64,000 nt of DNA from contig NZ_RKHQ01000001.1 of the NCBI RefSeq assembly GCF_003751805.1, positions 1,178,001 to 1,242,000 of the forward strand, written 5' to 3'. This document shows, piece by piece, positions 1-64,000 of this stretch. The stretch comes from Salana multivorans (lineage in GTDB: Bacteria; Actinomycetota; Actinomycetes; Actinomycetales; Beutenbergiaceae). Every line of letters starts with the position of its first letter. The stretch's first letter is position 1. Both the position numbers and the translations under genes were made by a program. A model generated the notes under the pieces. That model did not search any database and was not told the DNA's origin. It saw only the letters and a list, made by a program, of their open reading frames with translations.

Positions 1-52
1 GGTTGTCCAGGCCGGCGGCCGGGGCGCCGGTGCGTCCCTCGTGCGTCGTCAT
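1..52 (-). CDS. N-terminal fragment of a gene running off the window
   Basis: An ATG on the minus strand opens a frame of 17 codons (beginning MTTHEGRTG) that is still open at the window edge. A strong Shine-Dalgarno sequence, AAGGAG, lies about 7 nt upstream, and only 21 nt separate it from the stop of narK, so it is very likely the next gene of the same operon. In actinobacteria narK is often followed by the nitrate reductase genes narGHJI, which makes narG a reasonable guess. Seventeen residues are too few to identify it and this is inference from context. Confidence 0.5.
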   Translation of the reverse strand, partial: MTTHEGRTGAPAAGLDN

Positions 53-73
53 GACGGTGCTCCTTGCAGTCGG

Positions 74-1405
74 TCAGCTCGTGCGTTCGGCGCCGGGGCG
101 CGCGTAGTAGTGCCAGGTGAGGACGGTGCAGATGGCGAAGTAGACGGCGGCGCCGATGAAGAAGGCGCGCGGGGCGACGACCGTGAGCGCCATCCCGACG
201 AGGAACGGCCCGAACGCCGCGATGGCGGAGGTGAAGCCGATGACGCCGCCCGCCTGCCGCTTGGGGAAGATCATCGGCATCTGCTTGAACGTGCCGGCGT
301 TGCCGATGCCGGCGAACGTGAAGATGCCGAGCATGCCGATGAGGAACGGCAGGAACTGGCTGCCGCTGGTGGGGGCGAGGAAGAAGACGGTCCAGACCGT
401 GAACGCCGTCATCCCGATGCCCGAGACGAGCGTCCAGATCGCCCCGCCGAACCGGTCGCACAGCGGGCCCCAGGCCGCCCGGGTGAGCGAGCCGAGGAAC
501 GGGCCGAGGAACGCGAACTTCACGGGGTTGGGCGCGTCGGCGAAGCTGCCGAACTCGGCCTTGACGATGAGGCCGAACTGGGCGGCGAAGCCGGCGTAGG
601 CGCCGAAGGTCATGGTGTAGATCGCCGTCATGATCCACGTGTGCTTCTCGCGGAAGATGTCGAGCTGGTCGCGGAAGTTCGCGTTGATCGGGACGCGCTT
701 GAGCACGATGGCCGCGAGCACGACGCCGGTGATCACCCACGGCACCATGACGAACGCGATCTGGTGCACCCAGATGCTCTGCCCCGCGGTGTCGGTCTGC
801 GGCGCCAGGGCGCCGGCCCCGAGGAGGCCGAACCCGACCACCCACGGGCCGAGGAACTGGATGAGCGAGACGCCGAAGTTGCCCAGGCCCGCTTGGAGGC
901 CGAGCGCCGTCCCCGCCCTGCTCCGGGGGAAGAAGTAGCTGGTGGACGGCATGAACCCGGCGAACGCGCCGCCGCCGATGCCCGTGAGGAAGGACAGGAT
1001 GAGCAGGAGCGCGTAGGGCGCGTTGGGGTCCCGGACGACGAACGTCCAGCCGAGCACGGGGATGAGCAGGAGCGTCGTCGCGCCGCCCACGAGCGTCCTG
1101 GTCCCGACGATCGGCGGCAGGAACATGAAGATCAGCCGCATGAGGCCGCCGGAGAGCCCGGGGACCGCCGCGAGCCAGTAGAGCTGGTTGGCCGTGAGGT
1201 CGAACCCGATGGAGTTGAGCATCGGCGCGATGGCGGAGACCAGGTACCACACCATGAAGGCGAGGGTGAGGTTGTAGGTGGTGACCCAGAGGGTGCGCCA
1301 GGCGAGGGAGGAGTCCCAGGTGCGCTCGTCCTCGGGGTTCCAGTTCGACAGGTCCTTGGCAAGCATGCTCGTGGCCTGCGTCTCGGGTGCAGCAGCAGCG
1401 CTCAT
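74..1405 (-). CDS. narK: NarK-family nitrate/nitrite MFS transporter
   Basis: The 443-residue product is a major facilitator protein with about twelve membrane segments that moves nitrate in and/or nitrite out across the cytoplasmic membrane. It carries both glycine-rich nitrate signature stretches of the NarK/NasA family: one around GIGGGAFAGFMPSTSYFFP in the first half and one around GIGNAGTFKQMPMIFP in the second. The chosen ATG starts MSAAAAPETQ and has GGAG 7 nt upstream. The frame is open for 37 more codons upstream (to 1516), but that extension is low-complexity and lacks a good ribosome site. The gene sits just before another minus-strand gene (start at 52) and about 6.5 kb from a copper nitrite reductase and the molybdenum cofactor genes, consistent with nitrate respiration. 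Family assignment is secure; transport direction cannot be read from sequence. Confidence 0.93.
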   Translation of the reverse strand: MSAAAAPETQATSMLAKDLSNWNPEDERTWDSSLAWRTLWVTTYNLTLAFMVWYLVSAIAPMLNSIGFDLTANQLYWLAAVPGLSGGLMRLIFMFLPPIVGTRTLVGGATTLLLIPVLGWTFVVRDPNAPYALLLILSFLTGIGGGAFAGFMPSTSYFFPRSRAGTALGLQAGLGNFGVSLIQFLGPWVVGFGLLGAGALAPQTDTAGQSIWVHQIAFVMVPWVITGVVLAAIVLKRVPINANFRDQLDIFREKHTWIMTAIYTMTFGAYAGFAAQFGLIVKAEFGSFADAPNPVKFAFLGPFLGSLTRAAWGPLCDRFGGAIWTLVSGIGMTAFTVWTVFFLAPTSGSQFLPFLIGMLGIFTFAGIGNAGTFKQMPMIFPKRQAGGVIGFTSAIAAFGPFLVGMALTVVAPRAFFIGAAVYFAICTVLTWHYYARPGAERTS

Positions 1406-1759
1406 GGCGGCTCCATCGCATCGGTGGGACAACGACGTCGGGGTCCCGACTGAGGCCTCAGTCTCCGACGACCGTACCCCGTCTGCCACCGCGGGGGCCG
1501 TGAATAACCCGGTCATTTCTCTCGGCGGTTCCGAGAGCGTCCGTGCAGGTGGGAGGCGGTTCGGCCGCGCACCGACCGGGGAAATACGTGACGTGGGCGA
1601 TGCATAAAAACGGTTGGACGGAGGCCTTCCCGAATTCGCGTCGCATTCGCGTGAGGAATGCCTTTCGAGTGCCGCATCTGCGTCGCCTCGAGAGGCGGTC
1701 GGCGGGTGACGCGGTGGGCGGGGCGGCGGGTCGCGCGGCGGGTCGGCCGCCCGAGGGCG
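1406..1759. other. Intergenic region upstream of narK
   Basis: No gene is supported in these roughly 350 bases. The stretch separates narK from the SecD-head-like gene, both on the minus strand, so it should hold the narK promoter. Locally AT-richer patches occur near 1500-1520 and 1590-1635. A perfect palindrome (1448-1463) lies 43 nt before the narK start. I did not find a convincing FNR or Crp site. The end nearest 1759 is low-complexity GGCGGGTCG-type sequence. Confidence 0.6.
1448..1463. promoter_or_regulatory. 16-bp perfect palindrome in the narK leader
   Basis: GACTGAGGCCTCAGTC reads the same on both strands and lies 42-58 nt upstream of the narK ATG, a position suited to an operator or leader hairpin. 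The regulator is unknown. Confidence 0.4.
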
Positions 1760-2677
1760 TCAGCCGATGGCGGCGACGTCGAGTCGCGCACCCGCGGCCG
1801 CGAGCCGCAGGGACGACGTCACGACGTCGTCCAGCTCCCCGTCTCCGGCGATCCAGACCACTCCGCCCGCGATCGCCTGCTGCACCTGGGGAGCGGTGAG
1901 CACCTCGCCCGCGGCGACGACGGCGACCTGGTTCTCGGGTGCCGGGAGACCGGCGACCGTCCCCGTGAGCTCCGCCAGCCTCCGGGCGCCGTCGTCGTCG
2001 AACGCGATCTCCACCGCGTCCGACCGGACCGTCACGTCGGTGACGTCGGCGAGCGGGACCTCGACGTCGCCGAGCAGGTACGTCATCGTCGACGTCAGGT
2101 CGCAGACGGCGCTCACCCCGTCCGCGAGCCGGACCGCCCCGGTGGTGCCGTGGCAGTCGAGCGCGCCGAACGCGTCGAGGACGTCGGCGGTGAGCAGCGG
2201 TGACGTCCCGGCCACCACGGCCCCCGCGACCTCGTCCGCCGCGCTCCGGCCGACGGCGAGGACGCGCGCGACGCCGCCGTCGAGGGGGGTCGCGAGCACC
2301 TGCGCCGCCGCGGCCACCGCCTCCGGCGGGGCGCCGTCGGGCAGCGTCACGGCCCAGCCACCGTCCGAGGTCCTGGTCACGCCCTCGTGCTCGATGCCCG
2401 CTCGCCCCAGCCGGTGCAGGAGCACGGTCTCGAGGTCGTCGGCTGCGTCGCCGGTGAGCACCGCACCACTCGCGTCGTGGGCGGAGACGACGAGCCCGCC
2501 CGGCACGTCCGTCGCATCGGGCGCGGCGTCGCCGGGCGCACCGGTCCTCAGCGCGGCTCCGACCGCCCACACGACGGCGACGACGACGAGCGCCCCGAGG
2601 GCCACGAGGACCGCGGTCCGCGAGCGCGGCGCCGTCGGGCGCGGCGAGGTCGGCTGTGTCGCGTCGTCGATGTCCAC
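1760..2677 (-). CDS. Membrane-anchored protein with SecD P1-head-like domain
   Basis: The protein (about 305 residues) has a short cytoplasmic N-terminus, one membrane helix near residues 20-43 and a large extracytoplasmic region. The last 100 residues follow the pattern of the SecDF P1 head subdomain: a stretch like VEIAFDDDGARRLAELT, then a hydrophobic strand, a VLTAPQVQQAI segment and a final LRLAAAGARLDV strand. The RND-type membrane domain that completes SecD is absent, so this is not a functional SecD by itself. The start taken is a GTG (protein VDIDDATQ) with GGAGG 5 nt upstream; an ATG four codons earlier (2689) overlaps that ribosome site. It lies 128 nt downstream of the HTH regulator on the same strand, with a hairpin between. 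A role in export, or in quality control of exported copper enzymes, would be speculation. Confidence 0.65.
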   Translation of the reverse strand: MDIDDATQPTSPRPTAPRSRTAVLVALGALVVVAVVWAVGAALRTGAPGDAAPDATDVPGGLVVSAHDASGAVLTGDAADDLETVLLHRLGRAGIEHEGVTRTSDGGWAVTLPDGAPPEAVAAAAQVLATPLDGGVARVLAVGRSAADEVAGAVVAGTSPLLTADVLDAFGALDCHGTTGAVRLADGVSAVCDLTSTMTYLLGDVEVPLADVTDVTVRSDAVEIAFDDDGARRLAELTGTVAGLPAPENQVAVVAAGEVLTAPQVQQAIAGGVVWIAGDGELDDVVTSSLRLAAAGARLDVAAIG

Positions 2678-2794
2678 GGGCACCTCCATCCGGTGGCGGA
2701 GCGCTCCCGGCGCCCCGTCGCTCGTCCACCTCTATCACGTCGAGCTCGCGCGGTCACGCGGACGTCCCACCGCCCGGGCACCCGGGATGTGCGA

Positions 2795-2816
2795 CGACCC
2801 GTCGGTCAGCGGGTCG
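2795..2816 (-). terminator. Hairpin at the 3' end of the HTH regulator gene
   Basis: CGACCCG and CGGGTCG form a 7-bp stem with an 8-nt loop overlapping the regulator's stop codon. There is no U-tract, so termination is plausible but unproven. Confidence 0.35.
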
Positions 2817-3555
2817 CGGGGGCGGGATGGCCGGCGTCGAGCGCGACGTCGCGCCCGCCCCCGGACCGGCGGCGGATGGCCAGCGTGCAGTGGTGCGACC
2901 CGACGAACGGCGTCAGCCGCTCCACCGTCATGGCGCCGCCGGCGCTCTCGAGCACGCCCTCGGCGAGACCGGAGTGGACGCCGCAGACGACGTCGGGCCG
3001 GTCCTTCGCCATCTCGAGGAACGGGCAGCGCCACAGGTGGAAGGTGAGGGTCTCGGAGTCCCACTCCGGGTCGAAGCCGAACGAGTCGAGGTGCGCCTCG
3101 AGCGCGAGGATGCCGCGCTCGGCGTCGTCGTGCGGCAGCGCGTCGAGCCGGTCCGGCGGCAGGCCGCGGCCCACGACGGCGCCGGCCGCCTCGGCCCGCG
3201 CCTGCGTGCCCGGCTCGCGGGCGGCGAACCCCTCGATGAGCGCCCGCGCGAACGCCGTCCGCGCGAGCGTGGCCTCGAGGCGTCCCGACGCCTCGGCGTC
3301 GGCGGCCACCTCGGCGCCGCTGGTCGGGCGGTAGAACATCCGGGGCCGCCCCCGGACCGTGCGCACCTCCGCCTCACGCCGGACGAGGTCGACCTCGAGC
3401 AGACGGGAGAGGTGCTCGCGCACGGTGTTGGGGTGCAGGCCGGTGCTCTCGGCGAGCTCTGCGACGGTGGCCGTCCCGCGCTGCTGCAGGAGGTGCAGCA
3501 GCTCGTTCCGGCTGGGGGACGCGAGCACGCGCGCGCGCCCGATCTCATCGACCAT
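2806..3555 (-). CDS. SufR-like HTH regulator with a C-terminal cysteine cluster
   Basis: This 249-residue protein begins with an ArsR/MarR-like winged helix (residues 8-75: helix-turn-helix around VAELAESTGLHPNTVREHL, wing RGRPRMFYRP). The C-terminal half has a cysteine/histidine set resembling the iron-sulfur-binding half of SufR-type regulators: Cys177, Cys191 (13 residues between), His194, His221, His222 and Cys223. SufR proteins use cysteines to hold an Fe-S cluster and in mycobacteria respond to nitric oxide. Here the gene diverges from the NnrS-like/nitrite reductase operon, with an inverted repeat in the shared promoter region. The natural guess is an NO- or oxygen-sensing regulator of nitrite reduction. 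The start has AAGGA upstream. The Fe-S and NO roles are inferred; the fold assignment is firm. Confidence 0.75.
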   Translation of the reverse strand: MVDEIGRARVLASPSRNELLHLLQQRGTATVAELAESTGLHPNTVREHLSRLLEVDLVRREAEVRTVRGRPRMFYRPTSGAEVAADAEASGRLEATLARTAFARALIEGFAAREPGTQARAEAAGAVVGRGLPPDRLDALPHDDAERGILALEAHLDSFGFDPEWDSETLTFHLWRCPFLEMAKDRPDVVCGVHSGLAEGVLESAGGAMTVERLTPFVGSHHCTLAIRRRSGGGRDVALDAGHPAPATR

Positions 3556-3570
3556 GGGGGCATCCTTCCC

Positions 3571-3614
3571 GATTAATCACGGCCCGGCCAGGGACTAAAG
3601 GCTCAGGCCGGGCC
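3571..3614. promoter_or_regulatory. Inverted repeats in the regulator / NnrS-nirK divergent region
   Basis: Two symmetrical elements lie between the divergent starts. One is the 8-bp palindrome GATTAATC (3571-3578). The other is a 9-bp inverted repeat, GGCCCGGCC (3581-3589) and GGCCGGGCC (3606-3614), with 16 nt between the arms. They are candidate operators for the adjacent SufR-like regulator. Confidence 0.4.
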
Positions 3615-3627
3615 GCTCCGGCTTTTC

Positions 3628-3633
3628 TACGGT
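3628..3633 (+). promoter_or_regulatory. Leaderless -10 hexamer of the NnrS-like gene
   Basis: TACGGT lies 7 nt before the GTG start. No Shine-Dalgarno sequence is present, so transcription probably starts at the start codon. Confidence 0.45.
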
Positions 3634-3640
3634 CGTAGGC

Positions 3641-4876
3641 GTGGAAACCTCTGCCCGACCCTCGGCCGTCGGGGACGCCCCCGCGCGCGGCGCCGCCGAG
3701 ACGGCGGCGAGGCCGGCGACGCGCGCGCACCCCCGCGCCCTGTTCCTCGTGCCGGGCGGGCTCGCCCTCCTGGGCGGCATCGCCGCTGCGTTCGGCCTGC
3801 TCGGGCTCCCCCTGGCCGGCGTGCCGCAGCGCTGGGAGGAGGTGCACGGACCGCTCATGGTGCTGGCGTTCGTCGGCACCGTCATCGCGCTCGAGCGCGC
3901 GGTCGCGCTGCGCGCCGCCGCGGCGTTCCTCGCCCCCGGGCTGCTGGGCCTCGGCGGGCTCCTCCTGCTCGCTCCCGTCGAGCCCCGCCTCGCGCGGGCC
4001 GTCCTGCTCGCGGGCACGCTCGCCCTCGTCGCCGTCTACGCCCGGCTGTGGCGACGCGCGGCCGCCCTGCCGCTGCTGGTCGAGATCGTCGGCGCCGTCT
4101 GCGCCGCCGCGGCCGCGGCGCTCTGGCTCCTCGGCGTCGCGGTCCCGTTCCTCGCGCCGGCGCTGGTCGGCTTCCTCGTCCTGACGATCCTCGGCGAGCG
4201 GCTGGAGCTGGCGGCCGTCGGGTTCCGCGCGCCCGACCCCGGGCCGACCGCCCCCGAGGCCCTGGCCGCGGCCGGCGCCGGCGCGTACCTGCTCGCCGCG
4301 GCCGCCGCGCTCGTCGTCCCGGAGGCCGGCTACCGCGCGCTCGGCCTCGTCCTCGCGGGGCTCGTCGCCGTCGTCGCCCACCACGACGTCGCGCGACGCA
4401 CCGTCCGCACGCGCGGGCTCACGCGCTACATGGCGTGCGCGATGCTCGCGGGCTACGCGTGGCTCGCCGTGGCCGCGGGCGTGTGGGTGGTCGCCGGACC
4501 CGCCTGGCAGGGCCGGGCCTACGACGCGGCCCTGCACGCCGTCTTCCTCGGCTTCGTGCTCTCGATGATCATGGCGCACGCGCCGGTCATCCTCCCGGCG
4601 GTCCTGCGCCGCCCGCTGCCCTACCGCCGGGTGCTCTACCTCCCCCTCGCCCTGCTGCACGGCTCGCTGCTCGTGCGCCTCCTGGCCGGCGACGCCTGGG
4701 ACCTGCCCCTCGCCGTCCAGGTCGGCGGCGTCGGGAACGTCGTCGCCGTCCTCCTCTTCGTCGTCCTCGCCGCGGGCAGCGTCACCCTGCCTCGCGCACG
4801 GCGCGACCCGCCCGCCGCCCGCGCGGTGCGCCCGAGCCCTCCACCCACCTCCGACATCGACGGAGCCGCGTCGTGA
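3641..4876 (+). CDS. NnrS-like polytopic membrane protein
   Basis: The 411-residue product is almost entirely hydrophobic with about ten to twelve membrane helices. It resembles NnrS, the haem/copper membrane protein linked to nitric oxide tolerance in denitrifiers. Shared-looking features are an early HPRALF segment, a VHGPLMVLAFVGTVIALERAVAL stretch (residues about 68-90), and a late LHAVFLGFVLSMIMAHAPVILP stretch with conserved-type histidines. It starts with GTG, without a ribosome site but with a -10-like TACGGT 7 nt before it. Its stop overlaps the start of the nitrite reductase fusion (GTGA), so the two are translationally coupled. Coupling to an NO-producing enzyme fits a role in NO handling or copper-enzyme support. 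The NnrS assignment rests on pattern similarity and could be off by a subfamily. Confidence 0.6.
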   Translation: METSARPSAVGDAPARGAAETAARPATRAHPRALFLVPGGLALLGGIAAAFGLLGLPLAGVPQRWEEVHGPLMVLAFVGTVIALERAVALRAAAAFLAPGLLGLGGLLLLAPVEPRLARAVLLAGTLALVAVYARLWRRAAALPLLVEIVGAVCAAAAAALWLLGVAVPFLAPALVGFLVLTILGERLELAAVGFRAPDPGPTAPEALAAAGAGAYLLAAAAALVVPEAGYRALGLVLAGLVAVVAHHDVARRTVRTRGLTRYMACAMLAGYAWLAVAAGVWVVAGPAWQGRAYDAALHAVFLGFVLSMIMAHAPVILPAVLRRPLPYRRVLYLPLALLHGSLLVRLLAGDAWDLPLAVQVGGVGNVVAVLLFVVLAAGSVTLPRARRDPPAARAVRPSPPPTSDIDGAAS

Positions 4877-7800
4877 CCATCCCCGTCGGCCCTCCCCCGG
4901 GCCAGCCCGCCGGCCCTCCTCCCGACTCCGCCGGCCGGCCCGACCCCGCGGCCGCGCACCCCGCGGCCGCGCACCCCGCGGCCGCGGCCCAGCGCGCGAC
5001 CCGGGCCAGCCTCTACGTCCCCGCGAACCTGCTCGTCCTCGCGTGGTTCGTCGGCGCCGGCGTCGTCACGCTCGGGCACCGGTTCGTCCCCGAGGCCGGC
5101 TGGCTCATGGTCCACCTCCTCCTCGCGGGCGGGGTCAGCACCGCGATCCTCCTGTGGAGCCAGCACTTCGCCGAGACGCTTCTGCGCCGACCGGCCCCGG
5201 GCGGGCGGCGGGGCCTGTGGCTGCGGCTGATCGGCTGGACGGTCGGCGCGCTCCTCGTCACGGCCGGCACCGTCCTCGGAGGGCGCGGACCCGGCCTCGC
5301 GGCGGTCGCGACCGCCGCCACGGTCGCGGGCGGCATCCTCGCCGGCGTCGTCGCGCTCGCGCACGTCGCCGTCCTCGTCCGGCAGGCCCGGGCGGGCACG
5401 GCCGGGGGCCGCGGCGGCGGCCGTGGCGCGCGGGCGGCCGGCCGTCTCCTCGGCAACCGGTTCGCGCACCTGGTCCGGTACTACGTCGTGGCCGGCGCCC
5501 TCCTCCCGCCCGGGATCGCCGCCGGCGTCCTCATGGCACGCCTCGAGCCCGGGCCCGAGCCGATGGGTCGGCTCTACCTCGCGCACGTGCTGCTCACCGT
5601 GCTCGGCTGGATCGGCCTCACGGTCGCGGGGACGGCGGTGCTCCTCTTCCCGACCGTCCTGCACACCCGGATCGACGACGAGGCCGACCGCGCCGGGCGC
5701 TGGGCCCTGCCCATCATGGGGGCCGGCCTCGCGCTCACGCTCGTCGCCACGGCCACGGGCGTGCGCGTCCTCGTCGGCCCGGGCTGCCTCGTCGTCGCGG
5801 CCGGCATCGCCTGGCTCGGCTGGCAGGCGGGCCGCGAGGCCGTGGCGGCGTCGCGCGCGGCCGGGCACACCTCCGGCACCGGGGGCGGCCTCGCCGCCTG
5901 GTCGATCGCCGCGTCGCTCGTCTGGTTCGCCTGCTGCGTCGTGGCGCTCGGCGTCACCGTCGTCCGCGCGCCGACGTGGGCCGCCGTTCCCGGCTCGCTC
6001 ACCGGGCTGGTCGCGCCGTTCGCCGCCGGGTTCGTCGCGCAGGTGATGGTCGGCTCGATGACGTACCTGCTCCCCGTCGTGCTCGGCGGGGGGCCGGGCG
6101 CCGTCCGGTGGTCGATCGCGGAGCTGACCCGGTGGGGCGGCGCGCGGTTCGTCGTGCTCAACGCCTGCGTCCTGCTGTTCGCGCTCCCGCTGCCGAGCTG
6201 GGTCGCCGTCACCGTCTCGACGCTCGGCCTCGGCTCGCTGCTCGCCTTCCTCGTCCTCGCGGTGCGCACCGTGCTGGTCCAGCGTCGCCGCCCCTCGCGC
6301 ACGCTCCCGCAGCCACGTCCGGACGCCGAGGTCGTCCGGGAGCGTCGCCTGCTCACCCGCACCCGCACCCGCACGCTCACCAGCGCCGCGTCAGGGGCCG
6401 CGCTCGTCGTGGCCGCCGTCGTCCTCGGCGTCGCGGCCGACCCGGTCGCGGCCGGCGTCACCGCGCTGCCCGCGACGGCGGCGGGCGGGTCCGCTGCCGC
6501 GAGCGGGTCCGACGCGGCGCAGCCGACGGGCGAGACCACGACGGTCGAGGTCACGATGTCCGGGATGACCTTCACGCCCGACGTCATCGAGGTCCCCGTC
6601 GGCAACGCGCTCGTCCTCGACGTGACCAACGACGGCGACCAGGTCCACGACCTCGTCCTCGCGAGCGGCGCGTCCTCGGGCCGGCTCTACCCCGGCGAGT
6701 CCGCGACGGTCGAGGCCGGCGTCATCACCGCCGACCTCGACGGCTGGTGCTCGGTCGCCGGCCACCGCGTGCTCGGCATGACGCTGCGCATCGTCGCCGT
6801 GGCGAGCGACGACGACACGACCGTGACGGCGGACGCCCCGGACGGCCACGCGGGCCACGCGGGCCACGCGGGCCACGGGAGCGACGGGACGCCCGACGCC
6901 GGCGAGCCGTCCGTCGCCGACACGGTCAACCTCGCGGCGCTGCTGCACGGTGACGCGCCGGACGGCTTCGCCGCGCGCGACGCGACGCTGGCCCCGGCCG
7001 CGACGTCGGGCACCGACGCGCAGGGCATCACGAGCGAGCCCGACCCCGACGGGACCGGGACGCTCCACCGGATCACCATGACCGTCGAGGAGGTGGAGAC
7101 GGAGGTCGCGCCCGGGGTCCGGCAGACGCTCTGGACGTTCAACGGGACGGCGCCCGGCCCGGTGCTGCGCGGGAAGGTCGGCGACACGTTCGAGATCACC
7201 CTGGTCAACGACGGCTCGCTCGGCCACTCGATCGACTTCCACGCCGGTGCCCTCGCGCCCGACGAGCCGATGCGGACGATCTCGCCGGGCGAGTCCCTCA
7301 CCTACGTCTTCCGGGCGGAGCGCTCGGGCATCTGGATGTACCACTGCTCGACCATGCCGATGAGCCTCCACATCGCGAACGGGATGATGGGCGCGGTCGT
7401 CATCGACCCCGAGGACCTCGCGCCGGTCGACCGCGAGTACGTGCTCGTGCAGTCCGAGCTCTACCTCGGGCCGCAGGGCGGGACCGCGGACCCGGAGCGG
7501 ATCGCGACCCAGAACCCGGACCTCATGGCGTTCAACGGCTACGCCAACCAGTACCGCTGGGCGCCGCTGCGGGCCGAGGTCGGCGAGCGCGTGCGGCTGT
7601 GGGTGCTCGACGTCGGGCCCAACCGGCCCAGCGCGTTCCACGTCGTCGGGGGGCAGTTCGACACGGTCTTCCTCGAGGGGGACTACGCGCTGCGCGACGG
7701 CGGGTCGACGGGGTCGGGCGGCTCGCAGGTCCTCGGCCTGCTGCCGGCCCAGGGCGGGTTCGTCGAGCTCACCTTCCCGGAGGCCGGGCACTACTCGTTC

Positions 7801-7911
7801 GTGACGCACGCGATGTCCGACGCCGAGAAGGGCGCGGCGGGCACCGTCGAGGTCCGCGAGCCGGGCGTCGGCCCCGGTTCCGACGCCGCCGCGTCGGGGT
7901 CCGCTGGCTAG
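4873..7911 (+). CDS. nirK: Fusion: polytopic membrane domain, cupredoxin and copper nitrite reductase
   Basis: A single 1012-residue protein predicted to reduce nitrite to nitric oxide outside the membrane. Residues 1-35 are Ala/Pro-rich. Residues 36-480 form about twelve helices with histidines such as His81, His98, His238 and His264. A further helix lies near 500-525. A plastocyanin-like domain (about 558-645) has a full type-1 copper set, His592, Cys626, His631 and Met636 (C-x4-H-x4-M). A His-rich linker follows (GHAGHAGHAGHG). From about 685 there is a two-domain NirK with every expected ligand: His785, Cys825, His833 and Met838 for type-1 copper; His790, His824 and His979 for type-2 copper; catalytic Asp788 and His923. 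The GTG start overlaps the upstream stop. The layout suggests built-in electron delivery from the membrane through the cupredoxin to NirK; that route is inference. Classical NirK is about 340-380 residues. Confidence 0.88.
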   Translation: MTIPVGPPPGQPAGPPPDSAGRPDPAAAHPAAAHPAAAAQRATRASLYVPANLLVLAWFVGAGVVTLGHRFVPEAGWLMVHLLLAGGVSTAILLWSQHFAETLLRRPAPGGRRGLWLRLIGWTVGALLVTAGTVLGGRGPGLAAVATAATVAGGILAGVVALAHVAVLVRQARAGTAGGRGGGRGARAAGRLLGNRFAHLVRYYVVAGALLPPGIAAGVLMARLEPGPEPMGRLYLAHVLLTVLGWIGLTVAGTAVLLFPTVLHTRIDDEADRAGRWALPIMGAGLALTLVATATGVRVLVGPGCLVVAAGIAWLGWQAGREAVAASRAAGHTSGTGGGLAAWSIAASLVWFACCVVALGVTVVRAPTWAAVPGSLTGLVAPFAAGFVAQVMVGSMTYLLPVVLGGGPGAVRWSIAELTRWGGARFVVLNACVLLFALPLPSWVAVTVSTLGLGSLLAFLVLAVRTVLVQRRRPSRTLPQPRPDAEVVRERRLLTRTRTRTLTSAASGAALVVAAVVLGVAADPVAAGVTALPATAAGGSAAASGSDAAQPTGETTTVEVTMSGMTFTPDVIEVPVGNALVLDVTNDGDQVHDLVLASGASSGRLYPGESATVEAGVITADLDGWCSVAGHRVLGMTLRIVAVASDDDTTVTADAPDGHAGHAGHAGHGSDGTPDAGEPSVADTVNLAALLHGDAPDGFAARDATLAPAATSGTDAQGITSEPDPDGTGTLHRITMTVEEVETEVAPGVRQTLWTFNGTAPGPVLRGKVGDTFEITLVNDGSLGHSIDFHAGALAPDEPMRTISPGESLTYVFRAERSGIWMYHCSTMPMSLHIANGMMGAVVIDPEDLAPVDREYVLVQSELYLGPQGGTADPERIATQNPDLMAFNGYANQYRWAPLRAEVGERVRLWVLDVGPNRPSAFHVVGGQFDTVFLEGDYALRDGGSTGSGGSQVLGLLPAQGGFVELTFPEAGHYSFVTHAMSDAEKGAAGTVEVREPGVGPGSDAAASGSAG
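4948..4986 (+). repeat. 15-bp tandem repeat in the nirK fusion N-terminus
   Basis: GCGGCCGCGCACCCC occurs 2.6 times in tandem and encodes the AAAHP-AAAHP-AAA stretch ahead of the first membrane helix. Copy number may vary between strains. Confidence 0.7.
6844..6876 (+). repeat. 9-bp tandem repeat encoding a His-rich linker
   Basis: GGCCACGCG is repeated three and two-thirds times. It encodes the GHA repeats between the cupredoxin and NirK parts of the fusion. A flexible copper-binding linker is possible. Confidence 0.75.
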
Positions 7912-7914
7912 GCT
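7909..7914 (+). promoter_or_regulatory. Leaderless -10 hexamer overlapping the nirK stop
   Basis: TAGGCT lies 6 nt before the GTG of the moeB-like gene. Its first three bases are the TAG stop codon of nirK. No Shine-Dalgarno sequence is present. Confidence 0.45.
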
Positions 7915-7920
7915 CGCACC

Positions 7921-9141
7921 GTGCGCCTGCCCGCCATCGTCGAGCCCGGCCCGCCGCTGTCCGCGGCCGAGGCCGAGCGCACCGCGCGCCACGCGCGCCT
8001 GCCCGAGCTGGGCGAGCTCGGCCAGCGCCGGCTGCACGCCGCGCGCGTCCTCGTGCTCGGTGCCGGGGGCCTCGGTGCCCCCGCCCTCCTCTACCTGGCG
8101 GCGGCGGGCATCGGCACGATCGGGATCGTCGACGACGACCAGGTTGACGTCAGCAACCTGCACCGTCAGGTGATCCACGGCGTCGAGGACGTCGGAGGGG
8201 CGAAGACGGCGAGCGCCGCGCGGCGGCTGCGCGAGGTGGCGCCGTCCGTCGAGGTCGTCGAGGTGCGCGAGCGGCTGACGCCGGAGGTCGCCGCGGACGT
8301 CATCGGCGGCGGGTGGGACGTCATCCTCGACGGGACGGACAACTTCGCGACCCGCTACCTCGTCGCGGACACCTGCGCGCGGCTCGGCGTCCCGCTCGTG
8401 TGGGCGAGCGTGCTGCGGTTCGACGCCCAGGTCGCGGTGTTCTGGACGCCGGCGGCCGACCGCGCGGACGCCCAGGGGTTCCCGGACGGGGTCGCGGGCG
8501 TGACGCTGCGCGACCTGTTCCCCGAGCCGCCGGCGCCCGGATCCGTTCCCTCGTGCGCCGAGGCCGGCGTCCTCGGGGCCCTGTGCGGCATGGTCGGGTC
8601 GATGATGGCGCTCGAGGCGATCAAGCTGGTCGCCGGGATCGGCGAGGTCCTGCTCGGGCGGGTCGCGGTGGTCGACGGGCTCACGCTCCGCGTCCACGAC
8701 GTCCCCCTCCGCCCCGCCGATCACGACGCCACCCCGCCCCGCGCCCGGCCCGCGCCGAGCACGGCCCTCCCGCGCACCGGGCCCGCCGCGGCGGTCGCGG
8801 CACCCGCTGGCCCCCTCGTCGACGTGCGCGAGCCGGCCGAGGCCGCCGAGGCCGGCGACGGGCTGGCCGGAGCCGTCGTCGTGCCCATCGGCGTCATCGA
8901 GCAGGCCGCCCGGTCGGCCGACCCGATCGCCGCGCTCGCGGTCGCCGGTCTCCCGCCGACCGTCTCCGGTGACGACGTCAACCACCTTCGCCTCTACTGC
9001 CGCTCGGGCGCTCGGGCCCAGCGCGGGGCACGTCTCCTGCGCTCGCTCGGCGTGCCGGCCGTCGCGCTCCCGCCCGAGGACGTCGACCGCCTCCGGGCCG
9101 CGTCCGCGCTGACCGACCGGCCCGAGGGAGCCCCGCGATGA
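7921..9141 (+). CDS. moeB: MoeB/MoeZ-type adenylyltransferase with rhodanese domain
   Basis: This 406-residue protein activates the C-terminal glycine of a ubiquitin-like sulfur carrier (MoaD or a related protein) by adenylation and, in MoeZ-type fusions, passes sulfur to it. The ThiF/E1 domain covers residues 20-265, with the nucleotide loop GAGGLG at 47-52, the DDDQVDVSNLHRQ segment after it and the catalytic-type Asp in LDGTDNF. A rhodanese-like domain covers about 300-395, with Cys360 in YCRSGARAQR as the persulfide cysteine. The two CXXC zinc pairs of E. coli MoeB are not evident, as in some MoeZ relatives. The start is GTG with a -10-like TAGGCT 6 nt upstream and no ribosome site. moeA overlaps its end. 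Confidence 0.85.
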   Translation: MRLPAIVEPGPPLSAAEAERTARHARLPELGELGQRRLHAARVLVLGAGGLGAPALLYLAAAGIGTIGIVDDDQVDVSNLHRQVIHGVEDVGGAKTASAARRLREVAPSVEVVEVRERLTPEVAADVIGGGWDVILDGTDNFATRYLVADTCARLGVPLVWASVLRFDAQVAVFWTPAADRADAQGFPDGVAGVTLRDLFPEPPAPGSVPSCAEAGVLGALCGMVGSMMALEAIKLVAGIGEVLLGRVAVVDGLTLRVHDVPLRPADHDATPPRARPAPSTALPRTGPAAAVAAPAGPLVDVREPAEAAEAGDGLAGAVVVPIGVIEQAARSADPIAALAVAGLPPTVSGDDVNHLRLYCRSGARAQRGARLLRSLGVPAVALPPEDVDRLRAASALTDRPEGAPR

Positions 9142-10475
9142 GCCTTGTCCCCGTCGCCGACCACCTCGCGGGCATCCTCGCCGGCGTCCGACCGCTCCCC
9201 GAGCTGGAGGTCCGGCTCGGGGCCGCGCTCGGCCACCGGCTCGCCCGGCCGGTCGCCGCGAGCCTCGCCGTCCCGCCGTGGGAGAACTCCGCGATGGACG
9301 GCTACGCCGTGCGGTTCGCCGACGTGGCCGAGGCCGCCCCCGAGCGCCCGGTCACGCTGCGCGTGGTCGGCGACGTGCCGGCCGGCTCGCCCGAGGACCC
9401 GCCGATCGGACCGGGCGAGGCCGTCCGGATCATGACGGGCGCGTCCCTGCCGACCGACGCCGACACGGTCGTCCAGCTCGAGCACACCGACCGCGACGAC
9501 CCCGCGGCCCCGCTCGCGTCGACCGTCACGGTGCTGCGCGGGCCGCGGGCCGGGATGCACGTGCGACGGGCGGGCGAGGACCGTCGGGTGGGCGACCCGG
9601 TGGCCGCGGCGGGCACGCTCGTGACGGGCCCGGTCGCCGCCGCGCTGGCCTCGACCGGCGCGGGCACGGCGTGGGTCCGGCGCCGGCCCCGCGTCGCGGT
9701 CGTCGCCACGGGCAGCGAGCTCGTCGCGCCCGGTGAGCGGCTCGGCCGCGGCCGGATCCCGGACTCCAACTCCCTGCTGCTGGCCGGCCTGGTCGCGGAT
9801 GCCGGGGCCGAGGTCGCCGCCGTCGAGCACGCGTCGGATGCTCCCGGCGACCTCGAGCTGGTCCTCGCCCGGGTCGTCGACGGGGCGGCGCCCGACGTCG
9901 TCGTCCTCACCGGCGGCGTCAGCCAGGGAGCCCACGACCCGGTCCGGCGTGCGTTCGCCGGCTCGGACGCCGTGCGGTTCACGCGGGTGGCGATGCAGCC
10001 GGGCAAGCCGCAGGCCGTCGGCCGGCTCGGCGCCGACGGGCCGCTTCTGCTCGGCCTGCCGGGCAACCCGGTGAGCGTGTGGGTCTCGTTCCTCGTGTTC
10101 GCCCGGCCCCTCCTGCTGACGCTGGCCGGCGCCCCCGACGACGTCGTGCTCCCGCGGCCGACGCTCGCCGTCGTCGAGACCGGCTGGCGCACCCCCGGGG
10201 GACGCGACCAGTACCTCCCGGCGCGGATCGCCGAGGCCGCCGGCGTCGCCGACGCGCGGGACGCCGGCCCGGCCCTCGTCGGCCCGGCGGCCGCGCTCGG
10301 CTCGAAGTCGCACCTGGCCGCGAGCCTGGCCGCCGCCAACGGGTACGCGATCGTCCCGGCGGCCGACCAGGGTCGCCACGACGACGGCCGGGTGCACCCC
10401 GGCGACGTCGTCGCGGTCGTCCGGCTCGCCCTCGAGCTGCCGCACCCGGCCGGCGCGCCGCGCGGTGGGGTCTGA
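9138..10475 (+). CDS. moeA: Molybdopterin molybdotransferase MoeA
   Basis: MoeA inserts molybdate into adenylylated molybdopterin in the cytoplasm, the last common step of molybdenum cofactor synthesis. The 445-residue length is normal. Diagnostic motifs are present: PPWENSAMDGYAVR near residues 46-59, VRIMTGA, the VVATGSELV strand starting the MPT-binding domain, IPDSNS, TGGVSQGAHD, MQPGKPQAVG and GLPGNPVSVWVSF. A C-terminal domain IV follows. The ATG overlaps the stop of the moeB-like gene by ATGA. The next reading frame starts 1 nt after its stop, so it belongs to a tightly packed cofactor operon running from the moeB-like gene to moaD. Confidence 0.95.
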   Translation: MSLVPVADHLAGILAGVRPLPELEVRLGAALGHRLARPVAASLAVPPWENSAMDGYAVRFADVAEAAPERPVTLRVVGDVPAGSPEDPPIGPGEAVRIMTGASLPTDADTVVQLEHTDRDDPAAPLASTVTVLRGPRAGMHVRRAGEDRRVGDPVAAAGTLVTGPVAAALASTGAGTAWVRRRPRVAVVATGSELVAPGERLGRGRIPDSNSLLLAGLVADAGAEVAAVEHASDAPGDLELVLARVVDGAAPDVVVLTGGVSQGAHDPVRRAFAGSDAVRFTRVAMQPGKPQAVGRLGADGPLLLGLPGNPVSVWVSFLVFARPLLLTLAGAPDDVVLPRPTLAVVETGWRTPGGRDQYLPARIAEAAGVADARDAGPALVGPAAALGSKSHLAASLAAANGYAIVPAADQGRHDDGRVHPGDVVAVVRLALELPHPAGAPRGGV

Positions 10476-10476
10476 C

Positions 10477-11196
10477 GTGTCCGCCGTGGATCCGCGGCTC
10501 GCGGCGGCCGTCGAGGCCAGCCGGCGCTGGTACGACGCCGTGGCCGAGCTCCACGACCTGCCCGTGCGCGTCGACGACCGGCTGTGGGTCGCGCTCGCCG
10601 AGCCACCGCCCTGGCACTCCGCGGTCAAGACGCTGCGGGCCGACGTCGACGCCGCCGCGGCGCTCGGGGTATGGGGCGACCGCACGGGCGGGTCGGTTGC
10701 CGACTCGTTCGGCGTCCTCGACCTGGCCGGGCGCGGGTTCGACCTCCTGATCGACGCGACGTGGGTCTACCACCCCGGCGTGACGGCGCCCTGGCCGGAG
10801 CCGTGGCGCGTCGTCCGCGAGCCCGACCTGCTGACGCGCTGGTGCCACCGGCACGACTACGCCGGTGTGCTGCCGCCCGCCGTCCTCGACCGCGCAGACC
10901 TCCACGTGCTCGCACGCATCGTCGACGACGAGCCGGTCGCGGGTGCCGTCGTGCACGACGCGGGCGGCACTGCCGGGATGTCCAACCTCTGGTCCGTCTC
11001 GGGCGTGCCGACGGAGGCCGACGTGACCGACGTCCTCGCCTGCGCCGGCGTGCTGCTGCCGGGCCGGGCGGTGACGGACTACGCGTGGGACGAGGAGCTC
11101 GCGGCCGTGCTCGCGGCGGGCTTCGAGCCGGTCGGCCCGCACCGCGTCTGGAGGACGAGCACCCCACCCCGACGACCAGAGCCGAGGCCCCGATGA
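10477..11196 (+). CDS. GNAT-like hypothetical protein in the Moco operon
   Basis: The 239-residue product is not one of the known cofactor enzymes. Its last third (VTDVLACAGVLLPG ... LAAVLAAGFEPVGPHRVWR) resembles the closing strand-helix-strand of a GNAT acetyltransferase, and residues 150-185 would fit the central sheet. The acetyl-CoA loop (R/QxxGxG/A) is not clear, so activity is doubtful. It starts with GTG 1 nt after moeA; a second in-frame GTG lies four codons earlier inside moeA. It ends overlapping moaC by ATGA. Such a tight insertion between moeA and moaC suggests a role in making or protecting the cofactor or its enzymes, but no function can be assigned. Confidence 0.6.
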   Translation: MSAVDPRLAAAVEASRRWYDAVAELHDLPVRVDDRLWVALAEPPPWHSAVKTLRADVDAAAALGVWGDRTGGSVADSFGVLDLAGRGFDLLIDATWVYHPGVTAPWPEPWRVVREPDLLTRWCHRHDYAGVLPPAVLDRADLHVLARIVDDEPVAGAVVHDAGGTAGMSNLWSVSGVPTEADVTDVLACAGVLLPGRAVTDYAWDEELAAVLAAGFEPVGPHRVWRTSTPPRRPEPRPR

Positions 11197-11663
11197 CCTT
11201 CACCCACCTGGACTCCGCCGGCCACGCCCGCATGGTCGACGTGACCGAGAAGACGCCGACCGTCCGCTCCGCGACCGCCGCCGGCTTCGTCCACTGCTCG
11301 CCCGGCGTCGTCGCGGCCCTTCGCGACGGGAGCACCCCCAAGGGCGACGTCCTGGCCGTCGCCCGGATCGCCGGCATCGCCGGTGCCAAGCGGTGCGCCG
11401 AGCTGCTGCCGCTCGCGCACGTCATCGGCGTGCACGGCGCCGTCGTCGAGCTCGACGTCACGGACGCCGGCGTCGCCGTGTCGGCGACGGTCCGCACCGC
11501 CGACCGGACCGGCGTCGAGATGGAGGCCCTCACCGCCGTGACGGTCGCGGCGCTCGCGATCGTCGACATGGTCAAGGGCCTGGACAAGCACACCTGGATC
11601 GGCGAGGTCCGGCTCGAGGCCAAGACCGGCGGTAGGTCGGGCGAGTGGCGGCGCTCGTCATGA
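11193..11663 (+). CDS. moaC: Cyclic pyranopterin monophosphate synthase MoaC
   Basis: MoaC turns the 3',8-cyclo-GTP made by MoaA into cyclic pyranopterin monophosphate, the first stable cofactor intermediate. The 156-residue protein is normal in length and fully conserved. It has the MVDVTEKTPTVRSATA start, KGDVLAVARIAGIAGAKR, the ELLPLAHVI substrate strand, GVEMEALTAV, and MVKGLDKHTWI with the essential lysines. The ATG overlaps the preceding stop, and the following mobA-like start overlaps its own stop, so it lies mid-operon. Its partner moaA is encoded about 2.5 kb away on the opposite strand. Confidence 0.95.
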   Translation: MTFTHLDSAGHARMVDVTEKTPTVRSATAAGFVHCSPGVVAALRDGSTPKGDVLAVARIAGIAGAKRCAELLPLAHVIGVHGAVVELDVTDAGVAVSATVRTADRTGVEMEALTAVTVAALAIVDMVKGLDKHTWIGEVRLEAKTGGRSGEWRRSS

Positions 11664-12382
11664 CCGAGGTCCAGCGCCCTGCCGGCCGGCGTCCCGACGG
11701 CCTGGCCGCGGTCGTGCTCTCGGGCGGGCGCGGCTCGCGGCTCGGCGGCGTCTCGAAGGCCGCGCTCGACGTCGCCGGCGTCGCGCTGCTGGACGGCGTG
11801 CTCGACGCGCTGGCCGCGGGCGGCGTGCCGGCGCGGCGCACCGTCGTCGTCGGCGACGGGCCCGAGCCGGCGCGCGACGGCCTCCTGGTGACGCGCGAGG
11901 AGCCCCCGTTCGGTGGTCCGCTCGCCGCGCTCGGGGCCGGCCTGGCGCTCGTGCCGACCGGCGTCCCCGAGGTGCTCGTGCTCGCCTGCGACCTGCCGGC
12001 GGCCCGCGAGCTGGTGCCGCTGCTCACCGGCGTCGACCCGCGGCACGGCGGCGCGTTCGGGACCGCGGTGGTCGACGCCGACGGCCGGACCCAGTGGCTG
12101 GCCGCGCGCTACCGCCGCGCCCCGCTGGCCGCGGCGATCGAGAGGGCGCGGGCGGACCTCGGCACGCTCGACGGCGTCTCGCTGCGGGCCGTGCTCGGGC
12201 CGGTGCCGCTCGCGGGCATCGCCGACGAGACCGGCGCGAGCCGCGACGTCGACACGCCGGACGATCTGGCCCGCGAGCGCCGTCGCGCCGCCGGCTCCGG
12301 CCGCGCGGCCGGCTCGGGCCGGCCGGACCCCGACGACCCAGACGACCCAGACGACGCCGACGACGCGGGAGGACCCCGATGA
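11660..12382 (+). CDS. mobA: MobA-like molybdenum cofactor nucleotidyltransferase
   Basis: A 240-residue NTP-transferase. The glycine-rich nucleotide signature LSGGRGSRLGGVSK near residues 20-33 marks the MobA/MocA group, which attaches GMP (or CMP) to the molybdenum cofactor for the DMSO-reductase family, including respiratory nitrate reductase. Further family features are the EEPPFGGPLAAL loop and the VLACDLPAA metal-binding Asp. The ATG at MTEVQRP overlaps the moaC stop as ATGA; a GTG five codons earlier is less likely. The C-terminal tail is low-complexity (repeats of DPDD and RAAGSG), probably disordered. It lies directly before the DUF6457 gene, which in other actinobacteria is often joined to this protein. 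Confidence 0.85.
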   Translation: MTEVQRPAGRRPDGLAAVVLSGGRGSRLGGVSKAALDVAGVALLDGVLDALAAGGVPARRTVVVGDGPEPARDGLLVTREEPPFGGPLAALGAGLALVPTGVPEVLVLACDLPAARELVPLLTGVDPRHGGAFGTAVVDADGRTQWLAARYRRAPLAAAIERARADLGTLDGVSLRAVLGPVPLAGIADETGASRDVDTPDDLARERRRAAGSGRAAGSGRPDPDDPDDPDDADDAGGPR

Positions 12383-12723
12383 CCGACCAGCAACGCCCAG
12401 CCCACCACCTGCCGCCGGCGGACCTCCTGCCGTGGTCCGACGCCGTCGCGGAGCTGTACCGCCTGCCCGAGCGGTTCGACGAGACGGAGCTCGGCCTCGT
12501 GCTCGACGTCGCGCGCGACGTGTCCAAGGGGGTCGCGCGCCCCGCGGCCCCCGTCTCGACGTTCCTGCTCGGCGTCGCCATCGGTCGTGGGCTGGCGGAC
12601 GGGAGCATCGACGCGGAGGACCGCACGAGCGGGCTCGCCCACCTGGCGCGGCAGGTCCAGGCGGCGGCCCTCGCCGTCCCCCTCGCCGACGCCGGTCCGG
12701 TGGCCGAGGAGGCCGGCGCGTGA
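12379..12723 (+). CDS. DUF6457 small protein of the Moco operon
   Basis: The 114-residue product is a mostly helical, soluble protein (LLPWSDAVAELYRLPERFD, then VLDVARDVSKGVARPAAPVSTFLLGVAIGRG). It matches what I know of DUF6457, an actinobacterial family found beside or fused to MobA-like guanylyltransferases. It overlaps the mobA-like gene by ATGA and moaD by GTGA, so it is co-translated with both. The constant neighbourhood suggests a helper in nucleotide attachment or cofactor delivery; its biochemical role is not established. No catalytic motif is visible. Confidence 0.65.
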   Translation: MTDQQRPAHHLPPADLLPWSDAVAELYRLPERFDETELGLVLDVARDVSKGVARPAAPVSTFLLGVAIGRGLADGSIDAEDRTSGLAHLARQVQAAALAVPLADAGPVAEEAGA

Positions 12724-12980
12724 CGGCCGCGACCGGCCCCGTGCGGGTCCGCCTCTTCGCCGGCGCGGCCGAGGCCGTCGGGACCGACGCGGTGACCAGC
12801 GGCGCGGCGACCGTCGGCGACCTCGTCGAGGAGCTGGTCGCCGCCTCGGGCGAGGCGACGACGCGCGACGTGCTCGCGCGGTGCTCCTTCCTCGTGGCCG
12901 GCCGGCGCACCGACGACCCGGGTCACGCGCTCCCGCGCGGCGGCGTCGTCGACGTCCTCCCGCCCTTCGCCGGGGGCTGA
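12720..12980 (+). CDS. moaD: Molybdopterin synthase sulfur carrier subunit MoaD
   Basis: MoaD is the small ubiquitin-like subunit of molybdopterin synthase. Its C-terminal Gly-Gly carries the thiocarboxylate that provides the dithiolene sulfurs. The 86-residue protein shows the beta-grasp pattern (VRVRLFAGAAEAVG at the start, VDVLPPFAGG at the end) and ends exactly in GG. The GTG start overlaps the DUF6457 stop. Its partner MoaE is encoded on the opposite strand about 2.4 kb away, and its activating enzyme is probably the MoeB-like protein at the head of this operon. It is the last gene of the plus-strand cofactor operon. Confidence 0.9.
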   Translation: MTAATGPVRVRLFAGAAEAVGTDAVTSGAATVGDLVEELVAASGEATTRDVLARCSFLVAGRRTDDPGHALPRGGVVDVLPPFAGG

Positions 12981-13036
12981 CGGCACCGACCGCGATCACG
13001 CGTGGACGGCGTCGGCCGGCGCCGAGGGCCCCGAGG

Positions 13037-13042
13037 TAGCCT
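13037..13042 (+). promoter_or_regulatory. Leaderless -10 hexamer before the 13050 ATG
   Basis: TAGCCT lies 7 nt before an ATG at 13050, the spacing seen at other leaderless genes here. That ATG opens a 12-codon frame, not the frame of the HEXXH protein. Confidence 0.4.
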
Positions 13043-13049
13043 GACCCGC

Positions 13050-13088
13050 ATGAGGCACCAGCAGCCCGACCCGACCCGTGACGCCTGA
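13050..13088 (+). CDS. 12-codon leader ORF overlapping the HEXXH protein start
   Basis: ATG followed by eleven codons (MRHQQPDPTRDA) and TGA. It lies exactly where the TAGCCT promoter would start a leaderless message, and it overlaps the GTG of the next gene in another frame. It may be a real leader peptide coupled to the downstream gene. Alternatively it may be the true N-terminus of that gene cut off by a small frameshift, natural or from assembly. Confidence 0.3.
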   Translation: MRHQQPDPTRDA

Positions 13089-14163
13089 GCAGGCGGCCGC
13101 GCACGCGCGGCAGTGGGAGGCGCTGGCCGCGGCCCGGACCGGCGAGGAGCGCGCCCGGGCGATCACCGAGGCCCAGGGGTGGTGGCGCGAGCACGCCCGG
13201 CTGAGCGCGGCCGCGGGACGGGTGCCGGCCGGCTACGCGGCGCCCGCGCCGCAGCGTGTCCCGTCCCAGCAACCACTCGGCGTCACCCCCTACGCCGGCC
13301 CGCCCAGCGGGCCGGTTCCCTACGGCGCCCCCGCGTACGGTGGCGCGACGCCGTACCCCGCCGGCCCGCCGCAGCGCCGGCGCACCTCGGGCTGTCTCGT
13401 CGCGCTGATCGTGACGCTCGTCGTCGGCGTCGCGACCATGCTCGTCATCGGTCTCGTGGTCACGTCGCTGAACCGCGTGGTCGAGGCCGGCCCGACGACC
13501 GCGCCGACCGTGTACCCCTCCCCCACCCAGGTCGCCCCGTCCCCGACGGCCCCGACCGACCCGCCGACGACGGCCGAGCCGACCCCCGAGCCCACGACGG
13601 CACCCCCGATGACCGACGAGGAGATGTTCCTCGGCGGCTACTGGGAGCTGCCGCTGCCGGACCCGGTCCCGCTCAGCTCCCCGCTCCCGCGGTTCAGCGA
13701 CACCTACGCCGACGCGACCGAGTGGTTCGCCGGCCACGGCATCCCCGAGATCACCGCGGTGGCGACGGACGACCCGACGCTCAACTGCGGGTTCGGCTAC
13801 GCGAACTCCGACACCTTCGTCCACGCCGGCTGCTACCAGACGAACCACCGCGACATCGTCTTCGTGTGGTGGAACGAGGACAGCACGTTCGCCCAGCGGG
13901 AGTTCCTCGTCGCCCACGAGTACAGCCACTGGTACCAGTGGCACGAGCACTTCGACGTGATGAACGCCGCCCGGTTGCAGGGGTTCTTCACCGACTCGCA
14001 GGCGTGGCGCGACGCGATGGAGTCCGACGCCACCTGCCGGGTGCTCTCGTGGGGCGGCTACGACGCGACGGTCGCCGCCGAGTCGAGCACGCCGTGCACC
14101 ACCGACGGCTGGTACGAGGGCTGGCTGATCGATGCCGCCGTCGCGCTGGGGGTCCAGCTCTAG
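13078..14163 (+). CDS. Membrane-anchored HEXXH putative metalloprotease
   Basis: The 361-residue protein has a cytoplasmic N-terminal part rich in Pro, Gly and Tyr (residues 1-100), one membrane helix (about 105-128), a Thr/Pro-rich extracellular spacer (135-180) and a C-terminal domain. That domain carries H280-E-Y-S-H284, a zinc-metalloprotease HEXXH motif, in LVAHEYSHWYQW. Cysteines near the motif (in NCGFGYANSDTF, HAGCYQTN, TCRVL and TPCTTD) could form two disulfides outside the cell. A third zinc ligand is not obvious. The GTG start has no ribosome site and a better placed promoter/ATG lies 28 nt upstream in another frame, so the N-terminus is uncertain. It lies between the two Moco gene sets, convergent with moaA. 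Substrate unknown. Confidence 0.6.
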   Translation: MTPEQAAAHARQWEALAAARTGEERARAITEAQGWWREHARLSAAAGRVPAGYAAPAPQRVPSQQPLGVTPYAGPPSGPVPYGAPAYGGATPYPAGPPQRRRTSGCLVALIVTLVVGVATMLVIGLVVTSLNRVVEAGPTTAPTVYPSPTQVAPSPTAPTDPPTTAEPTPEPTTAPPMTDEEMFLGGYWELPLPDPVPLSSPLPRFSDTYADATEWFAGHGIPEITAVATDDPTLNCGFGYANSDTFVHAGCYQTNHRDIVFVWWNEDSTFAQREFLVAHEYSHWYQWHEHFDVMNAARLQGFFTDSQAWRDAMESDATCRVLSWGGYDATVAAESSTPCTTDGWYEGWLIDAAVALGVQL

Positions 14164-14196
14164 CCGGGACGGACCCGCGCGCCTAGACCGGACGCC

Positions 14197-15351
14197 TCAG
14201 CCGCCGATGGCGTTCATCCCGCGGCGCGGCTGGAGGAAGCCCGGGTCGTCGATGCCGTGACCGGGCAGCTTCGCGCGCAGCGCCCGGCGCAGCAGGGCGT
14301 CGAGGGCAGCGTCGGTCGGGTCGTCGATCGGGTCGTCGATCGGTTCGGCGGTCGGTTCACCGGTCGGCCGGAGCACGCGGAGCAGGTCGAACTCGTCGGT
14401 CGAGAACAGGCAGTTGCGGATCTGGCCGTCGGCGGTGAGCCGGATGCGGTCGCACGCCCCGCAGAACGGCGCGGTCACCGACGCGATGACGCCGACGGTC
14501 CGTTCCCCGTCCGGCGACCCGGGCCCGTGCAGCCGCCACCGCTCGGCCGGGGCTCCCCCGCGCGCCGGCACCGGCTCGAGCTCCCAGCGCCGGCGGAGCG
14601 CGGCAAGGATCTCCTCGCGGGTCACCATGCGCGAGCGGTCCCACGTGTGCCCGGCGTCCAGCGGCATCTGCTCGATGAACCGCAGCTCGGCGCCGAGCGA
14701 GAGCGCGTAGCCGGTGAGGTCGACCAGCTCGTCGTCGTTGACGCCGCGCATCGCGACCGTGTTGAGCTTCAGCGGACGCAGCCGGCTCGCCGCCGCCGCC
14801 TCGATCCCGGCCAGCACGTCGGCGTGCCGGTCCCGGCGGGTCAGCTCGCGGAACCGGTCGGCGCGCAGCGTGTCGAGCGAGATGTTGAGCCGGGCCAGGC
14901 CGGCCTCGACGAGTGCGTCGAGCACGCGCGGCAGGCCGATGCCGTTGGTCGTCATCGCGACGCTCACGCGCTCGCCGGCCCGCGATCCCACTCCGACACG
15001 TAGCGCGGCGAGCCGCGCGACCACGTCGACGAGGTCGCGGCGCAGCAGGGGCTCGCCACCGGTGAGGCGGAACGTCGAGACGCCGGCCCGGGCCGCGACG
15101 GTCGCGACGCGGACGATCTCGTCCGCGGTCAGCACCGACTCGCGCGCCAGCCACTCGAGGTTCTGCTCGGGCATGCAGTACGTGCAGCGCAGGGAGCACC
15201 GGTCCGTGAGGGAGATCCGCAGGTCGCGGTGGACGCGACCGAACGTGTCGACGAGCCGGCGCGCCGCGCCGTCGCGGGCCGGGCGGTCGCGGCCGACCGC
15301 CGGGTCGGGCGGCGGCAGGACCGGCGTCGGCAGCCAGGCCAGCCCGGTCAC
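14197..15351 (-). CDS. moaA: GTP 3',8-cyclase MoaA
   Basis: MoaA is the radical SAM enzyme that starts molybdenum cofactor synthesis by cyclising GTP. The 384-residue protein has the N-terminal cluster motif C52-x3-C56-x2-C59 (CSLRCTYC), the SAM-binding LTGGEPLLR, the second-cluster cysteines in FCGACDRIRL and RNCLFS, and the C-terminal Gly-Gly of active MoaA (ending AIGG). An acidic Pro-rich insert (repeats of EPIDDP) precedes the C-terminus, longer than usual. The GTG start overlaps the moaE stop (GTGA), so it is the last gene of a mog-moaE-moaA operon. It converges with the HEXXH protein gene across 33 nt. Confidence 0.95.
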   Translation of the reverse strand: MTGLAWLPTPVLPPPDPAVGRDRPARDGAARRLVDTFGRVHRDLRISLTDRCSLRCTYCMPEQNLEWLARESVLTADEIVRVATVAARAGVSTFRLTGGEPLLRRDLVDVVARLAALRVGVGSRAGERVSVAMTTNGIGLPRVLDALVEAGLARLNISLDTLRADRFRELTRRDRHADVLAGIEAAAASRLRPLKLNTVAMRGVNDDELVDLTGYALSLGAELRFIEQMPLDAGHTWDRSRMVTREEILAALRRRWELEPVPARGGAPAERWRLHGPGSPDGERTVGVIASVTAPFCGACDRIRLTADGQIRNCLFSTDEFDLLRVLRPTGEPTAEPIDDPIDDPTDAALDALLRRALRAKLPGHGIDDPGFLQPRRGMNAIGG

Positions 15352-15812
15352 AGCCCCACCCAGTGGTGCGTCCCGTCGACCGCGTGCTGCTTCTTCCACA
15401 CGGGCAGCTCGGCCTTGATCCGCTCGACCAGCTCGCGCGAGACCTCGTAGGCCAGGGCACGGTGCGCCGTCGCGACGCACGCCACGAGCGCCACGTCCCC
15501 GACGGACAGCGAGCCGGTCCGGTGCGAGACCGCGACGATCACCGGGCCACCGGCACCCCCGTCCCGCCCGTCGCCGTCGCGTCCGAGCAGGGACTCGACG
15601 ATGCCGGCGAGCACCGTCTCCGCATCGGGGTGGGCCGAGTACTCGATGCCGGAGACCTCGCCGGCCACGCCCGGGTCGTGGTCGCGGATCCGCCCGACGA
15701 ACGTGGCGATCGCCCCGCACCGCCGGTCCTCGACGGCGGCGAGGTGCCGGGTGACGGACAGCTCGTCCGGCGTCACCGCGACGATCCGCGCATCCGGGTG
15801 CGCCCGCGTCAC
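15348..15812 (-). CDS. moaE: Molybdopterin synthase catalytic subunit MoaE
   Basis: MoaE forms the catalytic half of molybdopterin synthase and adds the two dithiolene sulfurs to cyclic pyranopterin using thiocarboxylated MoaD. The 154-residue protein shows GAIATFVGRIRDHD, the VSGIEYSAHPDAE strand, HRTGSLSVGDVALV and the C-terminal VERIKAELPVWKKQH with catalytic-type lysines. The GTG start overlaps the mog stop and its own stop overlaps the moaA start, so translation of all three is coupled. An internal Gly/Asp-rich loop (GRDGDGRDGGAGG) is a small lineage-specific insert. Confidence 0.93.
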   Translation of the reverse strand: MTRAHPDARIVAVTPDELSVTRHLAAVEDRRCGAIATFVGRIRDHDPGVAGEVSGIEYSAHPDAETVLAGIVESLLGRDGDGRDGGAGGPVIVAVSHRTGSLSVGDVALVACVATAHRALAYEVSRELVERIKAELPVWKKQHAVDGTHHWVGL

Positions 15813-16300
15813 GGCCACCGGTGGTCGCCCCCGCCGAGCTGGTCGAGCGCGTGCGGCACCAGCGGGAGCAGCACCTCGAGCGACTCCACGGCCGCTCGCG
15901 GCGATCCCGGCAGGTTGACCACGAGCGCGCCGCCGGCCACCCCGGCCCGTCCGCGACCGAGCGCCGCGGTCGGCGTCGCGCGCCGGCCCCGCTCGCGCAG
16001 CACCTCCGCGACACCCGGCAGCTCGAGGTCCAGCACCGCGGCCGTCGCCTCGGGCGTGCGATCGCGCGGACCGATGCCCGTCCCGCCGAGGGTGAGGACG
16101 AGCGCGGCCGCACCGGCGATCGCCTCGCGCAGCTCCGCCCGGATCGCGTCGACGTCGTCGGGGACGACCACGACGGCGACGTCGTCGTACCCGGCCGCCC
16201 GGACCGCCAGCTCCGCGGCGGGCCCGCTCGCGTCCGCGCGCACACCGGCGGCGGCACGGTCCGAGACCGTGATAATCACGACGCTGCGGCCGGGGGTCAC
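15809..16300 (-). CDS. mog: Molybdopterin adenylyltransferase Mog/MoaB type
   Basis: The 163-residue protein activates molybdopterin with AMP before molybdenum insertion by MoeA. It has the family pattern: VVIITVSDRAAAGVRAD at the N-terminus, the nucleotide/MPT loop LTLGGTGIGPRDRTPEA near residues 69-85, and VNLPGSPRAAVESL near the C-terminus. MogA and MoaB are hard to separate by sequence alone. The GTG start is preceded by TAGTCT at a 6-nt distance without a ribosome site, suggesting a leaderless message. It heads the mog-moaE-moaA operon. Confidence 0.9.
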   Translation of the reverse strand: MTPGRSVVIITVSDRAAAGVRADASGPAAELAVRAAGYDDVAVVVVPDDVDAIRAELREAIAGAAALVLTLGGTGIGPRDRTPEATAAVLDLELPGVAEVLRERGRRATPTAALGRGRAGVAGGALVVNLPGSPRAAVESLEVLLPLVPHALDQLGGGDHRWP

Positions 16301-16306
16301 CGTTCG

Positions 16307-16312
16307 AGACTA
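16307..16312 (-). promoter_or_regulatory. Leaderless -10 hexamer of mog
   Basis: TAGTCT lies 6 nt before the mog GTG. Its TAG is also the stop codon of the upstream vapC remnant. Confidence 0.45.
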
Positions 16313-16663
16313 ACGGACGGGCCCCGGGCCGCCCCCGGCTGGGACCGGGAAAAACCCGGGACCCCGAGCCGCTCCACGCGCGGACCACCTCGGAGCGACG
16401 ACCTCGATCCCGTACGATGCCGCCGCCTCCGCCAGGCGGTGGTCGTACGTGACGAGACCACCGAGGCTGTCCCCGAGCTCGACGGCTACCGCGAGGTGCA
16501 CGGCGTCGAGCGAGCGCAGCTCCGCGGGCTCGAGGCGAGCGGCGTCGTCGTGGGTGGCCGAAGTCACGGTGATGATGGCGAGCGAGTCGAGGACAACGCG
16601 GGCATCACGCGCCCGCTCGGGGACCACTCGCCGGACGGCTCGGACGAGCTTCCTTGATCTCAC
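16310..16663 (-). pseudogene. 5'-truncated VapC/PIN-domain toxin remnant
   Basis: From a GTG at 16663 the frame encodes 117 residues that match only the middle and end of a VapC ribonuclease. Recognisable parts are the AVRRVVPERARDARVVLDSL helices, LRSLDAVHLAVAVELG with an active-site Asp, and LVTYDHRLAEAAASYGIEVVAP. The N-terminal strand with the first catalytic Asp (the usual LDTSALV segment, about 45 residues) is missing, and I see no VapB antitoxin gene upstream. The remnant abuts the end of the LuxR gene. It is most likely a decayed toxin. It could still be expressed as a fragment, since mog apparently takes its promoter from this frame's stop codon. Confidence 0.65.
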
Positions 16664-16692
16664 GACGCGGGAGGCGCGGTCGGCGCGAGAGG

Positions 16693-19314
16693 TCAGCCGA
16701 CCAGGCCCATCCGGCGGGCCACCGCGAGCGCCTCGCCGCTCGTGCGGGCGCGCAGCTTGCGGTAGAGGTTGGCCCGGTGGAACTTCACCGTGTTGACGGA
16801 CACGAACAGCAGCGCGGCGATCTGGGCGTTGCTCAGCCCCCCGTCGATGTGCTGCAGGAGCGAGGCCTCGCGCTCGGACAGCTCGACGGCCTCGGTCACC
16901 GGCCCCGCCGCCCCCGCGAACTGCCGCGCCTGCGCCAGCCGGGCGACCTCGTGCGCCGGCAGGACGCGAGCTGCGACGGTGAGGAGCTGGTCCACCTGGC
17001 GCGGCGAGGCGCACAGCAGCCCGAGCGGTGCGAACCCCGGGCCGACCTGGTCCGACCGGAGCTTCGCCGCCGCGACGAGCGCCTGGGCCGCGACGTCCTC
17101 GCGCCCGGCCCCGACCGCGTGCGCCGCCCGGACGAGCAGCAGGTGGTCGGCCAGCCGCGGCGAGGCCGGGTCACGCCGCTCAGCGACGCGGTGGCAGGAC
17201 CGCGCGTAGGCGATCGACGCCGGACCCGCGGCGTCCCGGACACCCCCGATGGCACCCTCGACGAACGCGTCGACCACGGCGCCGACGGGCCGCTGGTCGT
17301 CGCCGTCACCGTGCCGCCGCCGCCACGCGGCGCTGCGCAGGAGCGAGGACAGCCGCAGGATCTCCGGCCGGTCGCCGGTGGCGCAGGCCGCGTACCCGTG
17401 GAGCAGCACGAGCACGGGCCACCGCTCGGGCTGGCCGACCGCGTCCATGCCCTCCGTCGTGTGCCCGAGCGCGGCCGGCACGTCGCCCTGGTCGAGCGCG
17501 ACGAGGGCCTTGGTCCACGCCCGCATCACCCAGTCGAGCTGGCGCGCCCGCGTGACGGCGACCGCGTCCATGGCGTCGCCGGCGAACGGGTCGTAGGGCA
17601 GCCCCGCGAGCACGTCGAGGGCCATCCGCGCGCGGAGCAGGTCGACGCGGCGCGAGCCGACCGGGTCCGCGGCGGCCGCCGCCTCGTCGTCGAGCGAGGC
17701 GAGCAGGCGCACGACGACGTCGCGGGCGCCGTCGAACTGGTCGAGCTGGATGAGGGCCTGCACCACGACGAGCCCCTGCGAGACCAGCGACGGGCTTGCG
17801 GGCAGGGGGACGGGGCTGGTCCGGAGCAGGTCGTACCACTGGGCGCACGCCGTCTCGGCCGTGCCGAGGTCGCCGCACTCCAGCGCGGCGAACGCGATCT
17901 GGGTCAGCTCCGCCGCGAGACCGCTCCCGCCGACACCGTCGACCCCGCCGGGCACCGCCTCGCGGGTCGCGTCGCTCGACGCGGCGCCCTCGTCTCCCGC
18001 GGCACCAGCCACCCCAGCGACGACGCGCAGCGCCGCCGAGAGCCGCGCCCGCACGCCGAGCTCGAGCACGCGGTCGTCGGCCTCGCTGGCCGCACCGCCG
18101 CGCCGGGCGAGCACCGTCGCCAGCGAGACGAGCGCCGAGTACGGGGCGAGGCGCTCGCGCGGCTGCATCAGCAGCGGTCGCCACAGCTCGAGGTCGTCGC
18201 TGACCACCATCTCCCAGAACCAGTCGCCGGCGATCGCCTCGGCCTCGGCGAACCGCCGCAGCCCGACCAGGACGGTGACCGCGAGCGCCACGTCGTGCTC
18301 GGCCAGGGCCGCCTCGAGCAGCCGCTCGCGGCGCACGACGTCGTCGCTCGGGTCGTCGATCTCCCGCACCCGGTCGTCGAAGTGCCGCCCCACCTCGAAC
18401 CGCCAGCGGTACGCGGAGGTGCCGGGCCGGCGCCCGGGCTCGACGTCGAGCACGCCGGTGGCGACGAGCCGCGTCACCGCCGCCGCGACGTCGTCGTTGC
18501 CGGTGACGCGCCGCGCGAGGCCGAGACCGAACCGCGGCGCCGGGCTCAGCAGCCGCAGCGCCTCCTGGAGCGGCGAGGTGCCCTGGTCCTCGTCGACGAG
18601 CGAGCGGGCGCCCCAGTGCTGGGCCGCGTCGACGGCGGTGACGTCCCCGGCGAGGACGCGCGCCGGGACGGTCTCCAGCAGCGCGAGCGTGACGCCCGGG
18701 TGCCCGTCGGTCGCGCGGTGGAGGGCGTCGACGGCGCGGGAGTCGATCTCGGGCAGCAGCGCGCGGGCGAGCCGGTCGGTCTCGCCCGGCCCGAACCAGA
18801 CGTCGGCGTCCGTCACCAGCTCGACGGGCAGCCCGGCGGCGTGCGCGGCCTCGACGAGCGGCGTGCCGTCGATCGTCGCGAACAGCACGCGCAGGTCCGG
18901 CCGCTCCTCCTGGACCGCCTGGACGCCGGCGACGACCGCGGCCGGCTCGGCGTGGACCAGCCCGTCGAACGCGATCGCCGTGACCCACGGGTAGGCGTCC
19001 AGCTCCGCGAGGAGCCGGACGATGAGCTCGTCGTAGTCGGCCGGCTCGCCCTGGTCGACGACGTCGGGCCCGACGGGATGGCCCTGGCGACGCGCGGCCG
19101 CCTGCGCCGACCACACCGTCCGCGAGAGGAAGTCGGCGCGCGTGTGGACCAGCGAGCGTCCCTCCACCAGGACCCGCCCCGGTGCATGCTCCGCCCACTG
19201 GCGCAGTGCCGTCAGCTTGCCGCTCTTCGGCAGTGCCTCCATCACCACCAGCGGTGATGGCGCATCAAGCCGAGCGAGCAGTGCCGTCCGTTCGATCGTG
19301 TACACGTGTCCCAC
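16693..19314 (-). CDS. Large LuxR-family transcriptional regulator (MalT-like layout)
   Basis: An 873-residue regulator. The N-terminal 250 residues look like a STAND/AAA ATPase module with a degenerate nucleotide loop (MEALPKSGKLTALRQW in place of GxxxxGKT). A long helical, TPR-like middle follows. The last 65 residues are a clear LuxR HTH: LSEREASLLQHIDGG, LSNAQIAALLFVSVNTVKFH and LYRKLRARTSGEALAVARR. The GTG start (VGHVYTIERTALL) is chosen because the family begins just before the ATPase; the frame is open for another 76 codons upstream with unlikely composition. It diverges from the first moxR operon and may control it. The damaged Walker A suggests weak or absent ATP hydrolysis. Signal unknown. 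Confidence 0.8.
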   Translation of the reverse strand: MGHVYTIERTALLARLDAPSPLVVMEALPKSGKLTALRQWAEHAPGRVLVEGRSLVHTRADFLSRTVWSAQAAARRQGHPVGPDVVDQGEPADYDELIVRLLAELDAYPWVTAIAFDGLVHAEPAAVVAGVQAVQEERPDLRVLFATIDGTPLVEAAHAAGLPVELVTDADVWFGPGETDRLARALLPEIDSRAVDALHRATDGHPGVTLALLETVPARVLAGDVTAVDAAQHWGARSLVDEDQGTSPLQEALRLLSPAPRFGLGLARRVTGNDDVAAAVTRLVATGVLDVEPGRRPGTSAYRWRFEVGRHFDDRVREIDDPSDDVVRRERLLEAALAEHDVALAVTVLVGLRRFAEAEAIAGDWFWEMVVSDDLELWRPLLMQPRERLAPYSALVSLATVLARRGGAASEADDRVLELGVRARLSAALRVVAGVAGAAGDEGAASSDATREAVPGGVDGVGGSGLAAELTQIAFAALECGDLGTAETACAQWYDLLRTSPVPLPASPSLVSQGLVVVQALIQLDQFDGARDVVVRLLASLDDEAAAAADPVGSRRVDLLRARMALDVLAGLPYDPFAGDAMDAVAVTRARQLDWVMRAWTKALVALDQGDVPAALGHTTEGMDAVGQPERWPVLVLLHGYAACATGDRPEILRLSSLLRSAAWRRRHGDGDDQRPVGAVVDAFVEGAIGGVRDAAGPASIAYARSCHRVAERRDPASPRLADHLLLVRAAHAVGAGREDVAAQALVAAAKLRSDQVGPGFAPLGLLCASPRQVDQLLTVAARVLPAHEVARLAQARQFAGAAGPVTEAVELSEREASLLQHIDGGLSNAQIAALLFVSVNTVKFHRANLYRKLRARTSGEALAVARRMGLVG

Positions 19315-19466
19315 CCCTGCAATGAGGGCCCCCGGCGCACGCCCCCCTGGCGTAGCCTTCCCGCATTGTCCTCCCACTGTGACGCACGCCATGCCCGGGC
19401 ACAAATGGGGAGTGGCAGAATGACACGGTTCACGACCGCACACGGAGGCTGAGCACCCACCAGGGG

Positions 19467-20534
19467 GTGGCTCCCCGGCCTTCCAGCGGACCGAGACCGA
19501 TCGGGGATCACTTGTCCGTCCAGCCTTCGGGTCACCTCGCACCGCCCACGAGTCCCATCTCCTACGACGACGGCGAGCGCGCCCGCGAGCTGCTGGCCCG
19601 CCTCGACGCGGTGCTCGACCAGCGCATCGTCGGCCAGCGCGGTCTGCGCACCGCGCTCGTCACGTCGCTGCTCGCCGGCGGCCACGTGCTGCTCGAGTCG
19701 GTGCCGGGACTCGCCAAGACCCTGAGCGCGCAGACGCTCGCCGCCGGCGTCGGCGGGACGTTCCACCGCATCCAGTGCACGCCGGACCTCATGCCGAACG
19801 ACATCATCGGCACGCAGATCTACAACTACGCGACCGGTGAGTTCTCGACGCAGCTCGGCCCGGTGCACGCCAACCTCGTGCTGCTGGACGAGATCAACCG
19901 CTCCTCGGCCAAGACCCAGTCGGCCATGCTCGAGGCGATGCAGGAGAAGCAGACCTCCATCGGCGGCGAGGTGTACCCGCTGCCCAAGCCGTTCATGGTG
20001 CTCGCCACGCAGAACCCGATCGAGGAGGAGGGCACCTACGTCCTCCCCGAGGCGCAGATGGACCGCTTCCTCATGAAGGAGGTGCTCACCTACCCGGCCC
20101 CCGAGGAGGAGGTGGACATCCTCGACATGATGGCGTCGGGCGCGTTCAACACGCCGATCCAGGCGCAGCCCATCACGCTGGAGGACACGATCTTCCTGCA
20201 GCGGCTCGTCGACAAGGTCTACGTCGACAACGTCATCCGCCAGTACATCGTCGCGCTCATCAACACGACGCGCGGCGGCGGCCCGCGGCCGCTGCCCGGG
20301 TTCGCCCAGCACGTGCGCGTCGGCGCCTCCCCGCGTGGCTCGATCGCCCTCATGCGCGTCGCGCAGGCGCTCGCGCTCCAGGCCGGGCGCGCCTACGTCG
20401 TGCCCGACGACATCAAGCAGCTGCGCCACCCGGTGCTGCGCCACCGCATCGTGCGCACCTACGACGCCCTGGCGAACAACGTGCCGCCGGAGGCGCTCAT
20501 CGACGCCGTGTTCGCCGCCGTCCCGAGCCCGTGA
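19467..20534 (+). CDS. MoxR-family AAA+ ATPase (first locus)
   Basis: MoxR ATPases act as chaperone-like machines, usually working with DUF58 and von Willebrand A proteins encoded beside them. The 355-residue protein has the variant Walker A SVPGLAKT, the CTPDLMPNDIIGTQIY pre-sensor segment, Walker B LVLLDEINRS, the sensor-1 ATQNP and an arginine finger region QMDRFLM. The first 30 residues from the GTG are low complexity; a TTG at 19512 with GGGGA upstream is an alternative start. It heads an operon of six genes (to 25042), each closely spaced or overlapping. It diverges from the large LuxR gene. Confidence 0.88.
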   Translation: MAPRPSSGPRPIGDHLSVQPSGHLAPPTSPISYDDGERARELLARLDAVLDQRIVGQRGLRTALVTSLLAGGHVLLESVPGLAKTLSAQTLAAGVGGTFHRIQCTPDLMPNDIIGTQIYNYATGEFSTQLGPVHANLVLLDEINRSSAKTQSAMLEAMQEKQTSIGGEVYPLPKPFMVLATQNPIEEEGTYVLPEAQMDRFLMKEVLTYPAPEEEVDILDMMASGAFNTPIQAQPITLEDTIFLQRLVDKVYVDNVIRQYIVALINTTRGGGPRPLPGFAQHVRVGASPRGSIALMRVAQALALQAGRAYVVPDDIKQLRHPVLRHRIVRTYDALANNVPPEALIDAVFAAVPSP

Positions 20535-20547
20535 GCCAGCCGGACCA

Positions 20548-21540
20548 GTGACGTCAACCGTTCCGGCCATCCCAGCGCCCGGGTCGCTCCCCGCGTCGGG
20601 CGGCTCCGGCGCGCCCGGGCTCGACACGGGCATGCCGCCGCGCACCCGAACCGGCCAGGCCCACTCGCGCCTCGCCGCCGTGCGCGCGCGGCTCGAGCTG
20701 CCGGTCGTGCGGCGCGCCTCCGGCCTGCTCGACGGCCGCCACCGCTCGATCTTCTCCGGCCACGGCCAGGACTTCGACGAGATGGCGCAGTACCTCGTCG
20801 GCGACGACATCGGGGACATCGACTGGAAGGCGTCGGCCAGCACCGGCGTCCCGATCATCCGGCGGTTCGAGCGCGAGTCGAACCTCGCGATGGTGCTCGC
20901 CGTCGACACCGGCCGCTCGATGGCGGCGCTCGCCCCCAGCGGTGAGGTCAAGGGGGCGATCGCGCAGTTCGCCTGCGACGTCATCGGCTACCTCGCCCGC
21001 GGACGGGGCGACCTGCTCGCGCTCGTCGCCGGCGACGCCGAGCGCACCGTGCAGATCCCGGCCCGGGGCGGGACCGAGCACATGGAGATGCTGCTCCAGC
21101 GCATCAACGGCATGCTCGCCCTCGACGGTCCGCCGTCCAACGTGACCCACGTGCTCGACCGCGTCCTCACCTGGTTCACCCGGCGCTCGCTCGTCGTCGT
21201 CGTGACGGACGAGGTGCGCCCGCCGCTGGAGTCCGAGCAGACGATCAAGCGGCTGCGCACCCGGCACGAGCTCATGGTGATCCAGGTCGCCGACGCGCTG
21301 CCGACCGACTTCGGCAGCCAGCCGGTCGAGGACGTCGAGTCCCCGCTCGGGCTGCCGGAGTTCTTCCGCGCGCGCCGGGACATGGCGGCCGAGGCGCGCG
21401 ACGCCGTCGCCCGCCGGCGCAGCGACGTCGCCGCGATGCTGCGCCGCTACAACGTGCCGACCGTGACGGTCGGCAGCGAGGCCGAGGTGGTCGACGGTCT
21501 CGCCGACCTGCTCGCGAGGAGCCGCCGTGCCCGTCACTGA
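20548..21540 (+). CDS. DUF58 domain protein of the first MoxR operon
   Basis: The 330-residue protein carries a DUF58 domain. The typical VGDDIGDIDWKASASTG segment lies near residues 90-106, and a VWA-like fold follows (LAMVLAVDTGRSM, then a VVVVTDEVRPPL strand). DUF58 proteins accompany MoxR ATPases and are thought to be partners or substrates of them. No membrane helix is seen, unlike the second-locus DUF58 protein. It starts with GTG 13 nt after the moxR stop and overlaps the next gene by 14 nt. A Met-free Pro/Ser-rich N-terminal 25 residues make the exact start uncertain. Confidence 0.85.
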   Translation: MTSTVPAIPAPGSLPASGGSGAPGLDTGMPPRTRTGQAHSRLAAVRARLELPVVRRASGLLDGRHRSIFSGHGQDFDEMAQYLVGDDIGDIDWKASASTGVPIIRRFERESNLAMVLAVDTGRSMAALAPSGEVKGAIAQFACDVIGYLARGRGDLLALVAGDAERTVQIPARGGTEHMEMLLQRINGMLALDGPPSNVTHVLDRVLTWFTRRSLVVVVTDEVRPPLESEQTIKRLRTRHELMVIQVADALPTDFGSQPVEDVESPLGLPEFFRARRDMAAEARDAVARRRSDVAAMLRRYNVPTVTVGSEAEVVDGLADLLARSRRARH

Positions 21541-22015
21541 CGTCTCCGGATACGGCGCGATCCTCGCGCTGCCCGCACCGGCCCAGCCGCCCGTCCAGTA
21601 CTCCTGGTGGGTCTGGGCGCTCGGCATCGCGCTGCTCGTCCTCATCGCCGCCTGGTACTTCTGGGTGTTCCGCTCCACGCGGCCCAAGGTCCCGGACGAC
21701 GACCCGTCGAGCTACGACGGCGTCCGCGCCGAGCACCTCGCGCTCGTCGACGAGGCCTACCAGCGCTTCGTGAGCGGCGAGGCCGACCTGCGCGAGCTGC
21801 ACCTCGACCTCAACCACGCGATCCGCAGCTTCGCGACGGCGCGCACGGGCATCGACACCTCGTCGCTCACGGTCGCCGAGTTCACCCGGATCGAGCACGG
21901 CTCGGCGCTCGCCACCGTCCTCGGGGAGTACTCCGAGCCCGCGTTCGCCGCCGTGTCCGACGCCCAGGCCGCCGCCGCCTGCACCGAGGCGCGGGAGGTG
22001 ATCGGCACGTGGTGA
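21527..22015 (+). CDS. Small membrane protein of the first MoxR operon
   Basis: A 162-residue protein with one membrane helix (about residues 26-48, WWVWALGIALLVLIAAWYFWVF) and a soluble C-terminal part of helices. It resembles the short membrane partners encoded between DUF58 and VWA genes in MoxR operons, equivalent in position to a DUF4381/BatC-like component. The GTG start lies inside the DUF58 gene, and its stop overlaps the first VWA gene by GTGA. No catalytic motif is visible. Its role is inferred only from the operon. Confidence 0.7.
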   Translation: MPVTDVSGYGAILALPAPAQPPVQYSWWVWALGIALLVLIAAWYFWVFRSTRPKVPDDDPSSYDGVRAEHLALVDEAYQRFVSGEADLRELHLDLNHAIRSFATARTGIDTSSLTVAEFTRIEHGSALATVLGEYSEPAFAAVSDAQAAAACTEAREVIGTW

Positions 22016-23052
22016 CCGAGTCGCTGCTCCTTCGCCCGTGGACGATCGTCATCGCGGTCGTGCTGCTCGCCGTCGCCGTCGTCCTCGGCTACGCGACGCG
22101 CCGCGGACCGCGGACGCCGTCGGACGTGCGCTGGGTCGCGAACTCCTCCTACCTCACGGAGCTGCCGTCGTTCCGGGCGCGGATGGTCCAGTACCGGGCC
22201 GGGCTGGCGGCGCTCGTGCTCGTCGCGCTCACGGGCGGCGTGGCCGCCGGCGTGCTGCTGGCGCGGCCGGTCGACCGCTCGACGGAGAACTCCGAGCTGG
22301 CCACGCGGGACATCGTGCTGTGCCTCGACGTCTCGGGCTCGATGATCGGGTACGACGTGGAGATCGTCGACCGGTTCCTCCAGCTCGTCGACTCCTTCGA
22401 CGGCGAGCGGATCGCCCTCGCGATCTGGAACCAGACGACGCGCACGGTCTTCCCGCTCACCGACGACTACACGCTCGTCAAGGAGGAGCTGACGGCGGCG
22501 CGCGACGCGCTCGACTTCGACGTCGACTCGCTCGACAACGGCTCCTACGACCCGGGCAAGCTCGACCGGCTGCTCAAGTTCATCACCGGCACCGAGGGCG
22601 GCAGCGACACGTCGACGTCGCTCATCGGCGACGGGCTCGTCTCGTGCGGCCTGCTGTTCGACGAGGCCGACACCGAGCGCTCGCGCTCGATCATCCTGGC
22701 GGGGGACAACGAGCTCATCGGCACGCCGATCTTCACGCTGACGGAGGCGGCCGACTTCGTCACCGAGCGCCAGATCGGCCTCGTCGGCATCTACTCCGGC
22801 GCCTCGACCGCGACGAGCAGCCAGGAGAAGAAGGAGTTCCGCGAGGTCGTGACGACGCACGACGGGCTCTACTTCGAGGCCAACGACCCGGCCGCCGTCG
22901 ACGCGATCATCGACCGCATCCAGTCGCAGCAGGCCGTCGACCTCGACGCGACGCCCGAGGTCGTCATCACGGACCGGCCCGCGGCGGCACTGGCGGTGCT
23001 CGCGTGCGCGTTCGCCGTCCTCCTGCTCGTGGCGTGGAGGTTGAAGGAATGA
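22012..23052 (+). CDS. Membrane VWA-domain protein 1 (BatA/BatB-like)
   Basis: The 346-residue protein has membrane helices at about residues 9-29 and 65-87, an extracytoplasmic von Willebrand A domain and a final helix near 322-341. The metal-ion-dependent adhesion site is intact, beginning with DVSGSM (D-x-S-x-S). Such proteins are partners of MoxR ATPases in the Bat (aerotolerance-like) arrangement. It overlaps both neighbours (GTGA and ATGA), so it is co-translated with the small membrane protein and the second VWA protein. Ligand or substrate unknown. Confidence 0.85.
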   Translation: MTESLLLRPWTIVIAVVLLAVAVVLGYATRRGPRTPSDVRWVANSSYLTELPSFRARMVQYRAGLAALVLVALTGGVAAGVLLARPVDRSTENSELATRDIVLCLDVSGSMIGYDVEIVDRFLQLVDSFDGERIALAIWNQTTRTVFPLTDDYTLVKEELTAARDALDFDVDSLDNGSYDPGKLDRLLKFITGTEGGSDTSTSLIGDGLVSCGLLFDEADTERSRSIILAGDNELIGTPIFTLTEAADFVTERQIGLVGIYSGASTATSSQEKKEFREVVTTHDGLYFEANDPAAVDAIIDRIQSQQAVDLDATPEVVITDRPAAALAVLACAFAVLLLVAWRLKE

Positions 23053-24071
23053 GCCTGCACCCGATCTGGCCGCTGTGGGCCGTCCTCCTCGTGGCCCTGC
23101 CGCTCGTGCTGGTCTGCCTCGTCATGCTCCTGCGGCGCAAGGACCGGCAGATCGCCTGGCTGCGCCGTCTCGGCATCGCGCTGGCCGTCGGCGTCATCGC
23201 CATCGGGCCCTCGACGATGCACACGACCGCCTCGACCGTGCAGTCCAACGCGGAGATCTTCTTCGTCGTCGACCGGACCGGGTCGATGGCGGCGGAGGAC
23301 TACGACGGAACGTCGCCGCGCCTGGACGGCGTCCGGCACGACCTCGACGCGATCGTCGACGCGTTCCCCGGCGCGCGGTACTCGATCATCGCCTGGGACT
23401 CCCAGGCGACCCGGCAGCTCCCGCTGACGACCGACGCGCGGGCCGTGAAGTCCTGGGCGGACACCGTGCGCCAGGAGCTCACGTCGTTCTCCACGGGCTC
23501 CCAGGTCGACCGCCCGCTCGGCGCGCTCTCGGAGGCGCTGGCCGGCGCGGCCGAGCGCAACCCGTCGAACGTGCGCCTGGTCTACTTCCTGTCCGACGGC
23601 GAGAACACCGACGGCGAGCAGTCCTCGTCCTCGGCCCAGCTCGAGTCGTTCGCCCCGCTGGCCCCGCTCGTCGACGGCGGCGCCGTGCTCGGGTACGGGA
23701 CGACCGAGGGCGGCCGGATGAAGGTGTGGGACGGGTTCACGCCCACCGCCGATGCGCCCTACATCACCGATCCGACCAACGGCGGGGCCGAGGCCGTGTC
23801 GCGGATCGACGAGGAGACGCTGCGCACGATCGCCGAGCAGCTCGGCGTCGAGTACGTGCACCGGATCACCCCGGACACGGTCGAGGGCTTCACCTCGGGC
23901 ATCGACGTCCAGGAGATCTCGGCGGACGGACGCCGCGAGCACGTCATCTACCAGCCGGTCGTGTGGCCGTTCGCGACCCTCGCGCTCGTGCTGCTCGTGT
24001 GGGAGTCGTTCGCGATCGCGCGGACGTTCCCCGTCTCGCGCAACCGGCTCGGCGCCGTGGAGGTCCGATGA
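23049..24071 (+). CDS. Membrane VWA-domain protein 2 (BatA/BatB-like)
   Basis: A 340-residue protein with two N-terminal membrane helices (about 7-28 and 40-57), a von Willebrand A domain and a C-terminal helix near 306-325. Its adhesion site reads DRTGSM (D-x-T-x-S), a slight variant of the usual first motif, followed by YFLSDGENTDGEQSSSSAQ for the later motif. It overlaps both neighbours by ATGA. Paired VWA proteins next to MoxR and a TPR protein are the Bat-operon pattern; a role in envelope protein assembly or stress is plausible but unproven. Confidence 0.85.
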   Translation: MSLHPIWPLWAVLLVALPLVLVCLVMLLRRKDRQIAWLRRLGIALAVGVIAIGPSTMHTTASTVQSNAEIFFVVDRTGSMAAEDYDGTSPRLDGVRHDLDAIVDAFPGARYSIIAWDSQATRQLPLTTDARAVKSWADTVRQELTSFSTGSQVDRPLGALSEALAGAAERNPSNVRLVYFLSDGENTDGEQSSSSAQLESFAPLAPLVDGGAVLGYGTTEGGRMKVWDGFTPTADAPYITDPTNGGAEAVSRIDEETLRTIAEQLGVEYVHRITPDTVEGFTSGIDVQEISADGRREHVIYQPVVWPFATLALVLLVWESFAIARTFPVSRNRLGAVEVR

Positions 24072-25042
24072 GCACCATGACCCAGCTCCCCCCGGGGCGC
24101 GACGGGGCCGGCGGGCGCGAGTTCTTCGCGTCGATCGAGGCCGCGCGCGAGGCCAAGGCGATCGCGGACGCGCGCGCCCGGCGCAGCCGGCTGCTGCGCT
24201 GGTCCGCTCCGGTCGTGGCGATCCTCGCCCTCGCGGCCGTGTTCCTCTTCGCGATCTGCATCGTCGTGCTGGTCGGCGAGCGGTCCTACGCCGCGCAGTC
24301 GTACACGAGCGCGGCCGGCCAGTTCGGCGTCGTCCGCTCCGTCAACGCGGTCGAGACCTGGAAGCCGCACTACAACGTCGGGACGGCCGAGTACTCCTCC
24401 GGCCGGTTCTTCGCGGCGACGCAGGATCTCGGGGTCGCGCTCACGCTCGTGCCGAAGGCGCCCGAGGGCGAGCCCCCGGGCCGGGACGAGTGCCTGGTCC
24501 GGATCAACCTCTCGCTGTCCTACGAGGGCCTGGGCGACGAGGCCGCGCGCGCGACGGACGCCGCCATGGCGATCTCGTACTACCAGCAGGCGCTGGACAC
24601 CGTCGCCGGCTGCGGCTCGGGCGGCGGTGGCGGCGGCTCCGAGCAGGAGCAGGAGGCCGCCGACCAGGCCGAGGAGCGCCAGGAGGAGAAGCAGTCCGAG
24701 CAGCAGCAGGAGCAGCAGGGCGGCGAGGGCGACTCCGACGGTCAGGGCGGCCAGGAGCCGGACGAGGGCGAGCAGGGCGGCGAGGGCGACCAGCAGGACG
24801 GCGACACCGGTGAGGACGAGGGCGACAACGGCGGCCAGCAGGGCGAGGAGCCCACGCCGACGCCCACCGACGGTGACGGCGACCAGCAGGGCGGCGAGGG
24901 CGAGGACGGCGAGCCGTCCGAGACGTCGACCACGTCCGAGCAGCAGCAGGAGCTCGAGCAGCGCAACCAGGACGCCCAGGAGCAGCGCGAGCGGGAGCAG
25001 CAGGAAGAGGGCGGCGGAGGCGGCGGCCAGCAGGGCTGGTAG
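24068..25042 (+). CDS. TPR-like membrane protein with long Gln/Glu/Gly tail
   Basis: The 324-residue product has a membrane helix near residues 47-73, a TPR-like helical section (about 75-180, with the YNVGTAEYSSGRFFAATQDL and SLSYEGLGDEAAR patterns) and a 130-residue C-terminal tail made almost only of Gln, Glu, Gly, Asp, Ser and Thr, ending GGGGGGQQGW. This is the layout of BatC/BatE-type proteins that end MoxR operons. The tail is predicted disordered and strongly acidic. The ATG overlaps the second VWA gene. It is the last gene of the operon and converges with deoC. Confidence 0.8.
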   Translation: MSTMTQLPPGRDGAGGREFFASIEAAREAKAIADARARRSRLLRWSAPVVAILALAAVFLFAICIVVLVGERSYAAQSYTSAAGQFGVVRSVNAVETWKPHYNVGTAEYSSGRFFAATQDLGVALTLVPKAPEGEPPGRDECLVRINLSLSYEGLGDEAARATDAAMAISYYQQALDTVAGCGSGGGGGGSEQEQEAADQAEERQEEKQSEQQQEQQGGEGDSDGQGGQEPDEGEQGGEGDQQDGDTGEDEGDNGGQQGEEPTPTPTDGDGDQQGGEGEDGEPSETSTTSEQQQELEQRNQDAQEQREREQQEEGGGGGGQQGW

Positions 25043-25045
25043 GCG

Positions 25046-25128
25046 TCCTGGCGCCGGCCACCGCACCCCGCCTCAGTCCGGTGTGGGTGCTGGCCGCGGC
25101 TCGGTAGGGACGTGGCTCGGTTGGGTCC
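25046..25128. terminator. Possible bidirectional terminator between the MoxR operon and deoC
   Basis: The convergent gap contains an imperfect GC-rich stem (arms around GGCCACCGCACCC and GGGTGCTGGCC) without a U-tract. This is weak evidence; the gap holds nothing else I recognise. Confidence 0.25.
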
Positions 25129-25176
25129 GGGGGCTGTGACCGGTGCGCGGTCGCCCGGGTGTCAGGACCCGTCGCG

Positions 25177-25965
25177 TCAGTAGGCGGAGGTGCTGGGAGC
25201 GCTCTCGTCGGTGTCCTCGATCTCCAGGACTCGGAGGATGTCGTCGAGGAGGCCCGAGGCGCCGAAGCGGAAGGTCGTCGGGGAGACCCAGCCCTCGCCC
25301 ATCGTGTCCTCGGCCAGCTCGATGTAGGTGCGCGCGTCGGCGACCGTGCGGATCCCGCCGGAGGCCTTGAACCCGACCGGCTCGACCGCGTCGCCCAGCG
25401 AGGCGAGCACGCCGAGGATGGCGGCCGCCGCCTCGGGCGTCGCGGAGACCGGCGTCTTGCCGGTCGAGGTCTTGACGAACTGGGCGCCGTGCGCGACGGC
25501 GAGCTCCGCGGCGTCGCGGATGACGTCGGCGTCGACGAGCTCGCCCGACTCGATGATGACCTTGACGTCGTTGTCGTCGGCGGCGTCCCGGACCGCGTCG
25601 AGCACGGCGGCCGCCGCCTCCCGGTCGCCGGCGAGCAACGCGCGGTACGGCAGGACGACGTCGATCTCGTCGGCGCCGTCCGCGATCGCCTGCTCCGTCA
25701 TCGCCACGACCTCCCCGACCGGCTCGTCGCCGCTCGGGAAGTTGACGACGGTGGCCACCCGGACCGGCGACTGCGCCAGCACCTCGGCGACGGGGCGCAC
25801 GAACCGCGGCCACACGCAGACGGCCGCCGTCCCGTGCCGGGCCGCCCGCTCCGCGAGCGCGAGGTTGGCCTCGAGCGTCGTGGACTCGCCGAGGTCGGTG
25901 AGGTCGAGGCAGGCGAGCGCCAGCTCGGCGATCTCGCGGTCGGTGCGGTGGGCTGCGTCAGTCAT
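25177..25965 (-). CDS. deoC: Deoxyribose-phosphate aldolase DeoC
   Basis: DeoC splits 2-deoxyribose-5-phosphate into glyceraldehyde-3-phosphate and acetaldehyde, feeding nucleoside carbon into glycolysis. The 262-residue protein has the full catalytic set: Asp102 in EIDVVLP, the Schiff-base Lys165 in FVKTSTGKT and Lys200 in VGFKASGGIR. Length is normal. It lacks a ribosome site; TAGCCT lies 7 nt before the ATG, and a 26-bp perfect palindrome sits directly behind that hexamer. This suggests a leaderless, possibly repressor-controlled transcript. No other nucleoside-salvage gene is adjacent. Confidence 0.95.
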   Translation of the reverse strand: MTDAAHRTDREIAELALACLDLTDLGESTTLEANLALAERAARHGTAAVCVWPRFVRPVAEVLAQSPVRVATVVNFPSGDEPVGEVVAMTEQAIADGADEIDVVLPYRALLAGDREAAAAVLDAVRDAADDNDVKVIIESGELVDADVIRDAAELAVAHGAQFVKTSTGKTPVSATPEAAAAILGVLASLGDAVEPVGFKASGGIRTVADARTYIELAEDTMGEGWVSPTTFRFGASGLLDDILRVLEIEDTDESAPSTSAY

Positions 25966-25972
25966 GGTCCCG

Positions 25973-25978
25973 AGGCTA
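25973..25978 (-). promoter_or_regulatory. Leaderless -10 hexamer of deoC
   Basis: TAGCCT lies 7 nt before the deoC ATG. No Shine-Dalgarno sequence is present. Confidence 0.5.
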
Positions 25979-25981
25979 CTC

Positions 25982-26007
25982 GGTGCGCCTCGCGCGCGAG
26001 GCGCACC
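25982..26007. promoter_or_regulatory. 26-bp perfect palindrome at the deoC promoter
   Basis: The sequence beginning GGTGCGCCTCGCG is followed immediately by its exact reverse complement. It ends 3 nt from the deoC -10 hexamer, so it covers the spacer and -35 zone. It could be an operator, or the hairpin that terminates the upstream GTPase transcript. Confidence 0.5.
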
Positions 26008-26102
26008 TGTGAACGCCGGTGAAGATCGCCCGGGGCTCTGCCTCGCCGCCCCGGGTCGCTCTCGGGGCCAGCGGCGGGAGCGGGCGCGTGGGGCGGGGCG
26101 CG

Positions 26103-27278
26103 TCAGCGCTCGCCCAGGTCTCGCTCCAGCTCCTTGCGGCCCTTCGCGTCGAGCTTGACCCACCGGCCGAACTGCTCGAGGAACACCGAGCGCACGCGGG
26201 CGTCGTCGAGGGCGCCGGTCACGGTGTCGAGCTGGCCCGCCGCGGCGCGCTGGCACACCACGACCCAGGCTTGGCCCATCGCGTAGGTGAACGTCGACGC
26301 GACGCCCGCGCCGATCAGGCCGCCGACCACCGAGCCGGCGCCCGGCACCATCTTGATCAGTCCCGTGAAGGCGGCGCGCCCGCCCTGGGTCGCCGCGGTC
26401 GTCGCCAGCGTCGAGAGGATGGCGGCGCGGTCGAAGGAGATCTGGTAGATCTGCCCGATCCTCGCCATCATCCCGAGCTGGATCGGGACGAGCAGCGTCG
26501 CGTCGGCGAACGGGATGGGGATGGCCGCCGCCGCAGCGGCAGCGGTCACCGCCGAGGCGATCGTCGTTCGCGCCGACCGAGCCTTGGCACCCGAATCGAT
26601 GGCCTGCGCCGCGACGAGCGCCGCGAAAGCTCCCTGCGGAACGACCCGAAAGGTGGCATCGAGGAGGTCGTGCAGGCCGTGCGTGCCCTGACCCGTGAAG
26701 GGGTCCGGCTGCGCGAACGTGAAGAAGACGCGGTTGTCGACGATCGGCAGCCCGCGCGCCAGCACCTGGTCCGCGAGCGCGAGGGCGTCCGGGTGGTACT
26801 GGCCGTCGCGCATCGGGACCTGCGTGAACACCATGACCACCGGCAGCCCGAGGGCCGCGAGGCGGCGGATGAAGTCCGCCTCGGAGTCCTCGAACCGCCG
26901 GTCCATGCCGCGGACGCAGTACCAGGCGACGTGGAGCTGCTCCGACAGCGGCTGCTTGCGGGTCTGCTTGAGCACCGTGTCGAGCTCGGTGATGAGCTCC
27001 TTGGTGTCCTTGCCGACCTCGAGCCCCTGCGTGTCGAGGATGCCGAGGTGGCCGCCGACCCGGTCGAGGTAGAGCCGCGACCCCTTGGTCACCGGCTCAC
27101 CGATGCCGGTCGCGGCGACGTCCTCCCCGAAGATCGCGTTGAGGAGCGTCGACTTGCCTACGCCTGTCTTGCCGAAGATCGCGAGGTTGAACCGCCCGAT
27201 CTCGAGGTCCTGCTTGTGGTACTCCTCGCGGAACGACCGCCGGAACACCTCCTCGTTGAACGCGGCTCCCAGCCCCAT
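26103..27278 (-). CDS. GTPase with DUF697-type membrane-associated C-terminus
   Basis: The 391-residue protein has a Ras-like GTPase domain in residues 25-220: G1 loop GKTGVGKST at 36-44, switch Thr in GIGEPVTKG, G3 as DTQG, and a G4-like TQVP in place of the usual TKxD or NKxD. The second half is hydrophobic and Ala-rich with Gly-rich helices (VPGAGSVVGGLIGAGVAS), as in the DUF697 family fused to Era/YeeP-like GTPases. The ATG has AGGAG upstream. The unusual G4 may lower guanine specificity. Function unknown; a membrane-stress role is only suggested by the DUF697 part. Confidence 0.78.
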   Translation of the reverse strand: MGLGAAFNEEVFRRSFREEYHKQDLEIGRFNLAIFGKTGVGKSTLLNAIFGEDVAATGIGEPVTKGSRLYLDRVGGHLGILDTQGLEVGKDTKELITELDTVLKQTRKQPLSEQLHVAWYCVRGMDRRFEDSEADFIRRLAALGLPVVMVFTQVPMRDGQYHPDALALADQVLARGLPIVDNRVFFTFAQPDPFTGQGTHGLHDLLDATFRVVPQGAFAALVAAQAIDSGAKARSARTTIASAVTAAAAAAAIPIPFADATLLVPIQLGMMARIGQIYQISFDRAAILSTLATTAATQGGRAAFTGLIKMVPGAGSVVGGLIGAGVASTFTYAMGQAWVVVCQRAAAGQLDTVTGALDDARVRSVFLEQFGRWVKLDAKGRKELERDLGER

Positions 27279-27335
27279 CCGCAGCTCCTCGCGATCCAGG
27301 TCAGACGGTCCGGACGGTGACGCGCTCGACGCCGG

Positions 27336-27908
27336 TCAGGCGCCGAGCCCCCGGCCGAAGGAGAACGCGCGGCCGATCTGGATCGCGCCGAGCACCACGA
27401 GCGAGATCCCGACGAACCACCAGAGCACGACGGCGCTGAACAGCGGCGAGAACATGAGCGTGATGCCGGCGAGGACGCTGACGATCGCGTAGAACACGGT
27501 CCAGCCCTTGCTCTGCGAGCGGCCGAGCGTCGCCAGGGCAGCGATGCCCTCGACCAGCCAGGCGGCGCCGATGAAGATCGTCACGATGACGGCGAGACCG
27601 GCGGTGACCGCCCTCAGGTTGCCGAACGCGACGATGCCGGCGACGACGAACACGAGCCCGGCCACGATGTGACCGATCCGCGACCAGCCCGTCTTGCCGC
27701 TGCCGAAGACGCCGACGGCGGCGTAGACGATGCCGAGCACGATCGCGTAGACCGCGAGCAGGGCGGTGACGACGACGGCCGTCTTGCCCGGCCAGATCAG
27801 CACGAGGATGCCGACGATGAGCGTGATGAGCCCCGCGAGACCGAAAGCGATCCGGAACGCGCCGGTGACGCCGTCGTTGAGATCCTTGGGGGTGGTGACT
27901 TCGGTCAT
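27336..27908 (-). CDS. DUF308 (HdeD-like) membrane protein
   Basis: The 190-residue protein has six predicted membrane helices in three hairpins, with repeated short motifs (VGILVLIWPGKTAVVV, VAGLVFVVAGIVAF and VSVLAGITLMFSP) characteristic of DUF308/HdeD proteins, whose E. coli member is tied to acid stress. The start has GGAGG 5 nt before the ATG. It lies 57 nt upstream of the GTPase gene on the same strand, so the two may be co-transcribed. No soluble domain is present. Function in this organism unknown. Confidence 0.85.
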   Translation of the reverse strand: MTEVTTPKDLNDGVTGAFRIAFGLAGLITLIVGILVLIWPGKTAVVVTALLAVYAIVLGIVYAAVGVFGSGKTGWSRIGHIVAGLVFVVAGIVAFGNLRAVTAGLAVIVTIFIGAAWLVEGIAALATLGRSQSKGWTVFYAIVSVLAGITLMFSPLFSAVVLWWFVGISLVVLGAIQIGRAFSFGRGLGA

Positions 27909-27973
27909 GGGGTCCTCCCGGGTCCGGGGCGCGGGTCGTGCCCTCGTTCGGCAGCCTAGTCGCCGCGATGCGC

Positions 27974-28849
27974 TCAGGAGCGGAACTGCGTGAACGACGC
28001 CGTGGCGGGGTCGGCGGTGAGGACCGTCCCGTCCTCCAGTCCGTCGATCGCGGCGAGCTGGTCGGGGGTCAGCTCGAACGAGAACACGTCGAGGTTGGCT
28101 CGCATCCGCTCCGGCGTCACCGTCTTGGGGATGACGACGTGCCCGCGCTGCAGGTGCCAGCGCAGCACCACCTGCCCCGGGCCGACGCCGAGGCCGTCCG
28201 CGATCTCCGTGACGACCGGCAGGGCGAGGTCGCGCCCCTGCCCGAGCGGGGAGTACGCCTCGACCACGACGCCGTGCCGCCGGCAGGCCGCGACCACGTC
28301 GGGCTGCTGGAGCGTCGGGTGCAGCTCGATCTGGTCGACGGCTGGGACGACGTCCGTCTCCGCCACGAGCCGGTCGAGGTGCTCGGGAAGGAAGTTCGAG
28401 ACGCCGATCGCGCGCACGGCTCCCTCGGCGAGCAGCTTCTCGAACGCGCGCCACGTCTCGACGTACCGGTCCTCGCTCGGGACGGGCCAGTGGATGAGGT
28501 AGAGGTCAACGACGTCGACGCCGAGCGCGCGACGGGAGTCCTCGAAGGCGCGCAGGGCGTTCTCGAACCCCTGGTCGCCGTTGCGGAGCTTGGTCGTCAC
28601 GAAGAGGTCGTCCCGCGGGACGCCGCTGGCCCGCAGGCCCGCGCCGACCTCGCGCTCGTTGTAGTAGCCGGCGGCCGTGTCGATGTGGCGGTAGCCGGTC
28701 TCGATGGCTCGCTCGACGACGCCCTGGGCCTCGTCCGGCTCGATCTGCCACGTGCCGAAGCCGAGCTGCGGGATGCGGACGGGGTGAGCGGCGTCGGCGA
28801 CGCCGTGGGTGAGGTCGATCGTGGGGACGGTCGGGTTCGCGCTGGTCAT
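27974..28849 (-). CDS. Aldo/keto reductase
   Basis: A 291-residue NADPH-dependent oxidoreductase of the aldo/keto reductase superfamily, close in pattern to 2,5-diketo-D-gluconate reductases. The TIM-barrel tetrad is complete: Asp57, Tyr62, Lys87 and His120 (DTAAGYYNE, TTKLRN, LIHWP). The C-terminal NADP motif IPKTVTPERMRANLDVF is present. TAGCGT 7 nt before the ATG and the lack of a ribosome site indicate a leaderless transcript. Likely substrates are small aldehydes, ketones or sugars; specificity cannot be read. Confidence 0.93.
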   Translation of the reverse strand: MTSANPTVPTIDLTHGVADAAHPVRIPQLGFGTWQIEPDEAQGVVERAIETGYRHIDTAAGYYNEREVGAGLRASGVPRDDLFVTTKLRNGDQGFENALRAFEDSRRALGVDVVDLYLIHWPVPSEDRYVETWRAFEKLLAEGAVRAIGVSNFLPEHLDRLVAETDVVPAVDQIELHPTLQQPDVVAACRRHGVVVEAYSPLGQGRDLALPVVTEIADGLGVGPGQVVLRWHLQRGHVVIPKTVTPERMRANLDVFSFELTPDQLAAIDGLEDGTVLTADPATASFTQFRS

Positions 28850-28856
28850 GTCGTCC

Positions 28857-28862
28857 ACGCTA
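28857..28862 (-). promoter_or_regulatory. Leaderless -10 hexamer of the aldo/keto reductase
   Basis: TAGCGT lies 7 nt before the ATG. No Shine-Dalgarno sequence is present. Confidence 0.45.
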
Positions 28863-28934
28863 ACCCCGACCTCCGACACGGACGGCGGGGCTGGGGACGG
28901 AGGGCCGGCGCGGTCGGCCGCCGGCGCTCGGCCG

Positions 28935-31367
28935 TCAGTCGTCCGCGTCCGCCTGGCCCGCCCGCCCCGGCTCGCGACGTCGCGCGCCGAAGGACCGCGG
29001 CAGGAGCGAGCGGGGGAACCACCTGGCCCGTCCGCGTCGCGGGTGGGAGCTGGCGAGCGCGGCGTGGACCGCCCCGACGGCCGCCACCTGCCGCTCGGCG
29101 CTCTCCCGCGCGGCGCTCCGCGCACCGCCCCGACCGACGGTGGCCGACGGGTCGACCCCGTCGGCGTACCAGGAGCGCTCGGCCCCGCGGACGAGCACGG
29201 TGAGCGACGAGCGGACCCGCTCGTCCAGCCGGACGGCCTGGCTCAGGTCGTGGGCACCGCGCCGGAGGCTCGCGCCCTCGGCGAGCGGCACGCCGTGGTC
29301 GACGGCGAGCGCCTCGACCTCCTCCCAGGCCGCCCCCGCGTCCGCGTCGCGCACGCGGGCCAGCCGGCGGCGACGGCGACGCGCCCGCTCCGCGCTGGGC
29401 CCGACACCGACGACGGACCCGCCGACGAGCGCGCCGGCGACCAGCCACCACCACCGGTCGGCCGAGCCCGTGCTCGCACCCGGGGCCGCGCCGGAGGACG
29501 CGCTCGGCGACGGCTGCGGGTCGTCGATCTCGACCTTGACCGGCGACGAGGAGGGCGCCGGGGCCGCCGTCGAGGTCGCGCCGCTGGTCGGCTCGGGCTC
29601 GACCGCCGGCACCGTGTACCCCTGGATCCGCCGGTGCGACCCGTCGGGCGGCGTCGGGTCGAACCGCACCCAGCCGGCCTCCTCGAACCGGATCTCCACC
29701 CAGGCGTGCGCGTCGTGCGTCGTGATCGTCGTGATCCCGCCGGACGTCGAGCCCGGCCCGTAGCCGACCACGACGCGCGCTGGCAGCCCGACGGCGCGTG
29801 CGAGCACCGCCATGGTCGAGGCGTACTGCTCGCAGTAGCCGGTGCGCACCTCGAGGAAGTCCAGCAGCGGGTCGCCGGTGCTGCCGTCCGGGACGGTGAG
29901 GGAGTAGGTGAACCCGTTCTCCCGGTCGAGGAAGAACTGCTGCAGCGCCTGCGCCCGGGCGAACGGCGTCTCGGCACCGGCGACGAGCTCCTGCGCGAGC
30001 TCCGCGACACCGCTCGGGAGGGCGGCGATGGCGGTCTCCTCCGACGACGGGTTGACGGTGTCACCCGCAAGCTCGTCGGTCGTCGGCCGGGACTGGTCGA
30101 CCCCGAGCAGGTAGTGACCGGGGTCGCGCGCCCGCTCGGTGTGCCACACCTCGAGATCGGCGTCGTAGGCCCACACGCCGGCCGGGTCGAGCAGGCGCAC
30201 GGTGCCGTCGGGCACCGGCAGGTACCAGCCCGCGTACCCGACCGAGTCCACGTAGACGACCGACGTGTACCCGGCGTCGGACGGATCCGTGCTGCCCAGC
30301 GTCCCGCCCTCCCAGCCGGCGCCAGGGACGTACTCCGTCAGCACCGCGCCCCGCAGGTAGTCCGGCTGCCAGGTCTCCGGACCCTCGCCGGGCGTCAGCT
30401 CGAGGATCGGGACCGGCTCGTCGCGCAGCAGCTCGCCCGTCAGACCGGTCATCGGGGCGGAGCCGATCCGGCCGGTCGAGACCTCCGGCCGGGTCAGCAG
30501 GCCGCCGGTGGAGACGTCCGGCGCCACGCGGGGGGCGAGCCCGCCGGCACCGAGCGCGGCGGCGCCCACCACGACGCCGGCCAGCAGCGTCGTCGCACCG
30601 GCGCGGGCGGCGGTCGCTCCCCCGGCCGCGCGCGGCAGGGGGACCGTGAGCAGGAGGACCAGGAGGTAGGCGGCGGCCGGCGCGAGGATCGCGGAGCGCG
30701 GCAGGGCCGACTCGGCGATCGTCATCGTCGTCACGACGACCGCGAGGATCGGCGCCCCGGCGAGCGCCGGGAGCGTCCGGACGCACGCGTCGACCGCGAT
30801 GCCGACGAGGCCGAACGCCAGGCCGAGCAGCACGAGCAGGGACGGCGTGGCGGCCACCGGCGGGACGGCGACGGAGATCGTCGGGAACGTGTCGAGCGCC
30901 TGACCGATCAGCTCGGTCGGGGCGGAGCCGGTCGCGCCGGAGACGGCGAGCGGGAGGGCGACGAGCTGGGCGAGGGCGGTCAGCCACCACCAGACGCGCG
31001 CGAGGCTGCCCAGCAGACCGATCAGCAGCACGACGGACACGGGGACGAGGACGGGCCGCCACCAGGCGCCGTCGAGGACGAGGTCCTCGAGGCCGCCGGC
31101 TCCCGCGAGGACGGCGGCGGCACCGGCGACCTGGGCGAGCATCCGGCGCCAGAGCCCGACCGCACCGGTCGAGCCCGTCGGACCCGTCGTGGCCCGCCTG
31201 CCCGCCGAGCCCGCCAGCCCCGTCGGGCCGCCGGTCGGCGCCCCGGGCCGGCGACCGCCGGCACGCGCGCCCGCCCGTCGCGCGTCCACCCGTCGCGCGC
31301 GGTCGACGCTCACTCCGCCGCCCGGCCGCCCGGGCGCCGTCCGCCGCCGCGTCGCCGGCGCGCTCAC
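28935..31367 (-). CDS. Transglutaminase-like membrane protein of the second MoxR operon
   Basis: The 810-residue protein has a Gly/Arg-rich N-terminus, six to seven membrane helices (about residues 75-280), a transglutaminase-like domain outside the membrane and one further helix near 620-640 followed by a cytoplasmic DUF4129-like tail. The papain-type triad is intact: Cys512 (GYCEQYAS), His554 (HDAHAWVE) and Asp570 (RFDPTPP). This DUF3488/TgpA-type arrangement routinely follows moxR and DUF58. The GTG start overlaps the DUF58 stop. It may act as a peptidase or cross-linker at the cell envelope; the real substrate is unknown. Confidence 0.9.
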   Translation of the reverse strand: MSAPATRRRTAPGRPGGGVSVDRARRVDARRAGARAGGRRPGAPTGGPTGLAGSAGRRATTGPTGSTGAVGLWRRMLAQVAGAAAVLAGAGGLEDLVLDGAWWRPVLVPVSVVLLIGLLGSLARVWWWLTALAQLVALPLAVSGATGSAPTELIGQALDTFPTISVAVPPVAATPSLLVLLGLAFGLVGIAVDACVRTLPALAGAPILAVVVTTMTIAESALPRSAILAPAAAYLLVLLLTVPLPRAAGGATAARAGATTLLAGVVVGAAALGAGGLAPRVAPDVSTGGLLTRPEVSTGRIGSAPMTGLTGELLRDEPVPILELTPGEGPETWQPDYLRGAVLTEYVPGAGWEGGTLGSTDPSDAGYTSVVYVDSVGYAGWYLPVPDGTVRLLDPAGVWAYDADLEVWHTERARDPGHYLLGVDQSRPTTDELAGDTVNPSSEETAIAALPSGVAELAQELVAGAETPFARAQALQQFFLDRENGFTYSLTVPDGSTGDPLLDFLEVRTGYCEQYASTMAVLARAVGLPARVVVGYGPGSTSGGITTITTHDAHAWVEIRFEEAGWVRFDPTPPDGSHRRIQGYTVPAVEPEPTSGATSTAAPAPSSSPVKVEIDDPQPSPSASSGAAPGASTGSADRWWWLVAGALVGGSVVGVGPSAERARRRRRRLARVRDADAGAAWEEVEALAVDHGVPLAEGASLRRGAHDLSQAVRLDERVRSSLTVLVRGAERSWYADGVDPSATVGRGGARSAARESAERQVAAVGAVHAALASSHPRRGRARWFPRSLLPRSFGARRREPGRAGQADADD

Positions 31368-32716
31368 GAGCCACCCCCGCGGACGGCCGCGTCCCAGGCG
31401 TGCGTCACGGCCGGCACGAGCCCGTCGAGGGTCGGCGGGGCCGCGACGTGCACGACGCGCCACCCCGCGGGCAGTCCCGCCGCGGCGCCGGGGCCGGACT
31501 CACCGCTGCCGGACCCGCCGCGGCCCGAGTCACGGCGGGACGTCGCGTCCGCCCGCCGCACGGAGGTGACGTCGTCAACCACGCGGAACGCCAGGCCCGT
31601 CACCCCGGGCGCGAGCCGGTGCAGCCACGCGGCGTCGGCGTCGGTCGCCGCGCCGCCGAGCACCGCGACGACGAGCTCCGGCCGACCGGTGACCTCGGGC
31701 GTGAACGCCCGGGCGTCGATCTGCTCGGCGCCCACCATGGCCAGAGCGACGAGCAGCCGCTCGGGGTCCTCCTCGCCGTCGATCAGCACGTGACCCGCGG
31801 CGTCGGAGACCGTGAGCGGCAGCCCCGCCCGGCGGATCCGCGCCCCGACGGACGCCGCGAGCGACACCGCCGTCTCCAGGCCGGGGCCCGAGTAGGCGCC
31901 CGGCCGGTCGTCGAGCAGGAGCGCCACCGAGCGCGCTGCCCCCGTCTCGCGCAGCCGCACGACGAGGTCGCCGTCCAGCCGCGCCGACGCGCGCCAGTGG
32001 ATCGTCCGGATGTCGTCGCCCGGGACGTAGGGACGCACGACGACGTCCGGCTCCCCGCTCCCGTCCGCCAGCCGTCCGGAGCGACCGCGGGCGAGGCCCG
32101 GGGGCAGCCCCTCGAGCTCGACGACCGGCGGCAGGACGAGCACGGGCGCGGGGGCGACCGGTGCGTGCTCCTCGACCCACAGGCCGAACGGGTCGGTGAA
32201 CCGGACGAGGGGGCCGGCGACGTTGGCGAGCCCCCGGCGCCGCGCCCGGAAGGCCAGCTCGACGGTCACGGGCCGGTCACGGCGCGGCGTCGCCTCGAGC
32301 CGGTCGCGCCCCAGGACCTCGACCGGGGAGTCGGGCGAGCGGCCGACCGGGCCGTCGACGACGATCTGGGCCGTCGCCGCCGGCAGACCGGACTCGCGGC
32401 GCAGCGTGAGGACGAGGTCGCCCGTGTCGCCGACGTCGAGGGCGTGCGGCCGCGCCAGCAGCTCGCCGCCGAGCCGGGTCCGGCGTCCGCTCACCCACAG
32501 CGCAGCGAGCAGCGGGACCGTCAGGCACACGCCCGCGACGACGAGCAGCTCCAGCTCCTGAGCGACGAGGGCCGCGACGGCCGCGAGCGCGCCCACCCCG
32601 AGCAGGGACCAGCCGCGCGGCGTGAGCCGCCGACGGACGGTCCCGACCACCGGACGGCGCGCGTCCACCGTCGGGCGCGCGTCGGTCGCGCCGCTGACGA
32701 GGACGGTTCCGGCCAC
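31364..32716 (-). CDS. DUF58 membrane protein of the second MoxR operon
   Basis: A 450-residue protein with two membrane helices near residues 33-75 and a C-terminal DUF58 domain that includes VRPYVPGDDIRTIHWRASARLDGDLVVR, the family's hallmark, around residues 225-252. A VWA-like segment follows (SVALLLDDRPGAYSG). It starts with GTG 14 nt after the moxR stop and overlaps the transglutaminase gene by GTGA. Together the three genes form the common actinobacterial moxR-DUF58-transglutaminase unit, distinct from the Bat-like locus at 19-25 kb. Confidence 0.9.
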   Translation of the reverse strand: MAGTVLVSGATDARPTVDARRPVVGTVRRRLTPRGWSLLGVGALAAVAALVAQELELLVVAGVCLTVPLLAALWVSGRRTRLGGELLARPHALDVGDTGDLVLTLRRESGLPAATAQIVVDGPVGRSPDSPVEVLGRDRLEATPRRDRPVTVELAFRARRRGLANVAGPLVRFTDPFGLWVEEHAPVAPAPVLVLPPVVELEGLPPGLARGRSGRLADGSGEPDVVVRPYVPGDDIRTIHWRASARLDGDLVVRLRETGAARSVALLLDDRPGAYSGPGLETAVSLAASVGARIRRAGLPLTVSDAAGHVLIDGEEDPERLLVALAMVGAEQIDARAFTPEVTGRPELVVAVLGGAATDADAAWLHRLAPGVTGLAFRVVDDVTSVRRADATSRRDSGRGGSGSGESGPGAAAGLPAGWRVVHVAAPPTLDGLVPAVTHAWDAAVRGGGS

Positions 32717-32730
32717 GGCGGTGTCGATCG

Positions 32731-33726
32731 TCAGGGCCGCGCCGCCCGCGGCACGGGCAGACGGCCGACGAGGCCGGTGAGGAGCTGGCCGGCGTCGAGG
32801 TGCGCGCCGGGCGAGAGCAGCAGGCGGTGGGAGAGGACGGGGACCGCCATGCCGCTGACGTCGTCCGGGACGACGAAGTCGCGTCCGGCGAGCGCCGCGG
32901 TGGCCTTGGCCGCGCGGACGAGGTGCAGGCCGGCCCGCGGCGAGGCGCCGAGGCGGACGCCAGGCAGCGCCCGCGTGGCGCGAACGAGGGCGAGCAGGTA
33001 CTCGCGCACCTGCGGCGCGACGTAGACCTCGGTGACGGTGTCGACCAGGCGGAGCAGCGTCGTCGAGTCGGTCACGGGCTCCATCGCCTCGAGCGGGTCG
33101 ACCCGGTCGCGGTCGACCAGCATGTCCAGCTCGTCGGCCGCGCTCGGGTAGCCGATGGTCGTCATGGCGAGGAACCGGTCGCGCTGCGCCTCGGGCAGCG
33201 GGTAGGTGCCCTCCAGCTCGACGGGGTTCTGCGTCGCGAGCACGAGGAACGGGCGCGCGAGCGGGTAGGTCGCCCCGTCGACGCTGACCTGACGCTCCTC
33301 CATCGCCTCGAGCAGCGCCGACTGCGTCTTGGGCGAGGCGCGGTTGATCTCGTCGGCGACGAGCAGGTTCGAGAAGACGGGACCGGGCCGGAACTCGAAC
33401 GTCGAGGAGGCCCGGTCGAAGATGCTGACGCCCGTGACGTCGCTCGGCATGAGGTCGGGCGTGAACTGGATGCGGGCGACGCTGGCGTCGATGGCGCGGG
33501 CGAGAGCCTTGGCGAGGTTCGTCTTGCCCGTGCCGGGCACGTCCTCGACGAGGAGGTGGCCCTCCGCCAGGAGGCAGACGACGGCGAGCCGCACGACGTC
33601 CGGCTTGCCGACCAGCACCTCGCCGACCGCCTGCTGGAGCTGGGCGCCGACGCGGTGGACGTCGTCGATCGTCGCCGGTGGTCCGCTCGTGCGAGCGGGA
33701 GCGGGACGGGTCGCCATCGAGTCCAT
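32731..33726 (-). CDS. MoxR-family AAA+ ATPase (second locus)
   Basis: The 331-residue ATPase has Walker A EDVPGTGKT, the FTPDLMPSDVTGVSIF segment, Walker B LLVADEINRAS, sensor ATQNP and QRDRFLA. Unlike the first-locus enzyme it has the standard GTGKT nucleotide loop. Two in-frame ATGs (33726 and 33717) are possible starts; neither has a good ribosome site. It heads the three-gene moxR-DUF58-transglutaminase operon. MoxR proteins of this type are thought to remodel or activate the VWA/DUF58 partners encoded with them. Confidence 0.9.
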   Translation of the reverse strand: MDSMATRPAPARTSGPPATIDDVHRVGAQLQQAVGEVLVGKPDVVRLAVVCLLAEGHLLVEDVPGTGKTNLAKALARAIDASVARIQFTPDLMPSDVTGVSIFDRASSTFEFRPGPVFSNLLVADEINRASPKTQSALLEAMEERQVSVDGATYPLARPFLVLATQNPVELEGTYPLPEAQRDRFLAMTTIGYPSAADELDMLVDRDRVDPLEAMEPVTDSTTLLRLVDTVTEVYVAPQVREYLLALVRATRALPGVRLGASPRAGLHLVRAAKATAALAGRDFVVPDDVSGMAVPVLSHRLLLSPGAHLDAGQLLTGLVGRLPVPRAARP

Positions 33727-33832
33727 GCCCCAGTCTCTCAAACGACCGGGGTCCCGGCGCCCGGCCTCCGGGCGGCGACCGACGGGGCCGACGGGGGCCG
33801 TCGTGGGTGACGGCCCCGTCGCCCCGCGGCGG

Positions 33833-35197
33833 TCAGTACCAGTACGAGAGCAGCGGCGGACGGACGGCGGCGAACGCCGCATCGAACCGCGCGGCCGTCG
33901 CGTCGTCGGTCTCGATCCGGCCGGCGGCCAGCAGGGTGCGCGAGCTGACACCGCCGAGGTACAGCGAGCTCAGCTCCGAGATGCCCAGCCGCACGACGCC
34001 CTCACCCGGCGTCGCGGTGGCGTCGACCGGCGTCACGACGCCGTTCCCGTCGTCGTCGATCTCGAGACGGAACGTCCCGCCGGCGATCCCGAGGGGGTCG
34101 ACGACGTCGAGCACGAACGCGCCGGACGTCCGGTAGCCGCGCGCGGCGAGCGCGTGCGGGACGTCGAGGATGCGCAGCCAGTGGTGGTCGGACTCGGTGA
34201 CCCTGAGCGCCCGCTGGTCCTCGACCATCCACCGCAGCGGCTCGTCGGTCGAGAGCTCGCCGGCGTTGACGGTGCCGACCAGGTCGTGCGTGAGGGCGTA
34301 GTGCCACAGGGCGGCGTAGGCGTCCGTCGTCTCCGCGAGGAGCAGGTCGACGTCCATCGTGCTCGAGCGGTAGTCCTCCATGTTCTCGGACATCCGGTAC
34401 GTGATGACGCCGCGCGTGACGCCGGCGGCGTCGGTGTAGCGGACACCGCGGAGCTTGAGGTCGGGCTTGGCGGGGTTGAGGCCGGAGAAGCCGACGAAGA
34501 AGGCCTCCTCGGGCTCGAACTCGCCGGGCCGGGTGACGCGGATGCGGCCGAACAGCTCGCGCAGGTCGGACTGGACGGCCTCGCGCTCGACGGGGTCGAG
34601 GCGGCCGCGGCCGTCGCGCACGGGCTGCGGCCCGACCCAGCCGGCGCGGCGCGCGTCGATCCGCCAGCGCGTCGCCCCGGCGGCCGGGCCGAAGCCGTAG
34701 CGACCGTAGATCGTCGCCTCGGAGACGGTGAGGCCGGCGATCGGGAGGCCGGCGTCGCGCGCGGCGCGCAGCTCGCCGCCGAGAAGGGCGCGGGCGATGC
34801 CGCGGCGACGGTGGGTCGAGGAGACCGTGACCGCGCTGATGCCCCAGGAGGGGATGGTGCGGCCGTCGTCGACCGTCAGCTCGGCGGCCCAGCTCTGGAC
34901 CGTGGCGACGGGCTGCTCGGGCAGCGCGCCGGCGGGGTCCGTGACCCCGACCACCCGGCTGCCGACCGCCCGCGTCCGCCACGACTCGATCTGCTCCGGG
35001 GTCGACCGCTCGCCGAGGAAGCCGCGGTTGACGGCCTCGCTCCAGCGCGCGAACGACTCGCCGCCCTCCTCGGAGGGATCGACGGTGACGTAGCCGAGGC
35101 CGCGCTCGGCGAGCGCCGCGCGGGAGGTCTCGTCGAGCGGGACGGCGGCGGAGTCGAACGTGGCGAGGTCGGAGGTGCTCACGATGGGCGTGCTCAT
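33833..35197 (-). CDS. Eis-like GNAT N-acetyltransferase with SCP2-like C-terminus
   Basis: The 454-residue protein has the three-part Eis layout: an N-terminal GNAT domain with acetyl-CoA loop VSSTHRRRGIARALL near residues 121-135, a second degenerate GNAT domain, and a C-terminal sterol-carrier-like domain ending in a hydrophobic tail with terminal tyrosine (SYWY). In Eis the C-terminal carboxylate takes part in catalysis, and the conserved-looking terminal Tyr fits that. Mycobacterial Eis acetylates aminoglycosides and host proteins; here the substrate is unknown. TAGCGT lies 6 nt before GGCGGG-less-spaced ATG, so initiation may be leaderless. Confidence 0.85.
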   Translation of the reverse strand: MSTPIVSTSDLATFDSAAVPLDETSRAALAERGLGYVTVDPSEEGGESFARWSEAVNRGFLGERSTPEQIESWRTRAVGSRVVGVTDPAGALPEQPVATVQSWAAELTVDDGRTIPSWGISAVTVSSTHRRRGIARALLGGELRAARDAGLPIAGLTVSEATIYGRYGFGPAAGATRWRIDARRAGWVGPQPVRDGRGRLDPVEREAVQSDLRELFGRIRVTRPGEFEPEEAFFVGFSGLNPAKPDLKLRGVRYTDAAGVTRGVITYRMSENMEDYRSSTMDVDLLLAETTDAYAALWHYALTHDLVGTVNAGELSTDEPLRWMVEDQRALRVTESDHHWLRILDVPHALAARGYRTSGAFVLDVVDPLGIAGGTFRLEIDDDGNGVVTPVDATATPGEGVVRLGISELSSLYLGGVSSRTLLAAGRIETDDATAARFDAAFAAVRPPLLSYWY

Positions 35198-35203
35198 CCC
35201 GCC

Positions 35204-35209
35204 ACGCTA
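35204..35209 (-). promoter_or_regulatory. Leaderless -10 hexamer of the Eis-like gene
   Basis: TAGCGT lies 6 nt before the ATG. Confidence 0.4.
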
Positions 35210-35275
35210 ACCGCGGCCGCCGGCCGGACGCCACGCAATTCCGGAGGCCTCCGGGGTGGTGCCGATCCGGTGGCG

Positions 35276-35411
35276 GACACGGGTGGCGCCGTGGCCACCC
35301 CTGGACCGGGTCGCGGTCGCCGGCCGGCGCAGCGGTGGACACGGGTGGCGCCGTGGCCACCCGTGGACCGGGTCGCGGTCGCCGTCCGGTGCAGCGGTGG
35401 ACCCGGGCGCC
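35276..35411. repeat. 62-bp direct repeat, two copies, each with a hairpin
   Basis: The unit starting GACACGGGTGGCGCCGTGG recurs with a 62-bp period and few mismatches. Each copy contains a stem, GGGTGGC and GCCACCC around a 6-nt loop (35281-35300 and 35343-35362). It fills most of the gap between the Eis-like and GNAT genes. A related, more diverged copy lies at about 41353-41391. Confidence 0.7.
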
Positions 35412-35479
35412 GGGGGGCGGTCGCTGCGGCTCGGTCGCCGAGCGCGCGGACCGCACTGTCGGTGCCGGGGCGACGCCGC

Positions 35480-35485
35480 TACCGT
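35480..35485 (+). promoter_or_regulatory. Leaderless -10 hexamer of the small GNAT gene
   Basis: TACCGT lies 6 nt before the ATG. No Shine-Dalgarno sequence is present. Confidence 0.45.
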
Positions 35486-35491
35486 CGGCCC

Positions 35492-35998
35492 ATGGTCGAG
35501 ACGGAGCGGTTGAGACTGCGGGGATGGCGACCCGCCGACGCGGTCGTCCACCGCGAGCTGTGGACCGAGCGCGATCCTCGGGTCCCGCCGCCCCGGCGGA
35601 TCAGCGCCGACGGGCACCCGAGCATCGAGGAGCTGGAGGCCTGGATCCGCGGCGCGCCGCGCGAGGAGGAGCCGCGCCTCCTCGTCGTCGAGCTGCGCGA
35701 GAGCGGCGAGATGATCGGCTACTGCGGGCTGGTCCACAACCCGGCCGTGCCCGAGGGCGAGCCGGAGCTGGCGTACGAGCTGCTGCGTCGGCACTGGGGC
35801 CGCGGGTATGCGACGGAGGCGGCCCGCGCGATCGTCGAGCGGGCCCGCGCCGCGGGGTACCCGCGCCTGTGGGCGAGCGTCCGGGACTGGAACACGGCCT
35901 CCCGTGGCGTGCTCGCGAAGCTCGGCTTCGCCGAGAGCGGGCGCGTCGAGCCCGACGCCGTGCACGGCGACTCGATCTTCACGACGCTGGCGCTCTGA
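35492..35998 (+). CDS. GNAT family N-acetyltransferase (RimJ/RimL-like)
   Basis: A 168-residue acetyltransferase of the RimJ/RimL type. It begins METERLRLR-like (VETERLRLRGWRPAD), has a central sheet with GEMIGYCGLVHNP and an acetyl-CoA segment RRHWGRGYATEAARA, and ends with NTASRGVLAKLGFAESGR, the classic closing motif. Such enzymes acetylate protein N-termini or small amines; the substrate here cannot be told. No ribosome site precedes the ATG; TACCGT at 6 nt suggests a leaderless message. Confidence 0.9.
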   Translation: MVETERLRLRGWRPADAVVHRELWTERDPRVPPPRRISADGHPSIEELEAWIRGAPREEEPRLLVVELRESGEMIGYCGLVHNPAVPEGEPELAYELLRRHWGRGYATEAARAIVERARAAGYPRLWASVRDWNTASRGVLAKLGFAESGRVEPDAVHGDSIFTTLAL

Positions 35999-36079
35999 CG
36001 CGCCGGCTCCTCCGACATCGGGGTGACCTCGCGGGCGGGGACCCGGAAGCCCGCCCCGATGTCGGAGTGAGCGCGAGCG

Positions 36080-37102
36080 TCAGCGCCAGCCGAGCGCCGG
36101 CGCCACGTGGGTGAGGATCGACTCGACCACGTGCGCGTTGTAGTCCACCCCGAGCTGGTTGGGGACAGTGAGCAGGAGCGTGTCCGCGGCGGCGATCGCC
36201 TCGTCCTCGCGCAGCTGCTCGATCAGCCGGTCCGGCTCGGCGGCGTAGGAGCGGCCGAACACGCCGCGGAACCCGTCGATGGCACCGAACGAGTCGTCCT
36301 CGGGACGACCGTGCCCGAAGTAGGCGCGGTCGGCGTCGCTCACCAGCGCGAAGATCGACCGCGACACCGAGACGCGCGGCTCCCAGTCGTGGCCGGCCTC
36401 GCGCCAGGCGGCGCGGAAGTGCTCGATCTGCTCGGCCTGCTGGACGTGGAACGGCTTGCCGGACTCGTCCTCCTTGAGCGTCGAGCTCATGAGGTTCATC
36501 CCGAGCTTCGCCGCCCACTCGCCGGTCGCGTTCGACGCCGACCCCCACCAGATGCGCCGGCGCAGGCCCGGCGACTGCGGCTGGATGCCCAGCGGCCCCG
36601 GGTGCGGGTTCGGGAACATCGGGTTGGGGTTGGGCTCGGCGAACCGCGCCCCGTCGATCACCTGGAGGTAGACCTCGGTGTTGGCGCGCGCGACGTCGGC
36701 CATCGTCTGACCCTCGGGCGCTCCGTAGCCGAAGTAGCGCCAGCCGTCGACGACCTGCTCGGGTGACCCCCGCGAGATGCCGAGCTGCAGCCGGCCGCCG
36801 GAGATGAGGTCCGCGGCGCCGGAGTCCTCCGCCATGTAGAGCGGGTTCTCGTAGCGCATGTCGATGACGCCGGTGCCGATCTCGATCCGGTCCGTCCGTG
36901 CCCCGATGGCGGCCAGCAGCGGGAATGGCGAGCCGAGCTGGTTGGCGTAGTGGTGGACGCGGAAGTATGCGCCGTCGCCGCCCAGCTCCTCGACGGCCTC
37001 GGCCAGCTCGATGGACTGGTGCAGCACGTCGGCGGCGCTGCGGGTCTTGCTGTGCGGGCTCGGGGACCAGTGTCCGAACGAGAGGAATCCGATGTTCTTC
37101 AT
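36080..37102 (-). CDS. Luciferase-like flavin-dependent monooxygenase (isolated)
   Basis: The 340-residue protein belongs to the bacterial luciferase-like (LLM) family, TIM-barrel enzymes that use FMNH2 or F420. It begins MKNIGFLSFGHW and has the typical RIEIGTGVIDMRYENPLYMAEDSGAADLISGGRLQLGISRG run near residues 75-115 and RIWWGSASNATGEWAAKLGMNLM in the second half. An ATG eight codons upstream (37126) is possible, but the family start fits the one chosen. It is related in pattern to the enzymes at 48.5 and 61.1 kb, yet stands alone without reductase or transporter genes. It diverges from the small secreted protein gene. Confidence 0.88.
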   Translation of the reverse strand: MKNIGFLSFGHWSPSPHSKTRSAADVLHQSIELAEAVEELGGDGAYFRVHHYANQLGSPFPLLAAIGARTDRIEIGTGVIDMRYENPLYMAEDSGAADLISGGRLQLGISRGSPEQVVDGWRYFGYGAPEGQTMADVARANTEVYLQVIDGARFAEPNPNPMFPNPHPGPLGIQPQSPGLRRRIWWGSASNATGEWAAKLGMNLMSSTLKEDESGKPFHVQQAEQIEHFRAAWREAGHDWEPRVSVSRSIFALVSDADRAYFGHGRPEDDSFGAIDGFRGVFGRSYAAEPDRLIEQLREDEAIAAADTLLLTVPNQLGVDYNAHVVESILTHVAPALGWR

Positions 37103-37267
37103 GCCGGGTGAAACATGCAGATGCATGGATCCATTCCCGGCTAGGCATCGACGGATCCGGACTAGATCAAAGCGGTCAACTTGCTGATTTCGTCGAAGCC
37201 TGATTGAGTAAATTCGAAGGTTCTCGCGCCTGATAGAGAGACACAGACCGAATCAAGGAGGATTCGC

Positions 37268-37603
37268 GTGACGCAACGCAGGATGCCCCGGTTAAGGAAG
37301 ACGTTGGCCGCTGGGGTCGCGACCCTGGCGCTCTTGGCAGGGGGAGGGGTCGCCGGAGCAGCGATTGCCCCACCACCCGGGTTGACGCCGATGGCATCGG
37401 GCTGTGGTGAGTCCTACACACTCCGCGGCGACGGGCTGGCTACCGCCTCCTGGTACAACTGCTCCTCGACGAGCACCCGCGTGAAGCCCCGGTGGCAGAA
37501 CGCCAACGGCTACTTCTGGGGCGCGTGCCAGACGGTGACGCCGTACGGCACAGCGTGGTGGCAGACATACTGGGCTTCCGTCGCGTACTGGAGTTCCTGC
37601 TGA
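37268..37603 (+). CDS. Small secreted Trp- and Cys-rich protein
   Basis: The 111-residue product has a clear signal peptide (RRMPRLRK, a hydrophobic core to about residue 30, then AGAAIA) and a compact mature part of about 75 residues. That part has four cysteines (46, 65, 87, 111; two likely disulfides, one at the very C-terminus) and seven tryptophans. A strong ribosome site, AAGGAGG, precedes the GTG. The size and layout resemble secreted bacteriocins or inhibitors (for example lactococcin-972-type precursors), but I do not recognise the family. The upstream region is distinctly AT-richer than the window average. Its stop codon overlaps a possible CTG start of the following lipoprotein gene. 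Confidence 0.7.
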   Translation: MTQRRMPRLRKTLAAGVATLALLAGGGVAGAAIAPPPGLTPMASGCGESYTLRGDGLATASWYNCSSTSTRVKPRWQNANGYFWGACQTVTPYGTAWWQTYWASVAYWSSC

Positions 37604-38637
37604 TCACCACATCATCGGAATCGTGTACGCAAACCGCGGCCCATCGTCGCTTGGCACTCGGGCTGGGTTGCGTGTTGACGCTCGGACTCGTCGGCTGCTC
37701 GGCCGGAGGCCCGGCACCGATCCCGGACGACCTGCCGCTGGAGCGCGAGCTCGCCGAGATCCGGGCGCTGACGCAGGGCGACGCCGACGCGACGGACGGC
37801 ACCGAGAGCCGAGTGCAGGACGTGATCGCGGGCTGCATGAAGCAGCAGGGGTTCGACTACACCCCCGCGGTCCCTCCGGACGCCGTCGGCGGGACGAGCG
37901 GACCCGGCGACGCGGGCGACGCGATGGTCAGGGCCCAGGAGACGCTGAGCCCCGAGGAGTTCGCGCGCCAGTACGGCTACGGCATCACGACGTCGTCGGC
38001 GACACAGGACGACGCAAACGACGACGCGAGCAACGACGCATGGGTGGACCCGAACGCCGCCAGGGTCGAGGCGATGAGCGAGGAGGAGCGCGACGCCTAC
38101 TGGCACGCGCTCAACGGGTGGCCGGAGGGCGACCAGGGCCCCGGCGAGAATCTGGAGGGCTGCGACGCGCGGGCCCGCCAGCAGGTCGAGACCCAGAACG
38201 CCGCCCTGGAGGCGGTATACGCGGACCCGACGTACGCCGAGCTCACGGCCGCGATGGTCGGCGTCCTGACCCTGGACCCGGACGATTCCCGACTCGCGAC
38301 CGTCACCGGTGAGTGGAGCCAGTGCATGGCGGACTCCGGGTTCCCCGACCTCGCCAGCACCGAGGAGGCCCAGGGCTCGATCACCGAGCTGGCCTACGAG
38401 GACACCGACGGGCTCTGGAGCCCCCGGGATCTGAGCCCGGACGAGCTCGGTGCGATCCGAGAACTCGAGATCGCGACCGCGACGGCCGACCACCTGTGCC
38501 AGGAGGAGGTCGGCTACCGGGAGGAGTACCGGCGAGCCCTGGCGGACGACCAGCAGCAGTTCCTCGACGCCTACCGGGAGGACATCGACGCCTTCAAGGA
38601 CGCCGTCATGCTCGCTCTCGCCGACGACGCACCCTGA
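37600..38637 (+). CDS. Putative lipoprotein downstream of the small secreted protein
   Basis: An extracytoplasmic, acidic protein of about 345 residues of unknown family. A lipoprotein signal is evident: AHRR, a hydrophobic LALGLGCVLTLGL core and lipobox LVGC. No ATG or GTG lies in the right place. A TTG at 37651 would remove the positive residues of the signal. A CTG at 37600 overlaps the stop of the preceding gene as CTGA, mirroring the ATGA/GTGA couplings elsewhere here, with GGAG upstream; I use it provisionally. Several cysteine-containing segments (AGCMKQQGFDY, EWSQCMADSGFPD, HLCQEEVGY) recall actinobacterial lipoproteins with repeated xxCMxxxG units. Pairing with the small secreted protein suggests a shared function, perhaps immunity or binding. 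Confidence 0.65.
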   Translation: MITTSSESCTQTAAHRRLALGLGCVLTLGLVGCSAGGPAPIPDDLPLERELAEIRALTQGDADATDGTESRVQDVIAGCMKQQGFDYTPAVPPDAVGGTSGPGDAGDAMVRAQETLSPEEFARQYGYGITTSSATQDDANDDASNDAWVDPNAARVEAMSEEERDAYWHALNGWPEGDQGPGENLEGCDARARQQVETQNAALEAVYADPTYAELTAAMVGVLTLDPDDSRLATVTGEWSQCMADSGFPDLASTEEAQGSITELAYEDTDGLWSPRDLSPDELGAIRELEIATATADHLCQEEVGYREEYRRALADDQQQFLDAYREDIDAFKDAVMLALADDAP

Positions 38638-38662
38638 CCCCGCACCAGCGACGGCCCGCGGA

Positions 38663-38668
38663 TACCGT
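38663..38668 (+). promoter_or_regulatory. Leaderless -10 hexamer of the SpoU methyltransferase
   Basis: TACCGT lies 6 nt before the ATG. No Shine-Dalgarno sequence is present. Confidence 0.45.
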
Positions 38669-38674
38669 GTCCCC

Positions 38675-39511
38675 ATGCCCCGCACGCTCCATGTCACCCG
38701 GCCGAACGCGCAGTTCCAGCAGTGGGAGGCCCTCCTGCGCAACCGGACCAAGCGGCTGCGCGCGGGCGAGCTGGTCGTCCAGGGCGTCCGGCCGATCACG
38801 CTCGCGCTGGAGCACGGCTGGCGCGTGCGCGCCGTCCTCTACGACGACGAGCGGCCGCTGTCGCGCTGGGCCGAGGATCTGCTCGAGCGGGCGCGCGGGC
38901 TGCGCGTCGCGATGGCGCCCGACCTGCTGCGCCAGCTCAGCGACAAGGACGAGGACGTCCCCGAGCTGATCGCGGTCGTCGCGATGCCCGAGGACGACCT
39001 GGCCCGGATCCCGGTCGGCCCGTCCTTCCTCGGGGCGGTCTTCGACCGGCCGACGCAGCCGGGCAACGTCGGCACGATGGTCCGCTCGCTCGACGCGTTC
39101 GGCGGCTCCGGCCTCGTCGTGACGGGCCACGGCGCCGATCCCTACGACCCCAAGACCGTCCGCGCCTCGACCGGCTCGCTGTTCGCCGTGCCGGTCGTCC
39201 GCGCCCCCTCGCACCGGGAGGTGCTCGCCTGGGTGACACGGCTGCGCGCGGCCGGCCACCCGATCACCGTCGTCGGGACCGACGAGCACGGCACCGCGAC
39301 GATCGACGACGTCGACCTGACAGGTCCGACGCTCCTCGTCATCGGCAACGAGACCGCGGGGCTGAGCTCGGGCTGGCGCGAGGCCTGCGACGTCATGGCC
39401 CGCATCCCGATCGGCGGCGCGGCGAGCTCGCTCAACGCCGCGAGCGCCGCGACCGTGACCCTCTACGAGGCCGCCCGGCAGCGCTCCCGGACCAGCACGA
39501 CCACCCCGTGA
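38675..39511 (+). CDS. TrmH/SpoU-family RNA 2'-O-methyltransferase
   Basis: The 278-residue protein is a SPOUT methyltransferase that would methylate ribose 2'-OH in tRNA or rRNA. The three family motifs are present: DRPTQPGNVGTMVRSLDAFG near residues 125-145, LLVIGNETAGLS, and the C-terminal knot IPIGGAASSLNAASAATVTLYEA. The N-terminal 100 residues form a substrate-binding domain like that of the RlmB/TsnR group. A TACCGT hexamer 6 nt before the ATG points to a leaderless transcript. The exact RNA target is not predictable. Confidence 0.9.
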   Translation: MPRTLHVTRPNAQFQQWEALLRNRTKRLRAGELVVQGVRPITLALEHGWRVRAVLYDDERPLSRWAEDLLERARGLRVAMAPDLLRQLSDKDEDVPELIAVVAMPEDDLARIPVGPSFLGAVFDRPTQPGNVGTMVRSLDAFGGSGLVVTGHGADPYDPKTVRASTGSLFAVPVVRAPSHREVLAWVTRLRAAGHPITVVGTDEHGTATIDDVDLTGPTLLVIGNETAGLSSGWREACDVMARIPIGGAASSLNAASAATVTLYEAARQRSRTSTTTP

Positions 39512-39525
39512 GCCCAACCTCTTAT

Positions 39526-39540
39526 TGAGAACCGTTATCA
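39526..39540. promoter_or_regulatory. Zur-box-like imperfect palindrome
   Basis: TGAGAACCGTTATCA is a 7-1-7 inverted repeat with six of seven pairs matching. It resembles actinobacterial Zur operators of the TGAnAACnnTTnTCA type. It lies 45 nt before the methyltransferase-GNAT gene. Confidence 0.5.
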
Positions 39541-39548
39541 TCAACCCG

Positions 39549-39571
39549 TCGACCCTCGCACCGAGGGTCGA
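39549..39571 (+). promoter_or_regulatory. Hairpin between the Zur-like box and the gene start
   Basis: TCGACCCTCG and CGAGGGTCGA form a perfect 10-bp stem with a 3-nt loop (CAC). It ends 14 nt before the GTG and could affect translation or mark a terminator/attenuator. Confidence 0.45.
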
Positions 39572-39585
39572 GGGACGGGGTCGAC

Positions 39586-41340
39586 GTGACGGGTTTCGAG
39601 CTGACGGCGGAGTTCCACGAGCTGGGGATGGCGGAACCGTGGTCGCGACTGCTGCCGCGGCTGCGCGAGCTCGCCGACCGGACGGCGGACGGCGCGCCGC
39701 GGTGCGTGCTGGAGATCGGCGCCGGCTCGGGGATGGGCACGGTCGGGCTGGCCGGCCTGTGGCCCGGCGCCGAGCTGGTCGCCGTCGAGCCCGACGCCAC
39801 GATGCGCGCGATGCTCCTGGGCCGCCTGGCCGCGGACGCCGGGCTGCGCGGACGGACCACCGTCCTGAGCCTGCCGGTGGCGCCCGGCACCACCCACACC
39901 CTGCGCGAACGGATCACCGCCGCGGCTCCGTCGGGCGCCGACCTCGTCGTCCTCGCCCACATGGCCGGGCTGCTCGAGCCGATCGAGCTGCGCGCGCTCA
40001 TGGAGGTGACGGCCGGGACCCTCGCGCCCGGCGGCGTCGCCGTCGTCACCTTCTCCACGCCGCACGGCGGGGACGTCGACGCGGAGCCGGCCGACGCCGT
40101 GGTCCGGCACGTCGAGGAGGTCGCGGTGGGACACCACCGCGTGCGCGGCGTCTACGAGCGCACGCCCGCGGGGTTCCGGGTCGGCTACGAGCAGCTCGAC
40201 GGCGCCGGGACGCCGCTGCGGTCGGTGGTGAGGAGCGGTCCGGCTCGCGAGCCGGCCGGGGAGGAGGAGCTGGTCGCGGCCGCGGCGGCCGCCGGCCTCG
40301 TTCCCAGCGACCTCGGCTGGCCGGGCGCGCTCGTGCTGCGGCGCGAGGACGCGCCGGTGGACGGGGTGACCGAGGACCGCGGGAGCGTCGCGCCCGACCT
40401 CACGTCGTGGCTGCCGGACTGGGACGACGTCGCCCGCGCGCACACCGAGCGCCTGCGGGCGCTCGACCCGGCGCTCGGCGCCGTCGCCGCCCCCGGCGGC
40501 GACGAACGGCTCGACGTGCTGCGCGTCCAGGACGACGACGGCCCCGTGTGGGGGGTCCTGCGGCGGTCGGTCACGGCGCCGGGCGACCCGGTGAGCCTCT
40601 GGGGGCCGGCGACGCGGGAGATCCTCCAGCTCCGCTCGGCGCACCGGCCGAGCTCCGTCGCGTTCGCCGGCCTGCTCGACCGCTGGCTGCTCCGACTGCG
40701 CGCCGAGGGCGAGGCGGGAACGGGCGACCGCGGCGCGATCGTCCGCGTGCCCGACGCCGAGCGCGCGCTGACCCTGCCGCTGCTGGAGGCGGGGTTCACA
40801 CCGCAGACCACGACGGCGATCCGGGCGGTCCGCCCGGAGGAGGCGTCCGGTCCCGACCCGGCCGAGCCCGGGCTGCGCGCGCCGCTGCCGTCGGACCGCG
40901 AGCGGCTGCTCGACCTGGCGGAGGAGATGGTCGCGAGCGACGTCGCGGCCGGCTCGGCGTGGCCGCGGCCCGACGCGCGCACGCTCGTGGCGCACTACGT
41001 CGACGAGCTGCTCGCCCGCCCCGACGGGTGGGGGTACGTGGCGGCCGACGAGTCCGGGGTCGTCGGGGCGATCTCGCTCGCCCCGCCGCGGGAGAGCGCG
41101 TGGGCGGCGCCGAGCACGTCGCTCGCGCCCGTCGTCTATCTCGGGATGACGGTGGTGGCCGAGGGCGTGCGCCGGCGAGGCATCGGACGACGACTCGTCG
41201 ACGCGGCCCATCGCCGGGCGGCCGCCGAGGGCGCGAGCGCCGTCCTGCTCGACCACGCGACGCTCAGTCCGCTGTCGGCGCCGTTCTGGCACCGACGCGG
41301 GTACCGGCCGCTCTGGACGACCTGGGTGCGCCGGCTCTGA
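39586..41340 (+). CDS. Methyltransferase-GNAT-GNAT fusion protein
   Basis: A 584-residue protein with three parts. Residues 1-235 are a class I SAM-dependent methyltransferase (motif I VLEIGAGSGMG near residues 41-51, then VAVEPDATMRAML and DLVVLAHMAG). Residues about 260-430 look like a degenerate GNAT fold (GLLDRWLLRLR ... LLEAGFTPQTTTAIR). Residues 435-584 are a complete GNAT domain with acetyl-CoA loop VVAEGVRRRGIGRRL and closing FWHRRGYRPLW. The GTG start has a weak GGGACGGGG upstream. A Zur-box-like palindrome and a hairpin precede it, so zinc-dependent expression is plausible. The combination could modify one small molecule twice, for example a metallophore or antibiotic. Substrate unknown. 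Confidence 0.8.
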   Translation: MTGFELTAEFHELGMAEPWSRLLPRLRELADRTADGAPRCVLEIGAGSGMGTVGLAGLWPGAELVAVEPDATMRAMLLGRLAADAGLRGRTTVLSLPVAPGTTHTLRERITAAAPSGADLVVLAHMAGLLEPIELRALMEVTAGTLAPGGVAVVTFSTPHGGDVDAEPADAVVRHVEEVAVGHHRVRGVYERTPAGFRVGYEQLDGAGTPLRSVVRSGPAREPAGEEELVAAAAAAGLVPSDLGWPGALVLRREDAPVDGVTEDRGSVAPDLTSWLPDWDDVARAHTERLRALDPALGAVAAPGGDERLDVLRVQDDDGPVWGVLRRSVTAPGDPVSLWGPATREILQLRSAHRPSSVAFAGLLDRWLLRLRAEGEAGTGDRGAIVRVPDAERALTLPLLEAGFTPQTTTAIRAVRPEEASGPDPAEPGLRAPLPSDRERLLDLAEEMVASDVAAGSAWPRPDARTLVAHYVDELLARPDGWGYVAADESGVVGAISLAPPRESAWAAPSTSLAPVVYLGMTVVAEGVRRRGIGRRLVDAAHRRAAAEGASAVLLDHATLSPLSAPFWHRRGYRPLWTTWVRRL

Positions 41341-41352
41341 CCCGGCGTCGAG

Positions 41353-41391
41353 GGGGACACGGCCGGGTCGCTGGCCACCTGGGGACCGGGT
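41353..41391. repeat. Diverged copy of the 62-bp intergenic repeat
   Basis: GGGGACACGG ... GGCCACCTGGGGACCGGG resembles the core of the repeat at 35276-35411. The hairpin is less perfect. It lies in the short gap after the methyltransferase-GNAT gene. Confidence 0.35.
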
Positions 41392-41480
41392 GAAGCCACG
41401 GCCCCGGCCAGACGGTGGACACCGCCGTCACCGACACGCCGCGAGGTCGGCCCGGGACGAGCCGGTCGAGCGGGCTGGGC

Positions 41481-42080
41481 TCAGGGGGCCAGCGCGGCGT
41501 TGACGCGGGCGAGCAGGTCGGCGAGCCGCTCCGCCTCGCCCTCGCCGAGCGCGTCGAGGCTCGCCGCGAGGCCCGCGAGCGCCCGGCGCCGCATCTCGGC
41601 GACGTTCGACCGGGCGACCGGGCTGGCCTGGAGGAGCCGGCCGCGGCCGTCGTCGGGGTCGGGCAGCACCTCGAGCAGTCCGAGCGACTCCAGCTCGCGC
41701 GCCTGGCGGCTCACCACCGACTTGTCGGTCTCGAGCACGCACGCGAGGTGTCCGGGCCGGGAGGGCCCGTGCTTCACGAGCGTGGAGAGCATGCGATAGC
41801 CGAGCGGCTGCAGGTCCGGGTGCACGGAGGCCGCGGCCTCGCGCCACAGGGCCTTGGCCCGCCCGAGGAGTACGACGATCTGCTCCTCCAGCACCATGAC
41901 GGCCTCGCTGGTGCCCGCCGAGGCCTCGCCCGGCGCACCGGACGCCGGCGCACCGGAGCCCCGCGGGCCGGCCGCCCGGGAGCCGGACCCACCGTCACCG
42001 GACGCGGTGCCCCCCGGCACGTCGGGCACCTCGGGCGCGGGCTCAGCCGGGTGCGGCCGGCGGTCGGCGTCGCTCATCAC
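41481..42080 (-). CDS. MarR-family regulator of the adjacent MFS exporter
   Basis: A 199-residue winged-helix regulator. The first 60 residues are a Pro/Gly/Ala-rich extension. The MarR fold follows: LGYRMLSTLVKHGPSRPGHLACVLETDKSVVSRQARELESLGLL carries the HTH and LPDPDDGRGRLLQ the wing. The GTG start has GGAG 8 nt upstream (an ATG is the next codon). It begins only 3 nt after the MFS exporter stop, so exporter and regulator share one transcript. Two TTGAC/GTCAA palindromes upstream of the exporter are its likely operators. Such regulators release DNA on binding a drug or phenolic ligand. Confidence 0.88.
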   Translation of the reverse strand: MMSDADRRPHPAEPAPEVPDVPGGTASGDGGSGSRAAGPRGSGAPASGAPGEASAGTSEAVMVLEEQIVVLLGRAKALWREAAASVHPDLQPLGYRMLSTLVKHGPSRPGHLACVLETDKSVVSRQARELESLGLLEVLPDPDDGRGRLLQASPVARSNVAEMRRRALAGLAASLDALGEGEAERLADLLARVNAALAP

Positions 42081-42083
42081 ACG

Positions 42084-43889
42084 TCATTCTCCCGCGCGGC
42101 CGCGCGGGTCGGGACCATCGCCGGGACGCGTCGACCCGACGGGCGGCAGGGCCGCCACCGCGGCCGCGACCTCGATCGCCGTGTCCTCGACCTCCTCGGC
42201 GACCGTCTCCACGGCGTCGGGCGACGGCTCGCCGACGACGGCGCCGCCCTCGGCTCGGTGCCGCTCGATGCCGGACTGCGTCCCGAGCCGCTGGTTCGGC
42301 AGCGCGAGCACGGCGAGGAGCGTCACGACCGCCATCGGCAGCGCGGCGACGAACACGCGGCCGACGCCGAGCCCGTACGCGGACTCGACCAGCTCGCGCA
42401 GGGCGACGGGCAGGTCGGCGATCTTGGGCAGCGTCCCGCTGCCCAGCACCTCGGCGGCCTGCGCCCTGGCGTCCGGCGGCAGCGCGGCGACGGACTGCTG
42501 GAGCTGGCTCGCGACGACGCCGCCGAGCACCGACCCCATGACCGAGACGCCGACGGTGCCGCCGAGCGAGCGGAAGAACGTGACGGCGGACGTCGCGACG
42601 CCGAGCTGCGAGATCGGCACCTCGTTCTGCGTCACGATGACGAGGTTCTGCATCACCATGCCGACGCCGGCGCCGAGCACGCCCATGCCGAGCGCGACGT
42701 ACCAGTACGTCGTGTCGTAGTGCAGGCGGGAGAGCATGACGTTGCCGACGATCATGAGCACCGACCCGGTGACGACGTAGCCCTTCCACGCCCCGCGACG
42801 CGAGACGAGCTGGCCGACGATCGTCGAGGCGAGCAGGAGGCCGGCCATCATCGGGATGGTCAGGACGCCGGACATCATCGGCGTCGCGCCGCGTGCGAGC
42901 TGCATGTACTGGGCGAGGAAGACCGACGCGCCGAACATCGCGATGCCCGTGGAGAGCGACGCGACGACCGCGAGCGTGAAGGTCCGGCCGCGGAACAGCG
43001 AGAGCGGCAGCAGCGGGTCCTCGGCGCGCAGCTCCCACCACACGGCGAGTCCGAGCAGCGCCAGCGACCCGCCGAGCATGGCGGCCGACTGCCAGGAGAC
43101 CCACGCGAAGCTCGAGTCGGCGAACGTCACCCACAGCAGGAGCAGGGAGATGCCGGTGGAGAGCAGGACGATGCCGAGGTAGTCGACCCGCGCCGAGCTG
43201 CGCACGCGCTGCGGCAGGTGCAGGTTGCGGACGATGAGCACGATCGCGAGCGCGGCGAACGGCAGCGCGACGTAGAAGTTCCACCGCCAGGAGAACGCGT
43301 CCGTGAGGAACCCGCCGAGCAGCGGGCCGCCGACGGTGCCGACGGCCATCGAGGCGCCGAACAGCCCGGCGTAGCGCCCCCGCTCGCGCGGCGAGACGAC
43401 GTCGGCCATGACGATCTGCGACAGCGCCGCGAGGCCGCCACCGCCGAGGCCCTGCAGGACGCGCATCGCGATGAGCACCTCGACGGACCGCGAGAGCCCG
43501 GCCAGGCAGGTGGCGACGACGAAGATGCCGAGCACGACGAGGAGGAGCGCCTTGCGGTTCACCAGGTCGGCGACCTTGCCCCAGATCGGGGTGCTCACGG
43601 TGGTCGCGAGCAGCGTCGCCGTCACGACCCAGGTGAACGCGGACTGGCTGCCGCCGAGGTCGGCGACGATGACGGGCAGCGAGGAGCTGACGACCGTCGT
43701 CGCGAGCATCGAGACGAACATGCTGACGACGAGCGCCGTCATGACGGGCAGCACGTCCCGGTCGTGGCGCGCGCCGGCCGCGTCGGGGCCGGCGCCGGGC
43801 GCCGGGACGCCGGACGCGGCGGGGGTGGTGGCGGACGCGCCGACGGGCGACGCGGGCCGCTCGTGGGTGGTCGTGAGAGCTGTCGACAC
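42084..43889 (-). CDS. DHA2-family MFS multidrug exporter (14 TM)
   Basis: The 601-residue protein is a proton-driven exporter of the EmrB/QacA (DHA2) type with fourteen predicted helices. Family motifs include motif A-like GKVADLVNRKALLLV, motif C-like GTVGGPLLGGFL near helix 5 and the W-rich SWRWNFYVALPFAALA. A periplasmic-side insertion (QLQQSVAALPPDARAQAAEVL) precedes the last helix, and an 80-residue acidic C-terminal tail is added. The GTG start has AGGAG 5 nt upstream. It is the first gene of the exporter-marR operon, controlled by a promoter overlapped by two palindromes. Substrate unknown; toxic compounds are likely. Confidence 0.92.
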   Translation of the reverse strand: MSTALTTTHERPASPVGASATTPAASGVPAPGAGPDAAGARHDRDVLPVMTALVVSMFVSMLATTVVSSSLPVIVADLGGSQSAFTWVVTATLLATTVSTPIWGKVADLVNRKALLLVVLGIFVVATCLAGLSRSVEVLIAMRVLQGLGGGGLAALSQIVMADVVSPRERGRYAGLFGASMAVGTVGGPLLGGFLTDAFSWRWNFYVALPFAALAIVLIVRNLHLPQRVRSSARVDYLGIVLLSTGISLLLLWVTFADSSFAWVSWQSAAMLGGSLALLGLAVWWELRAEDPLLPLSLFRGRTFTLAVVASLSTGIAMFGASVFLAQYMQLARGATPMMSGVLTIPMMAGLLLASTIVGQLVSRRGAWKGYVVTGSVLMIVGNVMLSRLHYDTTYWYVALGMGVLGAGVGMVMQNLVIVTQNEVPISQLGVATSAVTFFRSLGGTVGVSVMGSVLGGVVASQLQQSVAALPPDARAQAAEVLGSGTLPKIADLPVALRELVESAYGLGVGRVFVAALPMAVVTLLAVLALPNQRLGTQSGIERHRAEGGAVVGEPSPDAVETVAEEVEDTAIEVAAAVAALPPVGSTRPGDGPDPRGRAGE

Positions 43890-43899
43890 ACGGACTCCT

Positions 43900-43960
43900 A
43901 GGGAACAGGAAATTGACCGGGGTCAACTATCCGCCGATCGTTGACTTCAGTCAACGATCG
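43900..43960 (-). promoter_or_regulatory. Promoter with twin MarR-type operators
   Basis: Read on the minus strand, TTGACT and GATAGT form -35 and -10 elements 17 nt apart. Two palindromes overlap them: GATCGTTGACT-TC-AGTCAACGATC (43936-43959, 11-bp arms) and TTGACC-GG-GGTCAA (43913-43926, 6-bp arms). Their centres are 28 bp apart and they share a TTGAC-n4-GTCAA core. Binding by the MarR protein encoded downstream would block RNA polymerase. Confidence 0.7.
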
Positions 43961-44001
43961 CTCGCGTGACGATCCACACACCGCCGGGACGGCGGCGCTG
44001 C

Positions 44002-46761
44002 CTACCGGCGCCGGCGCACCGCGACCTTGACCACCTCGACCAGCAGGAACACCCCGACGGCGAACCCGAGCGTCAGCCCCCACCCGTCGAGCCCGAGCGC
44101 CGCGGAGCCGAACCACGAGTGCATGAACGGCGCGTACACGAAGACGAGCTGGAGGAGCAGGAGCGCCCCCGCCGAGATCCACACGGTGGGGTTGCCGGTG
44201 AACGCGCGCGGGGTCAGGCTCGAGGAGCCGAGGAACCGGCAGTTGAGCAGGAACGCGAGCTGCGCGAGCGCCAGCATCGTGACGGCGGTCGTCTGCGCCG
44301 TCTGGATGTCGTACCCCCGCTCGCGCTCGATGAGGTAGACGGCCAGCGTCGCGCCGCCGATGAGCACCGACGCGGCCAGGACGAGCCCGAACGTGCGGGG
44401 GTTGAGCACCTGCTCGCGCGGGTCGCGCGGGGGACGCTTCATGATGTCCGGCTCGGCCGGCTCGCCCGCCAGCGCGAGCGACAGCGTCACGGCCGTCACG
44501 AGGTTGACCCAGAGGATCTGGACGGGCGAGAGCGGGAGGGCGACCCCCGCGAGCACGGCGACCAGGATGACGAGCGACTGCGCGCCGTTCGTCGGGAGCA
44601 GGAAGACGACGGACTTGCGGATGTTGTCGTAGATCCGCCGCCCCTCCTCGATGGCCCGCTCGATGGTGGCGAAGTTGTCGTCGGCCAGGACGATGTCGGC
44701 CGCCTCCTTCGTCGCCTCGGTCCCCTTGATGCCCATGGCGACGCCGACATCGGCGCGCGTGATCGACGGGGCGTCGTTGACGCCGTCACCCGTCATGGCG
44801 ACGACCTCGCCCCGCGACTGCAGCGCCCGGACGATCCGCAGCTTGTGCTCGGGCGAGGTGCGCGCGTAGACGTCGACGTCCTGGACCACCCGGCGCAGCT
44901 CGTCCTGGCTCATCCGCTGCAGGTCGGCGCCGGTGAGTGCGGCGACCTCGCCGTCGGGCGGCGCGATCCCGAGCTCGCGGGAGATCGCGATCGCGGTGCC
45001 GCGGTGGTCGCCGGTGATCATCTTGACCCGGATGCCGGCGCCGTGGGCCTCGGCGATGGCGGCGGTCGCCTCGGGCCGCGGCGGGTCGACGATGCCGGCG
45101 ACCCCGAGGAACTCCAGCCCCTCGTCGAGGTCGGCGAGCTCGATCGTCTCGCGCCCCCGGCCCGCCAGCGTCGCGGCGGCGAGCACGCGCAGCCCCTGGT
45201 CGGACAGCTCCTCGATCCGCTCCTCCCACGCGGCGCGGTCGAGCGGCTCGCGCTCGCCGGTGGGGCCGCGCTGCCACTCGGCACGGTCGAGCAGCCGGTC
45301 CGGCGCCCCGAGCACGTGCACGACGCGGGTGCCGTCCGGCAGGTCGTCGAGCGTCGCCGAGAACTTGTGGGCCGACTCGAACGGCACCTGCGCGAGACGG
45401 GTGACGGCCTCGACGTCGAGGCCGGCCTTGGCGGCCAGCACGTCGAGCGCGCCCTCGGTCGGGGCGCCGACCACCCGCCAGAGTCCGTCGACCCGCTCGA
45501 CACGCGCGTCGTTGGCCGATCCGGCGGCGCGGACGAACGCGGCGAGGTCGGGCCGGTCGGCGAGGCCAGCGGTCGTCGTCGTCCCCGCGAGGACCACGCG
45601 GCCGGCCGGGTCGTACCCCGTCCCCTCGACGTCGTACGTCGCGGCCCCCGTGACGACCGTGCGGACGGTCATCTCGTTCTGCGTCAGGGTGCCCGTCTTG
45701 TCCGAGCAGATCGACGTGACCGAGCCGAGCGTCTCGACGGAGGCCATCCGGCGCGTGATCGCGTTGCGTCGGGCCATCTGCTGCACGCCCAGAGCGAGCG
45801 TGATCGTGATGAGCGCCGGCAGCCCCTCCGGGACCGCGGCGACCGCGAACGCGATGGCCGCCGAGAGCAGGTCCTCCCGGTCGAAGTCGTGGACCAGCCG
45901 GCCGATGATGAGCATCGCGACGGCGAGCACGAGGATGAGCAGCGAGATCTGCTTGCCCAGCTTCGCGATCTGCTTGGTCAGCGGGGTCTCGATCTCCTCC
46001 TGGTCGGCGACGAGCTGGCTGATCCGCCCGATCTCCGTCCCAGCGCCGGTCGCGACGACGACGCCCTCCCCCGTCCCGGCCGTCACGATCGTGCCGGAGA
46101 ACGCCATCGAGGAGCGGTCGCCGACGCCGGCGTCGACACCGACCGGCTCGGCGTCCTTCTCCGCGGAGACGGACTCTCCGGTGAGCGCGGCCTCGTCGAT
46201 CTGCAGGTTCGAGGTCCGCACGAGGCGCAGGTCGGCCGGGATGCGGTCGCCGCTGCGGACGCGGACGAGGTCGCCGACGACGAGGTCGGCCGCGTCGACG
46301 ACGCCCCAGGTGCCGTCGCGCTCCACCTGGGCGTCGAGCGAGACCATCGTGGACAGGCTCGCCAGCGCGCTCGCGGCGCGACCCTCCTGCACGTAGCCGA
46401 TGACCGCGTTCGCGACGATGACGACGGCGATGACGCCGAAGTCGACCCAGTCGCCCGCGATGATCTTGAGCACCGCAGCGGCGACGAGGACGTAGACGAG
46501 GACGTCGTCGAAGTGGGCGAGGAAGCGCAGCCACGCCGGCCGGCCCGCGGGCTCGGGCAGCCGGTTGGGGCCGTCGGCGGCGAGCCGGGTCGCCGCGTCG
46601 TCACCGCTCAGGCCACCCCCGGGGGTACCGGTCGCGGCGAGGACGTCGTGGACGGTCGCCGCCCAGACGGGCGGGTCGAGCTCGTCGAGTCGGACCGCGG
46701 CGGGCGTCGACGGACGCGCGACGGTCGGGACGGAGCCGGCCGAGGGAGCTGGAGTCGTCAC
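44002..46761 (-). CDS. P-type cation-transporting ATPase (P2A-like)
   Basis: A 919-residue pump of the P2 (calcium/manganese or related cation) ATPase group. It has an N-terminal cation-ATPase domain, LTGES actuator loop, [21 protein letters not shown] in helix 4 (the PEGLP metal-binding motif of P2A/P2B pumps), the phosphorylated Asp354 in [10 protein letters not shown], the nucleotide-binding domain, [10 protein letters not shown] hinge and a C-terminal group of about six helices (KRPPRDP before them). Length fits full-size members such as mycobacterial CtpF. The GTG start follows the META lipoprotein gene by 9 nt, so the two are likely co-transcribed. Ion specificity is not readable with certainty. 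Confidence 0.92.
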
Positions 46762-46770
46762 CGGGGCCAG

Positions 46771-47133
46771 CTACTGGCGCGTGAGGACGTCGAGCTCGGT
46801 GCCGTCCTCGGCGGTGAGCGTCATCGCGGTGCCGGCGATCGTCCCGGCGGCGAGGCCGGACCAGCCGGGGATCCCGTCGCACGCCATGAGCGTGGTGATC
46901 GCGTCGGAGAAGGTCACCTCGGACCCCTCCTGCTCCCAGGAGCCGCTGATCCGGTTGCAGCCGTCGGTCCCGGAGAAGGTGCCGTCGTCGACGAGCGTCA
47001 CGGTCGGAGCGCCGGGCCCGGTCGACGCCCAGGTGCCGGCGGCGCCCTGCTCGGCGGCCGCGGAGCACGCGCCGAGCGCGAGCGCGCCGGCGGCCAGCGC
47101 CAGCGGGACGGCGAACGAACGACGAATCCTCAT
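46771..47133 (-). CDS. META-domain (HslJ-like) lipoprotein
   Basis: A 120-residue lipoprotein: basic N-terminus, hydrophobic core and lipobox LGAC with Cys23, followed by a META domain (GTWAS, DGTFSGTDGCNRISGSWEQEG and ALTTLMAC-like TTLMACDG segments). META/HslJ proteins are small extracytoplasmic domains linked to heat or drug tolerance in other bacteria. A strong AGGAGG precedes the ATG. It lies 9 nt upstream of the P-type ATPase, suggesting joint expression, perhaps in envelope metal homeostasis. Confidence 0.85.
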   Translation of the reverse strand: MRIRRSFAVPLALAAGALALGACSAAAEQGAAGTWASTGPGAPTVTLVDDGTFSGTDGCNRISGSWEQEGSEVTFSDAITTLMACDGIPGWSGLAAGTIAGTAMTLTAEDGTELDVLTRQ

Positions 47134-47282
47134 GGCGTCCTACCTCCTGGACCGGTCCGAGGCCGTCACGCCCTCGGCTCTCCCTGGCCCGGGACCGGGC
47201 CTCGCGTCCAGCGTAGTGACGGGGTCGGCGGGCCGCCCGACGAACGTCCCGGGCGGCGGCGCGGCCCCGTCGGGCGCCCGCG

Positions 47283-47537
47283 TCAGTGCTCGGGGTGGAC
47301 GCTGCCCTTGGCGACGAACCGCTTCGCGGCCCGCCCGGCGAACGCGCGGGCGAGGGCGGCGATGGCCCCCGAGACGGCGGCGAACATGACGACCTCGCGC
47401 AGCGAGCTGCCGTCCTCCTCGCCGTTGACGGGCGGGCGGTGACCGGTCACCGCCTTCCAGGTGAGGTCGAGCAGCTTGGTCGCCGCGAACCCGGCCGCCA
47501 TGACCGCGATGGTCTGGATGATCTTCTGCTGGTTCAT
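47283..47537 (-). CDS. DUF4235 small membrane protein
   Basis: The 84-residue protein has two membrane helices (about 7-27 and 48-68) separated by a polar loop containing WKAVTGHRPPVNGEED. It matches the actinobacterial DUF4235 family, small proteins of unknown function. GAAGGG lies upstream of the ATG. It diverges from the TetR gene across 136 nt; a link between them is possible. Nothing more can be said. Confidence 0.75.
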   Translation of the reverse strand: MNQQKIIQTIAVMAAGFAATKLLDLTWKAVTGHRPPVNGEEDGSSLREVVMFAAVSGAIAALARAFAGRAAKRFVAKGSVHPEH

Positions 47538-47627
47538 TGGAGATGCCCTTCGCTCGTGCTCCCGACCCTACCCGCGCCCCGTCCCGCGAGCAGCGGCGTC
47601 CCGGCCCGTCGCCCGACGTGCCCACAT

Positions 47628-47667
47628 TCTGACAGCGCGTGGTCTCTCGTCAGATCCATGCCATAGT
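47628..47667 (+). promoter_or_regulatory. tetR promoter with inverted repeat
   Basis: CATAGT (47662-47667) lies 6 nt before the ATG as a leaderless -10. Upstream, TCTGAC (47628-47633) and GTCAGA (47649-47654) form an inverted repeat, a candidate autoregulatory TetR operator. Confidence 0.4.
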
Positions 47668-47673
47668 GGGAGC

Positions 47674-48318
47674 ATGCCCAAGATCATCGGAGCCTCCCTG
47701 GCCGAGCACCGCGAGCAGGTTCGGCTGCGCCTGTTCGGGGCGCTGTCGGCGCTCATGGAGCGTGAGGGCTTCGACGCGATCACGCTGGCCGACATCGCGG
47801 CGGAGGCCGGGGTCGGGCGCACGGCGGTCTACAACCACTTCCCGGACAAGGAGTCGCTCCTCCTCGGGTTCATCGAGAGCGAGACCTCCGCCTACATGGG
47901 CGCCCTCGAGGCCTCCCTCGAGGGAGTCGAGGACCCGGTCGAGCAGCTCCGGACGTACGTGCAGCAGCAGATCCACCTCAAGCGGGTCTACCACCTGGCC
48001 CCCGGGCCGGACCTGCGGACCGTCGTCTCCCGCGCCACGATGATGCGACTGCGCGACCACATCATGGTGGTCGAGGTGCCGCTGCGCCGGATCCTCACCC
48101 TGGGGATCGCGACGGGACGCTTCCCGCGTCAGGACCTCGACGCCGTCGTGCCGCTCATCAACTCCTGCCTCGCCGCCCGCAACGTGCCCGAGGACGGGCC
48201 CCAGCGCGACCGGGCGATCGAGGAGACCGTCGCGTTCGTCATGCGCGCGGTCGGCGTCGACCCGGACCGCGCGGTCGTGCGCCGGCCGGCCGAGTCGGCG
48301 GGCCGGCGCACCGCCTAG
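47674..48318 (+). CDS. TetR-family transcriptional regulator
   Basis: A 214-residue repressor. The N-terminal HTH is clear: LFGALSALMEREGFDAITLADIAAEAGVGRTAVYNHFPDKESLLLGFI near residues 16-65. The C-terminal ligand domain is divergent (YVQQQIHLKRVYHLAPGPDLRTVV), as usual. The frame stays open upstream into the DUF4235 gene, but the ATG at MPKIIGASL is preceded by CATAGT at 6 nt, as at other leaderless starts here. It lies between the divergent DUF4235 gene and a luciferase-like gene on its own strand, either of which it may control. Confidence 0.92.
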   Translation: MPKIIGASLAEHREQVRLRLFGALSALMEREGFDAITLADIAAEAGVGRTAVYNHFPDKESLLLGFIESETSAYMGALEASLEGVEDPVEQLRTYVQQQIHLKRVYHLAPGPDLRTVVSRATMMRLRDHIMVVEVPLRRILTLGIATGRFPRQDLDAVVPLINSCLAARNVPEDGPQRDRAIEETVAFVMRAVGVDPDRAVVRRPAESAGRRTA

Positions 48319-48440
48319 TCACGGATCGAACCGGGGCCGGGACCGGGCCGGCCGGCGGACCGTCGGACGCCCTCTCGGGCACCGCCGTCTCGGTCCCCGA
48401 GACGGCCGACGACCGCGCCGACGCCGACCGCACCCGCTCG

Positions 48441-48446
48441 TAGTGT
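48441..48446 (+). promoter_or_regulatory. Leaderless -10 hexamer of the 48.5-kb LLM gene
   Basis: TAGTGT lies 7 nt before the ATG. No Shine-Dalgarno sequence is present. Confidence 0.45.
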
Positions 48447-48453
48447 CCGCGGC

Positions 48454-49530
48454 ATGGCCACCACCAGCACCCCCGGCGCGGGCGACCTGTCGCTCGGCAT
48501 CCTGTCCTTCACCTCCTACCTCGAGGCCGGCGTCAGCGCCGCTCGGTCCCTCGAGGACGGGATCACCCTCTTCCAGCACGCCGAGGCCCTCGGCGTCGAC
48601 GGCGGCTGGCTGCGGGTGCGCCACTTCGAGCGCGCGCTGACCGGCGCGTTCCCCTACCTCGCGGCCCTGGCCCGGGAGACCCGCACGCTGCGCCTCGGCA
48701 CGGCCGTCGTGCCCATCGCCGGCGAGAGCCCCGTCCGCCTGGCCGAGGACGCCGCCACGGTCGACCTGCTCGCGCGGGGCCGGCTCGAGCTCGGCGTGAG
48801 CCACGGAATCCTCTCCCACGTCCCGGGTCTCGCCGCCGCATTCGAGGAGGCCTACGGCCACGGGGACCTCCAGGGGGAGGAGCCGCGAGCCGCCTGGGTG
48901 CTGCGCCGCTTCCTGCTCGGGATCTCCGGGGCCGAGCTCGCGAAGGTGCCCGACGACCTGCGCCTGCAGTTCACGCACGAGGGCGAGGGCCTGCGGATCT
49001 ACCCCAGCTCGCCGCGGCTGCCCGAGCGGATCTGGTACGGCTCCGGTCGCGCGGAGAGCGCCGTGCGGGCCGCCCAGCTCGGCCTCAACCTCCAGCTCTC
49101 GACCATCAACACGGCCACCCACGCCGAGGGCGTCGCCCGCCAGCAGGCGGAGATCCTCGACGCCTATCACGACGCGCTCGACCCGGCGGCGCTCGGCGTG
49201 CCGGACCCCCGTCCGCGCGAGGTCTCGATCAGCCGGTACGTGCTGGTGTGGACGTCCGACGCCGAGCGCGAGGCGCTCCTGGCGGCGGCCGAGCGACACA
49301 TCCCCGGGGTCACGGAGCGGTTCGGCGAGGGGTGGAAGGTCGGCACCGTCGACGAGGTGGTCGCCCAGCTCGAGCAGGACGCCGCACTGACACGCGCGCG
49401 CGAGCTGTTGCCGACGACCCTGCTCGCCAACCTGCCCTCCCAGCTCGGCCTCGACCTCACCGAGCGCCTCGTCGAGACCCTCGCCACGCGGGTGGCCCCG
49501 CGCCTGGGCTGGACGCCGGCGGGAGGCTGA
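48454..49530 (+). CDS. Luciferase-like flavin-dependent oxidoreductase (TetR-adjacent)
   Basis: A 358-residue LLM-family enzyme. It begins LSLGILSFTSYLE, then GGWLRVRHFE, TLRLGTAVVPIAGESPVRLAEDAATVDLLARGRLELGVSHG near residues 72-112, and IWYGSGRAESAVRAAQLGLNL. Parts of the protein run parallel to the LLM enzyme at 61.1 kb (GTAVVP, RLAEDxATVDxL, GGSSGRSLRWAAE versus GSGRAESAVRAAQ), suggesting a shared ancestor by duplication. It has its own leaderless-type promoter and converges with the DUF1684-ABC operon. Substrate unknown. Confidence 0.88.
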   Translation: MATTSTPGAGDLSLGILSFTSYLEAGVSAARSLEDGITLFQHAEALGVDGGWLRVRHFERALTGAFPYLAALARETRTLRLGTAVVPIAGESPVRLAEDAATVDLLARGRLELGVSHGILSHVPGLAAAFEEAYGHGDLQGEEPRAAWVLRRFLLGISGAELAKVPDDLRLQFTHEGEGLRIYPSSPRLPERIWYGSGRAESAVRAAQLGLNLQLSTINTATHAEGVARQQAEILDAYHDALDPAALGVPDPRPREVSISRYVLVWTSDAEREALLAAAERHIPGVTERFGEGWKVGTVDEVVAQLEQDAALTRARELLPTTLLANLPSQLGLDLTERLVETLATRVAPRLGWTPAGG

Positions 49531-49646
49531 GCCGACGCGCCGACGCGCGAGACGCCCGAGGGCCGGTGCAGCGAGTCCAGCTCGCCGCACCGGCCCTCGG
49601 GCGTCGGTCGGGCACCGTCGGTCCGCCCGCCGTCGGTCGCCGGCCG

Positions 49647-50606
49647 TCAGTCCGGCACGGCACCACCCAGGAGCTGCGGCCCCGGCAGCGCCGCGGGGCC
49701 GCCCGACGCGGGCGGCACGCCGGTTCGTCCGGACGGCGCCCGCTCCCCCGCGGTGACCGGGATGGGCAGCGCGTTCCCCGGCACGGGCGCTGGACAGGTG
49801 CCGTAGTCGGAGAAGGCGTACGGGTAGTTGACCGCGCGGTTGAGGTCGAGGACGCCGTGCCCGGTGTCCGGGTCGCCCTCGACGGCGACCGCGCGCCACG
49901 CGGCGCTCTCGGTCCCCGAGGTCGCGTCCGAGAACGAGACCGACCACGAGCCGTGCCGGCCCGTCGCGACGAGGCGGTGCTCCACCCCCCGCAGGACCAG
50001 GACGACCTCGCCGACGGCGCTGGCCCGCTGCGTGAGGCCGGGCGCCGCCGACCCCACGACCACCACGCGCGGCGCCGGGTACGGCTCGAGGCGGACCGGC
50101 AGGCGCCAGTCCGGGTCGTAGTCCCAGGTCGGCACGCCGGTGAAGTCGCGCAGCGCCGGCGCCGCTGGATCGCGCAGCCGCAGCCCGTAGTAGCCGCCGC
50201 GGCGCAGCACGTCGACGCGGACCCGGTCGCCGAACAGCGCGAACGGCTGGGCACCGCCCTCCTCGACGACGAGCGTCAGCTCACCGTCGAGGAGGACGGA
50301 GTCGTCCGACGGCCCGTCGCCCGGCCCCGAGCCGGAGCCGGAGCCGAGGAGCCGCAGCCCGTCCTCGGACGCGGCCCGCATGTGCAGAACGCCGTCGACC
50401 TCCCACCACGTCCCGGGCACCCGGCCGAGCCGGGCCGGCTCCTCGCCGACCCACTCCAGGCCCGCGACACTGAGCCAGTCGTGCGGCCGGGCGAGGGCCG
50501 TCTCCCGCGCGGCGCGGAACTCGCGCCACGCGGCCGCCAGCTCCTCGGGCTCCTCCCGCGCGCCCGGTGCCCCGGTCACGTCCCCGGTCTCCGTGTCGAT
50601 CGCCAT
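49647..50606 (-). CDS. DUF1684 protein co-encoded with the ABC importer
   Basis: A 319-residue soluble protein of the DUF1684 family. The typical WREFRAARETALARPHDWLSVAGLEWVGEEP start and the C-terminal LDLNRAVNYPYAFSDYGTCPAPVPGNALPIPVTAGE signature are present. The last 30 residues are Pro/Gly-rich. The ATG follows the substrate-binding protein stop by 1 nt, with AAGGAGAG as ribosome site, so it is translationally coupled to the importer. No enzyme activity is established for the family. Tight coupling here suggests it acts on or binds the imported compound. Confidence 0.82.
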   Translation of the reverse strand: MAIDTETGDVTGAPGAREEPEELAAAWREFRAARETALARPHDWLSVAGLEWVGEEPARLGRVPGTWWEVDGVLHMRAASEDGLRLLGSGSGSGPGDGPSDDSVLLDGELTLVVEEGGAQPFALFGDRVRVDVLRRGGYYGLRLRDPAAPALRDFTGVPTWDYDPDWRLPVRLEPYPAPRVVVVGSAAPGLTQRASAVGEVVLVLRGVEHRLVATGRHGSWSVSFSDATSGTESAAWRAVAVEGDPDTGHGVLDLNRAVNYPYAFSDYGTCPAPVPGNALPIPVTAGERAPSGRTGVPPASGGPAALPGPQLLGGAVPD

Positions 50607-50607
50607 G

Positions 50608-52323
50608 TCAGCTCTCCTTCCAGATGTCGTAGGCGCTCCCGAGCACACCGCCGGCCTCGTCGATCCTCACGCCGTGGACGCCGACGAGCGTGGCCACGCT
50701 GTCCTGCGGGACGTAGATCGGCAGCGAGTACGCGTTCGTCGCGATGTGCTGCTGGGCCTCGTGGTAGATCTCCGTCCGCTCGGCGACGTCGTTCGTCGCG
50801 GCCCCCCGGGCCAGCAGCTCGTCCAGCGCGGCGTCGTTGTACTTCCCGCGGGCCAGCGTCGCGTCCGTCCCGTAGAGGAAGATCAGCGGCTGCCCGGAGT
50901 CCGCGTCCCCGCGCGAGTTGTCGAAGATGCCGTACTCGTTGGCGTCCGCCTTCTCGGACGCCGTCCCCGCGTCGACCGGGAGGAACTGGAAGTCGATCCC
51001 GACGTTGTCCTTGAGGTTGGCCGAGATGGCCTGGCCGAGCAGCTCGCGGTTGTCGCGCAGGTAGGGCGCGGCGGCGTAGTCGATGATCGTGAGGCGCTGG
51101 CCGTCCTTGACGCGGTAGCCATCGGCGTCGCGCTCCGTCCAGCCGGCCTCGTCCAGCAGCGCGTTGGCCGCATCGACGTCGGTCGCGTAGGCGTCGGCGA
51201 CGGTCGGGTCGACGAACGGGGAGACCGACGAGACCGGCGCGAGGGCCCGCTCGACCTGACCGTGGTGGACTCCCTGGAGGACCGCGTCGAGGTCGACGCC
51301 GGCGATGAACGCCTGCCGGACGCGGATGTCGTCGAGCGGCGGCTGCGACACGTTGAAGTAGTAGCCGAAGGGAAGGCCGTTGTTGAGCACGCGCTGGTAG
51401 GTGAAGTCGGCCGAGTCCTCGAACAGCGGCACGTCGACCGACTGCACCCCGTCGATGAGGTCGACCTGGCCGGCCGTCAGGGCACCGGTCCTCGTGGCGG
51501 CCTCACCGAGGAAGCGGAACGTCACCGTGTCGAGGTAGGCCGGCCCGCTGTGGTCGGCGGCCTCCGGCGCCCAGTCGTAGTCGGCCCGGCTCGTCAGCAC
51601 GACGTCCTGGCCCGGCGTGTAGGACTCGAGCACGAACGGCCCGGCGCCCGCGACGTCGAGGCCGCCGGCCGCGAGGTTGCCGGCCGTCTCGAGGCTCGTC
51701 GGGGAGACCGGCGCGCCGTTGAGCGAGGCGAGGTAGTCGAGCAGGAACGCGTCCGGCTCGCCCAGCTCGATCACCACCGTGCGCTCGTCCGACGCCGAGA
51801 TGCCGGTGACGTTGCGGAGCGCGAAGACGGCGGCCGAGGAGTACCCCTCGGTCTCCCTGGCGTGGGTCAGGTTCGCCACCACCGCGGCCGCGTCGAGCTG
51901 GTCCCCGTCGGAGAAGGTCACCCCGTCGCGCAGGACGAGGGTGAGCTCCGTCTGGTCCGCGTCGTAGGCGTAGGACTCCGCCAGCCACGGGTCGTAGGTT
52001 CCGTCGGCGTTCTTGTAGAGGTAGGAGTCGAACAGGTTGCGCAGCAGCACCTTCGCCTTGTTCTGCCCGGAGGTCTGGGCGTTGAGCGTGAGCGGCTCGG
52101 TCTCGAGCGCCCACACGAGGTCGCCGCCCTCGACGGGCGTTCCGGCGGACGGGCTCTCGCTCCCCGCGCTGGAGGAGGTGGCGGCCGACGGGTCGTCAGA
52201 GGCGCCGGCGCCCGCGGAGCCGGTGCCGCTGCCGCAGGCTCCGAGCACGAGGGTGGCGGCCGTGAGCAGGGCGAGGCCGCCGAGCGATCGCCCGGGGAGG
52301 AGTGGTCGGGTGGAACGGGACAT
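50608..52323 (-). CDS. ABC transporter substrate-binding lipoprotein (peptide/nickel family)
   Basis: A 571-residue solute-binding protein of family 5 (DppA/OppA/NikA). It has a lipoprotein signal with Cys30 in VLGAC, a Ser/Ala-rich linker, then GGDLVWALETEPLTLNAQ, YDPWLAESYAYDAD, LTLVLRDGVTFSDGDQLDAAAVVANL (family signature) and a C-terminal IFLYGTDATLARGKYNDAALDELL segment. The ATG has AAGGAG upstream. It lies 77 nt downstream of the ATPase gene, last but one in the operon. Family members bind peptides, nickel chelates, glutathione or opines; the ligand here is unknown but is presumably the substrate of the divergent flavin enzymes. Confidence 0.92.
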   Translation of the reverse strand: MSRSTRPLLPGRSLGGLALLTAATLVLGACGSGTGSAGAGASDDPSAATSSSAGSESPSAGTPVEGGDLVWALETEPLTLNAQTSGQNKAKVLLRNLFDSYLYKNADGTYDPWLAESYAYDADQTELTLVLRDGVTFSDGDQLDAAAVVANLTHARETEGYSSAAVFALRNVTGISASDERTVVIELGEPDAFLLDYLASLNGAPVSPTSLETAGNLAAGGLDVAGAGPFVLESYTPGQDVVLTSRADYDWAPEAADHSGPAYLDTVTFRFLGEAATRTGALTAGQVDLIDGVQSVDVPLFEDSADFTYQRVLNNGLPFGYYFNVSQPPLDDIRVRQAFIAGVDLDAVLQGVHHGQVERALAPVSSVSPFVDPTVADAYATDVDAANALLDEAGWTERDADGYRVKDGQRLTIIDYAAAPYLRDNRELLGQAISANLKDNVGIDFQFLPVDAGTASEKADANEYGIFDNSRGDADSGQPLIFLYGTDATLARGKYNDAALDELLARGAATNDVAERTEIYHEAQQHIATNAYSLPIYVPQDSVATLVGVHGVRIDEAGGVLGSAYDIWKES

Positions 52324-52400
52324 GGGATCTCCTTGGTGACGAGTGGTGGGGTACATCGGGATCGAGGGGTCGTTCGGGTCGAGGGGTTCGGTCGAGGTGC

Positions 52401-54028
<1,628 letters not shown>

Positions 54029-54032
<4 letters not shown>

Positions 54033-55006
54033 GCCGCCACCCGCTCGAGGTGGCGCTGGATCGCGCGGCCGAGCACCGTCGCGGAGACGACGGTGGCGAC
54101 GACGGCGAGGCCGGGGAAGACCGCACCCCACCAGGCCACGCGCAGGTAGTTGCGGTTCTCCGCCAGCATGGCGCCCCACTCGGGCGTCGGTGGTTGCGGG
54201 CCGAGACCGAGGAAGCTCAGGCCGGCGGCGCCGATGATCGCGCCGCCGAGACCGATCGTGGCGAGCACGGGCACCGCGGTGAGCGCGTTCGGCAGCACGT
54301 GGCGGGTGGCGAGCCGGAGGCCGCTCAGCCCGAAGGTGCGGGCCTGCTCGACGTAGCCGGACGTGCGCACGAGCTGGGTCTGGGCACGCACGACGCGGGC
54401 GAACCGCGGGATGCCGGCCACCCCGATCGCGACGATGAGGTTGCCGACGCCGGGGCCGGTGAAGGCGATGAGGACGAGAGCGAGCAGGATCTCCGGGAAG
54501 GCGGCGAGGACGTCGACGGCGCGCGCGACGACGGTGTCGACGGCGCGGTTGCCGCTCCCGGCGACGAGGCCGAGCAGCACGCCGCCGGCCGCCGCGAGCG
54601 CGGTGGCCGCCACCCCGATGGTGAGCGAGTAGCGGGTGCCGTGGATGATCCGCGCCAGGACGTCCCGCCCGAGCGAGTCGGTCCCGGCCGGGTGCTCCCC
54701 GCCGGGGGGCTGGAGCGTGGCGAGCGGATCGGCCGCGAGCGGGTCGACAGCGGTCAGCAGCCGCGGCGCGAGCGCGGCGAGGAGGACGAACGCGAGCACG
54801 AGCGCCGCGGCGAGGCCGCCCCAGCCGAGGACGGGGATCCGGACGGAGCCGACGGCTCGGACGGACCGGCGCCACCGGCCGGACGCTCCCGACCGGGATG
54901 CGGTGGCGGCCTCGGCCGCCCGGGGCGCCGGGTCGGTCGCGCCGTCGGCCGGGCTCGCGGAGGGGACCGACGGGGAGTCGGCGGAGGGTCGGACGAGGGT
55001 CGTCAT
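54029..55006 (-). CDS. ABC importer permease (DppC type)
   Basis: A 325-residue inner-membrane permease with a 50-residue low-complexity N-terminus, a first helix near residues 62-83, then the BPD transport domain. The DppC-type marks are GTDSLGRDVLARIIHGTRYSL and the EAA loop EQARTFGLSGLRLATRHVLPNAL. The ATG overlaps the DppB-type permease stop. The N-terminal extension is lineage-specific. Substrate follows from the binding protein and is unknown. Confidence 0.94.
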
Positions 55007-56052
55007 CGGGACGCGCCTTCCGGGAGGGGGTCGGGCTCGAGGCCCGGGACGGAGGAGGAGGGGGCCGAGCCAGCGACGACCACGGCCGTCGTCGCCGTCG
55101 CGGCGGGCCGAGCCGCCCGACGGCTCCGGCCGGAGGCGACCCTGAGCCGCGGGTCGAGGACGAGGCTGAGCAGGTCGACCGCGGTGGAGACGATCACGAA
55201 GGTCGCGGCCGCGACGAGACCGACGCCGAGCACCACGGGCAGGTCCTTGGCGTAGACGGCCTCGACCGTGATGCCGCCGAGACCGGGTCGGCCGAAGACC
55301 TGCTCGACGATGACGGCGCCGCCCAGGAGCGAGCCGACGACGATCCCGGCGATCTGCAGCCCGGGCAGGCTGGCGTGCCGGAGGGCGTGGCGGGAGCGGA
55401 CCTGGAGCTGGGACAGCCCGCGCGACCGGGCGGTGAGCGCGAACGGTTCGTGCAGCGCGCGGTCCAGCCCCTCCCGCAGCACCTGGGAGAGCAGGCCAGC
55501 GATGGGGATGGCGAGGGCGAGCGCCGGGAGCGCGAGCGAGCGCCAGCCGTTGCCGCCCGAGACCGAGAACCAGCCGAGCTGGAAGGCGAAGACGGCCAGC
55601 AGCACGATCCCGATCCAGAACGACGGGATGGACAGGAGGACCAGCTCGGCGCCCGAGGCGATGCGGCGCACGATGCCGCCGCGGCCGGAGGTCAGGACGG
55701 CGACCGTCAGGGCGATGGCGACCGCGAGCCCGAAGGCGGTGAAGGTGAGCAGCACGGTCGAGCCGAGCTGTTCGCCGAGGACGTCGACCACCGGACGACG
55801 CAGCTGGTAGGACGTGCCGAGGTCGCCCCGCAGCAGGCCGAGCACGTAGGCCGCGTACTGCACGAGGAGCGGGCGGTCCAGGCCCCAGAGGGCCGTGACC
55901 TCGGCCCGGAGCCGTTCGTTGCCGCGGTCCTCCCCGAGCAGCAGGTCGACGGTGTGGCCGGGCGAGGCGTAGACGGCGAGGAACGTCGCGGTCACGGCCG
56001 CGAGCAGCACGATCGCCGAGGTCGACAGACGCGTGAGCACGAGTCGGAGCAC
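55003..56052 (-). CDS. ABC importer permease (DppB type)
   Basis: The 349-residue permease starts with the typical LRLVLTRLSTSAIVLLAAVTATFLAVYASPG helix and carries the EAA loop ARSRGLSQLQVRSRHALRHASLPGL and the ending VDLLSLVLDPRLR, both diagnostic of DppB. A 40-residue Ala/Ser/Pro tail follows. The GTG start has AAGGAGG 7 nt upstream. It is the first gene of the minus-strand importer operon and diverges from the flavin-enzyme operon across a 252-nt region. Confidence 0.94.
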   Translation of the reverse strand: MLRLVLTRLSTSAIVLLAAVTATFLAVYASPGHTVDLLLGEDRGNERLRAEVTALWGLDRPLLVQYAAYVLGLLRGDLGTSYQLRRPVVDVLGEQLGSTVLLTFTAFGLAVAIALTVAVLTSGRGGIVRRIASGAELVLLSIPSFWIGIVLLAVFAFQLGWFSVSGGNGWRSLALPALALAIPIAGLLSQVLREGLDRALHEPFALTARSRGLSQLQVRSRHALRHASLPGLQIAGIVVGSLLGGAVIVEQVFGRPGLGGITVEAVYAKDLPVVLGVGLVAAATFVIVSTAVDLLSLVLDPRLRVASGRSRRAARPAATATTAVVVAGSAPSSSVPGLEPDPLPEGASR

Positions 56053-56304
56053 GGCGGAACCTCCTTTCGTTGGTGGGGGATGGGCGGGGACGCTACGGAG
56101 GGCTCGGACGACCTCCGAGAGGCCCCGCGTGCGTCCCGAGGAGTGAGACGCGTCTCGCGAGGCGGCGGCCGGAGATGCTCCGGAGCCCACCCACCCGTCT
56201 CGGACTCTGAGACCGCCTGGAGCCCCGGGCCGGGTCCGGCGGACGCGTGGTTTCGTCCCCGGCAAGCCCAGCTCGACCCCTCCCCCCGAATCCCGGAGCC
56301 CCCG
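56053..56304. promoter_or_regulatory. Divergent control region of the importer and flavin-enzyme operons
   Basis: It holds the perfect 12-bp palindrome GAGACGCGTCTC (56145-56156) and an inverted repeat of the same GTCTC/GAGAC half-sites (56197-56201 and 56209-56213). The shared half-site suggests two binding positions for one regulator. No regulator gene is adjacent. I do not see a clear SAM riboswitch. Confidence 0.45.
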
Positions 56305-57408
56305 ATGTCCTCTCGACCCCTGGTCCTCGCCGTCGATCTCGACGGCAGCGGAGCCCATCCCGCCGCATGGCGTGCCGGGTCGGACGCCCCCGACGCCGTG
56401 CTCGACCCCGCGGTGCTGCGACGACGCGTGCTCGCCGCTGAGAACGGCGGGTTCACGCTCGTCACGCTCGACGACGCGCTCACCACGACACAGGCGACCG
56501 TGTCGTCCGGCGCCGTCGCCGCCCGCCTCGACGGCGTCGTGCGCGCCGCCTTCGTCTCCCAGCTCACGACACGGGTCGGGCTGGCCCCCCGCGTCGACCC
56601 CCGCGGGGCCGAGCCGTTCCATCTCGCCGCGCAGCTCGCGTCGCTCGACATCGCCTCGCTCGGCCGGGCCGGCTGGGTCGTGGGGGACGCGGACCAGCCC
56701 GGCCTGGCCGACGCCATCGACCGCGTCGTGCCCGAGCTGCCGGCCGACCGGGAGCTGGAGGTCGCCGACGTCGTGCGGACGGTGCGCCGGCTCTGGGACT
56801 CCTGGGAGGACGACGCCGTCATCAAGGACGTGGCGACCGGGCGGTACGTCGATCGGGACCGCATCCACGACGTGGCGGTGACGACGCCGACGTTCGCCGT
56901 CGCCGGCGCCTCCATCACCCCGCGTCCCCCGCAGGGTCACGTCGTCGTCATCGCCCCGGACACCGTGCTCGACCCGGCGACCGCCGACGTGAGCCTCGTC
57001 GGCGGCGCCGACGTCGCGGAGGTCGTCGAGCGGGCCGTCGCGGCGCGCGGCGCGGGCGCGCCCCGCGTGCTGGCCGACGTCGAGGTCCTGCTCGACGCCG
57101 ACACCTCCTGCGCCGCACGTCTCGCGGCGCTGGACGCCGACGCCGAGTGGACGCCGACCGACGCGCTGCGCTTCGTCGGCTCCCCGTTCGGGCTGCTCCT
57201 GCTCGCGGAGCAGCTCGCCGAGGCCGTCGACGGGATCCGCCTGCACCCGGCCGTCGTCGGCACCGACCTGCCCGTGCTGACCCGGTTCGTCCTGCCGCGG
57301 CTGTTCGCCACCCGGATCGCCCGCGCCCCCCGGCTGGCGCAGACCCTGCGCGGCGCGCTCGACCTGCCCCGTCCCGAGAACGTCTTCACCCAGGAGGAAG
57401 CCGCATGA
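56305..57408 (+). CDS. LLM-like flavoprotein, divergent (first gene of operon)
   Basis: A 367-residue protein that follows the luciferase-like fold only loosely: LVLAVDLDGSGAHPAAWR at the start, GGFTLVTLDDAL, a central VGLAPRVDPRGAEPFHLAAQLASLDIASLGRAGWVVG run and DAVIKDVATGRYVDRDRIHDV. The last resembles the WDSWEDDAVxxD segment of NtaA/SnaA-type monooxygenases. The C-terminal third is unlike the canonical LLMs. GGAG lies 6 nt before the ATG, and its stop overlaps the next gene (ATGA). It may be a non-catalytic or specialised partner of the NtaA-type enzyme that follows. Confidence 0.72.
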   Translation: MSSRPLVLAVDLDGSGAHPAAWRAGSDAPDAVLDPAVLRRRVLAAENGGFTLVTLDDALTTTQATVSSGAVAARLDGVVRAAFVSQLTTRVGLAPRVDPRGAEPFHLAAQLASLDIASLGRAGWVVGDADQPGLADAIDRVVPELPADRELEVADVVRTVRRLWDSWEDDAVIKDVATGRYVDRDRIHDVAVTTPTFAVAGASITPRPPQGHVVVIAPDTVLDPATADVSLVGGADVAEVVERAVAARGAGAPRVLADVEVLLDADTSCAARLAALDADAEWTPTDALRFVGSPFGLLLLAEQLAEAVDGIRLHPAVVGTDLPVLTRFVLPRLFATRIARAPRLAQTLRGALDLPRPENVFTQEEAA

Positions 57409-58835
57409 GCGCCTCGGCCCGACCACCCGACCGCGACCACCCGATCACGCGCCCGACCGCGACCGTGCACCTCGGAGTCTTCTTCCAGGGCGTCAACCAC
57501 CACACGGTCTGGTCCGATCCCCGGTCCGGCTCGCAGACCGACTTCAGCTCGTTCCGGCGGCTGGCCGAGACGGCAGAACGCGGCCTGTTCGACGCGTTCT
57601 TCCTCGGCGAGGGGCTCCGGCTGCGGGAGACCAACGGGGCCCTGCACGACCTCGACGTCGTCGGCCGTCCGGACGCGATCACCCAGCTGAGCGCCCTCGC
57701 GGCCGTCACCTCGCGGATCGGTCTCGTCGCCACCCAGAACACCACCTACAACGACCCGGCCGACCTCGCGCGCCGCCTGGCGAGCCTCGACGTCCTGTCC
57801 GGCGGACGCGCCGCGTGGAACGTCGTCACCACCGACAACGCATGGACCGGCGCCAACTTCCGCCGCGGCGGCTACCTCGACCACGCCGACCGCTACGTCC
57901 GCGCCGCCGAGTTCGTCCGCGCCGCGCGTGCGATCTGGGACTCCTTCGCCGACGACGCGATCGCCACCACGACCCGGGAGCCGTCCTGGTCCCGGCCCGG
58001 CGCCATCACGCCCGTCGCCTTCTCCGGCGCCACCGTCAGCACCCACGTGACGCCGACCGTCCCGCGCTCGCCCCAGGGACACCCCGTGATCTTCCAGGCG
58101 GGCGACTCGCCGGCCGGTCGGACGTTCGCCGCCGAGCACGCGGACGTCATCTTCTCGTCCCACGGCAGCGACCTCGACGACGCGCTGGCGTTCGCCCGCG
58201 ACGTCCGTCGGCGCGTCGCGGCGGCCGGTCGCCCACGCGACGACGTGAAGATCCTGCCCGGGACGTCGTTCGTCCTCGGGGACACCGAGGCGGAGGCCCG
58301 GGAGCTGGCGACCTGGCTGGTCCGGGAGCAGATCAGCGGCGCCACCGCGCTGTCGATCCTCAGCCACATCTGGGGCGAGGACCTCTCCCAGCTCGACCCG
58401 GACGGGCCGCTCCCCGACCACGACCCGGCGCCGCGCGAGCTGTCCCGCACCCGCGGGACGGGCGCCGCGCAGGGCGACCCGGCAGGTCTCGCGCGGCGGC
58501 TGCGCTCGCACGCGGAGGAGCTGGGCCTGTCGATCCGCGAGGCCGTCATCGCCACCGACCGCCGTCCGGCCTTCGTCGGGACGCCGAGCTCCGTGGCCGA
58601 CCGGCTGGTCCGGTTCGTCCGCACCGGGGCCGTCGACGGCTTCAACGTCTCCCCGTGGCTCGTCCCGGACGGCCTCGACGAGGTCGTCGACCGGCTCGTG
58701 CCCGAGCTCCAGGAGCGCGCGGCCTACCCCACCGAGTACGTCGGGACGACCCTGCGCGAGCACCTCGGCCTGCGCAGCTCCCGCGACGTGCACGGGGCGC
58801 GGGACGCCATCCAGCGCACGGTGGTCGGCGCATGA
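57405..58835 (+). CDS. NtaA/SnaA/DszA-family FMNH2-dependent monooxygenase
   Basis: A 476-residue enzyme of the nitrilotriacetate/dibenzothiophene-sulfone/pristinamycin monooxygenase group. Family marks are LGVFFQGVNHHTVW at the start, FDAFFLGEGLRLRE, SRIGLVATQNTTYNDPADLARRLASLDVLSGGRAAWNVVTT near residues 105-146, the SPQGHPVIFQAGDSPAGRTFAAEHAD run and FVGTPSSVADRLVRFV. These enzymes take reduced FMN from a separate reductase and oxidise C-N or C-S bonds. The SsuE-type reductase encoded next, overlapping by ATGA, fits that need. Substrate unknown. Confidence 0.92.
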   Translation: MSASARPPDRDHPITRPTATVHLGVFFQGVNHHTVWSDPRSGSQTDFSSFRRLAETAERGLFDAFFLGEGLRLRETNGALHDLDVVGRPDAITQLSALAAVTSRIGLVATQNTTYNDPADLARRLASLDVLSGGRAAWNVVTTDNAWTGANFRRGGYLDHADRYVRAAEFVRAARAIWDSFADDAIATTTREPSWSRPGAITPVAFSGATVSTHVTPTVPRSPQGHPVIFQAGDSPAGRTFAAEHADVIFSSHGSDLDDALAFARDVRRRVAAAGRPRDDVKILPGTSFVLGDTEAEARELATWLVREQISGATALSILSHIWGEDLSQLDPDGPLPDHDPAPRELSRTRGTGAAQGDPAGLARRLRSHAEELGLSIREAVIATDRRPAFVGTPSSVADRLVRFVRTGAVDGFNVSPWLVPDGLDEVVDRLVPELQERAAYPTEYVGTTLREHLGLRSSRDVHGARDAIQRTVVGA

Positions 58836-59365
58836 GCATCCTCGTCCTGTCCGGAAACCCCCGCCCGGCCTCGCGCACGAGCGCCGTCGCGACCGACCTC
58901 GCCCGCGAGCTCGCCGGCCCGCTCGGCCTCGGGGAGATCGACGTCGTCGAGCTGGCCGACATCGCCGCCGAGGTCCTCGTGGGCGGCGCGGGCCTGGCGG
59001 CCGCCCGCGCTCGGGTGCTGGCGGCCCGGCTCGTGGTCGTCGCCACCCCCGTCTACAAGGGGTCCTACACCGGGCTGCTCAAGTCGTTCCTCGACACCTT
59101 CGACGGCGGCGAGCTGTCCGGCGTGACCGCCGTCGGGGTCGTGGTCGCGGGCCAGGACGGGCACCTGCACGCCGGCGAGAGCCACCTGCGGCCGGTGCTG
59201 CTGGAGCTCGGCGCGCGCGTTCCCGCGCCCGCCGTCGCGCTGGCGCAGCGCGACGTCGCCGAGCGCGGGCCGGTGCTCGCGAGCTGGGCCCGGCGCAACC
59301 TCGCCTCGCTGCGCGGGGCGCTCGATGACGCCTCGCCCGACGCGACACCGGGGGTCGCCCCGTGA
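58832..59365 (+). CDS. NAD(P)H-dependent FMN reductase (SsuE/MsuE family)
   Basis: A 177-residue flavodoxin-fold reductase that supplies FMNH2 to the luciferase-like enzymes. It begins SGNPRPASRTSAVATDLA, the phosphate-binding loop of the NADPH-dependent FMN reductases, and has ATPVYKGSYTGLLKSFLDTFD near residues 71-91, the signature of SsuE/MsuE reductases used in sulfonate scavenging. It overlaps both the preceding monooxygenase and the following flavin reductase. Its family is the main reason to suspect an organosulfur substrate for the locus. Confidence 0.92.
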   Translation: MSILVLSGNPRPASRTSAVATDLARELAGPLGLGEIDVVELADIAAEVLVGGAGLAAARARVLAARLVVVATPVYKGSYTGLLKSFLDTFDGGELSGVTAVGVVVAGQDGHLHAGESHLRPVLLELGARVPAPAVALAQRDVAERGPVLASWARRNLASLRGALDDASPDATPGVAP

Positions 59366-59898
59366 GCGCGCAGGCGGTGAGCCCGGTCCGGCCCGAGACG
59401 GAGGTGTTCCTCGGGATCTTCCGGCGCCACCCGGCGGGCGTCGCCGTCGTCACCCTGCGCGACCCGGTCCTCGGCCACCCCGTCGGCTTCACCGCGACGT
59501 CGGTCATCTCGGTCTCGGCCGACCCCCCGACGCTGGCGTTCTCCATCTCCCGCGGCTCCTCGTCCTGGCCGGCGCTCGCCGCGGTCGCGAGCGTCGTCGT
59601 CAACTTCCTCGACCACTCGGCCCACGAGCTGTCGAGCCGGTTCGCGACGCACGGCATCGACCGGTTCGCCGGGGTCGACTGGACGGAGCTGGACGGCGGG
59701 GAACCCGTGCTGGGCCGAGCGTCGTCGTGGGTTCGGGCGACGATCGTCGACCGCCACCCCACCGCCGACTCGGCGCTCGTCGTGGCCCGGATCGACCACG
59801 GCGCGGTCGGCGGGGAGGAACCGCTCGTGTTCTACGACCGCGGCTACCACCGCCTGAGGTCCGTGCAGCCCGCGACCGACCGGACGGCCGGGCGATGA
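59362..59898 (+). CDS. Flavin reductase (FMN-binding split barrel)
   Basis: A 178-residue flavin reductase-like protein with the split-barrel pattern: FLGIFRRHPAGVAVVTLRD, GFTATSVISVSADPPTLAFSISRGSSSW, VVVNFLDHSAHELSSRFA and a C-terminal GYHRLRS. It probably recycles free flavin with NAD(P)H, serving the same enzymes as the SsuE-type reductase; two reductase types in one operon is notable. The GTG overlaps the preceding stop (GTGA), and the next LLM gene overlaps its own end. Confidence 0.9.
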   Translation: MSAQAVSPVRPETEVFLGIFRRHPAGVAVVTLRDPVLGHPVGFTATSVISVSADPPTLAFSISRGSSSWPALAAVASVVVNFLDHSAHELSSRFATHGIDRFAGVDWTELDGGEPVLGRASSWVRATIVDRHPTADSALVVARIDHGAVGGEEPLVFYDRGYHRLRSVQPATDRTAGR

Positions 59899-61043
59899 GC
59901 TCCCTGACCGCGCACCGCGTCCCCCTGTCCGTCCTCGAGCTCGCCCCGGTCAGCGACGGCGGGACCGCCGGCGAGGCGCTCGCGACGGCTCTGGCCGTCG
60001 CCGAGCTCGCGGACGAGGCCGGCTACCGACGCATCTGGTTCGCCGAGCACCACGTGAGCACCGGCGTCGTCTCGGCCGCGCCCGCGGTGCTGGCGGCGCT
60101 CGCGGCCGCGCGGACCGGGAGGATCCGGGTCGGCTCCGGCGCCGTCCTGCTGGCGCACACCTCCCCCGCGCTGGCCGTCGAGCAGTTCGCGACGATCGCT
60201 CGGCTCCATCCCGGGCGGGTCGACCTCGGCCTCGGCAGGTCGGGGACCCCGCCCGCCGGCTCCGACGCGGCACGGGAGCCGACGCCGGGATCGTCCGGCG
60301 GCGCGCCGGCCGCCGACCGCGTCGTCGACGGCCTGCTCGTCCCGGCACCGCCGCCGTTCTCGTTCTCCGACGCCCGCGTCCGACGCCGCTTCGCGGACGG
60401 CGCGGCTGTCGTCGGTCTGCGCACCGACGTGCCCGACTACCGCGCCGAGCTCCGGCTCGCGCTCGACCTGCTCGGCCCCGGGCACCGCCTCGGGTCCGAG
60501 GTCGTGCGAAGCGGCGTCGGCTCCGGGAGCGGGGTGGAGGTGTGGGCGCTCGCGAGCAGCCCGGGTGAGAGTGCGCGCGCGGCCGGCGAGCTCGGCCTCC
60601 CGCTCGCCGCGAACTACCACGTCGCGCCCTCCTCGGTGCTGGAGACGGTCGCCGCCTACCGCGCGGCGTTCCGTCCCGGCGTGCTGGACCGGCCGTACGT
60701 CATCGTCTCGGCCGACGTGCTCGTCGCGACGACGCAGGACCGCGCCCGCGCTCTCGCCCGCGGGTTCGAAGACTGGGTGCTCGGGGTCCGCTCGGCCGAC
60801 GGGGCGGTCGCCTACCCGCGCCCCGACCGGGCTCGGCAGACCTGGTCCGATGCCGAGCTGGCCCTGGTGGCCGACCGCAGCCGGACCCGGTTCGTCGGGG
60901 ACGGCCCGTCGGTCGTTGCCGGCCTCGACGCCCTCCGGCTCGCCACCGCGGCCGACGAGGTCCTGGTGACGACGATCGCCCACGACCCGGAGGCGAGGCT
61001 CGACTCCTTCCGGCTGCTCGCCGCCGCCTGGGCGACACCCTGA
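59895..61043 (+). CDS. Luciferase-like monooxygenase, alkanal/LLM group (third of operon)
   Basis: A 382-residue LLM enzyme starting VPLSVLELAPVSDGGTAGEAL, with RRIWFAEHHVSTGVVSAAPAVLAALAAARTGRIRVGSGAVLLAHTSPALAVEQFATIARLHPGRVDLGLGRS near residues 45-115, the hallmark of the MsnO8-type LLM subfamily. A Pro/Gly-rich loop about 118-155 is longer than usual. The C-terminal RTRFVGDGPSVVAGLDAL segment binds phosphate in this group. It overlaps the flavin reductase gene. Substrate unknown. Confidence 0.92.
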   Translation: MSSLTAHRVPLSVLELAPVSDGGTAGEALATALAVAELADEAGYRRIWFAEHHVSTGVVSAAPAVLAALAAARTGRIRVGSGAVLLAHTSPALAVEQFATIARLHPGRVDLGLGRSGTPPAGSDAAREPTPGSSGGAPAADRVVDGLLVPAPPPFSFSDARVRRRFADGAAVVGLRTDVPDYRAELRLALDLLGPGHRLGSEVVRSGVGSGSGVEVWALASSPGESARAAGELGLPLAANYHVAPSSVLETVAAYRAAFRPGVLDRPYVIVSADVLVATTQDRARALARGFEDWVLGVRSADGAVAYPRPDRARQTWSDAELALVADRSRTRFVGDGPSVVAGLDALRLATAADEVLVTTIAHDPEARLDSFRLLAAAWATP

Positions 61044-61106
61044 CCAACCCGGCCGGGCCCCGCGCCCGTCCCGGCACCACCACCCGTCATCCGATCGGAG
61101 CCCGTC

Positions 61107-62132
61107 GTGACCCTCACGTCCCTGTCCTTCCTGACCCCCGGCAACTTCCACGACGACGACCCCGGGGCCGGCCTCGAGGACACCCTGCGCCTCGTCGAGG
61201 CGGGCGAGCGCCTGGGCTACCAGGGCGCCTGGGTCCGCCAGCGCCACCTAGAGCACGGCATCTCCTCCGCCGCGACGGTGCTCGCGGCCGCGACGCAGCG
61301 CACGCGTCGGATCGCCCTGGGCACCGCCGTGGTCCCGCTCGGCTACGAGAGCCCGTTCCGGCTCGCGGAGGACCTTGCGACCGTCGACGTGCTCTCGGGC
61401 GGACGCCTCCAGGTGGGGGTCAGCGTCGGGCGGCCGCCGCACGCTGAGCTCATCGGCGAGCTGGTCCACGGACCGGGGTGGGCGTCCCAGGACTTCGGGT
61501 ACGCGCGGGCCGAGGCCCTCGCGACGAACCTCGCCTCGGGGTACCTCGGCGCGGCGGGCACGGTCATCAGCTCTCCCGGCAACGTCCAGCGCCCACGGCT
61601 GCAGCCGGTCGCGGCCGGACTGCGGGAGCGCCTCTGGTACGGCGGCTCCTCCGGACGCTCGCTGCGGTGGGCGGCCGAGCACGCCTTCCACCTGCTGACC
61701 GGGAACATCGGCCGCGCCGAGGAGTCCGACGACTTCGTCCTTCAGCAGACGCTGCGCATCGAGGAGTACCGACGGCTGTGGAGCGGCGCCGGCGAGCCGC
61801 AGGTCGCCGTCGGTCGCGTCATCCTGCCGACCGACTCGGCGAGCGAGGCGACGCGACGGCGCTACCGCGAGTACAAGGCCGAGCGGGACGCCCGCACGCA
61901 CGGCCCCCAGGGGCCCGACCGCACGCTCTTCGCACCCGACCTGCTGGGCACGAGCCAGCAGATCGCCGAGCAGCTCGCGGCGGACACCGCCGTCGGCTCC
62001 GTGTCGCACCTTCGGCTCGAGCTGCCGTACGAGCTCACCTATGAGGACTACGAGCAGATCCTCACCGACGTCGCCGACCACCTCGCCCCGGCCCTCGGCT
62101 GGCGAGGCGACGCCGAGCACGTCGCGGCCTGA
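61107..62132 (+). CDS. Luciferase-like flavin-dependent oxidoreductase (fourth of operon)
   Basis: A 341-residue LLM protein: LTSLSFLTPGNFHDDDP at the start, GAWVRQRHLEHGISSAATVLAAATQRTRRIALGTAVVPLGYESPFRLAEDLATVDVLSGGRLQVGVSVGRPPH near residues 35-115, and LWYGGSSGRSLRWAAEHAFHLLTGN. It resembles the enzyme at 48.5 kb in length and motif order. The GTG start has GGAG 6 nt upstream. It begins 63 nt after the preceding gene, still in the same direction. Reductases encoded upstream should supply FMNH2. Confidence 0.9.
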   Translation: MTLTSLSFLTPGNFHDDDPGAGLEDTLRLVEAGERLGYQGAWVRQRHLEHGISSAATVLAAATQRTRRIALGTAVVPLGYESPFRLAEDLATVDVLSGGRLQVGVSVGRPPHAELIGELVHGPGWASQDFGYARAEALATNLASGYLGAAGTVISSPGNVQRPRLQPVAAGLRERLWYGGSSGRSLRWAAEHAFHLLTGNIGRAEESDDFVLQQTLRIEEYRRLWSGAGEPQVAVGRVILPTDSASEATRRRYREYKAERDARTHGPQGPDRTLFAPDLLGTSQQIAEQLAADTAVGSVSHLRLELPYELTYEDYEQILTDVADHLAPALGWRGDAEHVAA

Positions 62133-62196
62133 TCGCCGCCCGGCCGGCACCCCAGCCCTGCCCGACCCCGTTCGCCACCCCCCAAGGAGATCCACC

Positions 62197-63303
62197 GTGA
62201 GGTTCCAGGTCCTCGACATCGTCTTCAACCCGCCCCACCCGCTGACCGGCGAGACGCTGCCCGCCGACGAACGCCTCGCCCGCGTCGTCGAGAACGCCGT
62301 GCTGGCCGAGGAGCTGGGCATCGACGCCTACGCGATCGGCGAGCGTCACGCCGGTCCGGTGCTGTCCTCCGCCCCGACCGTGATCCTCGCCGCGGTCGCG
62401 CAGGCGACCGAGCGCATCCTGCTCAACACGGGCGTCACCGTGCTCTCGCTGCTCGACCCCGTCCGGGTGGCCGAGGACCTCGCGACGATCGACCAGCTCA
62501 GCCGGGGCCGCCTGGAGATCACCATCGGCAAGGGGAACGAGGTCGCCCAGTACCCGCTGTTCGGCAAGGACCTCGCGCTGCAGTACGAGTACCTCACCGA
62601 GAACTACGAGCTGCTGCGGCGCCTGCTGGCCGAGGAGGAGGTCACCTGGGAGGGCCGGTTCCGAGCACCGCTCGAGGGCGCGACGACACTGCCCCGTCCC
62701 TACGACGGGCCCTTCCGGATCTGGCACGGCACCGCGAGCTCGAGCACCGCGGTGGAGCTCGCGGCCCGCTGGGGCGACCCGATCTTCACGGCGAACGCGC
62801 TGCAGCCACGCGAGAACTACCTGCGGCACATCGAGCACTACCGCGAGGAGTACGCCCGGCACGGGTGGGACCCCGGCCGCACCTACCTCGGCTCCGGCTC
62901 GGGCGGCCTGTTCCTCGCCGCGACGACCGAGCGGGCCGTCGAGCAGTACCGCCCCCTCTACGAGGGCCAGATCGCCCAGTCGGACGCGCGCGGTCACAAG
63001 GACGTGCTCGGCAAGGGCACGTCGTTCCGGTCGATCGAGGAGGCCGTCGAGCGCGGCCCGGCCCTCGTCGGTTCGAGCGAGCGGGTGGCGGAGAAGATCC
63101 TCGACTACCACGCGACCTACGGCCACGACGTCCAGTCGATCTCGCTCAACCCCGCGCTGGAGCACGCCCAGCAGCAGGACCTCCTGCGTCAGTTCGCGGA
63201 GGAGGTCGTCCCGCTCGTGCGCCGGGAGGTCAGCACGACGCTGTGGGGTCCGCAGGACTCACGCCGACCCGCGTCCCTGCGCCGCGAGCAGCTCGTGGCG
63301 TGA
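62197..63303 (+). CDS. Luciferase-like flavin-dependent monooxygenase (last of operon)
   Basis: A 368-residue LLM enzyme. Typical segments are ELGIDAYAIGERHAGPVLSSAPTVILAAVAQATERILLNTGVTVLSLLDPVRVAEDLATIDQLSRGRLEITIGKGNEVAQ near residues 38-120, FRIWHGTASSSTAVELAARWGDPIFTAN, and a C-terminal ALVGSSERVAEKILDYHATYGHD. The GTG start has AAGGAG upstream. It ends the plus-strand operon, 39 nt from the convergent haem oxygenase gene. The set of several distinct LLM proteins suggests stepwise or broad-range attack on an imported substrate. Confidence 0.92.
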   Translation: MRFQVLDIVFNPPHPLTGETLPADERLARVVENAVLAEELGIDAYAIGERHAGPVLSSAPTVILAAVAQATERILLNTGVTVLSLLDPVRVAEDLATIDQLSRGRLEITIGKGNEVAQYPLFGKDLALQYEYLTENYELLRRLLAEEEVTWEGRFRAPLEGATTLPRPYDGPFRIWHGTASSSTAVELAARWGDPIFTANALQPRENYLRHIEHYREEYARHGWDPGRTYLGSGSGGLFLAATTERAVEQYRPLYEGQIAQSDARGHKDVLGKGTSFRSIEEAVERGPALVGSSERVAEKILDYHATYGHDVQSISLNPALEHAQQQDLLRQFAEEVVPLVRREVSTTLWGPQDSRRPASLRREQLVA

Positions 63304-63342
63304 CGGGCGGCGGCGCGGCGCGGCCGCCGCGGCGCCGGTGCC

Positions 63343-63999
63343 TCAGTCGCCGAGGCCGTGCCGCTCGCCGAGCGTCACGAACAGCGCCGCGTTGAGGTCG
63401 AACGCCACCTGGGCCTCGGCGACCGCGCGGGCCTGCCGCTCGGGCGAGAGGTCGGCGGCGTCGAGCAGCTCGCGGTAGGTGTCCTTGAAGACCTTCGGCT
63501 TCGGGATGCCGTCGAAGCGGTAGAACGTCAGCTCCTCCGGCGCCAGGCCGTAGTGCCGCTGGAGCATGACGGCGATCGCCTGGCCGCCCGAGAGGTCGCC
63601 GAGGTAGCGGGTGTAGGCGTGCGCGACGTAGCTCTCCGCGTCCTCAATCCCGTCGAGCCGCGCGACGTACGCCGCGGTCGTCTCGTGCACGGGCAGGTCG
63701 CGCCAGTCGGCGCCAGCGAGCAGCTCGAGGTCGGCGACCAGCGAGGCCTCGCGCAGCAGGTCGGCGATGAGGAAGTCGGCGACGACGGGGTCGGCCGCCA
63801 GCCGCTCACCCGCCGCCTCCAGGGCGCGGTAGATCGCATAGTGCTGGCGCGCCAGGTCGATGTACGCCTCCCGGCCGCGCTCGCCGAGGCCGCCGCCCAT
63901 GAGCGCCGTGACGAACGAGCGGGTCTCGGCGTGCTCGTGCTGGGACCGCGTCGAGGAGCGGAGCTGGAGCGAGAGCGGCTGCGCGGCGCTCTCGGGCAC
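63343..63999 (-). CDS. Haem oxygenase (HmuO/HO-1 family)
   Basis: A 218-residue biliverdin-producing haem oxygenase that opens haem to release iron. His21 (SQHEHAETRSF) is the expected proximal haem ligand. The distal-helix motif HAYTRYLGDLSGGQ (Asp135 and the Gly pair near 138-139) is intact, as are the FYRFDGIPKPKVFKDTYRELL segment and the C-terminal FDLNAALFVTLGE. The first visible start is a GTG one base from the window edge; its position matches other family members, but a start beyond the edge cannot be excluded. It converges with the flavin-enzyme operon and is probably unrelated to it. Confidence 0.9.
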   Translation of the reverse strand: MPESAAQPLSLQLRSSTRSQHEHAETRSFVTALMGGGLGERGREAYIDLARQHYAIYRALEAAGERLAADPVVADFLIADLLREASLVADLELLAGADWRDLPVHETTAAYVARLDGIEDAESYVAHAYTRYLGDLSGGQAIAVMLQRHYGLAPEELTFYRFDGIPKPKVFKDTYRELLDAADLSPERQARAVAEAQVAFDLNAALFVTLGERHGLGD

Positions 64000-64000
64000 G

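Follow-up and report, generated by a model that had tools for sequence, protein, structure and literature searches.

Actinobacterial nitrite reductases in which the copper enzyme NirK carries a transmembrane and cupredoxin extension, the Propionibacterium acnes type, already appear in a 2016 survey of nirK (PMC4770552), which in the passages available to us calls the architecture 'previously found' and cites Ellis 2007 (reference 20) for it. According to the same passages of PMC4770552, this type has the same parts as the protein described here, united in a single polypeptide of about 900 aa with a CX4HX4M cupredoxin, and no function was known for its 400-aa transmembrane domain. This membrane domain, here named M, bears on where actinobacterial NirK obtains its electrons. 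In Bacillus azotoformans, the activity of nitrite reductase is associated with the membrane and is said to draw on menaquinol and cytochrome c, whether directly or indirectly, in the available part of PMC3475470.

The window analysed here is a stretch of 64,000 nucleotides from Salana multivorans. It encodes a single chain with a transmembrane region of about 400 aa, a cupredoxin with the CX4HX4M spacing (C626/H631/M636) and a NirK domain, which places it in the P. acnes type. The architecture itself is not new, having been described already in the passages of PMC4770552 cited above. The features of the locus are as follows.

74..1516, minus strand: NarK-type nitrate/nitrite transporter (profile match)
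2806..3555, minus strand: ArsR-type winged-helix regulator, 249 aa (profile match)
3641..4876, plus strand: U411, a 411-aa membrane protein with a 4-base overlap with the nirK start and conserved H69, H299 and H313
4873..7911, plus strand: fused gene, 1012 aa (M, anchor helix, cupredoxin, linker, NirK)
4996..6306, plus strand: membrane domain M, residues 42-478, 12 helices (predicted model)
5113..5115, plus strand: codon of H81, helix 2, invariant in 99/99 rows, proposed haem b ligand
5584..5586, plus strand: codon of H238, helix 6, invariant in 99/99 rows, proposed second haem b ligand
6319..6438, plus strand: helix 13, residues 483-522, anchor towards the extracytoplasmic domains (model, positive-inside count)
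6517..6801, plus strand: cupredoxin, residues 549-643, type-1 ligands H592/C626/H631/M636 (profile, alignment, model)
6844..6877, plus strand: 9-bp tandem repeat (GHA units) in the linker, 3.8 copies, not conserved
7066..7857, plus strand: NirK domain, residues 732-995, type-1 and type-2 ligands, D788 and H923 (profile, alignment, fold)

The reading frame runs from a GTG start at 4873 to a stop ending at 7911, encodes 1012 residues without interruption and is present as one copy in the genome. Pfam and NCBIfam searches (E up to 0.1) recognised the cupredoxin and the NirK part and gave no match N-terminal of residue 529. The NCBIfam model TIGR02376 scored 155.8 bits (E 1.7e-45), below its cut-off of 296.3; by residues and fold the C-terminal domain is NirK, even though it stays under this naming threshold. 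Comparison with PDB sequences put the NirK part nearest to the Geobacillus enzymes. The full-chain structure prediction, which had been proposed as a check, was made from an alignment of 65 rows (the window and 64 of the 80 loci described below, with one row, L005, in the wrong frame at 24% identity) and had a mean pLDDT of 85.4. Foldseek with this model returned Hyphomicrobium denitrificans NIR as the best match, aligned to the cupredoxin-NirK half. Thirteen membrane helices were read before the cupredoxin, twelve in M plus the anchor, so that the earlier count of about twelve holds for M and is one short for the chain.

The same fusion was sought in other actinobacteria. A search of genome contigs matched 342 stretches, 314 of which were relatives, and the best 80 of the 314, from Cellulomonas, Streptomyces, Microbacterium, Mycolicibacterium, Rhodococcus, Oerskovia and others, were analysed. 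Both halves were found in 79 of these 80 (frames set by tblastn); in the exception, L081, the protein is split over two frames and its first part is missing. An assembly error or a chance fusion is ruled out by this distribution, and the three-module single chain is genuine and conserved. Each ligand of the cupredoxin (H592, C626, H631, M636), each type-1 (H785, C825, H833, M838) and type-2 (H790, H824, H979) ligand of NirK, as well as D788 and H923, was present in 81/81 sequences (the window protein and its 80 relatives), which bears out the copper ligands that had been noted from the one sequence. The linker between the two copper domains was 44 to 96 residues long in the 81 sequences. Its 9-bp repeat is real, as reported before, but it is not a conserved spacer: at least two consecutive GHA units were found in 1/81 linkers, and at least three histidines in 43/81. 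Two Streptomyces loci additionally encode a 500-aa cupredoxin-NirK protein with one anchor helix and no M.

A model of M alone, predicted from 79 aligned rows (the window and 78 of the 80 loci, L009 and L081 being omitted), had a pLDDT of 91.5 and a pTM of 0.90. Foldseek ranked subunit I of cbb3 and ba3 oxidases at the top with E about 2e-3, and returned nothing at E 0.001 or better. Realignment of the Foldseek matches with VIA-align gave Z 28.3 for CcoN (388 residues, 3.4 A), Z 27.6 for Roseobacter NorB and Z 26.3 for Pseudomonas NorB, on a scale where Z 14 is the typical best for mostly helical models with no clear match. M is thus predicted to have the 12-helix fold of haem-copper oxidase subunit I, an assignment that comes from the model, with weak support from sequence. 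The best profile match of M was COX1 (P 2.8e-4, probability 41%), and no relative was found when the M profile was compared with PDB sequences. Pfam assigned no family to the window's own M (E up to 1), gave no COX1 match in the window protein, and matched COX1 in 1/79 M rows (1.2e-5). When 48 draft genomes, from 50 of the 80 loci, were searched for the COX1 family, weak matches (E 1.4e-4 to 5.7e-3) fell within the fused proteins of 4/48 genomes and were assigned by position and frame to L004, L035, L060 and L063. Ten M proteins encoded by stand-alone genes matched no convincing family in Pfam, and no COX1. An identity of M as NnrS (PF05940) was rejected, the window M having no family match at E up to 1; of 246 genomes sampled from the phylum, 10 gave NnrS profile matches with E of 1 or less, none of which reached the cut-off. 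With the N-terminus inside, 18 lysine and arginine residues are found in inside loops and 5 in outside loops. This places the cupredoxin and NirK outside, as one would expect of this copper enzyme.

Conservation within M was assessed over 79 fused and 20 stand-alone rows, 99 in all. H81 and H238 were the only histidines of the window protein in invariant columns (99/99); G86, G245 and G386 were likewise present in all 99 rows and Q390 in 98. In the alignment of fused proteins only, H81 was found in 80/80, one more row being gapped, and H238 in 81/81, whereas the H98 column contained H in 69 rows and Y in 11, and the H264 column R in 58, H in 22 and G in 1. Of the membrane histidines that the sequence-only reading had offered as haem or copper ligands, H81 and H238 were therefore retained, and H98 and H264 were dropped. 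H164 and H69 were ruled out as ligands by conservation as well.

The helix 10 motif H-x-H-x4-G was found in 31/31 COX1, 9/9 NOR and 5/5 CcoN sequences, and in 1/3 of the ba3-type. Taking the invariant glycines of M as the register, helix 2 carries H81 at G-5, helix 6 carries H238 at G-7, and the G-7 and G-5 positions of helix 10 are L379 and A381, i.e. no HxH pair. No histidine was among the residues listed at these helix 10 positions for 37 rows; helix 7 (269-295) of the window protein contains none, and none is conserved there across the 99 rows. In known enzymes the helix 10 HxH and the helix 7 histidines are required for haem b3 and FeB. The HxH pair supplies ligands to the high- and low-spin haems of the superfamily, and CuB or FeB is bound by histidines of helices 6 and 7, of which M has H238 on helix 6 and none on helix 7.

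Six alternative profile alignments with oxidase families placed H238 on a ligand-type histidine (helix 2, 6 or 10) in every case, and H81 on a ligand histidine, that of helix 2, in 1/6. One of the six was linear, with L379 and A381 on both NOR helix 10 histidines. Within M, internal repeat 1 aligned with repeat 2 at an offset of 159 (P 1.4e-5), pairing G86 with G245; here residue 102, close to where helix 2 ends, is the first one aligned, and the alignment was extended back without a gap. Repeats 2 and 3 gave P 0.087, and repeats 1 and 3 gave P 0.046 at a different offset. The low-spin haem of oxidases has its helix 2 ligand near G-7, a position that the profile alignments back only loosely. 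Rotating the oxidase pair of helix 2 G-7 and helix 10 G-5 by one four-helix repeat leads to helix 6 G-7 and helix 2 G-5, the positions of H238 and H81. We infer a rotated low-spin haem site at these two residues, a reading that is weakened by the ba3 rows, by the profile registers and by the lack of a significant Foldseek match.

M is also encoded by genes of its own. Among 296 sampled genomes of the phylum, 32 had a match to M, 8 of them fused by frame length and 24 not; the stand-alone set was made of 20 of these 24 (G096, G150, G180 and G188 were left out). A separate nirK adjoins M in 4/20 stand-alone loci (L172, L175, L186 and L187), and in L186 three separate genes are found in the order NirK, cupredoxin, M. 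Against the TIGR02376 cut-off of 296.3, the NirK proteins of L186 (336.9 bits) and L187 (320.7) scored above, that of L175 (294.6) just below and that of L172 (173.7) below. In one more locus, L176, M lies beside a cupredoxin-multicopper oxidase gene that is nearer to CopA-type oxidases. The remaining 15/20 loci, with 4 to 12 kb examined, had no NirK or multicopper oxidase beside M. Close relatives with the parts as separate genes had been named as an argument against the fused protein; such genes exist in distant relatives, yet they are adjacent in 4/20 loci (5/20 with the multicopper oxidase), which favours a functional link and is not evidence against the fusion. When 17 fused and 20 stand-alone rows were placed in a tree, all the fused ones fell on one side of a branch (100/99), for which a single fusion event would be the simple reading. 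The NirK neighbours were scattered on the tree, requiring 5 changes for 5 rows, and this would fit either an old association or repeated ones. A NosZ-like gene was located about 2.7 kb from the stand-alone M of L173, and a U411 match near that of L182 and L189. A plasmid search with one stand-alone M gave no match.

Upstream of the fused gene, U411 had a tblastn match in 72/80 loci (best 80 of 314); of the 8 loci without a match, L003 has almost no upstream sequence. The overlap with nirK was exactly 4 bases in 36/71 measured pairs, with starts chosen mechanically. In an alignment of 62 U411 rows, NnrS (PF05940) matched 4 at best 0.038, and U411 was not assigned to that family; hhalign related U411 neither to M (probability 1.2%) nor to the oxidases (P 0.15 to 0.49). 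Relatives of U411 on the three proteobacterial plasmids examined are near nitrogen-oxide genes, namely qNOR, ytfE and an Rrf2 regulator on pHG1, NnrS, hmp and NosR/NirI in Jiella, and NnrS in Variovorax. The ArsR-type protein, with a tblastn match somewhere in 62/80 loci, is a possible regulator of the cassette. The narG gene is found just before the window start, outside the window, and molybdenum-cofactor genes downstream of nirK. In the genome itself the COX1 family gave a single match, of aa3 size, with neither a second oxidase nor an NO reductase of this family, and NrfA gave none. By our reading of score and length, NO reductase-like matches were found in only about 8 of 48 related genomes, all drafts, and the fusion thus also bears on NO release.

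We propose, with a probability of about 0.48, that the protein is a self-wired membrane-bound quinol:nitrite reductase in which a haem b with H81 and H238 as ligands delivers electrons through the cupredoxin to NirK. M would be a redesigned haem-copper oxidase subunit I whose helices 7 and 10 no longer carry oxidase-type ligands, and H81 and H238 would be positioned to bind a single low-spin haem b. This haem would accept electrons from the quinol (menaquinol) of the membrane and hand them over to the type-1 copper of the cupredoxin tethered outside; from there they would continue to the type-1 and then the type-2 copper of NirK, where nitrite would be reduced to NO. The chain, its predicted fold and topology, the conservation of the ligands and the vicinity of M and NirK in some relatives were computed; from them we infer haem binding, quinol as the donor and the order of electron transfer. 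With the oxidase-like fold of the model, both a haem b site and a supply of electrons from the membrane become plausible. More tentatively, and at less than even odds, M may represent a new cytochrome b with an oxidase fold and a single haem between helices 2 and 6, its oxygen- or NO-reducing core turned into an electron exporter, so that the chain would be a quinol:nitrite oxidoreductase working with no soluble carrier. To our knowledge, the third pseudo-symmetric site, between helices 2 and 6, is empty in known haem-copper oxidases, and actinobacteria lack soluble cytochrome c. For the cupredoxin step, H. denitrificans NIR provides both a precedent and a warning: according to the available portions of the two reports, pulse radiolysis reduces its cupredoxin copper first, but 24 A separate this copper from the core (PMC7201279), and the enzyme mutated at the cupredoxin copper site was reportedly more active (PMC4770552). 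We also counted against the self-wired reading the M-less 500-aa proteins of the two Streptomyces loci and the 15/20 stand-alone loci with neither NirK nor multicopper oxidase beside M.

Other functions of M were weighed against the same data. M could be the dead remnant of an oxidase that only anchors and orients the copper domains, the cupredoxin being reduced by the actinobacterial bcc complex or by another external donor. The lost ligands of helices 7 and 10 and the existence of 500-aa paralogues with one anchor helix speak for this; however, one helix would be enough for anchoring, and H81, H238, G86, G245, G386 and Q390 are kept at 98 or 99/99 in fused and stand-alone rows alike. We consider a dead remnant unlikely. 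Somewhat less probable still is a haem or copper protein outside the electron path of nitrite reduction, which would aid copper loading or assembly of the cupredoxin and NirK. The pair of histidines within the membrane could coordinate a metal ion, and M adjoins copper enzymes in 5/20 stand-alone loci, but no methionine or cysteine of M is found in columns conserved at 97% or more, and H238 falls on oxidase ligand histidines in 6/6 profile alignments. An assembly factor covalently fused to its client would be unusual, which also counts against a role in copper loading.

A variant closer to our proposal keeps the haem b of M and has it pass electrons from a partner protein instead of directly from quinol. 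No quinol site was identified in M, and the neighbouring membrane protein U411, in which three histidines are conserved, would be a candidate partner with its match in 72/80 loci. Against this, U411 was unmatched in 8/80 loci (including L003, with almost no upstream sequence) and had a match near only 2/20 stand-alone M genes, and we regard a partner donor as improbable. That M is a degenerate NO reductase disposing of the NO made by NirK is very improbable: NorB is among the nearest folds and the genome has no second COX1-family oxidase or NO reductase, but the HxH positions of helix 10 are devoid of histidine (37 rows) and helix 7 has no conserved one (99 rows).

For a domain to which the 2016 survey could attach no function, the present analysis provides a predicted fold, a pair of candidate ligands and homologues encoded by separate genes. 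In the titles, abstract openings and passages of the open-licence literature searched, we found no assignment of M, and neither its predicted identity nor its two invariant histidines. Should M prove to export electrons through a haem b, the fold of haem-copper oxidases would have been reused in a further way, and the conversion of nitrite to NO in many soil actinobacteria would be readable from one gene.

Beyond what has been described for the P. acnes type, the membrane domain reported here is predicted to adopt an oxidase fold, has two histidines that are invariant, and has homologues encoded on their own, some of them beside nirK. H. denitrificans NIR (PDB 2dv6, 6tfd) likewise has an N-terminal cupredoxin fused to NirK; it was crystallised as a hexamer and consists of these two parts only, with no membrane domain. 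In the Chloroflexi, extra redox domains are also joined to NirK in cytochrome-cupredoxin-NirK open reading frames, with a cytochrome C1 in place of the oxidase-like domain, and in the passages available the authors flag a possible assembly artefact (PMC8756737). CcoN and the NorB subunit of cNOR share with M the 12-helix fold over most of its length and the glycine spacing of the ligand helices; unlike them, M has no HxH histidines on helix 10 and none conserved on helix 7, and its invariant histidines are on helices 2 and 6 only. A functional analogy is offered by the quinol-dependent NO reductase qNOR, a membrane enzyme with an oxidase fold that takes electrons from quinol, whereas in the M-NirK protein the chemistry would sit in the outside copper domain and not in the membrane.

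Examination of the neighbourhood of the fused gene showed that NarK lies beside narG of its own genome, the latter just upstream of the window, indicating that the nitrate-to-NO genes are grouped in one island. The only COX1-family match in this genome was of aa3 size. Features of the window are listed below.

74-1516, minus strand: NarK
2806-3555, minus strand: ArsR-type regulator
3641-4876, plus strand: U411, a conserved 411-aa membrane protein, 5' of nirK
4943-4986, plus strand: perfect tandem repeat, 15-bp unit, 2.9 copies
7921-16300, directly after nirK: molybdenum-cofactor gene run (MoeB/MoeZ-like, MoeA, others)

U411 has conserved histidines at H69, H299 and H313, and no Pfam family was found for the window copy. 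Nitrogen-oxide genes occurred near its relatives on three proteobacterial plasmids examined. Translation of the ArsR-type regulator revealed several cysteines in its C-terminal half; it is possibly an iron-sulphur or NO sensor for the cassette. The fused protein has an alanine-proline N-terminus, a portion of which is encoded by the 15-bp repeat. Each molybdenum-cofactor gene tested was matched in only 1 or 2 of the 80 related loci, within the fetched flanks.

The loci with the fused gene carry actinobacterial names except L046, recorded as Bacillus sp. AZ43 (unverified), and L076, recorded as Sporosarcina beigongshangi; these two genomes are probably misnamed or contaminated. Stand-alone copies of the membrane domain were located near a NosZ-like gene (L173) and a molybdopterin oxidoreductase (L185), and the domain may therefore serve further enzymes besides NirK.

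Two Streptomyces loci encode a second cupredoxin-NirK adjoining the fused gene, with one anchor helix and without the membrane domain.

L045 3526-5016, minus strand: second cupredoxin-NirK, ~500 aa
L049 3426-4928, minus strand: second cupredoxin-NirK, ~500 aa

In both, the fused gene and its counterpart lacking the membrane domain form a natural pair for comparison.
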